This document shows positions 1 to 64,000 of a stretch of DNA of 64,000 nt, in pieces. Positions within the stretch are counted from its first letter, which is position 1. Each line of letters starts with the position of its first letter. Origin of the DNA: Pseudomonadota bacterium (lineage in GTDB: Bacteria > Pseudomonadota > Alphaproteobacteria > Rhodobacterales > Rhodobacteraceae); NCBI GenBank assembly GCA_020161655.1, contig JAIUPC010000012.1, positions 62,001-126,000 of the forward strand. Reading direction: 5' to 3'. Made by a program: the position numbers and the translations under genes. A model generated the notes under the pieces. That model saw nothing but the letters and a program-made list of their open reading frames with translations. It searched no databases and was not told the DNA's origin.

Positions 1-1918
1 TGCCGACGCAGGTCTTTACCGTCCGCAGCCCCTTGGCATAGGCATGGCCCGAAACCATGCCGGCGTCATTGAGATCGGCCCAGATCGCGGGCAGGTTCTC
101 TTTCCGCACGCCGAGAAGGTCGATGCGCTGGCCGCCGGTGACCTTCACCATCGGAACGCTGTACTTGTCGGCGGCATCGGCTATGGCGCGCAACTCCGCC
201 GGCGTGGTGACGCCGCCCCACATGCGGGGCACGACAGAATAAGTGCCATCCTTCTGGATGTTGGCGTGGTTTCGTTCGTTGACGAAGCGGCTCTGCCGGT
301 CGTCGCGGTAATCCATGGGCCAGTCCGACAGCAGGTAGTAGTTGAGCGCCGGGCGGCACGATGCGCAGCCGCCGACCGACTTCCAGCCAAGCTCCTGCAT
401 CACCGCCGGGATCGACTTCAGCCCTAGTGACTTGATGAGGCGGCGCACGTCCTCATGCGTGTGGTCGGTGCATTTGCACATCGGCGGATTGGCATTGGCC
501 TGAAAACCGCCCCCGAGTGTCAGCGCCATGACCTGTTCGACAAGGCCGGTGCAGGTGCCGCAACTGGAACTCGCCTTGGTTTCGGCCCGCACAAGGTCGA
601 GCGTGTTGGCGCCGCCACCGATGGCCTCGATGATCCTGCCCTTGCAGACGCCGTTGCAGCCGCAGATTTCCGCCTCAGGCGGCAAGGCTGCAACGGCCGC
701 CATAGGGTCCGCGCTGGACCCTCCGGCGAAGGCGGGGCCGAAGATGAGCGTGTCGCGCATCGCGGTCACGTCGGTGCCGTCCTTGATGAGGCCGAAGAAC
801 CACGATCCGTCGGCGGTGTCGCCGTACATGACGGCACCGATGAGCTTTTCGCCCTCAAGGATCAGGCGCTTGTAGACGCCGCGCCCCGGATCGCGGAAGA
901 CGATATCCTCGCGCCCTGGCCCCTCGGCGAAATCGCCGGCGCTGAAGAGGTCAACGCCCGTGACCTTGAGCTTGGTCGCGGTCTGGACCGGCTGGAAGGT
1001 GGCGGCTTCGCCGGTCAGCGTCCTGGCGAGGATCTTCGCCTGATCGTAGAGGGGCGCGACAAGGCCGAAGAGCTGCTTCTCATGCTCGACACATTCGCCG
1101 ATTGCGAAGACCGAAGGGTCGGAGGTCCGAAGCTGGTCATCGACCACGATGCCGCGCGCGACCTCAAGATGGGCGTCGGTGGCGAGCCGCGTCTCGGGCC
1201 GGATGCCGACCGCCATGCAGACGAGGTCGGCGGGGTAGACGGTGCCGTCTTCCAGCAGCACCGCCTCGACCCGGTCATGGCCGAGGATCGCCTTGGTGGC
1301 GCCCTTGCAATGCACGGTGATGCCCTTCTTTTCGAGGTCCTTCTGGAGGAGATAGCCGGCGGCGGGATCAAGCTGCCGTTCCATCAGGTGGCCCATCAGG
1401 TGAATGACCGTCACCTTGGCGCCCCTGAGCGCCATGCCCGCCGCCGCCTCAAGCCCCAGAAGCCCGCCGCCGATGACGACGGCATTGGCGCCGGGCCTCG
1501 CCGCCGCGATCATCGCGTTGGTGTCCTCAAGATCGCGGTAGCTGACGACGCCGCTCAGGTCCTTGCCCGCGACCGGAATGATGAAGGGGGCCGAGCCGGT
1601 GGCGATGACGAGCCGGTCATAGGGCGTCTCACCCTTGGCCGAGACCACCATCTTGCGATCACGGTCGATCTTCGTCACATGCTCGCCGAAGCGGCAGGCA
1701 ATGCCATTGGCCGCGTACCAGCCGGCATCATGGGTCACGATGTCTTCGAAGGCCTTTTCGCCGGAGAGGACCGGCGACAGCATGATGCGGTTGTAATTGC
1801 CGCGGGGTTCGCCGTTGAAGATGGTGATGTCATAGCAGCCGGGGGCGGCTTCGATCAGATGCTCCAGCATCCGGCCCGAGGCCATGCCGGCCCCAATGAT
1901 GACAAGGCGTTCGCCCAT
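1..1918 (-). CDS. nirB: Assimilatory nitrite reductase large subunit NirB (3' part cut by window edge)
   Basis: NAD(P)H-dependent cytoplasmic reductase that converts nitrite to ammonium. The reading frame stays open from the ATG at 1918 to the left edge, giving 639 residues of a protein that is usually 800-850. Visible in order: an N-terminal FAD dinucleotide fold (VIIGAGMASG near residue 6), a second NAD(P)H-binding glycine motif (VIGGGLLGLEAA near 145), a BFD-like [2Fe-2S] segment with CGCNGVCKG and a later CGTC, and the start of the ferredoxin-like nitrite/sulfite reductase domain. The siroheme/[4Fe-4S] cysteines lie beyond the edge. The start ATG overlaps the upstream stop codon by one base, so translation is probably coupled to the nitrate transporter. 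NirD and a nitrate reductase are expected further left but are not visible. Confidence 0.93.
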   Translation of the reverse strand, partial: MGERLVIIGAGMASGRMLEHLIEAAPGCYDITIFNGEPRGNYNRIMLSPVLSGEKAFEDIVTHDAGWYAANGIACRFGEHVTKIDRDRKMVVSAKGETPYDRLVIATGSAPFIIPVAGKDLSGVVSYRDLEDTNAMIAAARPGANAVVIGGGLLGLEAAAGMALRGAKVTVIHLMGHLMERQLDPAAGYLLQKDLEKKGITVHCKGATKAILGHDRVEAVLLEDGTVYPADLVCMAVGIRPETRLATDAHLEVARGIVVDDQLRTSDPSVFAIGECVEHEKQLFGLVAPLYDQAKILARTLTGEAATFQPVQTATKLKVTGVDLFSAGDFAEGPGREDIVFRDPGRGVYKRLILEGEKLIGAVMYGDTADGSWFFGLIKDGTDVTAMRDTLIFGPAFAGGSSADPMAAVAALPPEAEICGCNGVCKGRIIEAIGGGANTLDLVRAETKASSSCGTCTGLVEQVMALTLGGGFQANANPPMCKCTDHTHEDVRRLIKSLGLKSIPAVMQELGWKSVGGCASCRPALNYYLLSDWPMDYRDDRQSRFVNERNHANIQKDGTYSVVPRMWGGVTTPAELRAIADAADKYSVPMVKVTGGQRIDLLGVRKENLPAIWADLNDAGMVSGHAYAKGLRTVKTCVG

Positions 1919-3564
1919 CACGCGGCCTCCTTCTTTTTCGCGCCGTGTTCGTATTCCTCAAGGAAATCCATGACTTCCTGGCGGTAGTGATAGTAGTCCG
2001 GATGGTCGAGAAGCGCCTTCCTTGTGCGCGGGCGCGGCAGTTTCACCTCGGTGATCTTGCCGATGGTGGCGCGGGGGCCGTTGGTCATCATCACCACGCG
2101 GTCGGCCAGAAGGATCGCTTCGTCCACGTCGTGGGTGACGCAGATCGCGGTGACGCGGGTGCGGGACCAGACCTCCATCAGCACTTCCTGCAACTCCCAC
2201 CGTGTCAGGCTGTCGAGCATCCCGAAGGGCTCATCGAGGAGGAGGAGTTTTGGGCTAAGCGCGAAGGCGCGGGCAATGCCGACGCGCTGGCGCATGCCGT
2301 TCGACATGTCCGCCGCCGGGCGGTCCATGTGATCGGCAAGACCGACGCGTTCGAGGTAGTATTCGACCACCTCCTGCCGCTCGCCCTGCGTCGCCTTCGG
2401 GTAGACCTTGTCGACGCCGATGGCGACGTTTTCCATGGCCGAAAGCCAGGGAAAGAGGTTCGGCGACTGGAAGACCACGGCGCGTTCGGGGTCGGCACCC
2501 TCCACATGATAGCCGTCGAGCTTGATCGCGCCCTTGGAGATCGGGTTCAGCCCGGCGGTCATGCTGAGGACGGTGGACTTGCCGCAACCGGAATGGCCGA
2601 TGAGCGAGATGAACTCGCCCTTGTGGAGCGTCAGGTTCACATCCTCGACCACGGTCAAGGGGCCTTTCGGTGTCGGGTAGACCTTGTGAAGTTGCGAGAA
2701 TTGCAGATAGCGCGCGTCAATGGGGCTGGCCGAGGCCTTGGCATAGGCGCGGGGCAGCGCGTGGCGCGGGGTGACGTCGGGCATCGTCCGGGTCTCGGCG
2801 GCCTTGGCAGCCATGCCCACGTCCATGAGGTAAGCGGTGATCGCGGCGCGGAGGCGCTTGTAGCTGTCGTTTTCGGCCATGGCATGGCGCTCGCGCGGGC
2901 GCGGCAGGTCGGTGCTGAAGACCTCGCCCAGGGTGCCGTCCGGGTTGAGGCAGGCGATGCGGTCGGCCAGCACCAGCGCCTCATCGACGTCATTGGTGAT
3001 GAGGACGACGGTGCGGCGGTCCGCCTCCCAGATCGCCTCGATCTCGGCCGCGACATTGGCGCGGGTCAGCGCGTCGAGCGCCGACAGGGGTTCGTCCATC
3101 AGGATCACCTCCGGCGCCATGGCGAGCGCCCGGGCCACGGCGACACGCTGGCGCATCCCGCCTGACAACTCGGCTGGCCGGCGGTCGGCGGCATGGGCAA
3201 GGCCGACCATGCCGATGTACTTCGCGACCAGAGCCGCGCGCTCGGCCTTCGACACCTTCGGGTTCACCGCATCGACGGCCAGCGCGATGTTCCCCGCCAC
3301 GGTCAGCCAGGGCATCAGCGCATAGGACTGGAACACCAGCCCGCGCTCCGGTCCCGGCCCGGTGACGGGCTTGCCCTTGAAAAGAACCTGGCCCTTGTCC
3401 GGCATGGAAAGCCCCGCCATCAGGTTGATGAGCGTCGTCTTGCCCGAGCCGGAAAAGCCGAGGATGGCGAGGAATTCACCCTCCTGCACGGAAAGATCAA
3501 GGTGGCGCAGCACAGGATGGTCGCCGAAGCCTTTGGAGACGTTGCGGAATTCAAGGATGCTCAT
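1918..3564 (-). CDS. nrtCD: Nitrate ABC transporter, fused double ATP-binding protein (NrtC-NrtD type)
   Basis: Energises nitrate uptake with NrtA and NrtB. Two complete ABC ATPase domains lie in one 548-residue chain. Domain 1 has Walker A GFSGSGKT, signature LSGGMRQR and Walker B VILMDEPLSALD. Domain 2 (from about residue 285) has Walker A GHSGCGKS, signature MSNGMRQR and Walker B LLLLDEPFGMLD. The switch histidine is present in domain 2 (VTHDVDEA) but is asparagine in domain 1 (ITNDVDEA), so the two ATP sites are asymmetric. Cyanobacteria encode NrtC and NrtD separately, with a NrtA-like tail on NrtC; that tail is absent here. I chose the ATG at 3564 (MSILEFRN) over an upstream in-frame start at 3609 because the latter would lie inside nrtB. 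The gap to nrtB is 4 bases. Confidence 0.93.
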   Translation of the reverse strand: MSILEFRNVSKGFGDHPVLRHLDLSVQEGEFLAILGFSGSGKTTLINLMAGLSMPDKGQVLFKGKPVTGPGPERGLVFQSYALMPWLTVAGNIALAVDAVNPKVSKAERAALVAKYIGMVGLAHAADRRPAELSGGMRQRVAVARALAMAPEVILMDEPLSALDALTRANVAAEIEAIWEADRRTVVLITNDVDEALVLADRIACLNPDGTLGEVFSTDLPRPRERHAMAENDSYKRLRAAITAYLMDVGMAAKAAETRTMPDVTPRHALPRAYAKASASPIDARYLQFSQLHKVYPTPKGPLTVVEDVNLTLHKGEFISLIGHSGCGKSTVLSMTAGLNPISKGAIKLDGYHVEGADPERAVVFQSPNLFPWLSAMENVAIGVDKVYPKATQGERQEVVEYYLERVGLADHMDRPAADMSNGMRQRVGIARAFALSPKLLLLDEPFGMLDSLTRWELQEVLMEVWSRTRVTAICVTHDVDEAILLADRVVMMTNGPRATIGKITEVKLPRPRTRKALLDHPDYYHYRQEVMDFLEEYEHGAKKKEAA

Positions 3565-3568
3565 GGCG

Positions 3569-4657
3569 TCACCGGTTGTTGGTGAAGGTGAAGGCGGATT
3601 GCAGCGCATACATCACCCGGTCGAGGAGGAAGCCGATCAGGCCGATGGTCAGCACCGCCACCATGATTCGGGCGAGCGACTGCGATGAGCCGTTCTGGAA
3701 CTCATCCCAGACGAATTTGCCGAGGCCGGGGTTCTGCGCCAGCATCTCTGCCGCGATCAACACCATCCAGCCGACGCCGAGCGACAGCCGCAGCCCGGTG
3801 AAGATCAGCGGCAGCGCCGAGGGCAGGACAAGCTTGGTGATCTTCGTCCAGGGGCCGAGCTTCAGCACCTTGCCGACATTGACGAGGTCCTTGTCGATGG
3901 AGGCGACACCAAGGGCGGTGTTGATGAGCGTCGGCCAGAGCGAGCAGAGCGTGACGGTGATGGCCGAGATCAGGAAGCTCTTCGACATCGCGCCTTCGCC
4001 GCCGGCATAGACCGCCGAGACGACCATGGTGACGATCGGCAGCCAGGCCAGAGGCGAGACCGGCTTGAAGACCTGCACAAGGGGGTTGATCGCCGCATTG
4101 GCCGTGGGTGACAGGCCCGAGACGATGCCCAAGGGCACGGCGACGGCGGTGGCGATGAGAAAGCCGAAGAAGACGGTCTGGATCGAGGTCCAGATCTGTT
4201 CGTAATAGGTGGGCTTGCCGGTATAGGCCCGCGTCTTGACCTTGTCGGATTTTCCTTCGGCAATCAGCGCGGCGTTCTTTTCCGCCTGTCTGGCATAGAA
4301 ATCCGCCTCCTTCGCTTTCTCGGCGGCGGCGTCGGAATGAAGGACCAGCGCCTGTTCCCAGACCGCCTGCGGGCCGGGGATGGCGCCGAGCGAGGTCTGC
4401 ACCATCGGCGCGAGCGCGGACCAGAGAAGAAGGAACCCGGCGATGGCTGTCAGGGGCACGCCGAGAAGACGCCAGATGTCCTTCAGTTGCGCCTTCGGGG
4501 CGTCCCCGGCCACCAGACGCAGGACCGGCGGCATGAAGGGCAGGCCGAGGGCCTTGAACCAGCCTTCCAGCTTGCCGATCCGGGCGATGCGCCGGGCGCG
4601 CCGGTCTTCGGCGGCCTTCGGATCGGCGGCGAGCGTACGGTGATCTATGGCGGTCAT
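3569..4657 (-). CDS. nrtB: Nitrate ABC transporter permease NrtB
   Basis: Inner-membrane subunit of the nitrate/nitrite ABC importer (BPD_transp_1 family), 362 residues. A cytoplasmic N-terminal stretch rich in Asp/Arg/Ala precedes the first membrane span (IAGFLLLWSALAP near residue 95). A charged periplasmic insertion (HSDAAAEKAKEADFYARQAE) follows, then the conserved transport core with about five further hydrophobic segments and the EAA-like loop region around GKVLKLGPWTKITKLVLPSALP. Such long insertions are common in proteobacterial NrtB. The gene sits between the binding protein and the ATPase in a tightly packed operon: 28 bases after nrtA and 4 before nrtCD. It is therefore probably controlled by the same NasT-responsive leader as nrtA. 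Confidence 0.93.
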   Translation of the reverse strand: MTAIDHRTLAADPKAAEDRRARRIARIGKLEGWFKALGLPFMPPVLRLVAGDAPKAQLKDIWRLLGVPLTAIAGFLLLWSALAPMVQTSLGAIPGPQAVWEQALVLHSDAAAEKAKEADFYARQAEKNAALIAEGKSDKVKTRAYTGKPTYYEQIWTSIQTVFFGFLIATAVAVPLGIVSGLSPTANAAINPLVQVFKPVSPLAWLPIVTMVVSAVYAGGEGAMSKSFLISAITVTLCSLWPTLINTALGVASIDKDLVNVGKVLKLGPWTKITKLVLPSALPLIFTGLRLSLGVGWMVLIAAEMLAQNPGLGKFVWDEFQNGSSQSLARIMVAVLTIGLIGFLLDRVMYALQSAFTFTNNR

Positions 4658-4685
4658 CGTGTCGGTCCTTTCGAAGCCTCAAGGC

Positions 4686-6047
4686 TCAGTTGATGACGGC
4701 GCCATTGGCGACGGTCTGGCCGGACTTGAGGCCGATGGTGAGGCTGTCGATGTAGGCGTTGGGCTTGGTGCCGTCGTAACCCATGCCGTCGATCACATCG
4801 GCGGCGGGTGTGGCCATGCGGTAGCCGTCCGCGTCGAAGTCGAACATGTCCGCACTGGCGTTGCCGTCGGCGATGACCGCCTCGGCCGCGGCCTTGTAGA
4901 GATCGGGGCGGTAGACCTCTTTCGCGGTAGCGTCATACCAAGCATCGGGCTGATCTTCGGCGATCTGGCCCCAGCGGCGCATCTGGGTCAGGTACCAGAC
5001 GGCGTCGGAGTAGTAGGGGAAGGTGGCGTTGTAGCGGAAGAAGACGTTGAAATCCGGCACGTCGCGCTTGTCGCCCTTCTCATACTCGAAGGTACCGGTC
5101 ATCGAATTGGCGATCACGCCCGGATCGGCGCCGACATATTCGGGACGCGACAGGATCTCCACCGCCTCGGCGCGGTTGGCATTGTCGTTCTCGTCAAGCC
5201 AGATCGCGGCGCGGATCAAGGCCTTGGTCAGGGCGAGGACGGTATTGGGGTTGTCCTCGGCGAAGCTTGCGGTCAGGCCGAAGACTTTTTCGGGGTTGTT
5301 CTTCCAGATCTCGTAATCCGTGATCACCGGCACGCCGATGCCCTTCAGGACCGCCTGCTGGTTCCACGGTTCGCCCACCGCATAGCCGTCGATGGTGCCG
5401 GCTTCGAGCGTCGCCGGCATCTGCGGCGGCGGCGTTACCGAAAGATAAGCCTCGGCGCCGATCTGGCCGGAGACATCTTCGGGGCTGTAGAAGCCGGGGT
5501 TGATGCCGCCGGCGGCGAGCCAGTAGCGGAGTTCGTAATTGTGGGTCGAGACCGGGAAAACCATGCCCATGTTGAAGGGCTTTCCTTCGGCCTTGTATTC
5601 CTCGATCACCGGCTTCAGCGCGGCGGCAGAGATCGGATGCTGCGGCCTGCCGTCCGCATCCGTCGCGATGTTCTCCTTCATTAGCGCCCAGACATCGTTC
5701 GACACGGTGATGCCGTTGCCATTCAGGTCCATCGAGAAGGGCGTGATGATCTTCGCCTCGGTGCCGTAGCCGATGCTCGCGGCGATGGGCTGGCCGGCGA
5801 GCATATGGGCGCCGTCCAGTTCCCCGGCGATCACCCGGTCAAGAAGCACCTTCCAGTTCGCCTGCGCCTCAAGCGTGACGTAAAGCCCTTCCTCCTCGAA
5901 GAAGCCCTTTTCCTTGGCAATGGCGAGGGGGGCCATGTCGGTCAGCTTGATGAAGCCGAGGGTCAGCTCGTCCTTCTCGATGCCGGGGGTTTCGGCGAAA
6001 GCCGGCTGGGCGAGGATCGTGGTGAGGAAGAGGATCTTGCGGATCAT
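4686..6047 (-). CDS. nrtA: Nitrate ABC transporter substrate-binding protein NrtA
   Basis: Periplasmic nitrate-binding protein, 453 residues. An N-terminal signal peptide is visible ([19 protein letters not shown]) with a likely type I cleavage after AFA. There is no lipobox cysteine, so it is probably soluble in the periplasm. The mature protein starts with the family-typical [27 protein letters not shown] and carries the NrtA/CmpA-like segment [12 protein letters not shown], near the anion site in known structures. The ATG at 6047 is preceded by CAGGAG at 6055-6060 (minus strand). It is the first structural gene after the terminator-containing leader. NasS, two genes upstream, is a shorter paralogue that works as a sensor and not for transport. 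Confidence 0.95.
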
Positions 6048-6086
6048 GGTCGGGCTCCTGTGCGAAGGGATGGGGGCAATCGAACG

Positions 6087-6138
6087 AAAAAGGGCCGCGT
6101 GACACGCGCCGCTGGGGATGCGGCGGGGTCAGGCGGCC
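6087..6138 (-). terminator. Leader terminator controlling nrtA-nrtB-nrtCD-nirB
   Basis: On the minus strand GGCCGC-C-TGAC (6138-6128) pairs with GTCA-C-GCGGCC (6103-6093). An inner stem CGCCGC/GCGGCG caps the structure, and a run of five T follows (6091-6087). This is a strong intrinsic terminator placed before nrtA. Its left arm overlaps ANTAR hairpin P2, so formation of P2 would prevent termination. Confidence 0.85.
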
Positions 6139-6164
6139 TTGCCTGTCGTCCCGGACTGTCGGGA
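6130..6164 (-). promoter_or_regulatory. ANTAR two-hairpin RNA target (NasT binding site)
   Basis: Two adjacent hairpins on the minus-strand transcript, each with a six-base loop that has A at position 1 and G at position 4. P1 (6149-6164) is TCCCG-ACAGTC-CGGGA. P2 (6130-6145) is CAGGC-AAGGCC-GCCTG. They are three bases apart. This matches the motif described for ANTAR antiterminators. The 3' arm and part of the loop of P2 are shared with the 5' arm of the downstream terminator, so P2 and the terminator cannot form together. The NasT gene encoding the ANTAR protein is 1.3 kb upstream in the same cluster. Confidence 0.88.
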
Positions 6165-6299
6165 GGAAACGGAACGCCATTGTCCCGTCTTGAGGTTGAG
6201 CTTCCGCGTCGTCGCGGCCCCGGTCAACGGTTCAGGGGCCTGGATGCTGCGCGGCGGCTTCGAATTTCGCTGCGATGCAGCATTCTGCCGCTTTTTTGG

Positions 6300-7436
6300 T
6301 CAGCCAGCGGGGAAGGGGTCGAAAATAGCGCCGTCGAAGAAACGGTTCCGCGCCAGAATCAGGTGGCCATGGACGGCGGGCAGGGTTTCGTCACGGCCGA
6401 GCGCGCCTTCGAGCTTGTCGGAGGCGCGGGGCAGGGGAACGCCGATCGGGGCGAGGTGCTGGCGGAACAGGTCGCTGCGGAAGACCGCCCGCGCCCTGTC
6501 CATTGCGCTTGCCCGGTCAAGGCCGAAGCGACCGGCCAGCCGGGCGCCAATCCAGGCGGCCTGACTGCGCCAGGGGAAATTGGCGAGGCCGTCATGGAAG
6601 GTCTGGAACTGCGGCACCTCGACCTCTGGCCCCGCCCGTGTCACCAAGAGCCGGTGCGAGAGGGCGCGGTCGATGAGGTCGGGCGCAAGGTCGAGATAAG
6701 TGGCGCGCGACAGGACTTCGGCAAGCGTCGTCCGGTTCGCCGGATTGCCGGCCCAGCGGCCTGCCCTCCAGAGCGCGCGGAGGAGGCGGCCCGCCAGTTC
6801 CGGCTCGGCCTCGGCCCAGCCGGCGCGGGTGGCGAGCACCTTTTCCGGCGCCTGCGACCAGATGGCGGAGCCGGGGATGACCAGCCGCGCGCCCGCCGTA
6901 TCGACCGCATGGCTGCCCCAGGGCTCGCCCACGCAGAAGCCGTCGATCTCGCCGGCCTGCATCGCTTCGGCCATGCGGGGCGGCGGCACCGTCCGCACCT
7001 CGACCGCAGCGGCGCCGGCGCGTTCGGTCCAGTAGGTCAGAAGTTCCGCCTGCATCGAGAAAGGGAAGGGGACGCCGATCCTGAGCGTGCGGCCAAGTCG
7101 TTGCAGCGCCGCGCCAGTCGCCACGGGGTCGCCGAAACCGATGTCGGGAAGGTCGGCGGAAAGGCCGATGACCTGCCCGTTCAGGCTGAGGATCAGCGGC
7201 GTCTCGAGGGGCTCGGTGCCGCCGCCAAGGCCTAGCGCGCGGGCCACCGGCACGACCGACAGCATCTGCGCCGCCGCGACCTGTCCGACGTCGAGCATAT
7301 CGCGCAACATCGACCAGCTGGCAGCGCGGACAAGCGCAAGATGCAGCCCCTCTTCCTCGGCAAAGCCGAACTCCGCCGCGACGATCAGCGGGGCCGCATC
7401 GACAAGCGGCATGTAGCCAAGCGCCACCTCCCTCAT
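6300..7436 (-). CDS. nasS: NasS, nitrate/nitrite-sensing repressor partner of NasT
   Basis: Cytoplasmic nitrate/nitrite sensor that holds NasT inactive when no ligand is bound and releases it on binding, as described in Paracoccus and Azotobacter. The 378 residues belong to the NrtA/periplasmic-binding-protein-like fold (VALGYMPLVDAAPLIVAAEFGFAEEEG at the N terminus, FCVGEPWGSHA near residue 175). There is no signal peptide, which separates it from the transport protein NrtA. The start overlaps the nasT stop by four bases (ATGA). Order nasT-nasS-leader-nrtA supports the regulatory assignment. Confidence 0.92.
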   Translation of the reverse strand: MREVALGYMPLVDAAPLIVAAEFGFAEEEGLHLALVRAASWSMLRDMLDVGQVAAAQMLSVVPVARALGLGGGTEPLETPLILSLNGQVIGLSADLPDIGFGDPVATGAALQRLGRTLRIGVPFPFSMQAELLTYWTERAGAAAVEVRTVPPPRMAEAMQAGEIDGFCVGEPWGSHAVDTAGARLVIPGSAIWSQAPEKVLATRAGWAEAEPELAGRLLRALWRAGRWAGNPANRTTLAEVLSRATYLDLAPDLIDRALSHRLLVTRAGPEVEVPQFQTFHDGLANFPWRSQAAWIGARLAGRFGLDRASAMDRARAVFRSDLFRQHLAPIGVPLPRASDKLEGALGRDETLPAVHGHLILARNRFFDGAIFDPFPAG

Positions 7437-8017
7437 TTCAGAAGCTCCGCCGCAGTGACGATGGCGCCTGCCACTTCGGAAAGGCGCTTGCCCTGATCCA
7501 TCGCTGCCTTCCGCATCAGCGCATAGGCCTGATCCTCGCTCAGGCCCTTGGCGCGCATGATGAAGCCCTTGGCGCGGTCGATGACCTTGCGCTCTTCCAG
7601 CGCGGCCTTGGTGGCGGCAAGCTCGCTCCGCATCCGGCTGAAAAGGTGAAAGCGCGCGATGGCCGCGTCGAGCACCGGGCGGATGCGTTCGGGCCTGAGG
7701 CCGTCGACGACATAGGCGCTGACCCCGGCCTCGATGGCGGCACGGGTCAGGCCGCTGTCGCTTTTGTCCACGAAAACCGCGACAGGCCTTTCGGTCGGGC
7801 CGGAGGCGAGCGCCAGTTCCTCGAGCATGTCGCGCGAGGGGCTGGCGATGTCGATGAGGACGAGATCGGGGCGGATATCGGCGACGCGCCGGGCAAGGCC
7901 TGCACCGTCGCCGAGCACATGGACCTGATGACCGGCGGCGGCGCTCAGCGCATCCACGATCTGAAGTGCGCGCTGTCGGTCAGGTTCGACCACGATGATG
8001 GTTAATGTCTCGCTCAT
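7433..8017 (-). CDS. nasT: NasT, ANTAR-domain transcription antiterminator
   Basis: RNA-binding response-regulator-like protein, 194 residues. The N-terminal receiver-like domain (TIIVVEPDRQRALQIVDAL, then VLIDIASPSRDMLEEL) is followed by a coiled linker. The C-terminal ANTAR domain (about 130-190: LEERKVIDRAKGFIMRAKG, then GLSEDQAYALMRKAAM) contains the expected helices. NasT should bind the P1/P2 hairpins in the nrtA leader and prevent termination when NasS is ligand-bound. I chose the ATG at 8017 (MSETLTIIVVEPD) because an in-frame extension to 8257 has no domain content and atypical composition. The gene is divergent from the secreted protein at 8512. Confidence 0.93.
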   Translation of the reverse strand: MSETLTIIVVEPDRQRALQIVDALSAAAGHQVHVLGDGAGLARRVADIRPDLVLIDIASPSRDMLEELALASGPTERPVAVFVDKSDSGLTRAAIEAGVSAYVVDGLRPERIRPVLDAAIARFHLFSRMRSELAATKAALEERKVIDRAKGFIMRAKGLSEDQAYALMRKAAMDQGKRLSEVAGAIVTAAELLK

Positions 8018-8511
8018 GCCGCCTTCGCTGGTGCTTTCACTGTCATCCCGCGCGGAGACGCGCTTGTCATTGCTGCGCTGCGGCGATCCACTGTTGGTCG
8101 TCCAAGCTGCCCTGAAAACCGGCAAGTTGCGCCCAGGTGATGAAACCTTGGGCGACGCAGAAACGCCGCCGCTCAGGGGCTGAAGCGCCAGATCGCCGGA
8201 CCTTGGTCCGATGACAAGAACCGCCCGAGATTCGAAGATCGGCGCTATGAAGTCCAAGGTGCGCGGCCAAGGGCCCGGGGCGGCTTCGCGCGGGGCGTCG
8301 GAGGCCGAAGGATAAGCCCAATGCCGGCGAGTCGAAGGAAGGGATCGAGAAGGGTCGCAATGAACGCAAGGTCAGCGCCGGTCGGACAGTCGTGGCGCGC
8401 GCGGCGGTCAGGGGGAATTTCGACCGGCTTTCGGCACTGTTCCAATGGGTGACCGCATGTAAGATCATGGCGCCGCACGGCTGAAATGGCTGAAGGAGGC
8501 TAGGGCGAAAG
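8018..8511. other. 494-base gap upstream of nasT with no recognised gene
   Basis: Short open frames exist on both strands but overlap each other, lack ribosome binding sites and resemble no family I know. The stretch should hold the nasTS promoter and the promoter of the gene at 8512. The frame ending near 8484 on the plus strand looks protein-like over roughly 75 codons and could be a decayed gene end, but I cannot name it. Confidence 0.5.
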
Positions 8512-9150
8512 GTGCTCGGGCGAAGGACGATGCTGGGACTTTGGGCTGCAGCCATTTGGGCGGCGCCTCCGCTTGCCAATTCGGTTGCCGGCGTCGCGCG
8601 CGGGGCTGCCTGGGCCAAAGGCGGCTCCAACGCCGGCTCAGGCAGTTCGGGAAGCGGCTCCGGCAGTGGTCCCGATGATGACGACAACGACAATTCCGGT
8701 CCCGGCGGATCGTCGGGCACCTCCGGCAAGGGCAAGTCGGGGAAGCCCGGCACCCCCATCGGCAAATCGCGCCGGCTGGACTTAGGTGGCGACGGCATTC
8801 ACATTCAGTTCTTCGACGGGCATATCGAACGCATCCGCGCTGGGCAGTTCGAGCTTGTCGACAAATCCGGCGCGCTCGTCGATCGTCATGCCTCTACAGC
8901 GGGCGATCTGCGCCGGCTGCGCTCACTCGAGGCGGATTTCGCCGCGCGGGGCAGGGCCAGCGGAATTGTAACGGTTGCCGAGATTGATGAAGGCTCCGGT
9001 CGTGTCGATATCACCGATTTTCGCGGCTGGCGCGAGACGCTGAACCTTACTCGCTACGAGCTCAGCGATCCGAACGGCCGCACCGTCATGCGGCGGCCGC
9101 TGACGCCCGCGGATATCGTGCGCGTGCGCACGCTGCTCTTTCTGAACTGA
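8512..9150 (+). CDS. Exported protein of unknown function with Gly/Ser/Asp linker
   Basis: 212 residues. The N terminus (MLGRRTMLGLWAAAIWAAPPLANSVAG) looks like a signal peptide. It is followed by a disordered tract of Gly, Ser, Asp and Asn (about residues 41-80, including DDDDNDN) and then a compact C-terminal region of about 120 residues (RLDLGGDGIHIQFFDGHIERI onward, ending VRVRTLLFLN). The acidic tract could bind cations, but this is only suggested by composition. The start is GTG at 8512 with AGGAGG at 8495-8500; an ATG six codons later is an alternative. It ends 9 bases before the convergent response regulator, so it may be functionally tied to that two-component pair. I do not recognise the family. 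Confidence 0.75.
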   Translation: MLGRRTMLGLWAAAIWAAPPLANSVAGVARGAAWAKGGSNAGSGSSGSGSGSGPDDDDNDNSGPGGSSGTSGKGKSGKPGTPIGKSRRLDLGGDGIHIQFFDGHIERIRAGQFELVDKSGALVDRHASTAGDLRRLRSLEADFAARGRASGIVTVAEIDEGSGRVDITDFRGWRETLNLTRYELSDPNGRTVMRRPLTPADIVRVRTLLFLN

Positions 9151-9159
9151 AGGCGGGCC

Positions 9160-9813
9160 TCAGGTCTTCCAGTGGCCGCGCGCGATCACTGCCGCCTCGA
9201 CCCGGTTCCGGGCATGAAGCTTTTGCAGGATCGAGGTCATGTAGTGCTTCACCGTCTTTTCCTGCAGGTCGAGCGCGAGGCCCACCTCCTTGTTGCTCTG
9301 CCCCTCGGCGACGAGCCTCAGGATGTCTTCTTCGCGCTTCGAAAGATCGTCGATCGGGTTCGGCGCCTTCCGCGCCGCGCCCTCGCGCATGGCATTCAGG
9401 ATACGTCCGGCGAGGGTCGGCGAGACATAGGTCAGACCGCGCGCCAGGTCCTTGACGATGGCGACCAGCTCGCGCGAGCCGATGCCCTTGAGGAGGTAGC
9501 CCGCAGCGCCGGCCTTCAAGGCGCGCATCACGTCGTCGTCGTCCTCGGACACGGTCAGGATCGCGACCTTCGGCGGCGCGTCCTGCGCCCGGATGCAGCG
9601 CAGCGCCTCGATCCCGCCGCCGCCGGGCATGGAAAGGTCAAGAAGGACGAGATCGGGCTTGAGTTGATGTGTCAGCGCGACGGCGCTGCCGGCATCCTCG
9701 CCCTGGCCGACGACCTCGATCCCGGGATCGTCGGCCAAGGCCCGTGCGACCCCCTCGCGGTAAAGGGGATGATCGTCCGCGACGACGATCCTGATCCGCC
9801 CGCTACCGCTCAT
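9160..9813 (-). CDS. LuxR/NarL-family response regulator
   Basis: 217 residues. The receiver domain starts IRIVVADDHPLYREGVARAL; the phosphoacceptor Asp is in LVLLDLSMPGGGG (about 56) and the conserved Lys in LKAGAAGYLLKG. The C-terminal LuxR helix-turn-helix is LSKREEDILRLVAEGQSNKEVGLAL...KTVKHYMTSILQKL. It probably activates or represses transcription after phosphorylation by the kinase encoded just upstream. The ATG at 9813 (MSGSGRIRIVV) overlaps the kinase stop by four bases. The longer in-frame start at 10053 would add 80 residues of out-of-frame kinase sequence and was rejected. Target genes are unknown; the neighbouring exported protein is one candidate. Confidence 0.92.
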   Translation of the reverse strand: MSGSGRIRIVVADDHPLYREGVARALADDPGIEVVGQGEDAGSAVALTHQLKPDLVLLDLSMPGGGGIEALRCIRAQDAPPKVAILTVSEDDDDVMRALKAGAAGYLLKGIGSRELVAIVKDLARGLTYVSPTLAGRILNAMREGAARKAPNPIDDLSKREEDILRLVAEGQSNKEVGLALDLQEKTVKHYMTSILQKLHARNRVEAAVIARGHWKT

Positions 9814-11291
9814 GCGACCTCCAGTTCCATGATGATCTCCGCGCCCGGTCCGTCCTCGCGGTTCTTTGCGGTGAAGACGCCGCCGAGGCTTTCCACCCGG
9901 TCGCGGAGTCCGGCAAGCCCCATGCCGCCGCCATCCTCTGCCGATGCCGGGCTGGCGGGGAAGCCGGGGCCGGTATCGCGCACGGCAAGCCGGAGCCGCC
10001 CGGCGCCGCAGGACAGGCTCACCTCCTGACCCGCTACGCCGCCGTAGCGCCACGCATTGCTGAGGCCCTCCTGCACGAAGCGGTAGAGGCAGATCTTGGC
10101 GGCGGTCGAAAGCGTGCAGTCCGGCGTAACATCGCAGTTGACGGCGACCTGTGCGGCGGTGCGTGCGCGGTGCGCCTCGGCGACGGACTGCACGATGTCG
10201 GCGGCACTCCGCGTCTCGATGTCGGGCAGCGACAGCCCGCGCGAGATGGTCCTGATCTCCCGTATCGCATCCTTCACCGCCCGCTCGATCGGTTCGACCT
10301 CGCCCGCGTCCGCCGCTGTCTCGCGCAAGGCATCGAGCCTGAGCGCCACATAGCCGAGAAGCTGCGCCGGCCCGTCATGGAGGTCGGCGCCGATACGCCT
10401 CAGCGCCTGATCGTTCATGGCCGACGTCCGCGCCGCCGCCCCTTGCACCCTTTCGCGCAAGAGCCGGTTGCGGTCGTTGAGCGCCTGCACCTCGAGCAGC
10501 CGCTCGGTAAGGGCCGCGCGCTGGCGGTCGATGGTGCGGCTGCCGCCGAGCACGATGAGGTAAAGAAGCGCACCGATCGACGAGAAGATCAGCGCCACGG
10601 CGAGCCAGCTGTTCTTGCGGGCGGAGGCCAGATCCTCCTCAAGGTGGGTGGCGACCTCGTAGAACTCCGCCGCGCCGATGATCTCGCCCGACCAGACCTC
10701 GCGGATCGGGCTGTAGATTTCCAGCAGTGGAACGCCAAGGGCAAGCTCGCGCCTGTCCTCCGTATCGGAGAGGTTCTCGAACGAAGCGCTGACCTCGCCG
10801 GCGAGCGCGCCGCGAAGGTCATCCGACAGCGGGAAACGCTTGCCGACCAGGGCGGGATCGCTGGCTTCGACGACAAGGCCGTCGGGCCGCCAGAGCTTGA
10901 AGGATACCACACGCTCACCAAGCGAGGTGCCTTGGAACAACTCTTCGATGGCCCGTTTTGCCCCCGGCGCCAGCACGTCGGAATCGGCGAGGTCCTGGCT
11001 CAAGGGCGCGACGATGCTGTCGATGTACTGCGCCGACGAGAGTGCGGTGTTGCGCACGACGCTCTCCTCGATCCGGTTGGCGACAAGGCGCCCGACAAGC
11101 GCCATCGACAAGAGCATGACGCAGCCGCCGGCGATGGCGAACTGCGCGGCAAGAGAGAGCGACCTCCAGGGCTTGAGCGGCAGCACCATCTGATCCGTTG
11201 TTTCCGGTGCCCCACCTTCGGCGAAAATCGCGGCAATGAATACGGTCTTTGGTCTGATGAACAGCGCTGCATCGCGACGTTGCCGGGTCAT
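9810..11291 (-). CDS. NarX/DegS-type sensor histidine kinase
   Basis: 493 residues from the first start, or 459 if the ATG at 11189 (MVLPLKPWRSL) is used. The later start is attractive because it places the first membrane span (FAIAGGCVMLLSMALVG) near the N terminus; neither start has a strong Shine-Dalgarno. A periplasmic sensor region of about 170 residues is followed by a second span (WLAVALIFSSIGALLYLIVLG). The HisKA_3 dimerisation domain carries the phosphoacceptor histidine in IGADLHDGPAQLLGYVALRLDAL. The HATPase domain has GLSNAWRYG and DTGPGFP/GMGLAGLRDRV. The signal is unknown. It is paired with the LuxR regulator through a four-base overlap. Confidence 0.9.
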   Translation of the reverse strand: MTRQRRDAALFIRPKTVFIAAIFAEGGAPETTDQMVLPLKPWRSLSLAAQFAIAGGCVMLLSMALVGRLVANRIEESVVRNTALSSAQYIDSIVAPLSQDLADSDVLAPGAKRAIEELFQGTSLGERVVSFKLWRPDGLVVEASDPALVGKRFPLSDDLRGALAGEVSASFENLSDTEDRRELALGVPLLEIYSPIREVWSGEIIGAAEFYEVATHLEEDLASARKNSWLAVALIFSSIGALLYLIVLGGSRTIDRQRAALTERLLEVQALNDRNRLLRERVQGAAARTSAMNDQALRRIGADLHDGPAQLLGYVALRLDALRETAADAGEVEPIERAVKDAIREIRTISRGLSLPDIETRSAADIVQSVAEAHRARTAAQVAVNCDVTPDCTLSTAAKICLYRFVQEGLSNAWRYGGVAGQEVSLSCGAGRLRLAVRDTGPGFPASPASAEDGGGMGLAGLRDRVESLGGVFTAKNREDGPGAEIIMELEVA

Positions 11292-11824
11292 GGCGGACGG
11301 GCAGGTGAGGGGCCCACCGGGCGGAGGCCCAGGTGCCTCGTCGCTGGAAAGGAATCATCCGGCGGTGGTTGAGGCGCGAAGATGTGGCGTTTTCTTGCCC
11401 TCGCCGCGCCATTGGCTGCGGCTCTGCATCAATCAGGAAAAATCACGATGAATGAAACGTTTACTGGAACCGGGACATGTCCGAAAAGCCAAGTGGTCAG
11501 CTCAACCTGAAGGAGGTATCACTGCACGTATTGAGAGAGTGAAGATTGTAAGTGGTCATTCAAGTTTGTGTCGTGACGAGTGCCGCAGTTTGCAAACTCG
11601 TGCCCATGAGGACCTGTGTTTTTTTGGTCTTCATGGGCACGGATGTTCCCCCATGAGATCAAGCTCCAGTCAGCGGACGAGCCGGAGCCTTGTGCTTGTT
11701 TAGGTCTGATCTGTCGTCAGAGAGGGGTCTGACACCGGGCCTGTCCAAAACGGCCCTCAGGGAGAGCCAGAACGCCAAGAACCGGCGCCACAGCGCGGGT
11801 TCTTCAGTCCTGACAATCGGTTGA
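11292..11824. other. 533-base gap before the integrated element
   Basis: No convincing gene. Composition becomes visibly more A/T-rich between about 11430 and 11660. An 83-codon frame (11452-11703, plus) and a 20-codon frame starting at 11448 after AGGAAA exist but show no recognisable domain. The stretch holds a 15-bp hairpin (11600-11640), a 12-bp palindrome AGTTTGCAAACT (11587-11598) and a 7-bp hairpin (11777-11804). Confidence 0.5.
11600..11640. repeat. 15-bp inverted repeat with T-rich loop
   Basis: GTGCCCATGAGGACC (11600-11614) pairs with GGTCTTCATGGGCAC (11626-11640), with one G-T wobble and an 11-base loop that contains seven consecutive T. There is no T-run after the stem, so it is not a standard intrinsic terminator. 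It could be a structured RNA, a protein site or a mobile-element scar. Confidence 0.7.
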
Positions 11825-11875
11825 TTTGGCTCCGGCGGTAGGGATCGAACCTACGACCAATTGATTAACAGTCAA
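11825..11875 (-). repeat. attL: Left attachment repeat (tRNA-Asn 3' fragment)
   Basis: 51 bases identical to 21315-21365. Read on the minus strand it begins in the anticodon-loop region and ends just past the CCA of tRNA-Asn. It lacks the 5' half (D arm and acceptor 5' strand), so it is not a functional tRNA. It marks the integrase-proximal end of the element. Confidence 0.93.
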
Positions 11876-11977
11876 ATTCCAACACCAAACCTAGTCTAAC
11901 GATGTAAAACTATCCAATGCGAAAAAACCATTACATCGCTTGACTTTGCAAGCCTTCGGCCCAACTATTCCTAACGC

Positions 11978-12026
11978 GGGGTAACACTACATATCGGCGC
12001 AATCCGTTACCCCAGTGTTACCCCAG
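11978..12026. promoter_or_regulatory. Putative integrase arm-type sites, left end
   Basis: Two abutting 11-bp copies CGTTACCCCAG (12005-12015) and TGTTACCCCAG (12016-12026), plus an inverted GTGTTACCCC on the minus strand (11987-11978). They lie between the att repeat and the integrase start. The same motif occurs twice near the right end (21231-21253). Presence at both ends and spacing of about one helical turn fit arm-type binding sites of a tyrosine integrase. Binding by the XRE repressor, whose operators also contain GTTAC, is an alternative. Confidence 0.65.
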
Positions 12027-12039
12027 AGGACAATTTGAC

Positions 12040-13290
12040 ATGGCGAAGGCGCTGACGACGAAGGGGATCGACGCACTGAAACCGGACCCGGAGCGCCGGG
12101 TTGAAGTTCCCGATCCTTCCCTGTCCGGCCTTTATCTCATCGTCCAGCCGAGTGGCGTGAAGTCGTGGGCGCTGCGCTACCGCGTCGCAGGACGGCCTGC
12201 CAAGCTGACGCTCGGGCGCTGGCCTGTCATGCAGCTTGCGGCGGCACGGGCGGCGGCAAGCGCGGCAATCGAGGCGGTGGAGCGTGGCAACGATCCTGGT
12301 GCCGACAAAAAGGCGACGAAGGCCGCGCGGCGCGACGCGCACCTTACCGAACGGGACAAGATCAAGACGCTTGTCGGGCAGTTCGCCACCCGCCACCTGT
12401 CGGGCCTCAGAAGCGGCGCACACGCACGCCAGTTCCTTGATCGGTTCGTTGTCAAGGCATGGGGGGATCGGGACATTCACACCATCACCCGACGCGACGT
12501 GATCGACTTGCTGGACGGCATCGCTGACAGCGGCAGGGGCGTCACCGCGAACCGTGTTCTGGCGCATACGCGGAAATTCTTCGCATGGTGCGTTGAAAGG
12601 GACGTGCTGGCGGCGTCGCCGGTTGCGGGCGTCAAGCCCGTGGCGAAGGAAGCGAGCCGGGAGCGCGTGTTGAGTGATGATGAAATCCGATTGTTCTGGC
12701 GCGCCTGTGAGGGCGTCGGGGAGCCGTGGGGGCCGCTCGGCAAGATATTGTTGCTGACGGGCCAGAGGCTCGGGGAAGTCGCCGGAATGCGGGAGGCCGA
12801 GGTTGCGGGCGAGGTATGGCACTTGCCAAGCGACAGGACGAAGAACGGGCGGGCGCATGACGTGCCTCTGTCGGCCGCTGCGCGCGACGTGCTGGCTGGG
12901 AAGCTGCGGATCGCGGGCGAGGCGGGGCTGATCTTCACGACGACCGGCACAACGCCGGTCAGTGGCTACCATAAGGCGCGGAACGGCATCGCCGACGCGA
13001 TGGCCGAGATCGCGTCCAAAGAGGCCGGCAAGCCGGTCGAGATTCCGCACTGGACCTTCCACGACCTCAGGCGGACGGCGGCAACCGGCATGGCCCGCCT
13101 CGGCATCGCAGTTCGCGTCACCGAGGCGGCTTTGAACCATGTCAGCGGCACCGGGGGCGGGATCGTCAGTGTTTACCAGCGCCATGACTATGCCGAGGAA
13201 AAACGGCAGGCCCTTGAGGCGTGGGCGCGGTTTGTCCTTTCGCTGGCGGACGGCGGTAGCGACAATATCGTGAGGCTTGCCCATGCCTGA
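12040..13290 (+). CDS. int: Tyrosine-type site-specific integrase (DUF4102/P4-like)
   Basis: Catalyses integration and excision at the tRNA-Asn site. 416 residues. The N-terminal arm-binding domain of the DUF4102 type (KALTTKGIDALKPDPERRVEV, GLYLIVQPSGVKSWALRYR) is followed by a core-binding domain (about 105-195). The catalytic domain has Arg in LTGQRLGEVAGM, HxxR in HDLRRTAATGMARLG, a later His in LNHVSG, and the nucleophile Tyr near the C terminus (SVYQRHDYAEEK). All expected catalytic residues are visible and the frame is intact. It lies 164 bases inside the left repeat and reads inward. Confidence 0.95.
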   Translation: MAKALTTKGIDALKPDPERRVEVPDPSLSGLYLIVQPSGVKSWALRYRVAGRPAKLTLGRWPVMQLAAARAAASAAIEAVERGNDPGADKKATKAARRDAHLTERDKIKTLVGQFATRHLSGLRSGAHARQFLDRFVVKAWGDRDIHTITRRDVIDLLDGIADSGRGVTANRVLAHTRKFFAWCVERDVLAASPVAGVKPVAKEASRERVLSDDEIRLFWRACEGVGEPWGPLGKILLLTGQRLGEVAGMREAEVAGEVWHLPSDRTKNGRAHDVPLSAAARDVLAGKLRIAGEAGLIFTTTGTTPVSGYHKARNGIADAMAEIASKEAGKPVEIPHWTFHDLRRTAATGMARLGIAVRVTEAALNHVSGTGGGIVSVYQRHDYAEEKRQALEAWARFVLSLADGGSDNIVRLAHA

Positions 13291-13966
13291 GACCCGCATT
13301 CAAGACGCGATGAGCGTGTGCGTCACAAAGGATCTGGAAAGCGAAGCCGACGTGGTCTCGGCCATCGAGGCCATAAACGCGGCCTTTCCCGCTCCAATCG
13401 TGGCGCTGAGTGAAATCCGCCAGAAGTTGGCGGCAGTCATGATGAAGGCGGGCTTTCCCCCGCCTGACAGCCTAGTATTTCATAAGGGAAGATATTGGTG
13501 CGCCTACACAGAAGGCGACAGGCCAAGAGGGAAAGCCCTGTCTCCGGGCTGGTCATTCACCACGAAAAAGGCCGAACCGCTCAGCCAAGAGCACGAAGCG
13601 GCCATCATCTATCGGAAAACTGTCGAAGTTGAGGGCGCGCTTACGACCGCCAACGTCGAGGCGCTATACCACCACGCTTTCAGTTTGGGAGTTGCAGTTG
13701 ATACCTTCAACAAACGGCGGTTGCATCTGCGAAAGGTTGCAATTGGAATGAAACAACTGGATGCGGGCAAATCCGGTGGGGCACAAAGGACTGCTGAAAG
13801 CTTTAAGTCAATACATGGTGCCGAAGCGCAGTTGATCGCCGTCCAAATTTCCCGAAAATCACCAAACTTGTCGTGGGCCGCAATTCGGAAGGTGATCGCG
13901 GCCAAATACCAGGTGAGCGACAAAACCGTGAAGGACGCTCTGAGGAACCCGAAAAAACAAGGGTAA
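13283..13966 (+). CDS. Element protein of unknown function with C-terminal HTH-like region
   Basis: 227 residues starting at the ATG overlapping the last codons of int by eight bases, which suggests coupled translation. No family recognised. An N-terminal helical region is followed by a patch FHKGRYWCAYTEGDRP and a central helical segment. The C terminus (SWAAIRKVIAAKYQVSDKTVKDALRNPKKQG) looks like a small helix-turn-helix with a basic tail. Composition is less GC-rich than the host genes. Position next to int suggests a role in recombination or regulation, but this is guesswork from context. Confidence 0.7.
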   Translation: MPETRIQDAMSVCVTKDLESEADVVSAIEAINAAFPAPIVALSEIRQKLAAVMMKAGFPPPDSLVFHKGRYWCAYTEGDRPRGKALSPGWSFTTKKAEPLSQEHEAAIIYRKTVEVEGALTTANVEALYHHAFSLGVAVDTFNKRRLHLRKVAIGMKQLDAGKSGGAQRTAESFKSIHGAEAQLIAVQISRKSPNLSWAAIRKVIAAKYQVSDKTVKDALRNPKKQG

Positions 13967-13995
13967 GACCCCGCGAATTGCCCTGTAGCGGGGTC
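13967..13995. repeat. 8-bp hairpin after the int-associated gene
   Basis: GACCCCGC (13967-13974) pairs with GCGGGGTC (13988-13995), directly after the stop at 13966. No T-run follows, so it is a weak terminator candidate separating int and its neighbour from the AlpA-led genes. Confidence 0.5.
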
Positions 13996-14040
13996 CTAAA
14001 TCGTTTGCACAGATTTTAACTCTGCAAGCGAGGTAGTCAA

Positions 14041-14229
14041 ATGAACGAAGAAAGGATCACGGCAGCGGCGGCGCGCGAAATGTGCGGCGGGGTGTCGGAT
14101 ATGACGTTCTGGCGGTGGCTGCATGACCCCGCCATGAATTTCCCAAAACCGGACTACATCAGGAAGCGGCGCTACTGGCGCAAGGCCGATCTTGTCGCAT
14201 GGCTCCAAACGCAGGCAGAGGCCGCGTAA
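14041..14229 (+). CDS. AlpA-like excisionase/transcriptional regulator
   Basis: 62 residues, MerR-like winged helix of the AlpA/phage regulatory family: ITAAAAREMCGGVSDMTFWRWLHDP, then FPKPDYIRKRRYWRKADLVAWL. In P4-like satellites and many PICIs, AlpA-type proteins activate excision or act as master activators. Here it heads the block of replication genes. The upstream 74 bases contain a dyad TTGCACAGA...TCTGCAA (about 14004-14029) that could be its operator. The full typical length of the family is present. Confidence 0.85.
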   Translation: MNEERITAAAAREMCGGVSDMTFWRWLHDPAMNFPKPDYIRKRRYWRKADLVAWLQTQAEAA

Positions 14230-14232
14230 GCC

Positions 14233-14598
14233 ATGATGATTGAGCAGCAGAAAAGCGAAAACCCCGGTGCGCTGGCGGGCGCGACCGGGGCCGTTCCGAA
14301 AAAAAACGACATCGTTGGGGCAGGGTACAACGCCTTGTCGGCGGAATCGACTGCAAAAACGCCTCCCGCGAATACGCCGCAGGAACGGTGGCGGGCGCGA
14401 AACGTGAAAGCGGCATGGGCGCATAGCGCAACCCGCTCCGCAATCCGTCTTGGCCTGATCGTTCGCGAGCCTTGCCAGGTCTGCGGCGCGGTCAAGGCGG
14501 ACGCGCATCACCCTGACTATGACCGGCCCTTGGTGGTGCGATTCCTGTGCCGCAAACATCATAAGCAAGAGCACTCGGGGGGCAAAAATGGGTCGTGA
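14233..14598 (+). CDS. Small phage-type zinc-ligand protein (HNH-like fragment)
   Basis: 121 residues. The C-terminal half carries an ordered set of possible zinc ligands and HNH-type residues: CQVCG, HHPDYDRPLVVRFLC and HHKQEH. This pattern is familiar from small phage proteins located near replication genes. The N-terminal 50 residues look disordered (Ala/Thr/Pro/Lys). A full HNH nuclease fold is not certain because the region after the last His pair is short. It overlaps the next gene by 11 bases and follows alpA by three. Confidence 0.7.
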   Translation: MMIEQQKSENPGALAGATGAVPKKNDIVGAGYNALSAESTAKTPPANTPQERWRARNVKAAWAHSATRSAIRLGLIVREPCQVCGAVKADAHHPDYDRPLVVRFLCRKHHKQEHSGGKNGS

Positions 14599-15358
14599 TC
14601 GCAAGAACGAGCGGCGCGGCACCAAGGTCGGCGGCCTATTCGTGCCGATCCTACATCAGACGCTCGATTGCGACGCTTGGCGCGCGCTCGGGCTGTCCGC
14701 GCGGTTGCTCTACATCGCCCTGCGCCGCCGCGCGCGCCCCGAGACTAACGGGCGTACCTTTCTCAGCGTACGCGATGCAGCAGAGGAAATAGGCGTCGCG
14801 CGGAACACGATTGCCGAGGCATTCCGCGACCTTCAGCGGCATGGCTTCATTGTTGCAACGCAGGTCGGTCGTTTGGGCGTGGACGGCCATGGCAAGGCTT
14901 CGACGTGGCTCCTGACCGAGATGAAGGCACCGAACGAACAGAGTCCGCCCAAGAACTATTTGGCGTGGCGCGCCGGGGCGGACTTTCCGGTCGCGAAGGG
15001 GTCTGCGCCTGTGCGGAAAAAACAGAACCCTGTCGCAAATTTTGCGCGTCCCCGTCGCAATAGCTGCGATGTTTCTCCGGCTCAGGTCACCAAGGCCGGG
15101 CCATCCTGTCGCAATCCCTGCGACGTTTTGGACAAAACCAACGCCGAGCCTGTCGCAATAGCTGCGCCACATCTAGAATCTGCCATGCAAGGTAGCGCCT
15201 TCCGCTCGTTCGCAGTCGTAACTCGCGGCACGGTTTCGCGCATCGGCGTTCGCGTGGCCCGCACGGCAAACATGCGCTTGGCGGATGCTTCGGAAATCTC
15301 GCCCGGTGCTTTTAAGCCGGTGCATCTTGAAACACTTCAACGGAGGACAACCCAATGA
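14588..15358 (+). CDS. Putative replication initiator with winged-helix N terminus
   Basis: 256 residues from the ATG at 14588, preceded by GGGGGG. Residues about 15-110 contain a winged-helix pattern (FVPILHQTLDCDAWRALGLSARLLYIALRRRAR; LSVRDAAEEIGVARNTIAEAFRDLQRHGFIV), as seen in phage and plasmid replication initiators. The middle of the gene carries four 15-bp iterons. The C-terminal part (from about residue 140) has low complexity and no recognised domain. Function is inferred from the HTH, the internal iterons and the position after alpA. A transcriptional regulator is the main alternative. Confidence 0.68.
   Translation: MGRDRKNERRGTKVGGLFVPILHQTLDCDAWRALGLSARLLYIALRRRARPETNGRTFLSVRDAAEEIGVARNTIAEAFRDLQRHGFIVATQVGRLGVDGHGKASTWLLTEMKAPNEQSPPKNYLAWRAGADFPVAKGSAPVRKKQNPVANFARPRRNSCDVSPAQVTKAGPSCRNPCDVLDKTNAEPVAIAAPHLESAMQGSAFRSFAVVTRGTVSRIGVRVARTANMRLADASEISPGAFKPVHLETLQRRTTQ
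15032..15166. repeat. Four iterons GTCGCA-N5-TGCG inside the initiator gene (putative origin)
   Basis: Copies at 15032-15046 (GTCGCAAATTTTGCG), 15054-15068 (GTCGCAATAGCTGCG), 15108-15122 (GTCGCAATCCCTGCG) and 15152-15166 (GTCGCAATAGCTGCG). Each has an inner dyad CGCA-N5-TGCG. Start-to-start distances are 22, 54 and 44 bases, close to whole helical turns. I saw no further full copy in the element. Confidence 0.8.
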
Positions 15359-15552
15359 GTACCGAAACCTTCGGTAACGCCAAGTTTCAGACCTGTCTGG
15401 AGAGACAGGCCAGACTTCTCATCGACGCCCTGATTGAGCAGCAGCGGCAACGTTGCACCTCGGAAGGCGCGCTTGGCCTCATAGCGCTCGCGGTGGAAAT
15501 CAACCGCGCCGGGCGCGCCATTCTCAGCCAGATCGAAAGGACCGAACGATGA
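15355..15552 (+). CDS. Small element protein of unknown function
   Basis: 65 residues, start overlapping the initiator stop (ATGA) and stop overlapping the next start (ATGA). Predicted mostly helical: ARLLIDALIEQQRQRCTSEGALGLIALAVEINRAGRAIL. It shares a pattern with the next product (a helical core ending in ...RAGRAILSQIE versus ...REAQAILDQVG), so the two may be distant duplicates or partners. No family recognised. Confidence 0.65.
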   Translation: MSTETFGNAKFQTCLERQARLLIDALIEQQRQRCTSEGALGLIALAVEINRAGRAILSQIERTER

Positions 15553-15755
15553 GCAGCGTTGAGTCAGCCGCCGCCGAGATGTGGAAAACCCTCTGCGAAG
15601 AGCTTTCGCGGTCGATGGTTGACCTGGTCCTGGCTGAGGCCAAGCGGAACGGCATCGCCGACGCTGAGGCGGCCAGGAGCCTCCTTTCCTTCGCAACCGA
15701 AATGGAGCGCGAGGCGCAGGCGATACTGGATCAGGTGGGAGGGCCGAAATCTTGA
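15549..15755 (+). CDS. Small helical element protein of unknown function
   Basis: 68 residues from the ATG at 15549, translationally coupled to the preceding gene. Predicted as two or three amphipathic helices (AEMWKTLCEELSRSMVDLVLAEAKRNG; AEAARSLLSFATEMEREAQAILDQVG). It resembles the preceding product in its C-terminal half. It is the last gene before a 229-base gap with a strong inverted repeat, so it closes the early-type gene block. Function unknown. Confidence 0.65.
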   Translation: MSSVESAAAEMWKTLCEELSRSMVDLVLAEAKRNGIADAEAARSLLSFATEMEREAQAILDQVGGPKS

Positions 15756-15781
15756 CTTTACGCCCGTGCCCCTCTACCATG

Positions 15782-15823
15782 GCTTGTGTGATTGCATCCG
15801 TTTCGAGGGGCAATCACACAAGC
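15782..15823. repeat. Perfect 14-bp inverted repeat upstream of the capsid gene
   Basis: GCTTGTGTGATTGC (15782-15795) and its exact complement GCAATCACACAAGC (15810-15823), 14 bases apart. It lies in the 229-base gap between the replication block and the capsid gene. No T-run follows. It could be an operator, a structured leader or a recognition site for a packaging or replication protein. Confidence 0.8.
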
Positions 15824-15984
15824 GACGCCGGATCGCTCTATTTCCGGCACCCGCTGTCCGTTCATGCCTGGCGCTGTTCGGAAGGCGAGGCTCGGCAACC
15901 TGGCCGAGCGAGGCGTACGCATGACGCTGCGCTCTGAACACTCCCAAAGCCAGCGCCCAATCAGGGCAACAGAGGAATTGCGCC

Positions 15985-17208
15985 ATGCAGATGCGCCATA
16001 CACGTACCCCTAACCGGTATCGCGGCCTTTCCGGCATCAACGCCGGGCCGCTCGATCCGAACACGATGCTGAAAGACCTCAACGATGCGTTCGAGGATTT
16101 CAAGGCGAAACGCGACAAGGAAATCGCCGATCTCCATGCTGGCATGGACGCTCAGGCGAAGGTCCTTGCCGCGATGAAGATTGGCGGCGGCGGCTCCCTT
16201 ATGACGCCTGGCGATTTGCCCGGGCGTGTTTCGACCGACGATGCGGCGGCCCTGGCCACCTTCGGTCGAACTGGCAGCATGGGTTTCAGGGCTGCGCTCT
16301 CGTCCGACTCTGACGGAAAAGGCGGCGTGGTGGTCTTCCCGTCCGTATCGAGCATGTTGCAGATGCGGCAGTTCAACCAGTCCGCGCTTGCCCGGCGCGC
16401 TCGCCGGGTGACGATTGAGAGCGGAGATTCCTTTGAGGAACCGTGGGATCTCGGCGACCCTGGCTCCGTATGGGTCGGGGAGCGCGAGACGCGCCCCGAG
16501 ACGACCAACCCGGATTTCGTGCTCAACAGGGTGATGTTGCAGGAGGTCTACATCTCACAGTCGATCACTCAAAGGCTCCTTGATGACGCTGCCTACCCGC
16601 TCGGGGAGTGGATGGCCGAGCGGATCGCGGACAAGATGGGCAGGGCGTCAGGCGAAGCATTCGTGACCGGCGATGGTGTCAACAAGCCGCGCGGCATCAC
16701 GCAATACGCCCTTTCGACGGCGGTCGATGCTTCTCGACCTTGGGGAACGATCCAGTCCGTCAAAACGGGTGTCTCCGGCGCATTCGCGGCCGCGACGACC
16801 AGCGTCAGCCCGGCTGATGTGCTGGTCGATACGGTCTACGCCCTCAGAGCGACGTACCGGCAGAATGCGTCCTGGCTTATGAACTCCAAGACCGCAGGCG
16901 CATGTCGGAAGATGAAGGATGCCGATGGCCGTTTCATTTGGACCGACAGCCTTGTGGTGGGGCAGCCGCCGATCATGCTCGGCTACCCTGTCGAAATTGA
17001 CGAGTTCATTCCCGACATCGGGGCGAACGCTCCGGCGATCTGGTTTGGCGACTGGGCGCAAGGCTATGTGATCGTAGATCGGCCCGGCGTCCGTCTGCTT
17101 CGCGATCCCTACACCAACAAGCCCAATGTAATCTTCTACGCCTATCAGCGTGTTGGTGGCGGGCTTCAGAACAGTGAAGCCATCAAGGCCGTGGTGTTCG
17201 GCACCTGA
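15985..17208 (+). CDS. HK97-fold phage major capsid protein
   Basis: 407 residues. The N-terminal 50-60 residues are a charged helical segment (LKDLNDAFEDFKAKRDKEIADLHAGMDAQ), like the delta/scaffold domain that a head protease normally removes. The rest matches the Phage_capsid family: SALARRARRVTIESGDSFEEPWD, GEAFVTGDGVNKPRGI, ASWLMNSKTAGACRKMKDADG, LLGYPV-like MLGYPVEIDEFIP and a C terminus YQRVGGGLQNSEAIKAVVFGT. The frame is intact and GAGGAA precedes the ATG. No protease or portal gene accompanies it, so assembly would need a helper's functions or the gene is a leftover. Confidence 0.95.
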   Translation: MQMRHTRTPNRYRGLSGINAGPLDPNTMLKDLNDAFEDFKAKRDKEIADLHAGMDAQAKVLAAMKIGGGGSLMTPGDLPGRVSTDDAAALATFGRTGSMGFRAALSSDSDGKGGVVVFPSVSSMLQMRQFNQSALARRARRVTIESGDSFEEPWDLGDPGSVWVGERETRPETTNPDFVLNRVMLQEVYISQSITQRLLDDAAYPLGEWMAERIADKMGRASGEAFVTGDGVNKPRGITQYALSTAVDASRPWGTIQSVKTGVSGAFAAATTSVSPADVLVDTVYALRATYRQNASWLMNSKTAGACRKMKDADGRFIWTDSLVVGQPPIMLGYPVEIDEFIPDIGANAPAIWFGDWAQGYVIVDRPGVRLLRDPYTNKPNVIFYAYQRVGGGLQNSEAIKAVVFGT

Positions 17209-17216
17209 CAACCAAA

Positions 17217-17355
17217 TGGCGGCGGGTGATGGCTCCTTCTCGCCGCCATCTCGCCGGGCGATGTCATGCTCGCCCGGCGACGCTTCCTGCCTGCGGCTCG
17301 ACACGGATTACGCGGGCAGGAAGCCCACCCCCGGGGGCAAAACTTCCCGGGTGGG
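17217..17355. repeat. Cluster of four hairpins between capsid and small-terminase genes
   Basis: Stem 1: TGGCGGCG (17217-17224)/CGCCGCCA (17241-17248). Stem 2: TCGCCGGGCG (17251-17260)/CGCCCGGCGA (17271-17280). Stem 3: GCTTCCTGCC (17282-17291)/GGCAGGAAGC (17315-17324). Stem 4: CCCACCC (17324-17330)/GGGTGGG (17349-17355), enclosing CCCCCGGGGG. All perfect. Placement directly upstream of a TerS gene is where cos or pac sites often lie; a transcription or RNA-processing role is also possible. Confidence 0.75.
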
Positions 17356-17416
17356 GGCCGCTGGACCGCTTGGGGGACTTCCTCTTCATAAACCGTAACA
17401 AACGTGGAAGCTGAAA

Positions 17417-17842
17417 ATGGGCACTAGAGGGCGAAAATCGGCGGCAGAACTGGCGGTGGCAACGCCGCCCGGCCTGATCGTCACGGCGCGGCAGGATGCG
17501 CCCTACGATCTTCGAGACGAAGAAGCGGATGTATGGCGCGGCATCGTGGAAAGCCTGCCCGCCGACTGGATCGCGCCCGGTTCTGTGCCTGTGCTTGCCG
17601 CCTATTGCCGGGCAACCGTATCGGCGCGCCGTCTAGGAATGCTGATCGTGGCTGTGGAGACGGGAGAGGGCTATGACGCCGACCAGCATATGAAACTGAT
17701 CCGGGCACATGGGCAGGTCGCTCAGGTACTCAAGACCCTCGCCACGGCGCTCAGGCTGACGCCGCAGAGCCGTTACACGCCTGCGCGGGCAGGCAACCAG
17801 AGGCCCGAGGGGTCGAGGCCGTGGGAGTTTAGTCATGGGTGA
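17417..17842 (+). CDS. terS: Phage terminase small subunit, P27-like family
   Basis: 141 residues. Begins with the family-typical GTRGRKSAAEL and continues with a helical DNA-recognition region (LRDEEADVWRGIVESLPADWIAPGSVPVLAAYCRATVSARRLG) and the late motif RLTPQSRYTPARAGNQ. TerS selects the DNA to be packaged. No large terminase subunit is encoded anywhere in the element, so packaging would need a helper phage TerL. Satellites often carry their own TerS to redirect a helper's motor. The stop overlaps the tape-measure start by eight bases. Confidence 0.88.
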   Translation: MGTRGRKSAAELAVATPPGLIVTARQDAPYDLRDEEADVWRGIVESLPADWIAPGSVPVLAAYCRATVSARRLGMLIVAVETGEGYDADQHMKLIRAHGQVAQVLKTLATALRLTPQSRYTPARAGNQRPEGSRPWEFSHG

Positions 17843-19829
17843 ACTTTCCGCCCTTCACGTCAAGATCACCGGCGACGCCAACGGACTAAAGGCCGCAACG
17901 GGCGTTGCTGTTGGTGCCATCGAGAAGGTGGGCAGGTCCGCCGAGGATAGCGCGCGGGTTTTCGAGCGGGCCTTCAAGAGCAACGAAAAGAGCCTTGAGC
18001 AGCTTCGCCGTGCCATTGATCCGCTCTATGCCGCGTCCAAGCGGTACGAGACGGCTGTAGGGACGCTCGACAAGGCGCTGAAGCTTGGCAACGTCACGCA
18101 GGCGCAACACGCGCGGATGCTGGACCAGCTTGGCACGGCCTATCTGAGGACGGGAGATCAGGCACAGACGGCGGCGGCACGGACTGGCAGCCTTGGCGGG
18201 GCGTTCGGTCGGCTTGGCAGCATGTCGGGGGAGACGCGAAACAGGCTGCGAAACGTTGGCTTCCAGCTTCAGGACATTGCAATTCAGTTGCAGATGGGAA
18301 CGAACGCCAGCGTGGTCTTTGCTCAACAGGGTAGCCAGATCGCAGGTGCCTTCGGACCGGCGGGGGCCATAATCGGCGCTCTTGCAGCGATCGGCATCCC
18401 GGCGCTGGCATTCGCGTTCTCGTCGCTCAGCACCGAAACGCAGAGTTTCGATGATGTTCTGAAGCGGGTGGATGAAAGTCTGAACCGCTTGAGGGAAACT
18501 GCGGCGATCTTCTCCGCCGAAGGCATTCAGGGGCTGATCGACAAATACGGTGAGTTGAACGGCGAGTTGCTGCAATTCATCGAGCGCCAGCGTGAAATGG
18601 CCGTGATGGACGCCATGCGGACTGCGACCGAGGCCGTTTCTGCGCTGCGCGCTGAATTTGGGGCGTCTCTGGCGGCCATTGAGCAGCAAAGCATGGCCGG
18701 TCGCATCGCCATGGATGGCCTGAAAGCATCTACTGGGCTGACCAATCAGCAAGTCCGCGACCTCAAGCGGGCATTCCAGGAGCTGGATGCGGCTCAGACG
18801 CTTGATGGGCAAGTCGCTGCCCTCACGAAAATCCGAGAATTGCTGGCCCAAGGCACAATGAAGGGCGGCGAATTCTACACCAAACTTCTCGCCGCCGAAG
18901 ATGCCCTTCGCCAGATGAACGCCGAGGGTGCGAAGGCGGGCGGCTGGATTGATGCGGCCATCAGCGGCGCGGCCAATCTCGCTTCGCAATTCTGGGATGC
19001 TGCACAGGCCGCAGCGGCCATGCGGTCGGCAAGCGCGAGCGGCGGCCCGACCGGCAATGTCTCAGGGCTTGGCGTGTCGCAGAACCCCTTCGACACGCAG
19101 CGCGGCACGGTCGTTCCCTTCGTTCGCCCCAGTGGCGGCGGTGGTGGCGGAGCGCGCGGCGGGGGTGGTGGTTCGGTCAACCCGATCATCGCGGAACTGG
19201 AAAGCCTGCGTCAATCGCTCCTGACTCAAGAGGAAATGCAAATCCAGAGCTTCACGCGGCAGCAGGAAACGCTCCGCACGGCCTTGGAACAGCGGCTCAT
19301 CACGCAGCAGGAATACGCGGCGATGATGGAGGAAGCCCAAACCCGCCATTCCGACGCGATGACGCGCCTCGATTCCTACCGATACGGGGATGCGCTGAGC
19401 AAGGCGGGGACGTTCTTCGGCGACATGGCGGCTGCCACGGCGCAGGGCAACGACAAGATGCTGAAGATCAGCAAGACGTTTGCGGCGGCGCAGGCGCTGA
19501 TCAGCACCTATCAGGGCGCGGCGAAGGAACTGGAGAAGGGCACCTTCGGCTTTGCCTCCGCGATGCGGGTCATCGCGCAGGGTATGGCCTTCATCAGCGC
19601 GATCAGGGGCGCTGGCAATGGCGGTGGTGGCGGAGGGCGCAGCGTCGGCGGCGGTGGAGGTGGCGGGGGTGGCGGTGCGGCGAATTCACCGGCAGCGCCA
19701 AGCACTTACTTCAACGTGCAACTCACCGGCGGCGACAACTTCGGCAAGGGCCAGGTTCGCGATCTTATCACGGCGATCAACAAGGAAATCGAGAGCGGGG
19801 CCGTCATTCGCGGCATCCGCGCAACGTAG
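17835..19829 (+). CDS. Phage tail tape-measure protein (short form)
   Basis: 664 residues. Residues about 1-130 are helical (ALHVKITGDANGLKAATGVAVGAIEKVGRSAEDS). A lambda-H-like segment follows: RNVGFQLQDIAIQLQMGTNASVVFAQQG, then a hydrophobic stretch GPAGAIIGALAAIGIPALAFAFSSL. Long coiled regions follow, with two Gly-rich tracts (about 430-455 and 590-616). Tape-measure proteins set tail length in siphophages; several hundred further residues are common, so this one is short. No other tail gene is present, which is odd for a functional tail module. The first copy of a 26-bp repeat overlaps its stop codon. Confidence 0.87.
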   Translation: MGELSALHVKITGDANGLKAATGVAVGAIEKVGRSAEDSARVFERAFKSNEKSLEQLRRAIDPLYAASKRYETAVGTLDKALKLGNVTQAQHARMLDQLGTAYLRTGDQAQTAAARTGSLGGAFGRLGSMSGETRNRLRNVGFQLQDIAIQLQMGTNASVVFAQQGSQIAGAFGPAGAIIGALAAIGIPALAFAFSSLSTETQSFDDVLKRVDESLNRLRETAAIFSAEGIQGLIDKYGELNGELLQFIERQREMAVMDAMRTATEAVSALRAEFGASLAAIEQQSMAGRIAMDGLKASTGLTNQQVRDLKRAFQELDAAQTLDGQVAALTKIRELLAQGTMKGGEFYTKLLAAEDALRQMNAEGAKAGGWIDAAISGAANLASQFWDAAQAAAAMRSASASGGPTGNVSGLGVSQNPFDTQRGTVVPFVRPSGGGGGGARGGGGGSVNPIIAELESLRQSLLTQEEMQIQSFTRQQETLRTALEQRLITQQEYAAMMEEAQTRHSDAMTRLDSYRYGDALSKAGTFFGDMAAATAQGNDKMLKISKTFAAAQALISTYQGAAKELEKGTFGFASAMRVIAQGMAFISAIRGAGNGGGGGGRSVGGGGGGGGGGAANSPAAPSTYFNVQLTGGDNFGKGQVRDLITAINKEIESGAVIRGIRAT

Positions 19830-19917
19830 CCCTGCGCGCGCGCGGGAAACCCATTCTGGCGGTGCAATTGCGGAACCGCCAGAGGAGAAGCACGTAGCCC
19901 TGCGCGCGCGCGGGAAA
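19824..19917 (+). repeat. Two 26-bp direct repeats, 68 bases apart
   Basis: Copies at 19824-19849 and 19892-19917 are identical: they start ACGTAGCCC, run through five GC steps and end CGGGAAA. The first includes the tape-measure stop codon. Between them sits a hairpin CTGGCGGT (19856-19863)/ACCGCCAG (19875-19882). The pattern suggests a small duplication at the end of the virion-gene block. Confidence 0.85.
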
Positions 19918-19939
19918 TCCTGTGTTAGCGTTAAGAGAC

Positions 19940-20156
19940 AGTCCCCCAAGCGGTACATTAACCCCCAGCGCCTGGACTTTGCGCCTACCCCTCCAATTGA
20001 AAGCCAGAGGGCGAGCGTTGCGGCAAGGCTGGCGAACATGGAGCGCGGCGGAGACAGGCGTTCGGGTGGCGATCAAACTGCAAATTTGCAGTTTGAAACC
20101 GCACCACCGCCGCCCGCGCCGCCGAAATGCTCAACGTTTCGGAGCGCAGCGTCAAG
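19940..20156 (+). pseudogene. Frameshifted remnant of a phage ParB-like/HTH protein
   Basis: One plus frame reads YINPQRLDFAP...SQRASVAARLANMERGGDRRS followed by DQTANLQ. The third frame then continues AAEMLNVSERSVK (to 20156). In intact phage ParB-like proteins these two blocks, SQRAMVAARLAN and AAEMLNVSERSVK, follow each other in one frame, so a frameshift near 20090-20120 is implied. No start codon with a ribosome binding site is visible, and everything after the HTH is missing. Confidence 0.5.
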
Positions 20157-20222
20157 ATGGGGGCGGTGGCAATATCAAGGTGCAAATTTGCCCCTTGTTC
20201 CTCAAACCGGCAAATTTGCCGG
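20074..20222. repeat. Three palindromic GCAAATTTGC copies
   Basis: A 22-bp perfect palindrome centred on GCAAATTTGC (20074-20095, arms CAAACTGCAAA/TTTGCAGTTTG), a plain copy at 20182-20191, and a 16-bp palindrome CCGGCAAATTTGCCGG at 20207-20222. They may be protein sites upstream of, or termination signals downstream of, the XRE gene. Each copy can also be read as Ala-Asn-Leu codons of the decayed ParB-like gene, so a coding origin is possible. Confidence 0.7.
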
Positions 20223-20241
20223 ATTTGCCGGGCATCCCGCT

Positions 20242-20466
20242 TTACGTCTTCCGTAGCCTGACACCTGCGCCGCCGCCATTTTCAGCGATGAACTCCACAC
20301 CAGCAGTTTCCAAGGCTGCGCGGATGGCGGCGACGGTGCTTTCGCGAAGATCCTCACCGCGTTCGAGGCGGGCAACCGTGTTCGGCGAAACTCCGGACGC
20401 TTCAGCTAGTTCCCGCACCCCGAGGCCGGTTGCCGCTCGCGCCATTTTGCACTGCTTCGCGTTCAT
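20242..20466 (-). CDS. XRE-family repressor-like regulator
   Basis: 74 residues, a single Cro/C1-type helix-turn-helix: QCKMARAATGLGVRELAEASGVSPNTVARLERGE, then a short tail (VEFIAENGGGAGVRLRK) common in small alphaproteobacterial XRE proteins. It is divergent from the genes at 20556 and 20927, with two matching dyads in the intergenic region. It probably represses both itself and the divergent pair, and may act as the element's lysogeny-type regulator. It is the only minus-strand gene of the element. Confidence 0.88.
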   Translation of the reverse strand: MNAKQCKMARAATGLGVRELAEASGVSPNTVARLERGEDLRESTVAAIRAALETAGVEFIAENGGGAGVRLRKT

Positions 20467-20469
20467 ATG

Positions 20470-20531
20470 ATAACCCTGTTACCTTTTCTCTTGCAGATCA
20501 AGAGCAATCCGGGCTAGAGTAACAGCGTTAC
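20470..20531. promoter_or_regulatory. Two XRE operator-like dyads
   Basis: GTAAC-AGC-GTTAC (20519-20531) and, on the minus strand, GTAAC-AGG-GTTAT (20482-20470). Centres are 49 bases apart in the xre/20556 intergenic region. The second lies directly upstream of the xre start codon, so it could block its own promoter or ribosome binding site. Confidence 0.75.
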
Positions 20532-20555
20532 TAATTCAGCGCAACGGAGAACACC

Positions 20556-20930
20556 ATGACTACCAACAACCCCGCCTTGGGGACCGATGCCGGCTGGCCG
20601 AAACCCACGATCCCGGAACACCAGCGCCACAACCACGAGAAAACCGATTCAGGCCTGATCCGCATGGAAGGGTTGATCTGTGCCATTGAAGTCCTGACGA
20701 ACGATATGGGGCCAGTAATTCGCTGTTCAGACAAGGAGTGGACGGCACTCACTGCCGTTGCCGATCTGCTTGCCACGCAGGTTGAGGAAGTCTGGCGTCT
20801 GCGCCGCCTGGAATGGGTGGGCCTCGGCGGCAGCACTCAAGGACTGGCCGAGGCCGACGTCGCGAAGGCGCGGGGCGATGTGTCCGCGTCAGACGCCAAG
20901 ACCGGCAAAGCCACGGAGGAAGCCAAATGA
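20556..20930 (+). CDS. Small element protein of unknown function
   Basis: 124 residues, ATG after CAACGGAGAAC. The central helical part is LIRMEGLICAIEVLTNDMGPVIRCSDKEWTALTAVADLLATQVEEVWRLRRLEW. The N and C termini are polar and probably disordered. No family recognised. It is first of a two-gene unit divergent from the XRE gene and is coupled to the next gene by ATGA overlap. In satellites this position often carries accessory genes, but nothing here allows a functional call. Confidence 0.68.
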   Translation: MTTNNPALGTDAGWPKPTIPEHQRHNHEKTDSGLIRMEGLICAIEVLTNDMGPVIRCSDKEWTALTAVADLLATQVEEVWRLRRLEWVGLGGSTQGLAEADVAKARGDVSASDAKTGKATEEAK

Positions 20931-21166
20931 CTAGCAACACCGCATCGGCGAGCGCTACCGCCTTTCCTGCCGCCCGTCGCAAGCCCAAGGGCGTCTTGAC
21001 GCAGCACGAATGGGACGAGATGCACGACGCCCTGACACTGGCGCTAGACGCGCTCGGGGACGGGCCAGATGACGTGGATCGCGGCTTTCTGGTGAATTCG
21101 ATCCTTCACCAGCGGATCGCGCTGCGGATCGCCCACAAGCGGCACGAGAGGCTAAAGGCGAGTTGA
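20927..21166 (+). CDS. Small element protein of unknown function
   Basis: 79 residues. A polar N terminus with a basic patch (AARRKPKG) is followed by a helical region (LTQHEWDEMHDALTLALDALGD) and a basic C-terminal helix (LHQRIALRIAHKRHERLKAS). Start overlaps the preceding stop. A good terminator follows 30 bases later, so this is the last gene of the element. Function unknown. Confidence 0.66.
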   Translation: MTSNTASASATAFPAARRKPKGVLTQHEWDEMHDALTLALDALGDGPDDVDRGFLVNSILHQRIALRIAHKRHERLKAS

Positions 21167-21196
21167 GCCACTGACAGCTTTCGCCGTTCGACTTCT

Positions 21197-21220
21197 AGCC
21201 CGCTTCGGCGGGCTTTTCTT
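21197..21220 (+). terminator. Intrinsic terminator at the right end of the element
   Basis: AGCCCGC-TTCG-GCGGGCT (21197-21214) followed by TTTCTTT. A stable UUCG tetraloop hairpin with a T-run. It ends the 20556-21166 unit. Confidence 0.9.
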
Positions 21221-21230
21221 TAGTCGAATC

Positions 21231-21253
21231 TGTTACCCCAGATGTTACCCCAG
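21231..21253 (+). promoter_or_regulatory. Putative integrase arm-type sites, right end
   Basis: TGTTACCCCAG twice (21231-21241 and 21243-21253), the same 11-mer found doubled at 12005-12026 by the left end. Both pairs have the same orientation relative to the plus strand. Confidence 0.65.
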
Positions 21254-21314
21254 AAGGAAATGACCTCGGCGCATCCTGCCGAGGATTTCCTAACTATCGG
21301 AGGTTATTGAGATT

Positions 21315-21365
21315 TTTGGCTCCGGCGGTAGGGATCGAACCTACGACCAATTGATTAACAGTCAA
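21315..21365 (-). repeat. attR: Right attachment repeat, within tRNA-Asn
   Basis: 51 bases identical to 11825-11875. They cover the tRNA-Asn gene from the anticodon region to its CCA end plus two flanking bases. Excision between the two copies would leave one intact tRNA and a 9.49-kb circle. Confidence 0.92.
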
Positions 21366-21391
21366 CTGCTCTACCGCTGAGCTACGCCGGA
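21317..21391 (-). tRNA. tRNA-Asn (anticodon GTT)
   Basis: 75 bases with the CCA end encoded. Acceptor arms TCCGGCG and CGCCGGA pair fully. D arm GCTC...GAGC. Anticodon stem GTTGA/TCAAT with loop CTGTTAA puts GTT at positions 34-36. T arm GTAGG-TTCGATC-CCTAC. The discriminator base is G. The 5' half is unique and the 3' half is the integration target, so the host tRNA was preserved at the right junction. Confidence 0.97.
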
Positions 21392-21440
21392 ACACGGAGG
21401 CGCGTATAGCAAGGGGCGGCGGGGGCGTCCAGAGGTTCTG

Positions 21441-22382
21441 TCACAATATTTTCGCGTCGTCAGTTCGGCAAAAAATACTGGCGGTGCGGAGGGGCGTGTC
21501 GCTGGTCGCGAGATTTCTTTCCGTCAGATCAATGAGATGGGCAAGGACGTTGCGGGCGGCGGCGGGAAGAAGCATGGCGGGCGTGTCAAGATAGATGCGC
21601 CGGGCGAGGCTGGCGGCATCTGACGGGCCATCGGCAAGGGCGGCAAGGATCTGCGCCTCGCGGGCGCGGCGGTGGCGGATGAGTTCGGCGAGGCGCGCCT
21701 GCGGATCTGGGATCGGGTCGCCGTGGGCGGGGTAGTAGCGTTCCGCCGGTTCTCGTCCCAACCCGTCAAGGCTCTGAAGGAAGGCGCCCATGTCGCCGTC
21801 CGGCGGCGAGACGATGGAGGTCGACCAGCCCATGACGTGATCGCCGCTGAAGATCACCGGGCTACCCGGAAGATCGGCCGCGAAGCTCAGGTGGTTGCCG
21901 ATATGGCCGGGCGTGTGGATGGCGCGGAGCTGCCAGCCTTCGCCCTCGGTCACGGCGCCGTCGGCGAGGAGGATGTCGGGGTGAAAACCGGCGTCGATGC
22001 CTTCGCCGCCGCCGATGCCGCCCTCGGCGGCGAGGGCCGCCATGATCGGGGAACGCCCCGCACTTGCATCGCCGAAGGCGAGGACGGGCGCCCCGGTCCG
22101 CGCCGCCAGCCGGTCGGCGAGGGCGGAATGGTCGAGATGGGCATGGGTGACGAAGATGTGGCTGATCCTCTCGCCGGGGCCGAGTGCATGAAGGATCGCG
22201 GCGAGATGGCGGGGATCGTCCGGGCCGGGGTCGATGACGGCAACCGCGCCTTTGCCGAGAAGGAAGGTATTGGTGCCGTGCAGGGTCATCGGCGAAGGGT
22301 TGGGCGCCAGCACCAGCCTCAGGCCCGGTTCGGGACATTGCAGGACGCCGGCCTCGATCTGGTATTGCGGGCCTTCTGCCAT
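21441..22382 (-). CDS. MBL-fold metallohydrolase (LACTB2/glyoxalase II-like)
   Basis: 313 residues from the ATG at 22382 (MAEGPQYQIEAG); a longer frame to 22898 overlaps the divergent kinase and is rejected. Metallo-beta-lactamase motifs are present: HxHxDH as THAHLDHSALAD, a later His in HTPGHIGNHLSF and Asp/His in FSGDHVMGWSTS. The opening PNPSPMTLHGTNTFLLG and the C-terminal winged-helix-like region (about 245-313) resemble LACTB2-type proteins. The natural substrate is unknown. It is divergent from the kinase at 22425 with 42 bases between starts. Confidence 0.88.
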   Translation of the reverse strand: MAEGPQYQIEAGVLQCPEPGLRLVLAPNPSPMTLHGTNTFLLGKGAVAVIDPGPDDPRHLAAILHALGPGERISHIFVTHAHLDHSALADRLAARTGAPVLAFGDASAGRSPIMAALAAEGGIGGGEGIDAGFHPDILLADGAVTEGEGWQLRAIHTPGHIGNHLSFAADLPGSPVIFSGDHVMGWSTSIVSPPDGDMGAFLQSLDGLGREPAERYYPAHGDPIPDPQARLAELIRHRRAREAQILAALADGPSDAASLARRIYLDTPAMLLPAAARNVLAHLIDLTERNLATSDTPLRTASIFCRTDDAKIL

Positions 22383-22424
22383 CTTCCGCTTCCGCTCGTC
22401 CGCCGCCGTCGCTAGTCTTTGGCC

Positions 22425-23744
22425 ATGCTGTCGCAATGGCTCAAACAGTTCATGCCGCGCGGTCTTTACGGCCGCGCCGCGCTCATCCTGATCCTGCCCA
22501 TCGTCACCATCCAGCTCGTGGTGTCCATAGCCTTCATCCAGCGTCACTTCGAGGGTGTGACGCGGCAGATGACCGAAAACCTTGTGCAGGAGATCCGCCT
22601 GATCCTCGACCGGGCCGAGGCCGCGCCCGATCTTCTGGCGGCGCAGACCGAGATCGCCGGCCTTGCGCCAGCGCTGGAGCTTGCGGTAACGCTGCCGGCC
22701 GAAGCGCGAAGCGGCGATACGCGCGTCTTCTACGACCTTTCTGGCAGGGTCATCATCGCCAGCCTGCGCGGCGCCTTTCCCGGCATCAGCGCCGTTGATC
22801 TTGCCGACCTGCGCACGGTGCGCATCACGATGGCTACATCGAAGGGGACCCTTCAGGTCGATCTTCAACGCCGCCGCGTCTCGGCCTCTAACCCGCACCA
22901 GCTTCTGGTGCTGATGCTCCTGACCGGGCTCCTGATGACGGCCATCGCCTATGTCTTCCTCCGGAACCAGCTGAGGCCGATTCGGCGGCTGGCGGCGGCG
23001 GCGGAAGCCTTCGGCAAGGGCAGGGTGATGGCCTATCGGCCCGTCGGCGCGTTGGAGGTGCGCGCTGCGGGCAATGCCTTTCTCGACATGCGCTCACGCA
23101 TTGAGCGGCAGATGGAGCAGCGCACGCTCCTCCTGTCAGGGGTGAGCCACGATCTGCGGACGCCCCTGACGCGCCTCAAACTCGGTCTGTCGATGCTCAG
23201 CGACGAGGCTGAGGCGCGCGACATCCGCCGCGATGTCGAGGAGATGGAGGAGCTTCTGAATTCCTTCCTGAGTTTCGTCCGCGACGATGCGCTTGAAGAG
23301 GAAGCACAACTGATCGACCCTGTGCCCCTGGCGCGCTCCATCGTCGAGGATGCGCGGCGGGGCGGGCAGAATGTGCTTCTTGGTGCCGTCGAGGGCAGCG
23401 GACAGGCACGCTTGCGCGAAACCGCTGTCCGCCGGGCGCTCGCCAACCTCATCGGCAATGCGGTTCGCTACGGCACGAAGGCCGAACTGTCGCTGGCGAT
23501 CCTGGATCGTTCCGTCCGCTTCACGGTGGAGGATGACGGCCCCGGCATCGCCAAGGACCGCCGCGATGAAGCGATGCAGCCCTTCACCCGGCTCGATTCC
23601 GCGCGCGACCCCAATCGTGGCGGCGGGGTCGGCCTTGGTCTTGCCATCACCGCCGACATCGCCCGGAGCCACGGAGGCTCCTTGCGCCTTGGCGACAGTC
23701 AGAAGCTTGGCGGGCTGCGCGCGGATCTGGTTCTGGCGCGCTAG
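22425..23744 (+). CDS. EnvZ-like sensor histidine kinase
   Basis: 439 residues from the ATG at 22425; a TTG two codons earlier is also in frame. Membrane spans at about 17-37 (ALILILPIVTIQLVVSIAFI) and 160-180 (LLVLMLLTGLLMTAIAYVFL) enclose a periplasmic domain. Then come HAMP, HisKA with SGVSHDLRTPLTRLKLGLSML (phosphoacceptor His) and HATPase motifs VRYGTKAELS, DDGPGIA and GVGLGLAI. It matches alphaproteobacterial EnvZ homologues. No OmpR-type regulator lies next to it in this window, so its partner is elsewhere. Confidence 0.88.
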   Translation: MLSQWLKQFMPRGLYGRAALILILPIVTIQLVVSIAFIQRHFEGVTRQMTENLVQEIRLILDRAEAAPDLLAAQTEIAGLAPALELAVTLPAEARSGDTRVFYDLSGRVIIASLRGAFPGISAVDLADLRTVRITMATSKGTLQVDLQRRRVSASNPHQLLVLMLLTGLLMTAIAYVFLRNQLRPIRRLAAAAEAFGKGRVMAYRPVGALEVRAAGNAFLDMRSRIERQMEQRTLLLSGVSHDLRTPLTRLKLGLSMLSDEAEARDIRRDVEEMEELLNSFLSFVRDDALEEEAQLIDPVPLARSIVEDARRGGQNVLLGAVEGSGQARLRETAVRRALANLIGNAVRYGTKAELSLAILDRSVRFTVEDDGPGIAKDRRDEAMQPFTRLDSARDPNRGGGVGLGLAITADIARSHGGSLRLGDSQKLGGLRADLVLAR

Positions 23745-23747
23745 GCC

Positions 23748-23972
23748 TCAGGTCAGCGCCATCCAGGCGATCACGCCCCAGATGGCGAGCGACATCACCA
23801 GCGCCGGAACGATCCACCAGCCGGGAGGAAACGGGCGGTCATATTCCGCCTCGATCCCCTCGTCCGGCGGTGCCAGTTCGGATTGCTCCTGTTCGTACCA
23901 GCGCCTGAGCGCCTCGCCCCAGAGATTGTCAGACGGCTCCGCCGCCTGCGGTCGCCCCGCATGCTTGCCCAT
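23748..23972 (-). CDS. Conserved small membrane protein of unknown function
   Basis: 74 residues from the ATG at 23972. A hydrophilic N-terminal part (LWGEALRRWYEQEQSELAPPDEGIEAEYDRPFPPGWW) is followed by one C-terminal membrane span (IVPALVMSLAIWGVIAWMAL), so it is probably a tail-anchored or single-pass inner-membrane protein. It ends four bases after the convergent kinase stop. No function can be assigned. Confidence 0.72.
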   Translation of the reverse strand: MGKHAGRPQAAEPSDNLWGEALRRWYEQEQSELAPPDEGIEAEYDRPFPPGWWIVPALVMSLAIWGVIAWMALT

Positions 23973-24135
23973 CACGATTCCCCTTTTACCCGCATCCAGA
24001 AGTATCGGAGGGCGCTTTCGCGAATCTTAACGGCTTCTGGCGGGGGCAGGCCGTGCCGCACCGTCGCGGCAATATTTGGGGCCTGCGGCTTGCCAGACTC
24101 GCGCCGTGCCTCTATCTGGCAAGCCAGTATCGCCC

Positions 24136-25959
24136 ATGACCCAAGACCGTCAGACATATCCGGGCGACTCCGCCCTGCCGAAATCCGGGGACCTGTCCGA
24201 TCGTCTGATCTGGCGCCTGATGAAGGACGGTTTCCGAACGCAGGGCTGGACCTACGCCGTCGCCATCGTCGCGATGTGCGCCGTTGCCGCGACCTCGGCG
24301 ATGACCGCCTGGGTCATGGAAGCGATCATCGACGCGCTGACCGAACCCGACAACCGGGCGCGGGTCACCGGCGTCTCGCTTCTCGTCATGGCGATCTTCT
24401 TCGCCAAGGGCATCGCTTCCTACGTCCAATCGGTGGCCATGGCCAAGGCCGGGAACCGGATCGTGGCGGAACAGCAGCTGAAGCTTTACCGCAAGCTGAC
24501 GCAGCGCGGCGTCGCCTTCTTTTCGGTGACCGATTCCTCGGACATCCTCCTCAGGGTCACGCAGAGCGCCCAGCGTGCGCGGGTGCTCATTGACCTTCTG
24601 GTGTCCACCTTCACCCGCGATCTTCTGACCCTGATCGGCCTGGTCGGGGTGATGTTCTATCAGCAGCCGCTTCTTTCCGCCGCCTCGCTGATCGTCGGTC
24701 CGGTGGCGCTTCTTGGCATCCGCTACATCGTCCAGCGTGTGCGCGGGATCGCGGCGCAGGAGATGACCTCGCTCGGCGAGATCATGAAGGTGATGCAGGA
24801 AACCGCGAAGGGCATCCGCGTCATCAAGATCTTTGCGCTCGAACCCAAGATGAAGGAGCGGATGGACAATGCCGTCCGCCAGGTCGAGGCGCGGTCGAAC
24901 GCCATCACCCGGCTCCAGTCGATCACCGGCCCGCTGATGGAGACGCTCTCGGGCTTTGCCATCGCGCTTGTGGTCTGGATCAGCGCCCTTGGTGTCCTCG
25001 GGGGCGAGCCGACGACGCCCGGCCAGCTCATGTCCTTCGTGACCGCCCTTCTCATGGCCTATGACCCGGCCAAGCGGCTGATGCGGATGCGGGTTTCAGT
25101 CGAACAGCAACTGGTCGGAGTGCGGATCATGTTCGAGCTTCTCGACCAGGAGGATGTGCTGACCGAGGCGCCGGACGCCGTGCCCCTGAAGCCGGGACCG
25201 GGTGCGGTGGAGTTCCGCGATGTCGGCTTTTCCTACGAAGGCAACCAGCCGGTTCTCCGCGACGTCTCGATGGTGTTCGAACCCGGCAAGACAACCGCGC
25301 TCATCGGCCCTTCGGGCAGCGGCAAGTCGACGCTCCTCAACCTCGTCATGCGGCTTTACGATCCTGTCGCCGGCTCTGTCCTCGTCGACGGGCAGGACCT
25401 GCGCGGCGTCACCTTCGCCTCGCTCCGCGACCGCATGTCCTTCGTCGGGCAGGACACGTTCCTGTTCTCGACCAGCGTGCGGGAAAACATCCGCGTCAGC
25501 CAGCCCGATGCCACCGAGGATGAGATCGTCGCCGCCGCCCGCGCCGCCCATGCGCATGAGTTCATCGAGACCCTGCCTGAGGGCTACGACACGCCGGTGG
25601 GCGAGAACGGCGCCTTCCTGTCGGGCGGCCAGCGCCAGCGCCTGTCGATCGCGCGGGCGATCCTGCGCCGGGGGGAGATCCTGCTTCTGGACGAGGCGAC
25701 GAGTGCGCTTGACGCGACTTCGGAAGCCTACGTGAAGGATGCGCTGAAGACCCTGACCGAGGGTGTGACGACCATCGTCATCGCGCACCGCCTTTCGACC
25801 GTGATCGAGGCCGACCGGATCGTGGTGATGGATCAGGGCCGCATCGTCGAATCCGGTACGGCGGCGGAGCTTCTGCAGGCGGACGGCATGTTCCGCGACC
25901 TCTTCCAGAAGCAGTTCGGCGGCGCGGATCTGATGGGGCCGGCGGGGACTGGGGAATAG
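24136..25959 (+). CDS. MsbA-like ABC exporter (membrane and ATPase domains fused)
   Basis: 607 residues starting at the ATG at 24136 (MTQDRQTYPGD). The N-terminal half has six membrane spans with an ABC transporter type 1 pattern. The ATPase half shows GPSGSGKST (Walker A), LSGGQRQRLSIARA (signature), ILLLDEATSALD (Walker B) and IAHRLSTV (switch His). Such half-transporters work as homodimers and export lipids or drugs; lipid A-core flipping as in MsbA is plausible but not proven. It is monocistronic here and ends before a palindromic repeat shared with 56033-56104. Confidence 0.9.
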   Translation: MTQDRQTYPGDSALPKSGDLSDRLIWRLMKDGFRTQGWTYAVAIVAMCAVAATSAMTAWVMEAIIDALTEPDNRARVTGVSLLVMAIFFAKGIASYVQSVAMAKAGNRIVAEQQLKLYRKLTQRGVAFFSVTDSSDILLRVTQSAQRARVLIDLLVSTFTRDLLTLIGLVGVMFYQQPLLSAASLIVGPVALLGIRYIVQRVRGIAAQEMTSLGEIMKVMQETAKGIRVIKIFALEPKMKERMDNAVRQVEARSNAITRLQSITGPLMETLSGFAIALVVWISALGVLGGEPTTPGQLMSFVTALLMAYDPAKRLMRMRVSVEQQLVGVRIMFELLDQEDVLTEAPDAVPLKPGPGAVEFRDVGFSYEGNQPVLRDVSMVFEPGKTTALIGPSGSGKSTLLNLVMRLYDPVAGSVLVDGQDLRGVTFASLRDRMSFVGQDTFLFSTSVRENIRVSQPDATEDEIVAAARAAHAHEFIETLPEGYDTPVGENGAFLSGGQRQRLSIARAILRRGEILLLDEATSALDATSEAYVKDALKTLTEGVTTIVIAHRLSTVIEADRIVVMDQGRIVESGTAAELLQADGMFRDLFQKQFGGADLMGPAGTGE

Positions 25960-25991
25960 CCCCAGGTTGCAGTTCTCCGGTTGCAGCGCCT

Positions 25992-26062
25992 GCCACCGCC
26001 CGGTCGCCCAAAGCGACCGGGCCGCGCCCGACCCGCCCCCAGGGCGGGCGCGACGGCGCCCA
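25992..26062 (+). repeat. Dispersed palindromic GC-rich repeat, copy 1
   Basis: About 70 bases containing a perfect hairpin GCCCGGTCGC-CCAAA-GCGACCGGGC (25998-26022) followed by a second GC-rich dyad. The same sequence, inverted and with a few changes, lies at 56033-56104. Here it sits between two convergent genes, where it could also stop transcription. Confidence 0.8.
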
Positions 26063-26136
26063 CCCTCGGGTCAGGCGCAACCCTCTGTTTCGCCTAAGGG
26101 TCAGGTCGATGGCAGGGGGGCAATGCCCCGCCGCCG

Positions 26137-27750
26137 TCACACCCCGTCGTCGAAGGGAATGAAACTCTTAGAACTCGACCGCCGCCAGCGCTTCAGATAG
26201 CCGAACCTCTCGTCGTCCTCGCGCAGAAGGAAGCCGACCGGCATGTAGGGATAGACATCCTCGCCCGTCACCATGTCGCGGTCATTCTCGCGCATGAGAA
26301 GGTGGTGGGGCAGGAAGCCGCTCGGATGCGTGAGGCCCGCCGCGCCGGTCATGTCGCCCAGCGCCTTCATCGTGTTCTTGTGGAAGTTGTAGACCCGCTC
26401 GGCCTTGTCCGGCACCACGAGCGCGCGGTAGCGCTGCGGGTCCTGGGTGGTGACGCCGGTCGGGCAATGGTTGGTGTGGCAGGCCTGGGCCTGGATGCAG
26501 CCGATGGCGAACATGAAGCCGCGCGCCGAATTGGCCCAGTCGGCCCCGAGCGCCAGCGCGCGGGCGATGTCGAAGGAATGGATCAGCTTGCCCGAGGCGC
26601 CTATCCTGATCTGTTCCCTGAGGCCCGCGCCCCTCAGCGTGTTGTGCGTGAAGGTCAGCCCCTCGACCAGCGGCATCCCCATGTGGTTGGCGAATTCGAG
26701 GGGGGCCGCACCGGTGCCGCCTTCCTTGCCGTCGACGACGATGAAATCCGGGGTGATCCCGGTCTCCAACATGGCCTTGACGATGCACATGAACTCGCGC
26801 CGGTGACCGATGCAAAGCTTGAAGCCGACGGGCTTGCCTTTGGCCAGTTCGCGCAGTCGCTGGATGAATTCCATCATCTCGATCGGCGTGGTGAAGGCGG
26901 AATGCGAGGCGGGAGAGACGCAATCGACACCCATCGGCACGCCCCGCGCCTCGGCAATTTCCTCGCTGATCTTCGCCGCCGGCAGGACGCCGCCCTGACC
27001 GGGCTTGGCGCCCTGGCTCAGCTTCACCTCGATCATCTTCACCTGATCCCAGGCCGCGACCTCGGCGAATTTCTCGGCGCTGAACGATCCGTCGTCGTTG
27101 CGGCAGCCGAAGTAGCCGGACCCGACCTCGAACACGATGTCGCCGCCGCCCTGGCGGTGATAGCGGCTGATGCCGCCCTCGCCGCTGTCATGGTAGAATT
27201 TCCCCATCTTCGCGCCGGCGTTGAGCGCATGGATGGCATTGGCCGAAAGCGCGCCGAAGCTCATCGCCGAGATGTTGTAGATCGAGGCGTCATAGGGCTG
27301 GGTGCAGGCCGGTCCGCCGATCTGCACGCGGAAATCGTGGTTCTCGATCTTCCTCGGGCGGATCGAATGGGTGAGCCACTGGTAGCCGCCGTCATAGACC
27401 CGCTTCTTGGTGCCGAAGGGGCGCTTGTCCTCGACGTTCTTGGCGCGCTGGTAGACGATGGCGCGCGCCTCGCGCGAGAAGGGGACCTCTTCCTCGTCCG
27501 ACTCGATCAGGTACTGGCGGATCTCCGGCCGGATCAGTTCGAAGAAATAGCGGATATGGCCCAGCACCGGGTAGTTGCGCAGGACGGCGTGGTTGGACTG
27601 CGTGAGATCGCGGAACCCCATCACGACGAGAAGGCCGAAGAGCAGCGCCGGCAGCAGGTACCAGGCCGACCAGAAGACGCCGATCAGCGACAGCAGGCTG
27701 AGCGCGATGCAGATCACGAACGGCGAAAACCGCAGGTAGGCGTTGAACAT
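26137..27750 (-). CDS. Membrane-anchored FMN-binding glutamate-synthase-like protein
   Basis: 537 residues from the ATG at 27750. Two N-terminal membrane spans (FVICIALSLLSLIGVFW and LLPALLFGLLVVMGF) precede a domain equivalent to the FMN/[3Fe-4S] part of the glutamate synthase large subunit: AMSFGALSANAIHALNAGAKMG, EVKLSQGAKPGQGGVLPAAKI, DGKEGGTGAAP and the cluster cysteines in CIQAQACHTNHCPTG. The glutaminase domain and the GltD partner are absent, so it is not a classical GOGAT. It may be an oxidoreductase of unknown substrate or a glutamate synthase that uses ammonia or a separate amidotransferase. An N-terminal extension to 27831 was rejected. Confidence 0.85.
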   Translation of the reverse strand: MFNAYLRFSPFVICIALSLLSLIGVFWSAWYLLPALLFGLLVVMGFRDLTQSNHAVLRNYPVLGHIRYFFELIRPEIRQYLIESDEEEVPFSREARAIVYQRAKNVEDKRPFGTKKRVYDGGYQWLTHSIRPRKIENHDFRVQIGGPACTQPYDASIYNISAMSFGALSANAIHALNAGAKMGKFYHDSGEGGISRYHRQGGGDIVFEVGSGYFGCRNDDGSFSAEKFAEVAAWDQVKMIEVKLSQGAKPGQGGVLPAAKISEEIAEARGVPMGVDCVSPASHSAFTTPIEMMEFIQRLRELAKGKPVGFKLCIGHRREFMCIVKAMLETGITPDFIVVDGKEGGTGAAPLEFANHMGMPLVEGLTFTHNTLRGAGLREQIRIGASGKLIHSFDIARALALGADWANSARGFMFAIGCIQAQACHTNHCPTGVTTQDPQRYRALVVPDKAERVYNFHKNTMKALGDMTGAAGLTHPSGFLPHHLLMRENDRDMVTGEDVYPYMPVGFLLREDDERFGYLKRWRRSSSKSFIPFDDGV

Positions 27751-27819
27751 GTCATCTCCCTCGTCGCCGGCTTTTGAACGCCGGTCATCTTGGCTGAGTA
27801 TTCGCGCAGAAAACGGGCA

Positions 27820-27846
27820 GACTGCAACCACTTCCCGGTTGCAGTC
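27820..27846. terminator. 10-bp hairpin after aruI
   Basis: GACTGCAACC (27820-27829) pairs exactly with GGTTGCAGTC (27837-27846). On the minus strand it follows the aruI stop and is followed by a modest T-run (TTTTC), so it may be a weak terminator for the arginine genes. Confidence 0.55.
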
Positions 27847-27877
27847 TTGATAATCATGCTGGCGGGGCAGTCGGTCG

Positions 27878-29467
27878 TCAGGAAAGCCTGACCTCGATCA
27901 GTGACGGCCCCGCAAGCCCGGCGGCGCGCTGAAGCGCGGCCTTAAGCCCCTCCACCGCCTCAAGCGCCTCGGCCGGCATGCCATAGGCCCCGGCCACCGC
28001 GACGAAATCCGGGGCACTCGGGCGGACGCCGACCGGGGTTATGGCGTTCTCGATCATGTAGTTTTCGATCTCGCCGTAGCCTTGGTTGTTCCAGACGAGG
28101 AAGATCACGCGGGCTTTCTCGTCCACTGCCGCGCCGATGTCCGAAAGGCAGAACTGGAAGCCGCCGTCGCCGACAAGGCAGACGACCGGGCGCCCTTCGG
28201 GGTCAGCCAGCGCCGCGCCGATGGCGGCGGATGGGCCGTAGCCGAGCGAGCCGAAGCCGGTCGCGGCATTGAACCAGGCGCCGGGGCGGTCGATCTCGGC
28301 ATAGAGGTTGCCGGCATAGACAAGCTGGGTCGAGTCCCCGACGATGGCAGCGCCGGGCAGGGTTTCGGTGATGGTGCGGATCACCCCGACCTCGCCCTTC
28401 ATCTTCGGCGCGAGCCCGTCGAAGGCTGCCTTGCGCGCCGCTGCGGCCCGCGCAGCACCGTTACCCGCAGTGCGCGGAGCAATCCGTGCGGCCAGCGCTT
28501 GAAGCGCCTTGCCGGCATCGGCGAGGATCACCGCCTCGGCCGCGGCGCCGCGCGTGGCTTGCAGCGCATCAACGTCGATGCGGATGAGGTGCGCCATCGT
28601 CGGCATCCCGCCATCGACGTTCAGGTCATAATCGGTCGGGCCAATCTGGGTGCCGACGGCGATCACGAGATCGGAGGCGGCGATGAGGTCGCGCACCGGA
28701 CCAAGCGAGGGCGAGGCGGGGACTTCAAGCGGATGGCCGGCCATCAGACCGCGCCCGTTGATCGTGGTCACCACCGGCGCGTCAAGACGTTCGGCAAGCG
28801 CCCGGAGTTCGGCATCTGCCGACTTGGCGCCACCACCGGCGAGGATCACCGGCGCGCGGGCAGCGGCGGCCGAAGCGGCGGCAGCCTCGACCTCGGCGGC
28901 CCCCGGTTTGCGGGGGGGCAGGGGCAGCGGGCGGTAGGCAGGAAGCTCCACCATCTCCGACATCACGTCGATCGGCACTTCGATATGCACCGGACCGGGC
29001 CGGGCTGAAAGCATCGCCGCATAGGCGCGGTCAAGGACGGCGGGCAGGTCGGCGCCGTTCAGAAGCGTATGGGTGTAAAGCGCCACCGTCCGCATCATCC
29101 CGGCCTGATCGGGAAGCTCGTGGAGATGCCCGACCTCGTTCCCCAGCGTCGCCCGGCGGTTGACGCCCGAAATCACCAGCATCGGGATCGAATCCGCCCG
29201 CGCTTGTCCCATCGCGGTGATGGCGTTGGTCAGCCCCGGCCCGGTGATGAGAAAGCAGACGCCGGGCTTGCCCGAAACACGGGCATAGCCATCGGCCATG
29301 AAGCCGGCGGAGCCTTCGTGGCGCGGCGTAACATGGCGGATCTTCGAGGTAGCAAGCCCCCGGTAAAGCTCAACCGTGTGGACGCCTGGAATGCCGAAGA
29401 CCACCTCGACCCCGCGCGCCGCCAGAAGGTCGACGAGATGCTCGCCGACGGTTTTCCGAACGCTCAT
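27878..29467 (-). CDS. aruI: Thiamine-diphosphate-dependent 2-ketoarginine decarboxylase-like protein (AruI)
   Basis: 529 residues of the acetolactate-synthase/benzoylformate-decarboxylase superfamily. The catalytic Glu is in HEGSAGFMADGYARVSG, and the ThDP motif is GDGGFQFCLSDIGAAVDEKARVIFLVWNN. The text GVEVVFGIPGVHTVELYRGL at the N terminus is what I associate with 5-guanidino-2-oxopentanoate decarboxylases. It shares a four-base overlap with an AruH-like aminotransferase. In Pseudomonas AruH and AruI convert arginine to 2-ketoarginine and then 4-guanidinobutyraldehyde. An acetolactate synthase or other 2-keto acid decarboxylase remains possible, as no small subunit or dehydrogenase is nearby. 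Confidence 0.72.
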   Translation of the reverse strand: MSVRKTVGEHLVDLLAARGVEVVFGIPGVHTVELYRGLATSKIRHVTPRHEGSAGFMADGYARVSGKPGVCFLITGPGLTNAITAMGQARADSIPMLVISGVNRRATLGNEVGHLHELPDQAGMMRTVALYTHTLLNGADLPAVLDRAYAAMLSARPGPVHIEVPIDVMSEMVELPAYRPLPLPPRKPGAAEVEAAAASAAAARAPVILAGGGAKSADAELRALAERLDAPVVTTINGRGLMAGHPLEVPASPSLGPVRDLIAASDLVIAVGTQIGPTDYDLNVDGGMPTMAHLIRIDVDALQATRGAAAEAVILADAGKALQALAARIAPRTAGNGAARAAAARKAAFDGLAPKMKGEVGVIRTITETLPGAAIVGDSTQLVYAGNLYAEIDRPGAWFNAATGFGSLGYGPSAAIGAALADPEGRPVVCLVGDGGFQFCLSDIGAAVDEKARVIFLVWNNQGYGEIENYMIENAITPVGVRPSAPDFVAVAGAYGMPAEALEAVEGLKAALQRAAGLAGPSLIEVRLS

Positions 29468-30654
29468 TCCGCGACCTCCTTCACGCCTTGCGCCACCGCG
29501 AAGCGGGTGATGCGGCGGCAGGCCTCGGCCAGCGCCGCATCGGGGACAGTCAGGCTGAGGCGGATGAAGCCTTGCGCTTCCGCGCCAAAGGACGAACCCG
29601 GCATCACCGCGACCGCCTCGGCTTCAAGCAGACCGCGCGCGAAGGCGTCGCCATCAAGGCCGCTGCCGCGCACGTCGATCAGGATGAACATCCCCGCTTC
29701 CGGCGGCAGCGCCTTCAGTGCGGGGCAGGGGGCGACTGCGTCGGAGACGATCCGCGCCCGGCGCCGGTAGGCGTCTCGCAGAAGCGCCGCCGTCGGAATG
29801 TCGTGGGTCAGGGCATAGGCAGCCATGTCGGCGATGAAGGGCTGGCCACCGAACAGCATCATCTCCGACACCGGCAGGAGCCTTTCGCAGAACTCCGAAG
29901 GCCCGATGGCCCAGCCGCTGCGAAAACCCGGTGCAGCATGGGATTTCGAGATGGATGAGACGACGATGGTCCTGTCGGCCAGATCGGCCATGTCGAAGGG
30001 CGAGGCGAAGGTGCCGCTGAGGATCAGTTCCTCATAGACCTCATCCGCGACGATCCAGAGCCCGTGCCTGCGGCAGACGGCACCGATCGCAGCAATCTCA
30101 TCCGCGGTCAGCACCGCACCGGTCGGATTGTGCGGCGTGTTGAGGAGGAGGACCTTGGTTTCCGGCGTGATAGCCGCCTCAAGATCGGCGGCCTGAAGGT
30201 GGAAGCCCTTCTCGGCCCGCGTCGGCACCGGCACGATGGTGGCGCCGGTCGCGCGCACCACGCCTTCATAGGTCGCGTAATAGGGATCGGCGATTAGGAC
30301 GGCATCGCCGGTCTCAACAAGGCCGGTCATCACCGCGTAAAGGGCCGATTGGGTGCCGGGAAAGCTCAGGACCTGATCGGTGCCGATCTTGCGCCCGGTG
30401 CGGCGGCTGTACTTCGCGGCGAGGGCGGCAAGAAACGCCGGCTCCCCCCGCCCGGTCGAATAGCGCGTCCGGCCCGCGCGCATCGCATTGGAGCAGACGT
30501 CAAGAAGTGCGGGATCGGTCGGGATATCCGGCTCGCCGATGGTGAGTTCAATCACATCGCGGCCCTCGGCCTTCATCTTGCGGGCGCGGAAATGAACCTC
30601 CCACTTGCCGGAGCCAAGGCCCGCAAGCCGTTCAGTAATGGATGCATAGGTCAT
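29464..30654 (-). CDS. aruH: Class I aminotransferase, probable arginine-pyruvate transaminase (AruH)
   Basis: 396 residues, PLP-dependent fold type I. Visible: LTIGEPDIPTDPALLD near the N terminus, YSTGRGEPAFLAALAAKYSRRTG, NTPHNPTGAVLT (substrate/cofactor Asn), WIVADEVYEELIL (Asp to pyridine N), SSISKSHAAPGFRSGW (PLP Lys) and a C-terminal FIRLSLTV (substrate carboxylate Arg). Specificity for arginine is inferred from its coupling to the AruI-like gene; the family also includes aspartate and other aminotransferases. The start overlaps the tetR stop by four bases, so regulator, transaminase and decarboxylase form one transcript. Confidence 0.75.
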   Translation of the reverse strand: MTYASITERLAGLGSGKWEVHFRARKMKAEGRDVIELTIGEPDIPTDPALLDVCSNAMRAGRTRYSTGRGEPAFLAALAAKYSRRTGRKIGTDQVLSFPGTQSALYAVMTGLVETGDAVLIADPYYATYEGVVRATGATIVPVPTRAEKGFHLQAADLEAAITPETKVLLLNTPHNPTGAVLTADEIAAIGAVCRRHGLWIVADEVYEELILSGTFASPFDMADLADRTIVVSSISKSHAAPGFRSGWAIGPSEFCERLLPVSEMMLFGGQPFIADMAAYALTHDIPTAALLRDAYRRRARIVSDAVAPCPALKALPPEAGMFILIDVRGSGLDGDAFARGLLEAEAVAVMPGSSFGAEAQGFIRLSLTVPDAALAEACRRITRFAVAQGVKEVAE

Positions 30655-31301
30655 GGCCGGGTCTCCTCAGGGTCGGTCAGTGTGGTGTTCAGGATGCGCC
30701 CGGCGCCGTCGAGCGCGAGGCGGGCAAGTTCGTTATCGGCGAACAGTTCGGGCGCAAGGCAGCCTTCCAGCCAGAGCCCGTCAATCAGGGCTGCAATCTG
30801 GCGCGCCTGCCGGGCAGTGTCGCCGCCAAGGGCAAGGCCCGCGATCGCAGTTTCGAGATGGGCGCAGAAGCGCTGATAGCCGGCGCGGTGGATCGCGGCC
30901 ATCTCGGGGTCGCTCCGGACATGGCCGACAAACCCGGCCCAGGCGGAAAGCGAGCCCGCGTCAAGGACCGGCGGGCGGCAGTTCGCGGCGATGAAGCTGG
31001 CGAGGCGAAGGGCGGGCGGCGCCTCGGCGGCGGCGTCTTCCGCCGCCCCGGTCATCTCCTCGACCAGCGCCTTGTAGGCGGCGAGGACCAGCGCTTCCTT
31101 GGTGGCGAAGTGATGGCGGATGAGGCCGTTCGACACCCCGGCCCGCGCCGCCACCTCGCGCACCGTTGCCGCCGCGACACCGCCGTCGGCAACGCAGTCG
31201 ATGGTCGCGCGGATCAGGTCGGCGCGCCGCGCCTCTTCGGGCGCACGCTGCCAGACACGCTTCGCGGCGCTGTCGGGAAGGGTGGAATCGGGCAAGGGCA
31301 C
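30651..31301 (-). CDS. TetR-family regulator of the arginine-catabolism operon (BetI-like)
   Basis: 216 residues. The N-terminal TetR DNA-binding domain is RRADLIRATIDCVADGGVAAATVREVAARAGVSNGLIRHHFATKEAL. The ligand-binding half resembles BetI (ANCRPPVLDAGSLSAWAGFVGHV, LIDGLWLEG). It leads the operon and most likely represses it through the palindrome at 31317-31336, 16 bases before its start. The inducer is probably arginine or an early product, which is inference. The choline-type BetI resemblance concerns the fold; no choline dehydrogenase gene is nearby. Confidence 0.88.
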   Translation of the reverse strand: MPLPDSTLPDSAAKRVWQRAPEEARRADLIRATIDCVADGGVAAATVREVAARAGVSNGLIRHHFATKEALVLAAYKALVEEMTGAAEDAAAEAPPALRLASFIAANCRPPVLDAGSLSAWAGFVGHVRSDPEMAAIHRAGYQRFCAHLETAIAGLALGGDTARQARQIAALIDGLWLEGCLAPELFADNELARLALDGAGRILNTTLTDPEETRP

Positions 31302-31316
31302 CTCCGGTCAGGCGGC

Positions 31317-31336
31317 TATTATGCATACGCATAATA
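31317..31336. promoter_or_regulatory. Operator palindrome upstream of tetR-aruH-aruI
   Basis: TATTATGCATACGCATAATA, symmetric at 18 of 20 positions. It is strikingly A/T-rich against its surroundings and lies 16 bases from the tetR start, overlapping the expected promoter. It is a typical size for a TetR operator and likely gives autoregulation. Confidence 0.8.
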
Positions 31337-31424
31337 AGCGGCGCAACCGAAGTTGATCCTTAAGGCGCGGGAGTTTTCGGGCACCGCACCAGACCTTCCC
31401 GCGAAGGGAAAGGAGGCGGTCGCC

Positions 31425-31616
31425 TCAGGCCTGCTTCGGCAGGTCGAGGATGCGGCGGATTTCGCCCGACCGCGTGACCCCGCGACCGGCGAGAGTTTCG
31501 TCCGAGGCATGGCCGAGGCGCTGGAATTCCCGCATCTGCCGGCGAAGCGCGGTAGCCGAAGTCAGGACGGCAAGAAAGGCCGCAAGTGCCGTGGGGAAAA
31601 AGCCGGGGTTGGACAT
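31425..31616 (-). CDS. DUF1127-like small protein
   Basis: 63 residues from the ATG at 31616 with AAAGGA upstream. A hydrophobic N-terminal helix (FFPTALAAFLAVLTSATALRRQMREFQRL) is followed by LGHASDETLAGRGVTRSGEIRRIL. This resembles the YjiS/DUF1127 signature: Leu-x-x-x-D-x-x-Leu, then Gly-Val-x-Arg and Glu-Ile. Some DUF1127 proteins are RNA-binding regulators in Rhodobacter and Agrobacterium; this copy has no direct evidence. Longer in-frame extension to 31721 lacks a ribosome binding site. Confidence 0.68.
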   Translation of the reverse strand: MSNPGFFPTALAAFLAVLTSATALRRQMREFQRLGHASDETLAGRGVTRSGEIRRILDLPKQA

Positions 31617-31741
31617 CGCATATCCTTTCGCAAGTCGGATCTTCTCTTGCAAGGATAGCTGTGCCTTGGCAGCGGATCGTGCAAGCTCTTGATCGGAATG
31701 CCGGATGTGCGCCTGGCGCATGGGTCGCGCCGGGTCTGTGG

Positions 31742-32071
31742 CTATCTCGGTCCCAGACCCGGCCCGCGCCGGGCGAGGCGGAGGGCGTTCGACTTGGTGC
31801 GGCGGCGGACCGGGTTGAGCGCTGCCTGGGCGATGGCGGCGGGGCTTTCCCCGGCAGCGATGGCCCGGCCCGCAGCCATGGCGGAGGCCTGTGCGGCATG
31901 GGTCTTTTCGCGGACCATGCGGGTCTTCTCCGCAGGCGTGACGTTCCAGAACCCGGCAAGTCCGCAGACCCGCATGAAGATCACCATATTGGCCTCGGCG
32001 AGCATCATCGTCATCTGCGCCGAAAGCTGCGCAAGCTGCAGTCCGGTCTCAAGTGGGCCATGGGTGCGCAT
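31742..32071 (-). CDS. Conserved alphaproteobacterial small protein (often labelled antifreeze protein)
   Basis: 109 residues from the ATG at 32071, preceded by AGGGA. The first half is a hydrophobic, Met-rich helix region (LAQLSAQMTMMLAEANMVIFMRVCGLAGFWNVTP). The rest is basic and ends PVRRRTKSNALRLARRGPGLG. I recall this pattern from Rhodobacterales proteins that databases call antifreeze protein type I, a name without experimental support that I know of. It may be granule- or membrane-associated. It lies divergent from the glycogen operon across a 565-base gap. Confidence 0.65.
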   Translation of the reverse strand: MRTHGPLETGLQLAQLSAQMTMMLAEANMVIFMRVCGLAGFWNVTPAEKTRMVREKTHAAQASAMAAGRAIAAGESPAAIAQAALNPVRRRTKSNALRLARRGPGLGPR

Positions 32072-32636
32072 CGGAATATCCCTGTTGCTGCGGTGTTGAT
32101 GCCGGAGGCGCTGCATCCGCCCGGTCGCGGGACCGAAGGCGGGGGCAACATGACAGTGATTGGCGTCAGGCACCAGCCCGTCGCCGGCGTGGCGAAAGAA
32201 TCACACCGCAGCGGCGCTCTCGCAGCGGGGCTGGCGCGCCTTCGGGTCCGGCACCGGCCTTCTGAATCTGCCGGGCCGCCCCTGTTTCCGATTGCACGCC
32301 AACCGGGCAATCCTCCAAAGCGCTTGCAGTATCGGCGCGCGAAGCCCGTCCTTCACTGCTCGACCGGTTTCCACTTCCTGCCGTCAGAACGCTGCGGCGC
32401 GGCAATAACTGGCGAAAACGGCGACAATGATGGCAATCGACGCTCAAAGCGCCGGTTCCGCCGAAGAACAGGGCTTCACAGCCGCAAGGGCGCGTGCAAC
32501 GATCCGGCTTCCAAAGCGCTTGCAGAGATGATAGCGGTAACATGAAAAAGCAGAACGGCCCGTTCGCTGGAGACACGACGAACTCGGATTCGCGAAGATC
32601 GCCAGCTAGGCCGTTGCCGCCTGACGGAGTAGAGAC
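32072..32636. other. Regulatory gap upstream of the glycogen operon
   Basis: Apart from a 32-codon leader ORF (32542-32640) I see no gene in this 565-base gap. It contains two identical 16-bp LacI-type sites (32314-32329 and 32510-32525) and should hold the glg promoter. Long antisense frames on the minus strand are shadows of glgP extending into it. Confidence 0.6.
32314..32525. promoter_or_regulatory. Two identical LacI-family-type operators upstream of glgP
   Basis: TCCAAAGCGCTTGCAG at 32314-32329 and again at 32510-32525, 196 bases apart. The core AAGCGCTT is palindromic, and the site fits the LacI-type pattern TGnAAnCGnTTnCA when read as TGCAAGCGCTTTGGA. Two spaced sites suit repression by DNA looping by a sugar-responsive LacI protein, which is not encoded in this window. 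Confidence 0.75.
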
Positions 32637-32640
32637 TTGA
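32542..32640 (+). CDS. Possible 32-residue leader peptide coupled to glgP
   Basis: ATG at 32542 (MKKQNGPFAGD...PPDGVET), stop TGA overlapping the glgP TTG start by four bases. It starts 17 bases after the second operator. No strong ribosome binding site precedes it. The overlap would allow translational coupling to the weak TTG start. Conservation in relatives is untested. Confidence 0.35.
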   Translation: MKKQNGPFAGDTTNSDSRRSPARPLPPDGVET

Positions 32641-35039
32641 AAGACATGACCGCGCAGCCGCTCAGCAAGGACGTCTTGCGTGCAGACATTCTGCGCCACC
32701 TGACCTATACGCTCGGCAAGGATGCCGACCACGCCTCGCATTACGACTGGCGCATGGCGCTGTCTTTCGCGATCCGCGACCGGATCGTCGGGCCATGGTT
32801 CGCCTCCACCCGCCGCACCTGGGCGGAAGAGCGCAAGCGCGTCTACTATCTGTCGATGGAATTCCTGATCGGCCGCATTCTCGAGGATGCGACGATCAAC
32901 CTTGGCCTGCGCGACATGGCGGCGGAGGTTCTCGCCGAAGCGGGTCAGGATTTCGCCGTTCTTGCCGGTGAGGAGCCGGATGCTGCCCTTGGCAACGGCG
33001 GGCTTGGCCGGCTTGCCGCCTGCTACATGGAGAGCATGGCGACGGTGGGTTGCCCCGCCTATGGCTACGGCATCCGCTACGAACACGGACTTTTCCGCCA
33101 GCGCTTCGAGGGCGGCCAGCAGGTCGAGGCGGCCGAGGACTGGCTGACCCAGCGCAATCCCTGGGAATTCGAGCGCCCGGAAAGCGCCTACACCATCGGC
33201 TTCAAGGGCGAGGTCGTGGAAAAGGGCGGCAAGAGCCTGTGGACGCCGGGTGAAACCGTCATCGCCTCGGCCTATGACACGCCGGTCGTCGGTTGGCAGG
33301 GGCAATGGGCCAACACGCTCCGCCTTTGGGGCGCGAAGCCCACGCAGCTTTTCGACCTCGCGCGGTTCAACCGGGGCGACTATACCGCCGCCGCCGAGCC
33401 GGAGACGCTGGCGCGGACGATCAGCCGGGTGCTTTATCCCGAGGATACGACTTATCAGGGCAAGGAACTGCGCCTGAAGCAGGAGTTCTTCCTGACCTCG
33501 GCGGCGATCCAGGACATCCTGCGCCGCTTCCTGAAGAACCATTCCGACCTCCGCGACCTGCCGAAGCACGTCGCGATCCAGATGAACGACACGCACCCGG
33601 CGCTGGCCGGGCCAGAGCTGATCCGGCTTCTGACCGACGCGCATGGCATCGCCTTCGACGAGGCGGCGGACATTGCCCAGGCCTGCCTCGGCTATACCAA
33701 CCACACGCTTCTGCCGGAGGCGCTGGAGCGTTGGTCGACCTGGCTCGTCGGCAACATCCTGCCGCGCCACATGGAGATCATCGAGCGTCTCGACCAGCGC
33801 CACCTCGCGCAGAACCCGACCCGGCCGCATTACGTCGGCATCGTGAAGCATCACGAGGTGCGGATGGGCGAACTGGCCTTCGTCACCGCGCATCGGGTGA
33901 ACGGGGTCTCCGCGCTCCATTCCGATCTGGTCAAGGACCGGCTTTTCCCCGAGCTGAACGCGCTCCACCCCGGCCGCATCGTCAACCAGACGAACGGCGT
34001 CACGCCGCGCCGCTGGCTGAGGATGGCGAACCCGGCGCTGTCGTCGCTCATCACCGAGACGATCGGGGCGGGCTGGGAAAGCGATCTCGACCGGCTGCGC
34101 GAGCTTGAACCGCATATCGAGGACAAGGGCTTCCGCGTTGCCTTCGCGGCGGCGAAGCGTGCCAACAAGGCCGCGACCTCGAACTGGATCAAGGACACGA
34201 CCGGCATCACCGTCAGCCCGGACGCGCTTTTCGACGTGCAGGTGAAGCGCTTCCACGAATACAAGCGCCAGCTTCTGAACATCCTCCAGACCATCGACGA
34301 ATGGCACCAGATCCGCGAAAACCCGAACGGCAACCATGTGCCGCGCGTGAAGATCTTCGGCGGCAAGGCCGCACCCGGCTATGCAGTGGCGAAGGAAATC
34401 ATCCATCTTATCAATGACGTGGGGACGGTCATCAACAATGACCCCAAGGTCGGCGATCTTCTGAAGGTGGTTTACCCCGCGAACTACAACGTCTCGATGG
34501 CGGAACGGCTGATCCCGGCGGCGGACCTGTCGGAGCAGATTTCGACGGCGGGCAAGGAAGCGTCCGGCACCGGCAACATGAAGCTGTCGCTGAACGGCGC
34601 CCTGACCATCGGCACGCTCGACGGCGCCAATGTGGAAATCCGCGATGAGGTCGGGGCCGAAAACTTCTTCCTCTTCGGCCTCACCGCCGAGGAAGTGGTC
34701 GAGCGGCGCAAGGACGTCGAACATGCCCGCCACGCGATCACCGCCAGCCAGTCGCTGCAGGACGTCCTCCAGATGATCGCCGAGGGCCGCTTCAGCCCGA
34801 CCCAACGCGACCGCTATCACGGCGTCGTCGACCGGCTCTGGAACCACGACTATTTCCTCGTCACGTCCGACTACGCCTCCTACGTGGCCGAACAGGGCGA
34901 GGTCGACCGCACCTACCGCGATGCCGATGACTGGACGCGGAAGGCCGCGCTCAACACGGCGCGGATGGGCTATTTTTCATCGGACCGGGCGATCCGGGGG
35001 TACATGAAGGACATCTGGGACATCGGCTCGGCTCTCTGA
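32637..35039 (+). CDS. glgP: Glycogen phosphorylase
   Basis: Releases glucose-1-phosphate from glycogen chain ends. 800 residues from a TTG start at 32637, which has GGAG at 32626-32629 with ideal spacing; an ATG at 32646 is the alternative. Family motifs are present: YYLSMEFLIGR, NGGLGRLAACYMESMAT, QMNDTHPALAGPELIRLL, NQTNGVTPRRWL, QVKRFHEYKRQLLN and the PLP-lysine region EASGTGNMKLSLNGALTIGTLDGANVEI. Length is normal. First gene of the glg operon; the next gene follows after 13 bases. Confidence 0.96.
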   Translation: MKDMTAQPLSKDVLRADILRHLTYTLGKDADHASHYDWRMALSFAIRDRIVGPWFASTRRTWAEERKRVYYLSMEFLIGRILEDATINLGLRDMAAEVLAEAGQDFAVLAGEEPDAALGNGGLGRLAACYMESMATVGCPAYGYGIRYEHGLFRQRFEGGQQVEAAEDWLTQRNPWEFERPESAYTIGFKGEVVEKGGKSLWTPGETVIASAYDTPVVGWQGQWANTLRLWGAKPTQLFDLARFNRGDYTAAAEPETLARTISRVLYPEDTTYQGKELRLKQEFFLTSAAIQDILRRFLKNHSDLRDLPKHVAIQMNDTHPALAGPELIRLLTDAHGIAFDEAADIAQACLGYTNHTLLPEALERWSTWLVGNILPRHMEIIERLDQRHLAQNPTRPHYVGIVKHHEVRMGELAFVTAHRVNGVSALHSDLVKDRLFPELNALHPGRIVNQTNGVTPRRWLRMANPALSSLITETIGAGWESDLDRLRELEPHIEDKGFRVAFAAAKRANKAATSNWIKDTTGITVSPDALFDVQVKRFHEYKRQLLNILQTIDEWHQIRENPNGNHVPRVKIFGGKAAPGYAVAKEIIHLINDVGTVINNDPKVGDLLKVVYPANYNVSMAERLIPAADLSEQISTAGKEASGTGNMKLSLNGALTIGTLDGANVEIRDEVGAENFFLFGLTAEEVVERRKDVEHARHAITASQSLQDVLQMIAEGRFSPTQRDRYHGVVDRLWNHDYFLVTSDYASYVAEQGEVDRTYRDADDWTRKAALNTARMGYFSSDRAIRGYMKDIWDIGSAL

Positions 35040-35052
35040 GGGAGGGGACAGG

Positions 35053-37248
35053 ATGGCGCGCAAGGCGACGACGACGGACGCAGTGACCCTGCCCGAGGCT
35101 GACGCGCGGGCGCTGGCCGAGGGCCGGCACGGCGATCCCTTCTCGGTTCTCGGGCCGCATGGCGATGTAGCGCGGGCGGTCATCCCGCATATCGCGAGGC
35201 TCTGGCTGGTGCAGGGCCGGGCGAAACCGGTCGAGATGGTCCGCCATCCCGATCATGGCGAGCTCTTCGAAGGCCCGGTGAAGGCCGACAAGTCCTACCG
35301 CTTCCGCGCCGAGGCCGAAGATGGCACCATTTGGGAATTCGAGGACCCCTACCGCTTCGGCCCGGTCCTTGGACAGATCGACGAATACCTGATCGGCGAG
35401 GGTAGCCACCGCCGGCTCTGGCAGAAGCTTGGCGCCCATCTCATCAGCCATGAGGGCAGCGACGGCGTCCATTTCGCCGTCTGGGCGCCGAATGCCGAAC
35501 GGGTCTCGGTTGTCGGCGATTTCAACGCCTGGGACGGGCGCAGAAATCCGATGCGGCGGCGCGGGGCAACCGGCGTCTGGGAGATATTCCTGCCGGGCCT
35601 TGGCGAAGGCACGATCTACAAATACGAAATCCGCGGGCAGGGCGGCCATATCGGCCCGCTGAAGGCAGATCCGGTCGGCTTCGGCAGCGAACACCCGCCG
35701 CGGACGGGCTCCGTCGTGCGCCGCGCCGGTACGCCAGAATGGACCGATGGCGACTGGATGGCTACGCGGGCGCAGGCCAATTCCGTCGATGCGCCGGTCT
35801 CGGTCTACGAAGTTCATCTCGGCAGCTGGCGGCGTACCGACAATGGCGAAAGGCCGCTCTCCTACCTCGAACTGGCCGATGAGCTTGTCGATTACGCGCT
35901 CTGGATGGGCTTTACCCATCTGGAACTTCTGCCGGTGTCGGAACATCCCTTCGACGGCTCCTGGGGCTATCAGCCCGTCGGCATGTATGCGCCCACCATC
36001 CGCTACGGCACGCCCGCCGAATTCTCGGCCTTCGTCGATGCGGCGCATCGCAAGGGCCTCGGCATCCTCTTTGACTGGGTGCCCGGCCATTTCCCGACCG
36101 ATCCGCACGGGCTGGGCCGGTTCGACGGCACTCCGCTTTACGAACATGCCGATCCGAAGGAAGGGTTCCATATCGACTGGAACACCCTGATCTACAACTA
36201 TGGCCGCGCCGAGGTGCAGAACTACCTCATGGCCAACGCCTTGTATTGGCTTGAGGAATACCATCTCGACGGGCTTCGCGTCGACGCCGTCGCCTCGATG
36301 CTTTACCGCGACTATTCGCGCAAAGAAGGCGAATGGGTGCCGAATGTCCACGGCGGGCGCGAGAACTACGAGGCGATCCAGCTTTTGCGGGACGTCAACA
36401 CCTTCGCCTATGCCGAATGCCCCGGCATCATGACGGTGGCCGAGGAATCGACGGCCTTCCCCGGCGTCTCGCGCCCCGTCGATACCGGCGGGCTTGGCTT
36501 CGGCTTCAAGTGGAACATGGGCTGGATGAACGACACCCTGTCCTACATCCAGAAGGAACCGATCTTCCGCCAGTACCACCACAACCAGATGACTTTCGGC
36601 CTGGCCTACGCCTGGACGGAAAACTTCATCCTGCCGATCAGCCATGACGAGGTGGTGCATGGCAAGGGCTCCATGCTCGGCAAGATGCCGGGCAGCGCGT
36701 GGGAGAAATTCGCCAACCTGCGCGCCTATTACGGCTTCATGTGGGGCCATCCCGGCAAGAAGCTTCTCTTCATGGGGCAGGAGTTCGCGCAAGGCGCGGA
36801 ATGGAACCACAACAAGAGCCTCGACTGGCATCAGGCAAACGATCCCCAGCACAAGGGCATCCAGTCGCTGGTGCGCGACCTGAACCTCCTCTACCGGCTG
36901 AATCCGGCGCTCCACCTCAACGACTGCCGGCCCGAGGGTTTCGACTGGCTTGAGGTCAACGATGCCGAAAACTCGGTCTTCGCCTTCGTGCGGAAGGGCA
37001 AGAAAGGCGACCCGATGATCGTCGTGGCGGCGAATTTCACACCCGTGGAACGCGGCGCCTACCGACTTGGCTTCCCGGCGCCAGGGGTCTGGGAAGAGGT
37101 GATGAATACCGACGCATCGGTCTATGGCGGCGGCAACCGGGGCAACCTCGGCGGCGTCACGACCGAAGCGGAGGGCTGGCACAATCAGGCACAGTCGGCG
37201 GCAGTGGTGTTGCCGCCTTTGTCCGTGGTCATGTTCCGCCAGGCATAA
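35053..37248 (+). CDS. glgB: 1,4-alpha-glucan branching enzyme
   Basis: 731 residues, GH13 (subfamily 9 type). An N-terminal CBM48 region ([36 protein letters not shown]) precedes the catalytic barrel: [47 protein letters not shown] (catalytic Asp), [14 protein letters not shown] (acid/base Glu) and [14 protein letters not shown]. It forms alpha-1,6 branches on glycogen. GGAGGGGA lies just upstream of the ATG. Length and motif set are typical. Confidence 0.96.
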
Positions 37249-37276
37249 GCGCCGGCGGTTTCGAGGGAGGAAAGAA

Positions 37277-38548
37277 ATGCAGCCTAAACCCAATCAGCGC
37301 CTGTCGTCGCAGGCGATGGCCTTTGTCCTCGCCGGCGGACGCGGCAGCCGGTTGAAGGAACTGACCGACAAGCGGGCAAAGCCTGCCGTCTATTTCGGCG
37401 GCAAGACCCGGATCATCGACTTCGCGCTGTCGAACGCCCTGAACTCGGGCATCCGGAAGATGGCCATCGCCACCCAGTACAAGGCGCATTCGCTGATCCG
37501 CCACATGCAGCGCGGCTGGGGATTCTTCCGGGCGGAACGGAACGAATACCTCGACATCCTGCCCGCCTCGCAGCGCGTCGATGAGAACAAGTGGTATCTC
37601 GGCACGGCGGATGCGGTGACGCAGAACATCGACATCGTCGACAGCTACAACGTCAAATACGTCGTCATCCTCGCAGGCGATCACGTCTACAAGATGGACT
37701 ACGAGATCATGCTTCAGCAGCATGTCGAAACCGGCGCCGACGTGACCATCGGCTGTCTCACCGTGCCGAGGATGGAAGCCGTGGCCTTCGGCGTGATGCA
37801 TGTCGACAAGAATGCCCGCATCACCGATTTCCTTGAGAAGCCGAAGAACCCGCCGTCGATCCCCGGCGACCCGGACAATGCGCTCGCCTCGATGGGCATC
37901 TATGTCTTCAACTGGGACTTCCTGCGCGACCTTCTCATCAAGGATGCGGAAGACCCCAATTCCAGCCACGACTTCGGCCATGACATCATCCCCGACATCG
38001 TGAAGAACGGGAAGGCCATCGCGCATCGCTTCTCGGACAGCTGCGTCCGGTCCAGCCTTGAGGAAGAGCCATACTGGCGCGACGTCGGCACGGTGGATGC
38101 CTTCTGGCAGGCCAATATCGACCTCACCGACTTCATCCCGAAGCTCGACCTATATGACAACAGCTGGCCGATCTGGACCTATGCCGAGATCGTGCCCCCG
38201 GCGAAGTTCATCCATGACGAGGACGGGCGGCGCGGGTCTGCCGTGTCGTCGCTGGTGTCGGGCGACTGCATCGTCTCCGGCTCCGAGGTCAGGAACTCGC
38301 TCCTCTTCACCGGGGTCCGGTCGCATTCGTTCTCCACGCTCGACAATGCGGTGGTGCTTCCCTACGTCACCGTCAACCGCAAGGCGGAGCTGAAAAACTG
38401 CGTCATCGACCGCGGTGTCATCATCCCCGAAGGGCTTGTCGTCGGGCAGGACCCGGTCGAGGATGCGAAGTGGTTCCGCCGCGAAGACTCAGGCATCGTC
38501 CTCATAACGCAGGACATGCTCGACCGGCGGTCGGCGGCGAAGGGCTAG
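37277..38548 (+). CDS. glgC: Glucose-1-phosphate adenylyltransferase (ADP-glucose pyrophosphorylase)
   Basis: Makes ADP-glucose, the committed and allosterically controlled step of glycogen synthesis. 423 residues from the ATG at 37277 after GGGAGGAAAG. Nucleotidyltransferase motifs are [54 protein letters not shown] (catalytic Asp) and FLEKPK. The C-terminal left-handed beta-helix includes [20 protein letters not shown]. Length is normal for bacterial GlgC. The regulatory ligand cannot be deduced from the sequence. Confidence 0.96.
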
Positions 38549-38558
38549 GAGCCGGGCA

Positions 38559-39997
38559 ATGGCGGCAGAGGGCAGGGTACTTTCGGTCGCCTCCGAGGCG
38601 GTGCCGCTCATCAAGACAGGCGGCTTAGCCGACGTGGCAGGCGCGCTGCCCGAGGCGCTGGCGCCCGAAGGCTGGGACATGCGGGTGATGATGCCCGCCT
38701 ATCCCGGTCTTCTGGCCAAGCTTGGACTGGCGGAGGAAGTCTGGGCCGCGCCCGACCTATTCGGCGGTCCCGCCCGCGTCATGAAGGGCCGGGCGGGGGA
38801 GGTGACGTTCCTCCTCCTCGACGCGCCCCATCTTTATGACCGGCGCGGCGGCCCCTATTCCGAAGGCGGCCACGACTATGCCGACAATCCAGAACGCTTC
38901 GCCGCTCTGAGCTGGGCGGCGGCGGAGGTTGCCCGGAATGGTGCTGCGGACGGCTGGAAGCCCGAGATCCTGCACGCCCATGACTGGCAGGCGGGGCTTG
39001 CCCCGGCCTACCTGCGCTACGGCCCGCAGACCGGGGTCAAGACCGTCCTCACCATCCACAACATCGCCTTTCAGGGCATCGCCGCGCCCTACAAGCTTGG
39101 CGTGCTGCGCCTGCCGGGCTGGGCCTTCTCGGCCGAACAGATCGAATACTACGGGAATATCTCCACGCTGAAGGCGGGCCTGGTGACGGCGGATGCGATC
39201 ACCACCGTCTCGCCGACCTATGCCGAGGAACTGATGCGGCCCGAGTTCGGCATGGGCCTGCAAGGCGTCATCGCCGCCCGCGCCCGCGACCTACACGGCA
39301 TCCTGAACGGGGTGGACGAAGGGGTCTGGTCGCCTGAGAGCGACCCCAACGCCACCCCTTATTCCTCAAAGGACCTGAAGGCCAAGGCCGAGAACCGCGT
39401 CGCCCTTGCCGCAGAGTTTGGCCTGACACCGGGCGAGGGGCCTCTGGCCATCGTCGTCAGCCGCCTGACCGACCAGAAGGGCATCGACCTTCTCGTCGCC
39501 GTCCTGTCCGATTTCATCGAGGCGGGGGGCAGCCTTGCTGTTCTCGGCTCCGGCGATCCGGTGCTCGAAGCGGCGATGCGGCGTGCTGCGGATCGCTGGC
39601 CGGGCCGCGTCGGCGTGCGCATCGGCTATGATGAGGCGCTGTCGCACCGGATGTTCGCGGGCGGCGATGCCGTCCTCGTGCCATCCCGGTTCGAACCCTG
39701 CGGGCTGACGCAGATGTACGGCCTCCGCTACGGCACGCTGCCGGTGGTGGCGGCAACGGGCGGGCTCAACGACACGGTGATAGGCGCCACGCCCGCCAGC
39801 CTCAGCGGCAAGGCCGCGACGGGCATCACCTTCCATCCGGTCGATGCCGGCGGCCTTGCGGGTGCGCTCCGCCGCCTGACGGAGCTTTATGCCGACCGGG
39901 CGCTCTGGACGCAGATGGTCAGGCGCGCGATGAAGGCCGAGGTCGGCTGGGCCGAGCCCGCCGCCCGCTACGCCGCGTTGTACCGGAGCCTGATGAC

Positions 39998-40001
<4 letters not shown>
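38559..40001 (+). CDS. glgA: Glycogen synthase
   Basis: 480 residues, GT5 family. The N terminus carries the ADP-glucose-binding KTGGLADVAGALPEAL; further motifs are LHAHDWQAGLAPAYL, TIHNIAFQG and, in the C-terminal Rossmann domain, VSRLTDQKGIDLL and SRFEPCGLTQMYGLRYGTLPVVAATGGLNDTV with its catalytic Glu. It elongates alpha-1,4-glucan from ADP-glucose made by GlgC. The stop overlaps the glgX GTG start by four bases. Confidence 0.96.
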
Positions 40002-43764
<3,763 letters not shown>

Positions 43765-43771
43765 GGCGAGG

Positions 43772-43817
43772 CCGGGGTTCCACCCCGGACCCCGAGGTAT
43801 TTTCGGCAAGATGAAAG
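43772..43817 (+). repeat. Dispersed intergenic repeat, copy 1
   Basis: Hairpin CCGGGGT-TCC-ACCCCGG (43772-43788) followed by a 24-base block (43794-43817: GAGGTATTTTCGGCAAGAT then GAAAG). The 24-base block recurs at 58730-58753 with two mismatches. I know similar short blocks from Rhodobacteraceae intergenic regions. Here it directly supplies the sequence upstream of the alpha-glucosidase start. Confidence 0.75.
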
Positions 43818-43824
43818 GGTGGCC

Positions 43825-45414
43825 ATGGCGGCTGAATGGTGGCGTGGCGCGGTGACCTATCAGGTCTATCCGCGGAGTTTTCAGGACGACAACGGCGACG
43901 GGGTGGGCGATCTGAACGGGATCACCAGGCGGCTTGGCCATATCGCCGATCTTGGCGCCGATGCGGTCTGGCTGTCGCCGGTCTTCACCTCGCCGATGAA
44001 GGACATGGGTTATGACGTCTCGGACTACCGCGACATCGACCCGGTCTTCGGCACGCTTGCCGATTTCGACGCGCTTCTGGCGCGGGCGCATGGGCTTGGC
44101 CTCAAGGTCATCGTCGATCAGGTGCTGTCGCATTCCTCGGACCAGCATCCCCTGTTCCGCGAAAGCCGCCGGAGCCGGGACAATGACCATGCCGACTGGT
44201 ATGTCTGGGCTGATCCGAAGCACGACGGTTCCCCGCCCAACAACTGGATGGCCATTTTCGGTGGCGGCGGCTGGAGCTGGGAGGCCCGGCGGCATCAGTA
44301 TTATTTCCACAACTTCCTGGCCGAGCAGCCGGATTTCAACTTCCACAACCGGGATGTGCAGGACTTCCACCTCGACAACATGCGTTTCTGGCTTGAGCGC
44401 GGGGTGGACGGATTCCGGCTTGATACGATCAACTACTATTTCCACGACAGGCTTCTGCGGGACGATGCCGCCGACTTCCGGGTGAAGAAGAAGCACGAGG
44501 CCAATCCCTACAACATGCAGTATCACCTCTTCTCGAAGAACCAGCCGGAGAACCTTGATTTCCTTGAGAGAATGCGGGCGCTGACGGATGAGTACGATGC
44601 CCGCATGATGGTGGGTGAGGTTGGCGACAGCCATCATGCGATCGAGCTGATGGGGCAGTATACCTCGGGCCGCCGCGTGCATCAGTGCTATTCCTTCGAG
44701 ATGCTCGGGCCGGACTTTTCGGCGAAGCATTTCCGCTCGAAGGTCGAGGGGTTCTTCAAGGGCGCGCCGAAGGGCTGGCCCTGCTGGGCCTTCTCGAACC
44801 ATGACGTGAACCGCCACGTCACGCGCTGGCAGGCGCATGGAGCCTCCCGCGAGGCGTTGGCCAAGCAGGCGGCGGCCTTGCTCCTGAGCCTGCAGGGCTC
44901 CATCTGCATCTATCAGGGCGAGGAACTGGGCCAGACCGAGACGGAACTGAAGTTCGAGGAGCTGACCGACCCGGCGGGGATCAACTTCTGGCCCGAGGAG
45001 AAGGGCCGTGATGGTTGCCGCACCCCGATGGTCTGGCAGGATTCGGCGCCGAATGCCGGGTTCTCCTCCGCCAACCGCACCTGGCTGCCGGTAAAGCCGG
45101 AACAGGCCATGGTCGCCGTCGACCGTCAGGGCGCCGGGTCGGTCATGGGATTCTACCGGCTGATGCTGGCGCTGAGGAAGGCGCGGGCGGATCTGGTCGG
45201 CGGGGCGACGGAGTTCTTCGATCTGCCGGAGCCGGTTCTGGGGTTCCGGCGCGGGGCGGGGACTCTCTGCCTCTTCAACCTGTCGCCGAGGCCGGTGCAG
45301 GTTCCGCTGAGCGGCGGCACGATCCTGCTGGCCCAAGCGGCGGATGCCGGCAAGACCGGGCTGACGCTCGGCCCGAACGGCTTTGCCATCCTCGATGGCG
45401 GCGAGGTCGGCTGA
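43825..45414 (+). CDS. GH13 alpha-glucosidase
   Basis: 529 residues from the ATG at 43825 (MAAEWWRGAV); a GTG two codons earlier is in frame. Oligo-1,6-glucosidase/alpha-glucosidase pattern: WWRGAVTYQVYPRSFQDDNGDGVGDL, DAVWLSPVFTSPMKDMGYDVSDY, GVDGFRLDTINYY (nucleophile Asp), MMVGEVGDSHHAIE (acid Glu), FSNHDVNRHVTRW (third Asp). It hydrolyses short alpha-glucosides, probably products of glycogen or imported maltose/sucrose. The specific name aglA cannot be supported without a transport operon. It reads on from pgm after a 60-base repeat and ends one base before the convergent sulfatase. Confidence 0.9.
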   Translation: MAAEWWRGAVTYQVYPRSFQDDNGDGVGDLNGITRRLGHIADLGADAVWLSPVFTSPMKDMGYDVSDYRDIDPVFGTLADFDALLARAHGLGLKVIVDQVLSHSSDQHPLFRESRRSRDNDHADWYVWADPKHDGSPPNNWMAIFGGGGWSWEARRHQYYFHNFLAEQPDFNFHNRDVQDFHLDNMRFWLERGVDGFRLDTINYYFHDRLLRDDAADFRVKKKHEANPYNMQYHLFSKNQPENLDFLERMRALTDEYDARMMVGEVGDSHHAIELMGQYTSGRRVHQCYSFEMLGPDFSAKHFRSKVEGFFKGAPKGWPCWAFSNHDVNRHVTRWQAHGASREALAKQAAALLLSLQGSICIYQGEELGQTETELKFEELTDPAGINFWPEEKGRDGCRTPMVWQDSAPNAGFSSANRTWLPVKPEQAMVAVDRQGAGSVMGFYRLMLALRKARADLVGGATEFFDLPEPVLGFRRGAGTLCLFNLSPRPVQVPLSGGTILLAQAADAGKTGLTLGPNGFAILDGGEVG

Positions 45415-46947
45415 CTATTCGCCACGGGGGAAGCGCTTGGCTTCCTCCAGCACGTTCAGGTCCATGTGGTTGCGCATGTAGCGTTCCGAGGCGGGGCGGC
45501 GGGGGTCATGGTCCCATGAGGTGTAGGCACCCTGCCTCAGCGCCTCATAGACCACCCAGCGACGGGCCTGGCTTTCGCGGACCTCGGCGTCATAGGCGGC
45601 GAGGTCCCAGTAGCCGTCGGCCTGGCGGCGCATGTCGGCGAGCGTCTCGGCGGCCTCAGGGACATTGCCGAGATCGGGCAGGGTGAGGAGGTTGCGCCTT
45701 TCCTGCAGGTCGGAGGGAAGGTGGAAGAACTGCTCGGGATCAGCGGTGCAGCGGGTGTATTTCCAGTCCCCGTCGATCAGGCAGACCATCGGGCTGACGG
45801 TGCCCTCGGCGGCGTATTCGATGCGCACCGGATCAACGCGCAGCCCGCGCGGGTCGAAGAGCGGCACGAGGCTGGCGCCGTCGACCCAAGGCTCCACCTC
45901 GGCCATGTCGATGCCGGCAAGCTCCGACAGCGTCGGCGTCAGGTCGATGGTGGAGACCGGGCGCGTATCGCAGCGCGGCTCGACGCCGGGGGCCGAGATC
46001 ATCAGCGGCACGCGGGAGGAGCCTTCGAGGAAGCTCATCTTGAACCATAGCCCATGTTCGCCGAGCATGTCGCCATGGTCGGAGACGAAGATGATGACCG
46101 CTTCCTGCCGTGTCGCCTCAAGCACCGCGAGGATCTCGCCAACCTTGTCGTCGATATAGGAGATATTCGCGAAATATCCGCGTCTTGCACGGCGCACCTG
46201 ATCTTCGGTCAGAGGTGATGATCGCCAGTCGCAGGCATCCATCAGGCGCTGCGAATGCGGGTCCTGATCCTCATAGGCGACCGCCTCGCCCTCGGGCAGG
46301 AGATGGGCGCAATCCTCGTAAAGGTCCCAGTACTTCCGGCGGGCGACATAGGGGTCGTGCGGATGGGTGAAGCTGACCGTCAGGCACCAGGGGCGGTCGT
46401 CGCCGCCGCGCGACAGGTCGTAGAGCTTCTGCGTGGTCAGATGCGCGACATCGTCGTCATACTCAAGCTGGTTGGTGATCTCGGCCACCCCGGCGCCAGT
46501 GACGGAGCCGAGGTTGTGATACCACCAGTCGATGCGCTCGCCTGGTTTGCGATAGTCCGGGGTCCAGCCGAAATCGGCGGGGTAGATGTCGGTCGTCAGC
46601 CGTTCCTCGAAGCCGTGCAATTGATCGGGGCCGACGAAATGCATTTTTCCCGATAGGGCAGTATGATAACCGGCGCGGCGAAGGTGATGCGCGAAGGTCG
46701 GAATGCCGGAGGCGAACTCGGCCGCATTGTCATAGACCCGGGTGCGCCGGGGCAGGAGACCGGTCATGAAGCTCGCCCGTCCCGGCGAACAAAGCGGCGA
46801 GCCGGTATAGGCATTGGCAAAGCGCAAGGACCGGGCGGCGAGCGCCTTGAGGTTCGGCGCATGGAGCCAGTCGGCGGGGCCGTCGGGAAACAGCGTCCCG
46901 GTCAGCTGGTCGACCATCAGGATGAGAATATTCGGTCTGTCCGTCAT
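45415..46947 (-). CDS. betC: Choline-sulfatase-like sulfatase
   Basis: 510 residues from the ATG at 46947 (MTDRPNILILMVDQL). The formylglycine motif is SPLCSPGRASFMTGLLPRRT, a Cys-type C-x-P-x-R. Metal- and substrate-binding segments are ILILMVDQLTG, SGKMHFVGPDQLHGFE, THPHDPY and FVSDHGDMLGEHGLW. The C-terminal tail (WVVYEALRQGAYTSWDHDPRRPASERYMRNHMDL) is typical of BetC. It would cleave choline-O-sulfate to choline and sulfate. No betaine synthesis genes lie nearby; instead it is divergent from a hydrolase/ABC transporter locus, so a different sulfate ester is possible. Confidence 0.82.
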   Translation of the reverse strand: MTDRPNILILMVDQLTGTLFPDGPADWLHAPNLKALAARSLRFANAYTGSPLCSPGRASFMTGLLPRRTRVYDNAAEFASGIPTFAHHLRRAGYHTALSGKMHFVGPDQLHGFEERLTTDIYPADFGWTPDYRKPGERIDWWYHNLGSVTGAGVAEITNQLEYDDDVAHLTTQKLYDLSRGGDDRPWCLTVSFTHPHDPYVARRKYWDLYEDCAHLLPEGEAVAYEDQDPHSQRLMDACDWRSSPLTEDQVRRARRGYFANISYIDDKVGEILAVLEATRQEAVIIFVSDHGDMLGEHGLWFKMSFLEGSSRVPLMISAPGVEPRCDTRPVSTIDLTPTLSELAGIDMAEVEPWVDGASLVPLFDPRGLRVDPVRIEYAAEGTVSPMVCLIDGDWKYTRCTADPEQFFHLPSDLQERRNLLTLPDLGNVPEAAETLADMRRQADGYWDLAAYDAEVRESQARRWVVYEALRQGAYTSWDHDPRRPASERYMRNHMDLNVLEEAKRFPRGE

Positions 46948-47152
46948 CGTTTGCCCCGCCTCTCGCCGCTTCTTGCTGCCCGAGCTTGCCGGGTCGTGAG
47001 ATGCCATTCGCGACGGGAGCCGTCAGTTTGCGACGGACCCGTCGGCCCAAACTGGACTTTGGTCGCAATATGGTAATGACTTGTCGGTATCGGCACGCAA
47101 GAATCTTTCTGCTTGGGTTTTGTGCCGGCAACAAAAGTGTCGGGAGGATGGC

Positions 47153-49144
47153 GTGCCGATGTTTCCCTACGAGGTCAGCGAAGACCCCGACATGGGCATC
47201 GTCCTGTCCGATGGCTGCCGCCTGTCTGCCCGCGTCTGGATGCCGAAGGATGCGGCGCGCAGTCCAGTTCCGGCCATCCTCGAATACATCCCCTACCGCA
47301 AGCGCGACGGAACCCTGCCGCGCGATGAGTTGATGCATCCCTATTTCGCCGGTCACGGCTATGCCGCCGTCCGCGTCGACATGCGCGGCAATGGCGACAG
47401 CGAAGGGCTGATGACCGACGAATACACGCAGCAGGAGATGGACGACGCCTGCGAGGTCATCGCCTGGCTTGCGGCGCAACCCTGGTGTTCGGGTGCCGTC
47501 GGCATGATGGGCAAAAGCTGGGGCGGCTTCAACTGCCTCCAGACCGCCGCACTGCGCCCGCCGGCGCTGAAGGCCATCGTCACCGTCTATTCCACCACCG
47601 ACCGTTTCGCCGACGACATCCACTTCAAGGGCGGCTGTCTTCTCGGCGAGAACTTCGGCTGGGGCGCGGTGATGCTGTCCTATTCCTCGCGCCCGCCGGA
47701 TCCGGCGCTCAGGTCCGACTGGCGGGAAGACTGGATCAGGCGGCTTGAGGCTGAGGCTTTCCTCGCGCCGAAATGGGCCGCCGAGCAGGCGCGCGGGGCC
47801 TATTGGAAGCATGGTTCGGTCGGCGAGGATTACCGCGCGATCCACGTCCCGGTGCTGTCTTTCGGCGGCTGGGCCGACAATTACATGAACACTGTGGCGC
47901 ATCTTGTTGAAAACCTGAAGGTTCCTGTCAGGGGGATCGTCGGGCCATGGGTCCACCAGTATCCCCACACTGCTGTGCCCGGCCCGCAGATCGGCTTCCT
48001 GCAGGAGGCTTTGCGCTGGTGGGACCGCTGGCTGAAGCAGGCGCCGAACGGGGCCGAGAAGGACCCGGCCTACCGCGCCTACATGCTCCATTCCGAACCG
48101 CCCGATGCTTCGGCGAGGGTGCGCAAGGGCCATTGGGTCGCCGAGGCTGCATGGCCCAGCGACCGCGCCCGGCAGGAGGCCTGGATGCTGTCCGCCGACG
48201 GCCTCCTTGGCGGGCGCGAGTTGGAGATGGAGAAGGTGATCGCCACGCCGCAGCATCTGGGGATGCGCGCGGGGGAGTTCTTCCCGATGGGCCTCAATGC
48301 CGAGATGCCGGGCGATCAGGCGCACGAGGATGCGCGGTCGCTCTGCTTCGATTCAGCGCCCTTGGACACCGGGATGGACCTTCTTGGCGCGCCGGTCCTG
48401 AGGCTCCAGCTCTCCTCGGACAAACCCCGGGCGATGATCGTGGCGCGGCTTTGCGACGTCGGTCCCGATGGCAGTTCGGTGCGCATCTGCCACGGAATGC
48501 TGAACCTCTGTCACCGGAAGAGCCGCGAACATCCCGCGCATCTGGTGCCGGGCGAGACTTTCACCGTCGACCTGACGCTTGACCAATGCGCCTACCGGCT
48601 GGCACCGGGCCACCGCCTCAGGATCGCGCTGTCGAACAGCTACTGGCCCTTCGTCTGGCCATCGCCCGAACCCGTGCGGCTGATGCTGAAGGCGGGGGAG
48701 TTGAACCTGCCGGTGCATGAGGGCAGCACGACAAACGAATGGACCTTTCCGCCGCCCGAGATGGCGCCAGCCTGGCGTCACAAGGTGCATAAGCCGGGCC
48801 GGGTGGCGCGGCGGATCGAGGGCGATCTCATCACCGGGCGGGTAAGTCTCGTGATCGAGGACGAGGGGCCGGAAACCGAAAACCTCGACCACGGCCTCGT
48901 GACGCGCGAAACGATGCAGGAGCGCTGGTCGGTCCACCCCTCGGACCCCGCCTCGGCAGTATCGGAAATCCGCTGGACCCAAGCCTTGTCACGCGGCGGT
49001 TGGAACGTCGGGACAAGCGTTGAAGCAAAGATGAGCTGCGATGCGCAACATCTTCATTTCGAAGCGGAACTTGTCGCGACGGAAGATGGGCGCGAGGTGC
49101 TGCGCCGGCGCTGGCACGACAGTTTGGAAAGGCGGTTTGTATGA
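47153..49144 (+). CDS. CocE/NonD-family hydrolase (S15 peptidase-like)
   Basis: 663 residues from GTG at 47153, five bases after GGGAGG; an ATG two codons later (47159) is almost as good. The alpha/beta-hydrolase part carries the nucleophile Ser in GMMGKSWGGFNCLQ, FGGWADNYMN and a late His in PWVHQYPH. The C-terminal jelly-roll domain starts around LCFDSAPLDTGMDLLGAPVLRLQLSSDKP. The family hydrolyses acyl, ester or X-Pro peptide bonds. The substrate is unknown. It is cytoplasmic by sequence (no signal peptide) and is followed by transporter genes, which suggests it acts on an imported compound. Confidence 0.87.
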   Translation: MPMFPYEVSEDPDMGIVLSDGCRLSARVWMPKDAARSPVPAILEYIPYRKRDGTLPRDELMHPYFAGHGYAAVRVDMRGNGDSEGLMTDEYTQQEMDDACEVIAWLAAQPWCSGAVGMMGKSWGGFNCLQTAALRPPALKAIVTVYSTTDRFADDIHFKGGCLLGENFGWGAVMLSYSSRPPDPALRSDWREDWIRRLEAEAFLAPKWAAEQARGAYWKHGSVGEDYRAIHVPVLSFGGWADNYMNTVAHLVENLKVPVRGIVGPWVHQYPHTAVPGPQIGFLQEALRWWDRWLKQAPNGAEKDPAYRAYMLHSEPPDASARVRKGHWVAEAAWPSDRARQEAWMLSADGLLGGRELEMEKVIATPQHLGMRAGEFFPMGLNAEMPGDQAHEDARSLCFDSAPLDTGMDLLGAPVLRLQLSSDKPRAMIVARLCDVGPDGSSVRICHGMLNLCHRKSREHPAHLVPGETFTVDLTLDQCAYRLAPGHRLRIALSNSYWPFVWPSPEPVRLMLKAGELNLPVHEGSTTNEWTFPPPEMAPAWRHKVHKPGRVARRIEGDLITGRVSLVIEDEGPETENLDHGLVTRETMQERWSVHPSDPASAVSEIRWTQALSRGGWNVGTSVEAKMSCDAQHLHFEAELVATEDGREVLRRRWHDSLERRFV

Positions 49145-49161
49145 TTGATCCGGCGATCAAT
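49144..49161. repeat. 7-bp inverted repeat at the end of the hydrolase gene
   Basis: ATTGATC-CGGC-GATCAAT (49144-49161) overlaps the last base of the hydrolase stop codon and is followed by AAAAAA on the plus strand. It may adjust expression between the hydrolase and the binding-protein genes. Confidence 0.5.
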
Positions 49162-49253
49162 AAAAAACATTGCCGGCCTTCGAATGTGCGCGCTATCAAT
49201 TCAAGGACAAGACCCGCCCGAACGGCGGTAACAAAACAAGCAGGGAGAAAGCA

Positions 49254-50840
49254 ATGAAAGACCAACTGGACCGCATCATAGAGGCCACCCGCCGGGGCAG
49301 GATGTCCCGCCGCGAGTTCATTAGCCGGACCACGGCGATGGGCATTTCCGCCGGCCTCGCCTCCGCGCTCTACGGCAAGGCCGCGCAGGCGCAGGAGCCC
49401 AAGAAGGGCGGCATCATGCGCATGGGCATGGCCGGTGGCGAATCCACCAACTCGCTCGATCCGGCACTGGCCGCATCCGAAGTGCCGTTCCAGGTCAACC
49501 TGACCTGGGGCGAAACGCTGGTCGACGTGGCACCGGATGGCACCCTCGAACTCCGGATTGCCGAGGAGGTCTCTTCTTCCGCCGACGCGAAGGAATGGAA
49601 GTTCAAGATTCGCCAGGGCGTGGAGTTCCACGACGGCAAGACCCTGACCGCCGAGGACGTGGTGGCAACGCTGAAGCGCCATACCGACGAAAAGTCGCAG
49701 TCGGGCGCACTTGGCATCGTGCAGGGCATCGCCGACATGAAGGCCGAAGGTGACATGGTCACGCTGACGCTGGCATCGGCCAATGCCGACCTTCCGTTCC
49801 TGATGGCGGATTATCACCTCGTGATCCAGCCCGGCGGCGGCATGGACAATCCGGCGGCGGGCATCGGCGCGGGTGCCTTCCGGGTTGATGTCAACGAACC
49901 GGGCGTGCGTCACACCTTCACGCGCTTCGAGAACTACTGGGATGCCGGCAACGTGCATCTCGACGGCACCGAATTCTACGTGATGAACGACAACACGGCC
50001 CGCACGGCTGCGCTCCAGTCGGGGCAGGTCCATGTCATCAACAGGGTCGATCCCAAGATCGTCGGCCTCCTGCAGGGGGCTGCCGGCATCAAGATCCGCT
50101 CCGCTGCCGGTCGCGGCCACTATGTCTTCATCATGCATGTCGACAAGGCGCCGTTCGACAACAACGATCTGCGCATGGCGCTGAAATACGCCATCAACCG
50201 GCAGGAGATGGTCGAGAAGATCCTCGGTGGCCTCGGCACGATCGGCAACGACTTCCCGATCAACAAGGCCTATCCGCTTTTCGACGACACCATCGAGCAG
50301 CGGGAATACGATGCGGCGAAGGCGGCAGAGCATTACAAGAAATCCGGCCACGACGGCAGTCCGATCATCCTGCGCGCGGCCCCCGGCGCCTTCCCCGGTG
50401 CGGTGGATGCGGCGAACCTCTTCGCGGCATCGGCCAAGGCCGCTGGCATCCCGCTGGAAATCAAGCTTGAGCCCGATGACGGCTACTGGACCAACGTCTG
50501 GAACGTCGAGCCGTTCTGCGCCTCTTACTGGGGTGGCCGTCCGGTGCAGGACCAGATGTATTCGACCGCCTATCTTTCCACCGCCGACTGGAACGACACC
50601 AAGTTCAAGAACGCCAAGTTCGACGAGCTTCTGCTGGCGGCACGGGGCGAGCTCGACCAGGACAAGCGCAAGGGCATCTATTCGGAAATGGCGCATATCC
50701 TGCGCGACGAAGGTGGCCTGATCCTGCCGATGTTCAACGACTTCGTCTGTGGCGTCAGCGATCAGGTGCAGGGCTGGATCGACGATCCGAATGGCGAGCT
50801 GATGAACGGCCGCGCCTCGGGCAAGTGCTGGCTGGCCTGA
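49254..50840 (+). CDS. Tat-exported ABC solute-binding protein, family 5, copy 1
   Basis: 528 residues. The N-terminal twin-arginine signal is MSRREFISRTTAMGISAGLASALYG, with a likely cleavage at AQA-QE. The mature protein follows the family-5 (DppA/OppA) pattern: GGESTNSLDPALAASEVPFQVNLTWGETLVD, WKFKIRQGVEFHDGKTLTAEDVVATLKRH, NNDLRMALKYAINRQEMVEKILGG and YLSTADWNDTKFKNAKFDELL. The start at 49254 is supported by AGGGAG. It lies directly before a second, very similar binding protein. The absence of a lipobox suggests a free periplasmic protein. Substrate unknown. Confidence 0.92.
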   Translation: MKDQLDRIIEATRRGRMSRREFISRTTAMGISAGLASALYGKAAQAQEPKKGGIMRMGMAGGESTNSLDPALAASEVPFQVNLTWGETLVDVAPDGTLELRIAEEVSSSADAKEWKFKIRQGVEFHDGKTLTAEDVVATLKRHTDEKSQSGALGIVQGIADMKAEGDMVTLTLASANADLPFLMADYHLVIQPGGGMDNPAAGIGAGAFRVDVNEPGVRHTFTRFENYWDAGNVHLDGTEFYVMNDNTARTAALQSGQVHVINRVDPKIVGLLQGAAGIKIRSAAGRGHYVFIMHVDKAPFDNNDLRMALKYAINRQEMVEKILGGLGTIGNDFPINKAYPLFDDTIEQREYDAAKAAEHYKKSGHDGSPIILRAAPGAFPGAVDAANLFAASAKAAGIPLEIKLEPDDGYWTNVWNVEPFCASYWGGRPVQDQMYSTAYLSTADWNDTKFKNAKFDELLLAARGELDQDKRKGIYSEMAHILRDEGGLILPMFNDFVCGVSDQVQGWIDDPNGELMNGRASGKCWLA

Positions 50841-50991
50841 CGGCAGTGACGGCGGGTCGACCGCCGCGCTGCTGACATGAATGGTTCGTGGGGCGCGTCT
50901 AAGCCCGCCCCACGACAGCTTTTTTCCGTACGTCTGGCCGCGGGGCTCCGAAGCTGCCAGACTGAAAGCCTTAACCGAAGGAGAGGTACCC

Positions 50992-52578
50992 ATGAAAGAC
51001 CAGCTCGACCGCATCATAGCCGCGACCCGCAAGGGCGCGATGTCCCGACGGGAGTTTCTGGGCCGCACGACGGCGATGGGGATCTCTGCCGGCCTTGCCG
51101 TGGCGCTTTACGGCAAGGTAGCGAACGCGCAGGAGGCCAAGAAGGGCGGCGTGATCCGCGCCGGGGTCTATGGCGGCGAAAGCACCAACTCGCTCGATCC
51201 CGCGCTTGCGGCCTCGCCGGTTCCGGTCATCACCTGTTCGACCTGGGGCGAGATGCTTTGCGACGTGACGCCCGAAGGCGGGCTTGCGATGCGGATCGCC
51301 GAAGAGGCGACATCTTCGCCCGACGCCAAGGAGTGGACCTTCAAGATCCGTCAGGGCGTCGAATTCCACAATGGCAAGACGGTGACGGCGGAAGATGTCG
51401 TCGCGACGCTGAAGCGCCATACGGATGAAAAGGCCCAGTCGGGCGCGCTTGGCATTGTGCAGGGCATCGCCGACATGAAGGCCGAGGGCGACAAGCTGGT
51501 GCTGACGCTTTCCTCCGCCAACAGCGACCTTCCATACCTGCTCGCCGATTATCACCTCGCCATCCAGCCGAATGGCGGGATCGACAATCCGGCCGAAGGC
51601 ATCGGCGCCGGCCCCTACAAGGTCGAAGCCTTCGAGCCGGGCGTGCGCACGGTCTTCACCAAGCACGCGAACTATTTCGACAGCGAAGTCGGCCATGCCG
51701 ATCAGGTCGAGATCCTTGTCATCAACGACAACACTGCCCGGACGGCGGCGCTGCAATCCGGTCAGGTCCACATGATCAACCGGGTCGATCCGAAGATTTC
51801 GGAACTCCTCAAGGGCACCGAGGCCGTCACGATCAAGCAGACAGCCGGGCGCGGGCATTTCGTCTTCATCATGCATTGCGACAAGGCACCCTTCGACAAC
51901 AACGACCTGCGCATGGCGCTGAAGCTGTCGATCAAGCGGCAGGAGATGGTCGACAAGATCCTCGGCGGGCTTGGCTCGATGGGGAACGACTTCCCGATCA
52001 ACGCCTCCTATCCGCTCTTTGACGACACCATCCCGCAGCGGGAGTATGACGCGGCGCAGGCGGAGGAGTTCTACAAGAAATCCGGCCATGACGGCTCTCC
52101 CATCATCCTGCGTTCCGCCCCCGGCGCCTTCCCCGGTGCGGTGGATGCGGCGAACCTGTTCGCGGCGTCAGCCAATGCCGCAGGCATCCCGCTGCAGGTG
52201 AAGCTTGAGCCGGATGACGGCTACTGGACCAACGTCTGGAACGTGGAACCCTTCTGCGCCTCCTACTGGGGCGGGCGCGCGGTGCAGGACCAGATGTACA
52301 CCACCGCCTATCTTTCGACCGCCGACTGGAACGACACCAAGTTCAAGAATCAGGAGTTCGATGATCTTCTGGTCGCGGCGCGGGGCGAGCTGGACGAGGC
52401 CAAAAAGAAGGCCGACTATTCGCGCATGGCCAATATCCTGCGCGACGAGGGCGGGTTGATCCTGCCGATGTTCAACGATTTCGTCGAAGGCGTGCGCACC
52501 GATATCGGCGGCTGGTTCGACGATCCGAACGGTGAACTGATGAATGGCCGCGCATTGTCGCGCTGCTGGCTCGGGTAA
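50992..52578 (+). CDS. Tat-exported ABC solute-binding protein, family 5, copy 2
   Basis: 528 residues, the same length as the preceding protein and closely similar along its whole length, including the Tat signal (MSRREFLGRTTAMGISAGLAVALYG) and the C terminus. AAGGAGAGGTACCC precedes the ATG. It shares NSLDPALAASPVPVITCSTWGEML and PEGGLAMRIAEEATSSPDAKEW, showing divergence around the substrate pocket region (about 55-85) compared with copy 1 (NLTWGETLVDVAPDGTLELRI). Tandem duplication is the simplest origin. It lies 10 bases before the permease gene and is probably the main partner of that transporter. Confidence 0.92.
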   Translation: MKDQLDRIIAATRKGAMSRREFLGRTTAMGISAGLAVALYGKVANAQEAKKGGVIRAGVYGGESTNSLDPALAASPVPVITCSTWGEMLCDVTPEGGLAMRIAEEATSSPDAKEWTFKIRQGVEFHNGKTVTAEDVVATLKRHTDEKAQSGALGIVQGIADMKAEGDKLVLTLSSANSDLPYLLADYHLAIQPNGGIDNPAEGIGAGPYKVEAFEPGVRTVFTKHANYFDSEVGHADQVEILVINDNTARTAALQSGQVHMINRVDPKISELLKGTEAVTIKQTAGRGHFVFIMHCDKAPFDNNDLRMALKLSIKRQEMVDKILGGLGSMGNDFPINASYPLFDDTIPQREYDAAQAEEFYKKSGHDGSPIILRSAPGAFPGAVDAANLFAASANAAGIPLQVKLEPDDGYWTNVWNVEPFCASYWGGRAVQDQMYTTAYLSTADWNDTKFKNQEFDDLLVAARGELDEAKKKADYSRMANILRDEGGLILPMFNDFVEGVRTDIGGWFDDPNGELMNGRALSRCWLG

Positions 52579-52588
52579 GGGATTGCGC

Positions 52589-53545
52589 ATGCACCCACTC
52601 CTCAAACTGGTGATCCAGCGCCTCGCGCTGGGTTTCCTCCTTCTGCTCGTCGTCTCGGCGGTGATCTTCCTCGGGGTCGAGGCATTGCCGGGCGACACGG
52701 CGCAGGCCATCCTTGGCCAGTCGGCGACGCCGCAGGCGCTTGCCAACCTGCGTGAGCAGATGGGGCTGAACGATCCGCCACTGACGCGGTATTTCGACTG
52801 GCTCGGCGGTGTCATGACCGGCGATCTCGGCAAGTCGCTGACCAACGGTGCCGACATCGCGCAGGCGATCGGGCAGCGTCTGGGCAACACACTTTTTCTT
52901 GCTGCTTGTGCGGCGGTCATATCGGTGCCGCTGGCGCTGATCCTCGGCCTCATCGCCGCCCGCTATGCGGGGAAATGGCCGGACAAGGTGATTTCAGCGA
53001 TCACGCTGACGACGATCAGCCTGCCGGAATTCGTCGCCGCTTACTTCGTGATCTACCTGCTGACCCAGGTGATCCCGCTCTTTCAGCCCGTCGCCATGGT
53101 CTTTCCAGGGATGAGCTTCGGGGCCAAGCTTCATGCCGTGGCGCTGCCGGTCATCGTGCTGGTGATGGTGGTGCTGGCGCATATGATGCGGATGACGCGG
53201 GCCGCGATCCTGAACGTGATGCAGTCGGCATATATCGAGACGGCGGAGCTGAAGGGCGTGCGTCCGATGCAGATCATCTGGCGCCACGCCTTCCCGAACG
53301 CCATCGCGCCCATCGTCTCGGTCGTGGTGCTGAACCTTGCCTACCTTGTCGTCGGGGTGGTCGTGGTCGAGGTCGTCTTTGGCTACAACGCCCTTGGCCA
53401 GTTCCTCGTCGACCATGTGACCAAGCGTGACCTTCCGGTCGTGCAGGCGGTCGGGCTTGTCTTCGCCGGCGTCTACATCATGCTCAACATCCTCGCTGAC
53501 GTCATTGCGATCTTTGCCAACCCGCGTCTGAGGCATCCGAAATGA
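52589..53545 (+). CDS. Dpp/Opp-type ABC permease, DppB-like
   Basis: 318 residues from the ATG at 52589. N-terminal span LVIQRLALGFLLLLVVSAVIFLGV, the family feature LPGDTAQAILGQSATPQALANLREQMGLNDPPLTRYFDWL, five further spans, and the EAA loop ELKGVRPMQIIWRHAFPNAIAPIVSVV. It forms the membrane channel with the DppC-like protein. A four-base overlap with the next gene indicates coupled expression. Substrates of this class include peptides, nickel and various small amphipathic molecules. Confidence 0.93.
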   Translation: MHPLLKLVIQRLALGFLLLLVVSAVIFLGVEALPGDTAQAILGQSATPQALANLREQMGLNDPPLTRYFDWLGGVMTGDLGKSLTNGADIAQAIGQRLGNTLFLAACAAVISVPLALILGLIAARYAGKWPDKVISAITLTTISLPEFVAAYFVIYLLTQVIPLFQPVAMVFPGMSFGAKLHAVALPVIVLVMVVLAHMMRMTRAAILNVMQSAYIETAELKGVRPMQIIWRHAFPNAIAPIVSVVVLNLAYLVVGVVVVEVVFGYNALGQFLVDHVTKRDLPVVQAVGLVFAGVYIMLNILADVIAIFANPRLRHPK

Positions 53546-54357
53546 AGCTGACCCTATCGGCCACAATCGGCATCTGCCTGACCGCGCTATTCGTGCTTTC
53601 GGCGATCTTCGCGCCCTGGATCGCGCCCTATCCCTTAGATCTCGCGGTGGGCGGCGTGTGGGAAGACCCGTCGTCGCAATACTGGCTCGGCACCGACACC
53701 ATCGGGCGGGACATCCTGTCGCGCCTGATCTACGGCGGCCAGATCACCATATTCGTGGCGCTGGCCTCCTCGCTTCTCGCGTTCTCGCTCGGGGCGTTCT
53801 TCGGCTTTCTCGCTGCGGTGAAGGGCGGCTGGACCGACCAGATCCTGAGCCGGATCGTCGACATGATGATGGCGATTCCATCGCTGATCGTCGCACTCGT
53901 CATCCTCTCGGTCCTGCCCTTGAACCTGACCGTGCTGATCTTTGTCATGGGCATCCTCGATTCCACCCGCGTCTTCCGCCTTGCCCGAGCCGTGGCGATG
54001 GACATCGCGGTGATGGACTATGTCGAGGCCGCGAAGCTTCGTGGCGAAGGTCAGGGCTGGGTGATCTTCCGCGAGATCCTGCCAAACGCGCTGTCGCCCC
54101 TGGTGGCGGAGTTCGGCTTGCGCTTCATCTTCGCGGTGCTCTTCATCTCCACGCTGTCCTTCCTCGGCCTCGGCATCCAGCCGCCGCTCGCGGACTGGGG
54201 CGGCATGGTGAAGGAAAACAAGGACGGCCTGATCTACGGCAAGGCCGCGGCGCTGATGCCCGCTGCCGCCATCGCCGCGCTGGCCATTTCGGTCAACCTC
54301 GTCGCCGACTGGGTGCTTGGCCGTACCACGAGCCTGAAAGGGGGACGCGGTGGCTGA
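53542..54357 (+). CDS. Dpp/Opp-type ABC permease, DppC-like
   Basis: 271 residues. N-terminal span IGICLTALFVLSAIFAPWIAPYP, then WLGTDTIGRDILSRLIYGGQITIFVALASSLLAF, a hallmark of DppC. The EAA loop is KLRGEGQGWVIFREILPNALSPLVAEFGL, and a typical late motif is LSFLGLGIQPPLADWGGMV. It pairs with the DppB-like protein and overlaps the ATPase gene by eight bases. The C-terminal extension found in some DppC proteins is missing, which is within the normal range. Confidence 0.93.
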   Translation: MKLTLSATIGICLTALFVLSAIFAPWIAPYPLDLAVGGVWEDPSSQYWLGTDTIGRDILSRLIYGGQITIFVALASSLLAFSLGAFFGFLAAVKGGWTDQILSRIVDMMMAIPSLIVALVILSVLPLNLTVLIFVMGILDSTRVFRLARAVAMDIAVMDYVEAAKLRGEGQGWVIFREILPNALSPLVAEFGLRFIFAVLFISTLSFLGLGIQPPLADWGGMVKENKDGLIYGKAAALMPAAAIAALAISVNLVADWVLGRTTSLKGGRGG

Positions 54358-55987
54358 ACCATTGCTCGACGTCAGGAACCTCAAGATCGGCGCCACGGTC
54401 TATCCGCCGGGGGAACCGCCAGAGGACATCACCATCGTCCACGGCGTGTCCTTCACGCTGGAAAAGGGCAAGGTGCTGGGCCTGATCGGCGAAAGCGGCG
54501 CCGGCAAGTCGACCATCGGCCTTTCGTCCATGGCCTTCGGCCGGGGCGGCGTGCGCATTACCGGGGGCGAGGTCTTCGTCAACGGGCGCGATATCCTGAA
54601 GCTCGACCATGGCGGTTTGCGAAAGCTCAGGGGCGACGAAGTGACCTATGTCGCGCAGTCGGCGGCGGCGTCCTTCAACCCGGCCAAGACGCTGATGGAA
54701 CAGGTGATCGAGACCTGCCTTCTCCACGGGCTCTGTGACCGGGCCGAGGCGGAAAAGCGTGCTGTGACCTTCTTCCGCAAGCTTGGCCTGCCCAACCCCG
54801 AAACCTTCGGCAACCGCTATCCGCACCAGGTCTCCGGCGGCCAGCTTCAGCGCGCGATGACGGCGATGGCGCTTTGCCCGAAGCCCGATCTCGTCGTGTT
54901 CGACGAACCGACCACGGCGCTTGACGTGACGACGCAGATCGACGTCCTTGCGGCGATCAAGGAGGCGATCCGCGATACCGGGGTCGCCGCGCTTTACATC
55001 ACCCATGACCTTGCCGTGGTGGCGCAGGTCGCCGATCACATCATGGTGCTGCGCCACGGCAAGAAGGTCGAATACGGCACCACGAAGCAGATCATCGAGG
55101 ACCCGCACGAGGATTACACCAAGGCGCTCGTCTCGGTCCGCTCCATCGAGCATGAGGAAAAGCGCCCGACACCGGCGCCGGTCCTGAAGATCGAGAATGT
55201 GACGGCGCGCTACCGGGGCACCAATTTCGACGTCCTGAAGAACATCTCGGTTGATCTCCACCCCGGCCAGACCCTTGCCGTCGTCGGCGAAAGCGGCTCG
55301 GGCAAGTCGACGCTCGCCCGCGTCATCACCGGGCTTCTGCCGCCCTCGGCGGGGCGCATCACCTTCGCCGGGCGCGAATTGTCGCGCGAACAGACCGCGA
55401 GGAAGCGCGACGACTTGCGCGAATTGCAGATGATCTACCAGATGGCCGACGTGGCGATGAACCCGCGCCACACCGTCGGCACCATCATCGGGCGGCCTCT
55501 GGAATTCTACTTCGGCCTCAAGGGCGACGCGAAAAAGAAGCGGATACAGGAGCTTCTCGACGAGATCGAGATGGGCAAGGGCTTCATCGACCGCTATCCG
55601 GCGGAACTCTCGGGCGGGCAGAAGCAGCGCGTCTGCATCGCCCGGGCGCTGGCGGCGAAGCCCAAGATGATCATCTGCGACGAGGTGACATCGGCGCTCG
55701 ACCCCCTTGTCGCGGACGGCATCCTGAAGCTTCTCCTCAATCTTCAGAAGATCGAGCATGTGGCTTATCTCTTCATCACCCATGACCTTGCGACGGTGAA
55801 GGCCATCGCCGATTCCATCGCGGTGATGTACCGGGGGCAGGTGGTGCGCTACGGCTCGAAGTCGGACGTGCTGGCGCCGCCATTCGACGACTACACCGAC
55901 CTTCTGCTGTCCTCGGTGCCGGAGATGCGGCTCGGCTGGCTGGAAGAGGTCATAGCCCACCGCAAGATGGAAAGCGCCGGGAACTAA
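54350..55987 (+). CDS. Fused double ATPase of the Dpp/Opp-type importer (DppD-DppF fusion)
   Basis: 545 residues with two full ABC domains. Domain 1: GESGAGKST (Walker A), SGGQLQRAMTAMAL (signature), LVVFDEPTTALD (Walker B), YITHDLAV (switch His). Domain 2 (from about residue 270): GESGSGKST, SGGQKQRVCIARAL, MIICDEVTSALD, FITHDLAT. Unlike the nitrate ATPase in this window, both switch histidines are present. Oligopeptide-type C-terminal regions that often bear an [4Fe-4S] cluster are not obvious. It energises import of the unknown substrate of this locus. Confidence 0.93.
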   Translation: MAEPLLDVRNLKIGATVYPPGEPPEDITIVHGVSFTLEKGKVLGLIGESGAGKSTIGLSSMAFGRGGVRITGGEVFVNGRDILKLDHGGLRKLRGDEVTYVAQSAAASFNPAKTLMEQVIETCLLHGLCDRAEAEKRAVTFFRKLGLPNPETFGNRYPHQVSGGQLQRAMTAMALCPKPDLVVFDEPTTALDVTTQIDVLAAIKEAIRDTGVAALYITHDLAVVAQVADHIMVLRHGKKVEYGTTKQIIEDPHEDYTKALVSVRSIEHEEKRPTPAPVLKIENVTARYRGTNFDVLKNISVDLHPGQTLAVVGESGSGKSTLARVITGLLPPSAGRITFAGRELSREQTARKRDDLRELQMIYQMADVAMNPRHTVGTIIGRPLEFYFGLKGDAKKKRIQELLDEIEMGKGFIDRYPAELSGGQKQRVCIARALAAKPKMIICDEVTSALDPLVADGILKLLLNLQKIEHVAYLFITHDLATVKAIADSIAVMYRGQVVRYGSKSDVLAPPFDDYTDLLLSSVPEMRLGWLEEVIAHRKMESAGN

Positions 55988-56032
55988 GTCTAAGTGGTCC
56001 CGTCGCGCAACGAAGGGCTGCGCCGGCCCGCG

Positions 56033-56104
56033 GGGTGGCGCCATCGCGCCGCCCCGTGGGGGCGGGACGGCGCGGCCCGGTCGCTTTGGGCGACCCGGCG
56101 GTGG
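56033..56104 (-). repeat. Dispersed palindromic GC-rich repeat, copy 2 (inverted)
   Basis: Reverse complement of the 25992-26062 element, with several substitutions and one or two small indels. It contains CCCGGTCGC-TTTGG-GCGACCCGG (56076-56098). It lies between the double ATPase and the phosphodiesterase gene and could separate their expression. Confidence 0.8.
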
Positions 56105-56152
56105 AGAGACCTGCTAACCAACAAATCAAGCAGAGCTGACTACGGAACGAAC

Positions 56153-56989
56153 ATGAACAAGAAACTCCTCCTCATCATCCTTGACGGCGTGCCCTACCGG
56201 AACTGGCGCCGCCTCTTCGGCAACCTCGAAGGCTGGGTCGCCTCCGGCGAGGCGCGGGTCTGGCGGATGCGGGCGGTGCTGCCTTCGACCTCGGCCTCCT
56301 GCTACGCCTCGATCCATACCGGGGTGACGCCCCAGGTCCATGGCTGCACCGGCAACGGCAATGTCTTCCGCGTGAAGGAACCGGACGTGTTTTCCGAAGT
56401 GCGGAAGGCGGGTGGCGTCACCGGGGCGGTGGCGCATTCCTTCTGGTCGCAGTTCTTCAACCGGCACCCTTTCGACATGGTGCGCGACATCGAGTATGAC
56501 GAGCCGGAAAGCGCCACGATCAACCATGGCCGCTTCCACACCATGACCGGCTACGGCGACATCAACCAGATGACGCCCTCGGACGTCGACCTTTTCGCGA
56601 CGCTGACCTCGCTGTCCGCCCGTTTCGGTCTGGACTACGGCATGCTCCACACCTGCACTCTCGACAGCATGGGGCACCGTTTCTACCACGACTGCGAGGA
56701 GATGGACCACGCCTGCTACGTGATGGACGAGATGTTGGGGCCGTTCATCCCGCGATGGCGGGCGATGGGATACGAGGTCATCGTCACCGCCGACCACGGT
56801 CAGGACGCCCGCGGCCACCATGGCGGCACCGGCGAGGACCAGCAGGACTTCGCGCTTTACTACTTCGGCGAGGGGCAGGGGCCGGGGAAGGACGTACTCC
56901 TGGACCAGTTGCAGCTTGCGCCGACGATCCTCTCGCGGCTCGGTGCGCCGATCCCGAAGACGATGAAGGCGAAACCGTTCCTGAAGTGA
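56153..56989 (+). CDS. Alkaline-phosphatase-superfamily phosphodiesterase (nucleotide pyrophosphatase type)
   Basis: 278 residues from the ATG at 56153. The N terminus LLLIILDGVPYRNWRRLFG places a metal-binding Asp; the nucleophile is probably Ser or Thr in LPSTSASCYASIHTGVTPQVHG. Later metal ligands are in CTLDSMGHRFYHDC and VTADHGQDARGHHGGTGEDQ. The fold is that of type I phosphodiesterase/nucleotide pyrophosphatase and phosphonoacetate hydrolase enzymes. No signal peptide is visible, so it should be cytoplasmic. Together with the sulfatase and the hydrolase it suggests breakdown of an imported ester, but the substrate cannot be deduced. Confidence 0.85.
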   Translation: MNKKLLLIILDGVPYRNWRRLFGNLEGWVASGEARVWRMRAVLPSTSASCYASIHTGVTPQVHGCTGNGNVFRVKEPDVFSEVRKAGGVTGAVAHSFWSQFFNRHPFDMVRDIEYDEPESATINHGRFHTMTGYGDINQMTPSDVDLFATLTSLSARFGLDYGMLHTCTLDSMGHRFYHDCEEMDHACYVMDEMLGPFIPRWRAMGYEVIVTADHGQDARGHHGGTGEDQQDFALYYFGEGQGPGKDVLLDQLQLAPTILSRLGAPIPKTMKAKPFLK

Positions 56990-57433
56990 TTACGCCGCCG
57001 CCTCGGCCTCGGCCATCGCCTCGGCGGTGGCTTCGAGCGTCAGGAGGATCGAGGCATGGCGGTTCTTGTAGTCGCGCGCGGGTTCCAAGACCTCATAGCC
57101 AGTGAAGGGGGCGGCGGGCGGCGGCGCGCCGTCCCTCAGCATGGCGCGAAGCTCGTCACGGGCCTTTTCGACCTCGGCGCGGGTCCGGCCGATCATGTGA
57201 CTGCCGGCGATGGCGGCGGAGGCCTGGCCGAGCGCGCAGGCCTTCACGTCCTGCCCGTAACCGGCGATCCGGCCACCTTCCACCACCACATCCACCGTGA
57301 CAGTGGAGCCGCAGAGCGGCGAGCGCTTCCTGACCGTGGCCGTCGGTTGATCGAGCCGCTTCGCGTGGGGAATATCCGCCGCGAGCGCGAGGATGCGCTG
57401 CGAATAGAGCTTGATGAGGTCAGTGTCGCTCAT
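56990..57433 (-). CDS. IscU/NifU-N-like iron-sulfur scaffold protein
   Basis: 147 residues from the ATG at 57433 (MSDTDLIKLYSQRIL). Two family cysteines are present in SPLCGSTVTVDV and VKACALGQASAAI. The third cysteine expected near the C terminus is replaced: the matching stretch reads YKNRHASILLTLEA, with His where I expect Cys. A metal or cluster could still be bound by two Cys and one His, or the protein may play a different role. It is divergent from hisI and ends next to the phosphodiesterase stop (zero gap). A longer frame to 57781 overlaps hisI and is rejected. Confidence 0.83.
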   Translation of the reverse strand: MSDTDLIKLYSQRILALAADIPHAKRLDQPTATVRKRSPLCGSTVTVDVVVEGGRIAGYGQDVKACALGQASAAIAGSHMIGRTRAEVEKARDELRAMLRDGAPPPAAPFTGYEVLEPARDYKNRHASILLTLEATAEAMAEAEAAA

Positions 57434-57496
57434 GTCTTTCCCCGGCTGGGCTTTGCCCCTAGATAGGACGGCTGAGGCAGGTTGGAAAGGTGCGAC

Positions 57497-57856
57497 ATGG
57501 GCTTCGATCCCGCGACATTGGTCTACGACAGCCGTGGCCTGATCCCCGTCATCGCCCAGGACCACGCTTCGGGCGAGGTGCTGATGATGGCCTGGATGAA
57601 TGCCGAAGCCGTGACGCGGACGCTTGAGACCGGGCGCGTGACCTACTGGTCGCGGTCGCGGGCGGCCTTCTGGGTCAAGGGTGCGACTTCGGGTCATGTG
57701 CAGAAGCTGCTGGAGATGCGGCTCGACTGCGACCGGGATTGCCTTCTGGTGCTGGTCGAACAGGAAGGGCCAGCCTGCCACACCAACCGGCGGACGTGTT
57801 TCTACACGGCGGTCCGGGGCGGTGCCGAGGTGGAAATCCTGAAGCCGGAGGCCTAG
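57497..57856 (+). CDS. hisI: Phosphoribosyl-AMP cyclohydrolase
   Basis: Third step of histidine synthesis: opens the purine ring of PR-AMP. 119 residues from the ATG at 57497. Motifs are LIPVIAQDHASGEVLMMAWMNAEA, TYWSRSRAAFWVKGATSGHVQ, LDCDRDCLLVLVEQEGPACHTNRRTCF, with the conserved Zn/Mg cysteines in DCDRDC and ACHTN. Monofunctional (no HisE domain), as usual in alphaproteobacteria. Its TAG stop codon is interrupted by an IS: T and A are host bases and G is the first base of the IS, so the reading frame still ends at the same codon. Confidence 0.94.
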   Translation: MGFDPATLVYDSRGLIPVIAQDHASGEVLMMAWMNAEAVTRTLETGRVTYWSRSRAAFWVKGATSGHVQKLLEMRLDCDRDCLLVLVEQEGPACHTNRRTCFYTAVRGGAEVEILKPEA

Positions 57857-58702
57857 GGTTCAGACTCAATCAAGTCCACCATATGACGATGGCGGCGATG
57901 GCGACGGCTGATGCGAAGTTGATTGCGAGCTTGTCATAGCGGGTTGCGATGCGTCGCCAGTCCTTCAGTCGGCAAAAGGCCCGCTCGATCAGATTTCGGT
58001 CGTGGTAGGCTTCGGCATCGTAAGGGATCGGTGCTTTACGCGATCTGGTCGAGGGGATGACGGCCTCGGTTTCCGTCGCCGCGAGACGGTCGCGCAGGCT
58101 GTTGGCATCATAGCCCTTGTCGGCCAGCAGGCGGGTTGGGGCAGCGCATTTGTCCAGAAGCGCCGGGGCTTCCGAGATGTCGGCGTGGTTTCCGGGGCTG
58201 AGGGTGAAGGCCACCGCCCGCCCGCAACCGTCTGTCAGGGCATGGATTTTGGTGGTTGGACCCCCACGCGAGCGCCCGATGGCCTGAATTTTCGCCCCCC
58301 TTTTCCGCCGTGTGCCGAGCGGTGGGCGCGCACGGCAGTGCTGTCGATACTCAGGTCGCCCGGCAGTTCCGCTTGTGCGGCGAGGGTAGCGAAGATGCGC
58401 CCCCAGAGGCCGCGGTGGCTCCAGCGGTTGAACCGGTTGTAGATCGTCGTCGCGGGGCCGTAGCCAGGCGGGCAGTCCTCCCAGCGACATCCGATCCGCA
58501 GCACATGGATGATCCCGCTGATGATGCGGCGATCATCCACCCGCCGCGCCCCCGGCTGGTTTGTCGGCAACAGCGGCTCGATTGCCTCCCACGCCCGGTC
58601 CGATAGCCAAAATCCGCCCGACATTGATCACCTCCCCGCACGACGTGGCGAAGTGAATCAGACATAAAAAAACAGATCAATAGGTTGATTGGGTATCGAC
58701 CC
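57856..58702 (-). mobile_element. IS5-family insertion sequence, 847 bp
   Basis: Imperfect terminal inverted repeats GGGTTCAGACTCAATCAA (57856-57873) and, on the minus strand, GGGTCGATACCCAATCAA (58702-58685) match at 14 of 18 positions. They are flanked by a TA duplication (57854-57855, 58703-58704), both in CTAG. One transposase in two frames fills the interior. Size, TA target and frameshift fit the IS427 group. It sits exactly at the end of hisI. Confidence 0.9.
57870..58624 (-). CDS. IS5-family transposase (orfA/orfB joined by programmed -1 frameshift)
   Basis: OrfA runs 58624-58235 (129 residues): FWLSDRAWEAIEPLLP, GCRWEDCPPGYGPATTIYNRFNRWSHRGLW and the first catalytic Asp in LSIDSTAVRAHRS. 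OrfB, in the -1 frame and ending at 57870, continues GGPTTKIHALTDG..., the second Asp in LLADKGYDANSLR and the Glu in RNLIERAFCRLKDWRRIATRYDKLA. The minus-strand run AAAAGGGGGG (58304-58295) is the slippery site between them. Both halves look intact, so the element may be active. Ribosomal slippage is known in this group; here it is inferred. Confidence 0.88.
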
Positions 58703-58729
58703 TAGGGGCTGCGGCGGATGCCTCCGGCG

Positions 58730-58753
58730 GAGGTATTTCTGGCAAGATGAAAG
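58730..58753 (+). repeat. Dispersed intergenic repeat, copy 2
   Basis: 24 bases matching 43794-43817 with two adjacent mismatches (TC versus CT in the middle). Just upstream lies a GC-rich inverted motif GCCTCCGGCGGAGG (58719-58732). It sits between the IS and the gluQ stop. Confidence 0.75.
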
Positions 58754-58760
58754 TGCAGGG

Positions 58761-59603
58761 TCAGGCGAGGCCGACCATGCGGCGGATGTCTGTCGGGGTG
58801 GCGCCTTCGGCGCGGTACTTCGCGATGGCGCGGGCGTCGTCGCGCTTGGCGAGGCGCTTGCCCTGATCGTCGCGGATCAGCGCGTGGTGGTGGTAGATGG
58901 GGGTCGGCAGGCCGAGGAGGCGTTGCAGGATCACCTGGATGGGCGTGAAGTCGAAAAGGTCCGCGCCCCGGATGACGTGGGTGATCTTCTGATCGGCATC
59001 GTCGAAGGCGGAGGCGAGGAAATAGGCGACGATGTTCTCGCCCTTCCGGCCAAGTACGACGTCGCCGATGCTGCGCGCTGATGTCTCAAAGTCGATCCGG
59101 TGGATGCCGGCGTGGTGCGGTCCGGTTTCGGTGAAGGTGAGCCTATCGGCGTCGAGGGCCGCAAATGCCTTTCTCAGGTCAAGCCGCAGGGCGTCGCCGG
59201 GCTGCCGCTCCGCCGTCGGCCTTTGGCGGCAGGTGCCGGGATAGACCTGATGCGGCACCCCTTCTTGCGGGGCGGCGAGGGCGGCGCGGATGTCGCTCCG
59301 CGTGCAGGAGCAGGGATAGAGAAGGCCGCGGGGCCCGAGGGTTTCGAGCCGGGCGTTGTAGGCGTCGATATGGTCGGACTGGCGATGCACCGGGCCGTCC
59401 CATGTGAGGCCGAGCCAGGCGAGATCATCAAGGATCAGCGCCTCCCATTCCGGCTTCGCGCGTTCGAGGTCGGTATCCTCCATCCTGAGGAGGAAGGCAC
59501 CACCCGCCGCCCGCGCCATGTCATGGGCGAGGATCGCGGAATAGGCGTGGCCAAGGTGCAGGGGGCCTGTCGGCGAGGGCGCGAAGCGGGTTACGAAAGC
59601 CAT
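58761..59603 (-). CDS. gluQ: Glutamyl-Q tRNA(Asp) synthetase
   Basis: Attaches glutamate to the queuosine base of tRNA-Asp. 280 residues: a truncated GluRS with only the catalytic domain. HIGH-type motif is [14 protein letters not shown]; zinc-type ligands are in [10 protein letters not shown] and [20 protein letters not shown] and the degenerate KMSKS-like KRLAKRDDA follow. It lacks the anticodon-binding domain of full GluRS, which identifies it. The start lies 13 bases inside the trmFO 3' end, so the two are probably co-transcribed. Confidence 0.93.
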
Positions 59604-60922
59604 TCGGTGAAGGCGGTCTTGGCGCGGTCGGTATAGGCCTTGTAGCGGTCCTTGCGACCCCGGCGGCCCCCCTTGGCGTCGATCGGCGGGAAGAGGCCGA
59701 AGTTCACGTTCATCGGCTGAAAGGTCTTGGCCTCGGCCCCGCCGGTGATGTGGGTGACAAGGGCGCCCATGGCGGTTTCGGGCGGCGGCGGCGGCAGGTC
59801 TTGTCCGAGGATTTCTGCGGCGGCCATGCGGCCCGCGAGAAGCCCCATCGCGGCGCTTTCGACATAGCCCTCGACCCCGGTGATCTGGCCGGCGAAGCGG
59901 ATATGCGGGCGGCTGCGCAGGCGCATCCTGTCGTCGAGCAGCGTCGGCGAGTTGATGAAGGTGTTGCGGTGGATGCCGCCGAGCCGGGCGAAACTTGCCT
60001 CCTCCAGGCCGGGGATCAGGCGGAAGACCTCTGTCTGGGCGCCGTATTTCATCTTGGTCTGGAAGCCGACGATGTTGAAAAGCGTCCCGAGCTTGTTGTC
60101 GCGGCGAAGCTGCACGACGGCGTAGGGTTTAACGTCCGGGCGATGGGCATTCGTGAGCCCCACCGGCTTCATCGGCCCGAAGCGCAGCGTCTCGCGGCCG
60201 CGTTCGGCCATGACCTCGATCGGCAGGCAGCCGTCGAAATACTTCGCCGTCTCGCCCTCATGGAACTCGGTCTTGTCGGCGGCGAGGAGGGCGTCGACGA
60301 AGGCCTCGTACTGCGCCTTGTCCATCGGGCAGTTGAGATAGGCGGTGCGCTCTTCCTCTGTCTCGCCCTTGTCGTAGCGCGACTGCATCCAGGCGACGGA
60401 CATATCGACGCTTTCTGCATAGACGATGGGGGCGATGGCGTCGAAGAAGGCCAGCGCGTCGGCCCCGGTGGCGGTGCGGATCGATTCAGCCAGCGTGCCG
60501 GAGGTGAGGGGACCGGTGGCGATGATCCAGTGGCCGTCTTCGGGAAGGGCGGTGATCTCGCCCGCTGCGATCTCGATCAGGGGATGGGCGCGGAGTTCTG
60601 CCGTCACGCCTTCCGCGAAGGGATCGCGGTCGACGGCGAGGGCGCCGCCGGCGGGCAGGCGGTGGCGGTCGGCCATGCCGATGACGAGGCCTTTCGCCGC
60701 CCGCATCTCCCAGTGGAGGAGCCCCACGGCATTCTGTTCGTCGTCATCCGAGCGGAAAGAGTTGGAACAGACCATCTCGGCCATGAAGCCGGTGCGATGG
60801 GCGAAGGTGCCGACGGCGGGGCGCATTTCGTGGATGGTGACCGGCACGCCCATGGTTGCGGCCTGCCAGGCCGCTTCCGACCCGGCCATGCCGCCGCCGA
60901 TGATGTGAAGCCGTTTGTCCAT
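59591..60922 (-). CDS. trmFO: tRNA (uracil-54) methyltransferase TrmFO, folate- and FAD-dependent
   Basis: Makes ribothymidine at position 54 of tRNA using methylenetetrahydrofolate. 443 residues. FAD-binding motif [17 protein letters not shown] at the N terminus; [23 protein letters not shown], with the conserved cysteine in [65 protein letters not shown]; and the C-terminal [10 protein letters not shown]. Length is normal. The gene upstream on the same strand starts 58 bases beyond. Confidence 0.96.
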
Positions 60923-60980
60923 GGCCCCGGATTTAGGCGGATCGGACGGCGATGAAAAGGGGGGACGCGGACGCCGCGGT

Positions 60981-61538
60981 TCAGGAGGCGAGCGCCAGAT
61001 CGGGATCGTCGCGGAAGATGTTGTCGCCGGGCGCCGGAGTCTCGGTCGAGGCGACGAGGTGGAGGCCGGGCGCGGCGCGGCTGGTCACGAGCCGGCGAGG
61101 CGTGACGATACGCGTGGGTGTGACGTGGCGGACCCGTCGCGACCAGCGGATTGCGGCGCGGCGGTTCGCGGCGCGGGGAAGGGTCTGGGTATAGGTCAGG
61201 ATCAGCGCACCGATCAGCGCCAGATCGCGCCAGAATCCTTCGAGATTGCCGACACCGATGTTCTCGATATAGCTCGACCAGAAGAGCACCGTCGCGAGGA
61301 TCAGCGCCGACAGGCGCAGCCAAACCCCGATGAGGACGAGATAGGCGGCGGCGAAGACGATCGCCGTGCTCGCAGCGTCTGCATAGGGCGCGGGCAGGAA
61401 GGGCTCGGTCAGGGGCAGGGCGCCGGTGCCGGGAATGAGGCCAAGCGCCACCGCGATGAAGTAGGAGGCGATCACCACGCGGACGAGGTTCTGCCCACTT
61501 TGGCTGAGAGTGCTGTCTTGGGACTGGCGCTTCGGCAT
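60981..61538 (-). CDS. DoxX-like integral membrane protein
   Basis: 185 residues with about four membrane segments: [51 protein letters not shown] and [11 protein letters not shown]. The first 115 residues resemble DoxX proteins. The C-terminal 65 residues are basic and proline-poor ([20 protein letters not shown]), then acidic, and look disordered. A DoxX protein with a cytoplasmic tail is my best reading. No function can be given. It is 58 bases from trmFO. Confidence 0.72.
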
Positions 61539-61731
61539 GGCGAGCTTCCTTCGCAGTGCAGCAAGGGGGAAACCGTGACAACTCGCAAGCCGATCAACTC
61601 TCGGTAAGTGAATTGTTAATCTTCAAATCGTCTAGAAGTTGTAACCTTCGCGGCGAGATCAAGGAATCTCGACCCCGGTTCGGCACCGATCCGTGGCGCG
61701 AAGGGCAGATAGACGCCTGAGCGGCAACAAC

Positions 61732-61759
61732 AAAAAAGGGCACGGCGTCAGCCATGCCC
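61732..61759 (-). terminator. Terminator after the second DoxX gene
   Basis: On the minus strand GGGCATGGC-TGAC-GCCGTGCCC (61759-61738), with one G-T pair, followed by TTTTTT (61737-61732). It lies 26 bases after the stop of the gene at 61786-62190. Confidence 0.92.
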
Positions 61760-61785
61760 CTGTTGTCGTTCTACGCTGGTGCGTT

Positions 61786-62190
61786 TCAGGCGAGCGACGG
61801 CGACTTGCGACCGAGAAGCGCATCGACCGAATAGGCCCCGGCGCCCTGCGCGGCGAGGAGGAGAAGGCCACCGCCGATCGCCAGGTTCTTCATGAACGTG
61901 ATCATCTGCATTTGGTCGGCCGGGACGTAGTGGAACATCAGCGCCGCAAGAAGCGTGAAGCCTGCGAGGGCCAGCGCCACCGGGCGGGTGAAGGCGCCGA
62001 CGAGGATGGCGAGGCCGCCGAGGAACTCAAGCGCGATGGTCGGCCAGGCGAAGATCGCCGGCACGCCGCCGGAGGTCATGTAGCCGGTGAAGCCGGCGAC
62101 GTCCTGAAGCTTGCCGAAGCCCGAGACGATGAAGAGGATGCTGATAAGGACGCGCGCCAGAAGGGTCGCGCTGGACGTGAGCTGGGTCAA
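61786..62190 (-). CDS. DoxX-family membrane protein
   Basis: 134 residues from a TTG start at 62190 with GGAG at 62200-62197 (minus strand) six bases upstream; no ATG fits the domain start. Four spans: LLARVLISILFIVSGFGKL, IFAWPTIALEFLGGLAILVG, PVALALAGFTLLAALMFH and FMKNLAIGGGLLLLAAQGAG. The pattern FIVSGFGKLQDVAGFTGYM is typical of DoxX. Its job is unknown; relatives are linked to thiosulfate oxidation or redox stress. It ends at a good terminator, so it is probably monocistronic. Confidence 0.87.
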   Translation of the reverse strand: MTQLTSSATLLARVLISILFIVSGFGKLQDVAGFTGYMTSGGVPAIFAWPTIALEFLGGLAILVGAFTRPVALALAGFTLLAALMFHYVPADQMQMITFMKNLAIGGGLLLLAAQGAGAYSVDALLGRKSPSLA

Positions 62191-62317
62191 TCTTGATCTC
62201 CGTTTCAGCGCCGATGGTGGCGCGAACGGGGATGTACTCCAGTTCACCGGGTCGGGATAGGCGGAATTCCAAACAGTTTGTGTGCGGGCGCGCGCAGATG
62301 GCTGCGCCCGCGCGGCG

Positions 62318-62527
62318 TCAGAAACTGACGCTGATGTCGATGTCGCGGAGATAGTCCTTGTCGGCGCCCGTGGGTGCCGGCGGCAGCGAACGTTCTTCCT
62401 GCGGGGCATGGCGGAGGCTGATGAAGGCGGCGTGCAGCCTGTCACCGAGGGCCATGAGCCCGGACAGTATCGCCGGAGCCTGCGTCGCGGGCGTGCCGTG
62501 CGTCAGCGTGTAATCAGATTGCGCCAT
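62318..62527 (-). CDS. Small conserved hypothetical protein
   Basis: 69 residues from the ATG at 62527, preceded by GGGGAG. A helical middle (PAILSGLMALGDRLHAAFISLRHA) lies between polar ends; the C terminus is acidic (DKDYLRDIDISVSF). No cysteine, signal peptide or membrane span. No family recognised. It stands alone between doxX and gyrA. Confidence 0.65.
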   Translation of the reverse strand: MAQSDYTLTHGTPATQAPAILSGLMALGDRLHAAFISLRHAPQEERSLPPAPTGADKDYLRDIDISVSF

Positions 62528-62848
62528 TCTCAGTCTCCCCTTCAAGATCCCAGACCGCGGCGGCTTCAGACTTCTTTCCAGCAGGGCCGCCCGGTCTTAC
62601 GCATCAACATTCCCTACGAGTGCTAAGAGGGCGTTAAAGCGTGGCGAAAGTGGGGCAACATTCTCGCCTTTGCCGGGAATCTTCGGGACGAAATTCAGAT
62701 AACCCCTTTTATGTGCCGGAAATGGCACAGCCGAAGAGGAGGGGAAGTCATTGAAAACGCTGGAAACAACCGTTGAAAGAAAAAAGCCGCGCCCTGATGG
62801 CGCGGCCGCAATACAACCATAAGGAGAATCACCCATTTGAAGGGCAGA
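62528..62848. other. 321-base gap after gyrA
   Basis: Holds the gyrA terminator (62775-62806). The rest should carry the promoter of the small gene ending at 62318. I saw no further gene; short frames here are unsupported. Confidence 0.6.
62775..62806 (-). terminator. gyrA terminator
   Basis: On the minus strand GCCGCGCC-ATCAG-GGCGCGGC (62806-62786) followed by six T (62785-62780) and CTTTC. It lies 42 bases downstream of the gyrA stop. Confidence 0.93.
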
Positions 62849-64000
62849 TTACTCCGCCTCGTCATCCTCGCCCTGATCGGCGATGCGCGCGACAGAAACC
62901 ACTTCCTCTCCGGCCGCCGTATCGAAGACCTTGACGCCGCCGGCCGAGCGGGAGCGGAAGCTGATGCCATCGACCGGAACCCGGATCGACTGGCCGGTCG
63001 AGGTGGCGAGCATGATCTGGTCCGAACCTTCCACCGGGAAGGAGGCGACGAGCGCGCCGCCGCGCATCGCCTTGTCCATCGCCGTCACACCCTGGCCGCC
63101 GCGTCCGCGCACCGGATAATCGTGGCTTGAGGAAATCTTGCCGGCCCCGCGCGCAGTGATCGTCAGGATCAGATCCTCCGCCGCCGACATTTCGGCGTAG
63201 CGTTCGGTGGACAACTGCCCCTCGGCCACGGGTTCTTCTTCCTCGTCGGCCTCGTCCTCGGTCACGCCGGCCATCAGGCGGCGCTGCTTGAGATAGGCCG
63301 CACGCTCCTCGGCGGTGGCCTCGAAATGGCGGATAACCGACATGGAGACGACGCTGTCACCCTTGGCCAGCTTCACGCCGCGCACGCCGGTCGAATCGCG
63401 GCCCTTGAAGATGCGGACCTCGGTCGTCGGGAAGCGGATCGCCCGGCCAAGCGAGGTCACCAGCATGATGTCGTCATTCTCGTCGCAGATACGTGCGTTC
63501 ACGAGGGCGACGCCCTCGGGGAGTTTCATCGCGATCTTGCCGTTCGACTTGACGTTGGTGAAATCAGAAAGCGCGTTCTGGCGCACGTCGCCGTCCGAGG
63601 TGGCGAAGAAGATCTGCAAGGCTTCCCATTCCTCCTCGGCCGCATCGACGGGCATCAGCGCGGCGATCGACACACCTTGCGGGATTGGCAGGATGTTGAT
63701 GATCGCCTTGCCCTTGGCGGTGCGGCCCCCGAGGGGCAGCCGCCAGGTCTTGAGCTTGTAGACCATGCCGTCAGTGGTGAAGAAGAGAAGCTGGGTATGG
63801 GTGTTGGCGACGAAAAGCGTCGTCACCACGTCATCTTCCTTGGTGGCCATGCCCGACAGGCCCTTGCCGCCGCGCCTCTGGCTGCGGAATTCGGCGAGGG
63901 GCGTGCGCTTGATGTAGCCGCCCGAGGTGATGGTCACGACCATGTCCTCGCGCTCGATCAGGTCCTCGTCGTCCATGTCGCCGGCCCAGTCGACGATCTC
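62849..64000 (-). CDS. gyrA: DNA gyrase subunit A, C-terminal part (cut by window edge)
   Basis: The frame is open to 64000, giving the last 383 residues of a protein of about 900. This is the DNA-wrapping beta-pinwheel domain. The GyrA-box QRRGGKG is present in FRSQRRGGKGLSGM, which separates GyrA from ParC. Blade repeats such as LFFTTDGMVYKLKTWRLP, IMLVTSLGRAIRFPTTEVR and IMLATSTGQSIRVPVDGISFRSR can be seen. The C-terminal tail is acidic (ADQGEDDEAE), which in other bacteria tunes supercoiling. An alphaproteobacterial acidic insertion (GVTEDEADEEEEPVAEG) lies between blades. The catalytic Tyr region is outside the window. Confidence 0.96.
   Translation of the reverse strand, partial: EIVDWAGDMDDEDLIEREDMVVTITSGGYIKRTPLAEFRSQRRGGKGLSGMATKEDDVVTTLFVANTHTQLLFFTTDGMVYKLKTWRLPLGGRTAKGKAIINILPIPQGVSIAALMPVDAAEEEWEALQIFFATSDGDVRQNALSDFTNVKSNGKIAMKLPEGVALVNARICDENDDIMLVTSLGRAIRFPTTEVRIFKGRDSTGVRGVKLAKGDSVVSMSVIRHFEATAEERAAYLKQRRLMAGVTEDEADEEEEPVAEGQLSTERYAEMSAAEDLILTITARGAGKISSSHDYPVRGRGGQGVTAMDKAMRGGALVASFPVEGSDQIMLATSTGQSIRVPVDGISFRSRSAGGVKVFDTAAGEEVVSVARIADQGEDDEAE

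Follow-up and report, generated by a model that had tools for sequence, protein, structure and literature searches.

A 9.5-kb tRNA-Asn island with its own capsid, terminase small subunit and tape measure genes, a probable satellite of a cos-packaging phage

The 64-kb stretch of a Rhodobacteraceae genome analyzed here (hereafter the window; the host genome is termed G000) contains a compact island that, judging from its sequence, is quite probably an integrated phage satellite hijacking a cos-packaging helper and replacing three helper parts. The island encodes a major capsid protein (MCP), a terminase small subunit (TerS) and a tape measure protein (TMP) in this order, and has no recognized head or tail gene other than these three. 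Related islands of near-equal size in other bacteria point to an element that is being maintained, not to a defunct virus.

Phage satellites, including PICIs in the broad sense, are discrete islands of less than about 18 kb, inserted at a tRNA gene between att repeats and equipped with an integrase, and are expected to possess an AlpA-like or other regulator as well as a replication gene of their own. The island in the window comprises 9490 bp (9.49 kb) between its att copies at tRNA-Asn and carries an integrase. Its features are as follows.

11825..11875, no strand assigned: left att copy of 51 nt, identical to 21315-21365 and in direct orientation; displaced 3' end of tRNA-Asn
12005..12026, plus: tandem TGTTACCCCAG-type repeats, left, putative integrase arm sites
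12040..13290, plus: tyrosine integrase, 416 aa (PF13356, PF00589, phrog_1 at 4e-58)
13310..13966, plus: conserved protein just after the integrase, 218 aa (homologues in the same position in L031, L077, L078 and L079)
14041..14229, plus: AlpA-like excisionase/regulator, 62 aa (phrog_66 at 5.5e-4, weak)
14233..14598, plus: HNH-like endonuclease, 121 aa (phrog_2340 endonuclease at 8e-19; "HNH-like" is a reading by eye)
14588..15358, plus: replication-initiation-like winged-helix protein, 256 aa (HTH_36 at 7.6e-7, phrog_270 at 2e-5, phrog_345 at 6e-5)
15355..15552, plus: small ORF, 65 aa, with GGAGG upstream of its start
15549..15755, plus: small ORF, 68 aa, from an internal ATG of the listed ORF
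15985..17208, plus: HK97-fold MCP, 407 aa, with an N-terminal helical delta-like domain (PF05065 at 5e-69, TIGR01554 at 7e-84)
17334..17395, plus: cos-like packaging site directly 5' of terS (phage-derived model, 17.2 bits)
17417..17842, plus: TerS, 141 aa (phrog_12559 at 1e-21; fold search)
17835..19829, plus: TMP, 664 aa (TMP_2 at 4.5e-8, phrog_9483 at 6e-29, several PHROG tape-measure families)
19929..19994, minus: second cos-like copy, inverted and weaker, 3' of tmp (10.8 bits; inverted repeat I1)
20080..20219, no strand assigned: three GCAAATTTGC palindromes (at 20080, 20182 and 20210), possible operator or origin
20242..20466, minus: Xre-type repressor, 74 aa (HTH_31 at 7e-9)
20556..20930, plus: small ORF, 124 aa (no match in NCBIfam or PADLOC)
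20927..21166, plus: small ORF, 79 aa, from an internal ATG of the listed ORF (no match in NCBIfam or PADLOC)
21231..21253, plus: tandem TGTTACCCCAG repeats, right, putative integrase arm sites
21315..21365, no strand assigned: right att copy, 51 nt identical to the left copy, inside the 3' part of tRNA-Asn (21317-21391, minus)

The first-pass annotation had described the att repeats as intact, and the two 51-nt copies bordering tRNA-Asn are indeed identical. With up to three mismatches allowed, the 33-nt core of att was found at only two sites in the window, both of them att copies. The tRNA-Asn gene is intact, which makes the right copy the 3' portion of a live tRNA gene. The TGTTACCCCAG-type repeats matched four times in 64 kb with at most one mismatch (0.2 expected), never more than 200 nt away from an att copy, and they are probably integrase arm sites. 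An exact empty integration site was looked for by way of the left flank and none was obtained. In the closest relative, G652, an unrelated island occupies the same tRNA-Asn, which we count in favor of a satellite; the remaining long left-flank matches lay on other contigs or distant from tRNA-Asn.

An integrase, an AlpA, a replication gene and a repressor had also been reported. The family matches of the integrase and Xre are firm; those of the AlpA-like and replication-like proteins are weak, and the positions of both genes are conserved in relatives. The integrase is 70, 58 and 48% identical to those of G204, G106 and G437, respectively, the AlpA-like protein 71% to that of G106 and 68% to that of G437, the HNH-like endonuclease 75% over 73 aa to that of G106, and the Xre repressor 82% to that of G013, 54-56% to G204, and 53% each to G378 and G110. 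The replication-like protein, for which the internal start at 14588 was picked while the profile searches were run from 14519, is 36% identical to its counterpart in G204, and its NCBIfam matches were only weak ones to regulators. The 218-aa protein matched no family in Pfam or NCBIfam. The GCAAATTTGC palindrome, which may act as an operator or origin, occurs three times in 64 kb against 0.08 expected. The endonuclease gene, the cos-like site, the integrase arm-type repeats and the overlap of terS and tmp are additions to the original gene list.

All three virion genes proposed earlier (HK97 capsid, P27-type TerS and tape measure) were confirmed by family matches. The AlphaFold model of the MCP (mean pLDDT of 71) comprises a helix at residues 25-66 followed by the HK97 fold. 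In a structure search of the PDB, the model matched the RcGTA capsid best (6tb9, E of 6e-30), and the next protein was that of the cfPICI EcCI2 (9gyi); the MCP is 44% identical over 302 aa to the MCP of the host gene transfer agent (GTA). TerS matched Terminase_4 of Pfam weakly (0.088) and phrog_12559 strongly, and its AlphaFold model retrieved HK97 TerS at ranks 1-5 in the PDB with Foldseek E-values of only 0.14-0.37, a probability of 1.00 and TM scores of 0.60-0.81. Among the 44 viral contigs bearing a TerS homologue, all except L043, L060 and L021 also match a TerL (41/44). In G107, the match to TerS contains three stops. The tmp gene overlaps terS by 8 nt and is followed on its 3' side by non-coding repeats and then xre; the isolate relatives of TMP are Microcystis and Pseudanabaena phages and 11 Rhodobacter phages. 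A role of TMP as a tail shortener is unsupported: with 664 aa it is not shorter than its counterparts in two related Rhodobacter phages (624 and 631 aa), so tail shortening is no evident purpose.

The absence of TerL, portal and protease noted in the first-pass annotation agrees with both inspection of the ORFs and comparison with reference proteins. Once ORFs that overlie assigned genes in a different frame are set aside, the island has none large enough for TerL or portal, and a search with TerL, portal, protease and adaptor references gave no match to the island at an E-value of 0.01. No TerL, portal or tail-tube gene lies between the MCP, TerS and TMP genes. As it has no complete virion gene set, the island needs a helper, from which the absent motor, portal and protease would be borrowed. 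In G000, PF04860 (portal) and PF04586 matched only in the GTA cluster and PF03354 (TerL) matched nowhere, so a helper inside the host genome is rejected as far as these three families go. The MCP at G000:C6:390175 was discarded as a helper prophage, being annotated as part of the GTA cluster. L044 was considered as the helper of L060, found in the same metagenome. The HNH, TerS and MCP of the two are related, and their MCPs (49% identical over 419 aa) share only 67% at the DNA level, so L044 is taken as a relative and not as the helper.

The cos-like site was located with a model built from phages only, using 15 of 37 terS-upstream regions, several of the 15 being closely related. Left out were four full upstream regions with no clear or alignable motif (L022, L057, L062 and L063), a near-duplicate (L009) and 17 regions starting at or near a contig end. 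The top match of this model in the whole window falls about 22 nt before terS (17.2 bits), and 20 block-shuffled islands scored 6.4 or less. Its best match was just 5' of terS in five of the six bounded TerS-bearing elements (the present island and four others), and no match was found before terS in G437, G118, L043, G110 and L042.

The first-pass annotation had proposed looking for islands that share the integrase and, in unchanged order and at similar size, the three virion genes. Two att-bounded islands with the order MCP-TerS-TMP were found, namely those of G378 (9147 bp, tRNA-Cys) and G204 (9274 bp, tRNA-His). The integrase of G204 is the one 70% identical to the window integrase; that of G378 gave no match to it at an E-value of 1e-3. 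G106 and G437 have bounded islands with MCP-TerS (9.52 and 8.96 kb), and the five bounded MCP-TerS islands, including that of the window, range from 8.96 to 9.52 kb. Besides tRNA-Asn, four tRNA genes serve as integration sites in the relatives (those for Ala, Cys, His and Thr), and a metagenomic circular element of 11.27 kb has the order TerS-MCP-TMP. Since only a TMP fragment is left in G106 and TMP was looked for and not found beside the MCP and TerS of G437 and G110, TMP is common but not universal.

Such islands were seen in few of the genomes sampled (9 of about 650). MCP-type matches occurred in 336 of 390 genomes and were, by reading, mostly of GTAs; of the stretches examined around nine among the matches listed, L218-L222 had no TerL or portal, L223-L225 had a portal and L226 was a GTA. 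The second MCP of G318 (L220, 10196-11389) had no stop in a frame check, although its match had listed one TGA. Three islands at the same tRNA-Asn att, with integrases 64-67% identical (L077, L223 and L224), all have MCP, protease and portal, and L077 also has TerL. A further survey covered the best 80 of 598 loci. In 10 of them neither TerL nor portal was matched; seven of these appeared to be GTA-type or truncated contigs, and L082, L083 and L084 remain. Four scans of viral contigs with single satellite proteins returned the query itself, one ordinary phage contig (L081) and, in two cases, no match.

The capsid and TMP might instead be decoys that poison head and tail assembly of the helper, making this a phage-defence island, the DNA of which would use TerS/cos to move in normal helper particles and might be concatemeric. 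Interference with capsids and tails is a known strategy (Ccm is described as lowering helper titre in PMC5052747, and interference with tail assembly in PMC11364771), the presence of TMP differs among relatives, and, by arithmetic, a head of helper size (about 38-42 kb) would be filled by four copies at about 9.5 kb each. We nevertheless regard this as unlikely: the MCP and TMP appear full length, the bounded MCP-TerS islands vary so little in size that unit-length small heads suit them better than concatemers, and the studied precedents, Ccm and the TMP of PLE11, are described as becoming part of satellite virions.

It is less probable still, and by a wide measure doubtful, that the island is a deletion-derived prophage relic retaining its ends and three virion genes by chance. 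All three virion genes are of phage origin, the TMP of G106 is decayed, and the second, inverted cos-like copy hints at a past rearrangement. On the other hand, in phages with TerS homologous to that of the window, TerS-TerL precede MCP, so simple deletion cannot yield the order MCP-TerS-TMP. The gene set and order of an intact or cryptic prophage (TerS-TerL-portal-MCP-tail) are not those of the island, and no full prophage with deletion scars was found in which an MCP and a TerS of the window type occur jointly. The gap between the MCP and TMP genes is 0.2-1.2 kb in eight elements. In four annotated phages it is 3.8-7.9 kb, and among 23 phage loci, the 11 in which both were found all have 3.0 kb or more between match ends. 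Among the sequences sampled, satellite-only clades were recovered for TerS (98/93) and MCP (100/98 and 100/96), whereas some other satellite TerS and MCPs (for MCP, G378, L060, L084 and L043) fall among phage sequences, as a relic would.

The first-pass annotation had argued that intact frames, close packing and preserved ends speak for selection. Conservation at codon position 2 exceeds that at position 3 between the window and G106 for int, alpA, hnh and terS (0.75-0.89 versus 0.46-0.50) and between G106 and G437 for MCP (0.75 versus 0.48), a pattern that points to purifying selection; the terS/tmp overlap also speaks against a relic. The signals of the window's own MCP (0.56-0.67 versus 0.38) and TMP (0.45-0.51 versus 0.33-0.34), for which the comparators are distant only, are weaker. 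The satellite proposed in the first-pass annotation is favored over the relic by the recurrence of the gene set, in its order and at similar size, in G378 and G204 (unlinked genomes whose islands differ in integrase and tRNA site), by an order unlike that of the phages examined, and by the existence of a circular relative. That the helper is the host's own GTA is far-fetched: the MCP resembles that of GTA in sequence and structure, its clade is the tree neighbor of GTA MCP with modest support (92/86), and the GTA is the only source of portal and protease by PF04860 and PF04586 in G000, but RcGTA heads are described as holding less than 4.5 kb (PMC7296036), TerS and the cos-like site match cos phages, and the island genomes G437 and G318 have no PF04860 portal at all.

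For a satellite of a cos-packaging phage, we envisage that an infecting helper would derepress the island, leading to its excision and replication. Satellite TerS, acting on the satellite cos, would guide helper TerL to island DNA, while satellite MCP, cut by a helper or host protease, would form or co-form a small head on the helper portal and thereby shut out the helper genome, like Ccm for SaPIbov5. Satellite TMP would take the place of helper TMP in a chimeric tail, as in PLE11, and a single copy of the island, delimited by cos and about 9.5 kb long, would be packaged. The range of 8.96-9.52 kb fits a fixed small head, perhaps of T=4 by our own scaling from RcGTA numbers. We lean towards a separate satellite family of about 9.5 kb that replaces exactly TerS and cos (whose DNA is packaged), MCP (head size) and TMP (tail), with an infecting helper supplying motor, portal, protease, connectors and the remaining tail, so that one particle would have both a chimeric head and a chimeric tail.

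Known satellites take over heads (Ccm, Sid and CpmAB), packaging (TerS and Rpp) or tails (the PLE TMP, described in March 2026). If our reading is correct, takeover of head, packaging and tail is joined in one compact cassette without motor or portal. This would hint at the virion parts that it pays a satellite to own and those it can borrow, and would raise the question of how a shell protein foreign to the helper is assembled on the helper portal. It would also extend satellite TMPs to Rhodobacteraceae and set a size rule of about 9-9.5 kb for such islands, and the phage-derived cos model could be used in the search for helpers.

Pac-type SaPIs likewise have their own TerS, described as working with helper TerL, but use pac rather than cos, and their capsid size is set by CpmA and CpmB instead of an MCP (PMC5052747). 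By the definition in PMC10690885, cfPICIs carry TerL, portal, protease and connectors, in agreement with the earlier statement that known capsid-forming PICIs encode a fuller head set; the island shares the HNH-like gene, TerS and HK97 MCP with them but has none of those four. Some cfPICIs have putative tmp genes (PMC12987554, Extended Data Fig. 10). The cos SaPIs of the SaPIbov5 type are described with their own HK97-fold capsid homologue (Ccm) with a delta domain, no protease found, cos packaging and small heads built jointly with the helper (PMC8569155, PMC5052747). The window MCP, a capsid homologue with a delta-like helix in its predicted structure, is likened to Ccm by description, not by sequence; SaPIbov5 differs in having no TerS, a helper-type cos and a Gram-positive host, and no TMP is mentioned in the parts of those two papers drawn on here. 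PLE11, as described in PMC12987554 (March 2026), encodes a TMP that replaces the helper TMP in chimeric tails, but also a tail chaperone and baseplate hub, and its helper ICP1 has a contractile tail; PLEs reside in Vibrio cholerae, unlike the window island, and satellite-encoded shell proteins are not among what that source describes for them. The strategy had been called unusual in the first-pass annotation: a capsid homologue and a TMP encoded by satellites are each known, whereas MCP and TMP combined with TerS and cos in one satellite are, to our knowledge, new.

The island of the host genome (G000; 4.08 Mb in 24 contigs, the window being positions 62001-126000 of contig C6) is bounded by identical 51-nt repeats, the right copy of which lies within an intact tRNA-Asn gene, and the att copies are spaced by 9490 bp. 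Three virion genes, for the HK97-fold major capsid protein (MCP), the small terminase subunit (TerS) and the tape measure protein (TMP), are arranged as follows:

15985-17208, MCP gene, the first of the three
17417-17842, TerS gene, the second
17835-19829, TMP gene, the third, overlapping terS by 8 nt

The first-pass annotation held that the large terminase subunit (TerL), portal and protease are missing, and this was borne out: reference proteins for them and for the adaptors found no match in the island at an E-value of 0.01, and, ORFs in other frames across assigned genes aside, no ORF large enough for the missing virion genes is left. Genome-wide, the Pfam TerL_ATPase model had no match, and the Pfam portal and S78-protease models matched in the gene transfer agent (GTA) cluster only. 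This RcGTA-like cluster (TerL, portal, protease, MCP and tail genes) is found at about 380000-395000 of contig G000:C6 (L036 and L037), and its MCP is the sole other MCP match within the genome. Outside the coding regions, two 29-nt repeats, 97% alike, lie immediately 3' of tmp (19824-19852 and 19892-19920). Three GCAAATTTGC palindromes (20080, 20182 and 20210) fall within 140 bp near xre, against 0.08 expected in the window, and are possibly operators or an origin. An inverted repeat recognized by eye (GCTTGTGTGATTGC / GCAATCACACAAGC, 15782-15823), after the replication-like operon and ahead of the capsid gene, is possibly a terminator or a regulatory hairpin.

The nearest genome by flank identity, G652 (left 85%, right 89%), bears at the same tRNA-Asn and att core an island unrelated to that of the window (L245 and L246 on contigs C323 and C314, which probably join because both end in the same gene), with integrase, primase-like, DNA methyltransferase-like and resolvase-like genes by sequence reading. 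Thus, we regard the site as a hotspot and the window island as an insertion, although no clean empty tRNA-Asn site was found. Three islands of 9.8-11.0 kb resembling capsid-forming PICIs (cfPICIs), L077, L223 and L224, possess MCP, protease and portal; they share the tRNA-Asn att and the integrase family (64-67%) with the window island.

With TerS as query, 7 of the 390 order-level genomes and 4 of the 394 family-level genomes gave matches, the window's genome counted in. Among them, G106 and G378 possess bounded islands lacking TerL. The former (L031), of the same genus as the host, has 51-nt repeats (96%) at tRNA-Ala and comprises the integrase (int; 58% to that of the window), orf2, AlpA-like (71%) and HNH-like (75%) genes, MCP and TerS (70%), followed by cargo and a TMP remnant. 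The cargo and TMP fragment hold the place of the TMP (L031, 6422-9334), and the cargo reads as a tautomerase-like, an alpha/beta hydrolase-like and a 311-aa exported protein. The latter island (L033) has att repeats at tRNA-Cys and an Xre 53% identical to that of the window, while its integrase found no match to the window integrase. G118 (L032) is represented by a 5.05-kb contig with MCP-TerS. TerS adjoins TerL in G092 (L034), G094 (L035) and G472 (L076), which are ordinary prophage loci; one further match, G107, has three stops. The search with orf2, the conserved gene after the integrase, matched 5 of 394 genomes and added G437 (L079; tRNA-Thr; int, orf2, AlpA-like 68%, primase-like genes, MCP, and TerS with Terminase_4 at 8e-15) and G318 (L078; tRNA-Leu, 10083 bp, protease and MCP); the remaining matches were the cfPICI-like L077 (G094) and L080 (G078). 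Among the matches listed, the MCP search added G204, G110, a second G318 island and G013. G204 (L218; tRNA-His; int 70% to that of the window) carries int, AlpA-like, HNH-like, rep-like, MCP, TerS (phrog_83 at 3e-16) and TMP with Xre on the opposite strand, which is the order of the window. G110 (L219) has MCP and TerS (phrog_83 at 1e-15) with no att repeat found, and G013 (L221), adjoining tRNA-Cys, has MCP-TMP and an Xre of 82% with no long att repeat found. The second G318 island (L220; tRNA-Asn, 10547 bp, protease and MCP) differs from the first, and no TerS, TerL or portal was detected in either. An island-like locus of Bradyrhizobium sp. AUGA SZCCT0283 (L042) holds part of an integrase, AlpA-like, primase-like, S78-type protease and TerS genes; neither MCP nor TerL was seen in it.

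Altogether, the lengths of the five bounded MCP-TerS islands from att to att are 8959 (G437), 9147 (G378), 9274 (G204), 9490 (window) and 9515 bp (G106), and the three virion genes in the window's order, a set that had been suggested as something to seek in a second genome, recur in G378 and G204. A portal-free MCP island or contig was found in G000, G106, G118 (a fragment), G378, G437, G318, G204, G110 and G013; this count of 9 in about 650 distinct genomes (handles G000-G645) is a rough lower bound from different queries and overlapping draws.

In metagenomes, a TerS homologue was present in 44 viral contigs, 41 of which also matched TerL, the exceptions being L021, L043 and L060. The last (IMGVR_UViG_3300036520_000008; 11,269 bp) encodes integrase, TerS, MCP and TMP, as well as primase-like, AAA-like and HNH-like genes by sequence reading, with no match to TerL, portal or protease. 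It is taken as a circular or concatemeric molecule because of an exact 127-nt terminal repeat; since assemblers also commonly use overlaps of this length, the circularity comes from the assembly graph. L044, a phage contig of the same metagenome (3300036520), has HNH, TerS and MCP (49%) related to those of L060 and is possibly of its helper lineage. Among 80 of 598 MCP loci, L082 (protease-MCP-...-TMP), L083 (MCP-TMP) and L084 (TMP-MCP-...-integrase) had no TerL or portal match within the stretch examined.

Alternatively, the island could be the remnant of a prophage left by deletion. In phages with this TerS, TerS-TerL is followed by portal, protease and MCP, MCP preceding portal in some. From such an order, a simple deletion could yield the TerS-MCP-TMP of L060 but not the MCP-TerS-TMP of the window, which argues against a remnant. 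In four annotated phages, tmp begins 3.8-7.9 kb past the MCP gene, and the gap between the two, taken between match ends so that a partial match would overstate it, was at least 3.0 kb in all 11 phage loci in which both were found (23 examined). Eight elements that lack a portal (window, G378, G204, G013, L060, L082, L083 and L084) have a gap of 0.2-1.2 kb. The phylogenies and codon conservation also argue against a deletion remnant. In the TerS tree (43 rows), in which the bootstrap had not settled, the window, G106, G118 and L043 formed a clade with no phage member (98/93). The MCP tree (61 rows) contained two satellite-only clades, window+L082+L083 (100/98) and G106+G437+G318 (100/96). Between the window and G106, conservation in int, alpA, hnh and terS was 0.75-0.89 at codon position 2 versus 0.46-0.50 at position 3, and for MCP of G106 and G437 0.75 versus 0.48; only distant comparators were available for the window MCP (0.56-0.67 versus 0.38) and TMP (0.45-0.51 versus 0.33-0.34), giving a weaker signal. 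The MCPs of G378, L043, L060, L084 and G118 and the TerS of G378, L060 and L042 fell outside the satellite-only clades, which suggests that virion genes were probably recruited into satellites several times.

If the island is a helper-dependent satellite, its TerS may act on a cos-like site. Many phage contigs of this TerS type start 10-12 nt ahead of a CATAAAC-like motif and some 30-65 nt ahead of terS, suggesting that these starts are assembled physical cos ends; such starts were seen in L004, L005, L045, L051, L054, L055 and L056. A profile built from 15 phage upstream regions, with no satellite sequence, scored highest in the 64-kb window at 17334-17395 (17.2 bits; maximum in 20 block-shuffled islands, 6.4), a site some 22 nt ahead of terS. 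Among the other bounded elements, the best match also lay just before terS in G204 (24.5), G106 (13.1), L060 (13.1) and G378 (9.3), but not in G437 (5.0), and the unbounded L021 had a match before terS (12.4). Five islands with no TerS/cos module (two of G318, L077, L223 and L224) scored 1.2-4.0. No profile match preceded terS in the unbounded G118, L043, G110 and L042, despite CATAAACCGTAACA or AGAAACCGTAACA being visible there in G118 and L043. Cos-like matches occur in G013 (17.3; L221, 8735-8788), L084 (11.5; 3590-3632) and L082 (9.8; 6731-6777), in which TerS was not found; these elements would then depend on the TerS of a helper. A weaker, inverted cos-like copy at 19929-19994, 3' of tmp, has ACCGCTTGGGGGACT in common with the copy at 17334-17395. 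HK97 TerS occupied ranks 1-5 in a structure search with the TerS model (E 0.14-0.37, TM 0.60-0.81), so that the modelled protein resembles that of HK97, a cos phage.

In the MCP model, with a mean pLDDT of 71, residues 25-66 form a long N-terminal helix ahead of the HK97 fold, and the RcGTA capsid was the best structural match of this model, followed by the cf-PICI EcCI2. RcGTA heads are reported to hold less than 4.5 kb of DNA, their size being 35% below that of a T=3 head (PMC7296036). If capacity scales from RcGTA as T^1.5, a T=3 head would take about 6.9 kb and a T=4 head 10.7 kb; speculatively, and provided that the subunits pack alike, T=4 would accommodate a unit of 9-9.5 kb. Among phage isolates, the top relatives of the window TMP come from Microcystis and Pseudanabaena phages (43-48% across 43-53% of its length), and the next from 11 Rhodobacter phages (31-39% over 37-52%). 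The TMPs of portal-free elements are 563-717 aa long, the 563-aa protein being one whose gene begins at the edge of a contig, with one further TMP of 899 aa; those of RcBaka and RcOceanus are 631 and 624 aa.

There is good support for counting the island among phage satellites in the broad sense, and by definition it is not a capsid-forming PICI. In the open-licence literature searched, we found no description of a satellite with MCP, TerS and TMP but neither TerL nor portal. The mechanism we propose, read from the anatomy of the island, would be a composite of known moves. Like the window MCP, Ccm, the SaPIbov5 capsid homologue, carries a delta-like domain and is encoded on an island in which no protease was found (PMC8569155). 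PLE11, a Vibrio cholerae satellite, encodes a TMP as the window island does and builds chimeric tails with it; the authors of that study regard a satellite-encoded TMP as unreported elsewhere and note that PLE-like elements and some cf-PICIs carry putative tmp genes (PMC12987554).
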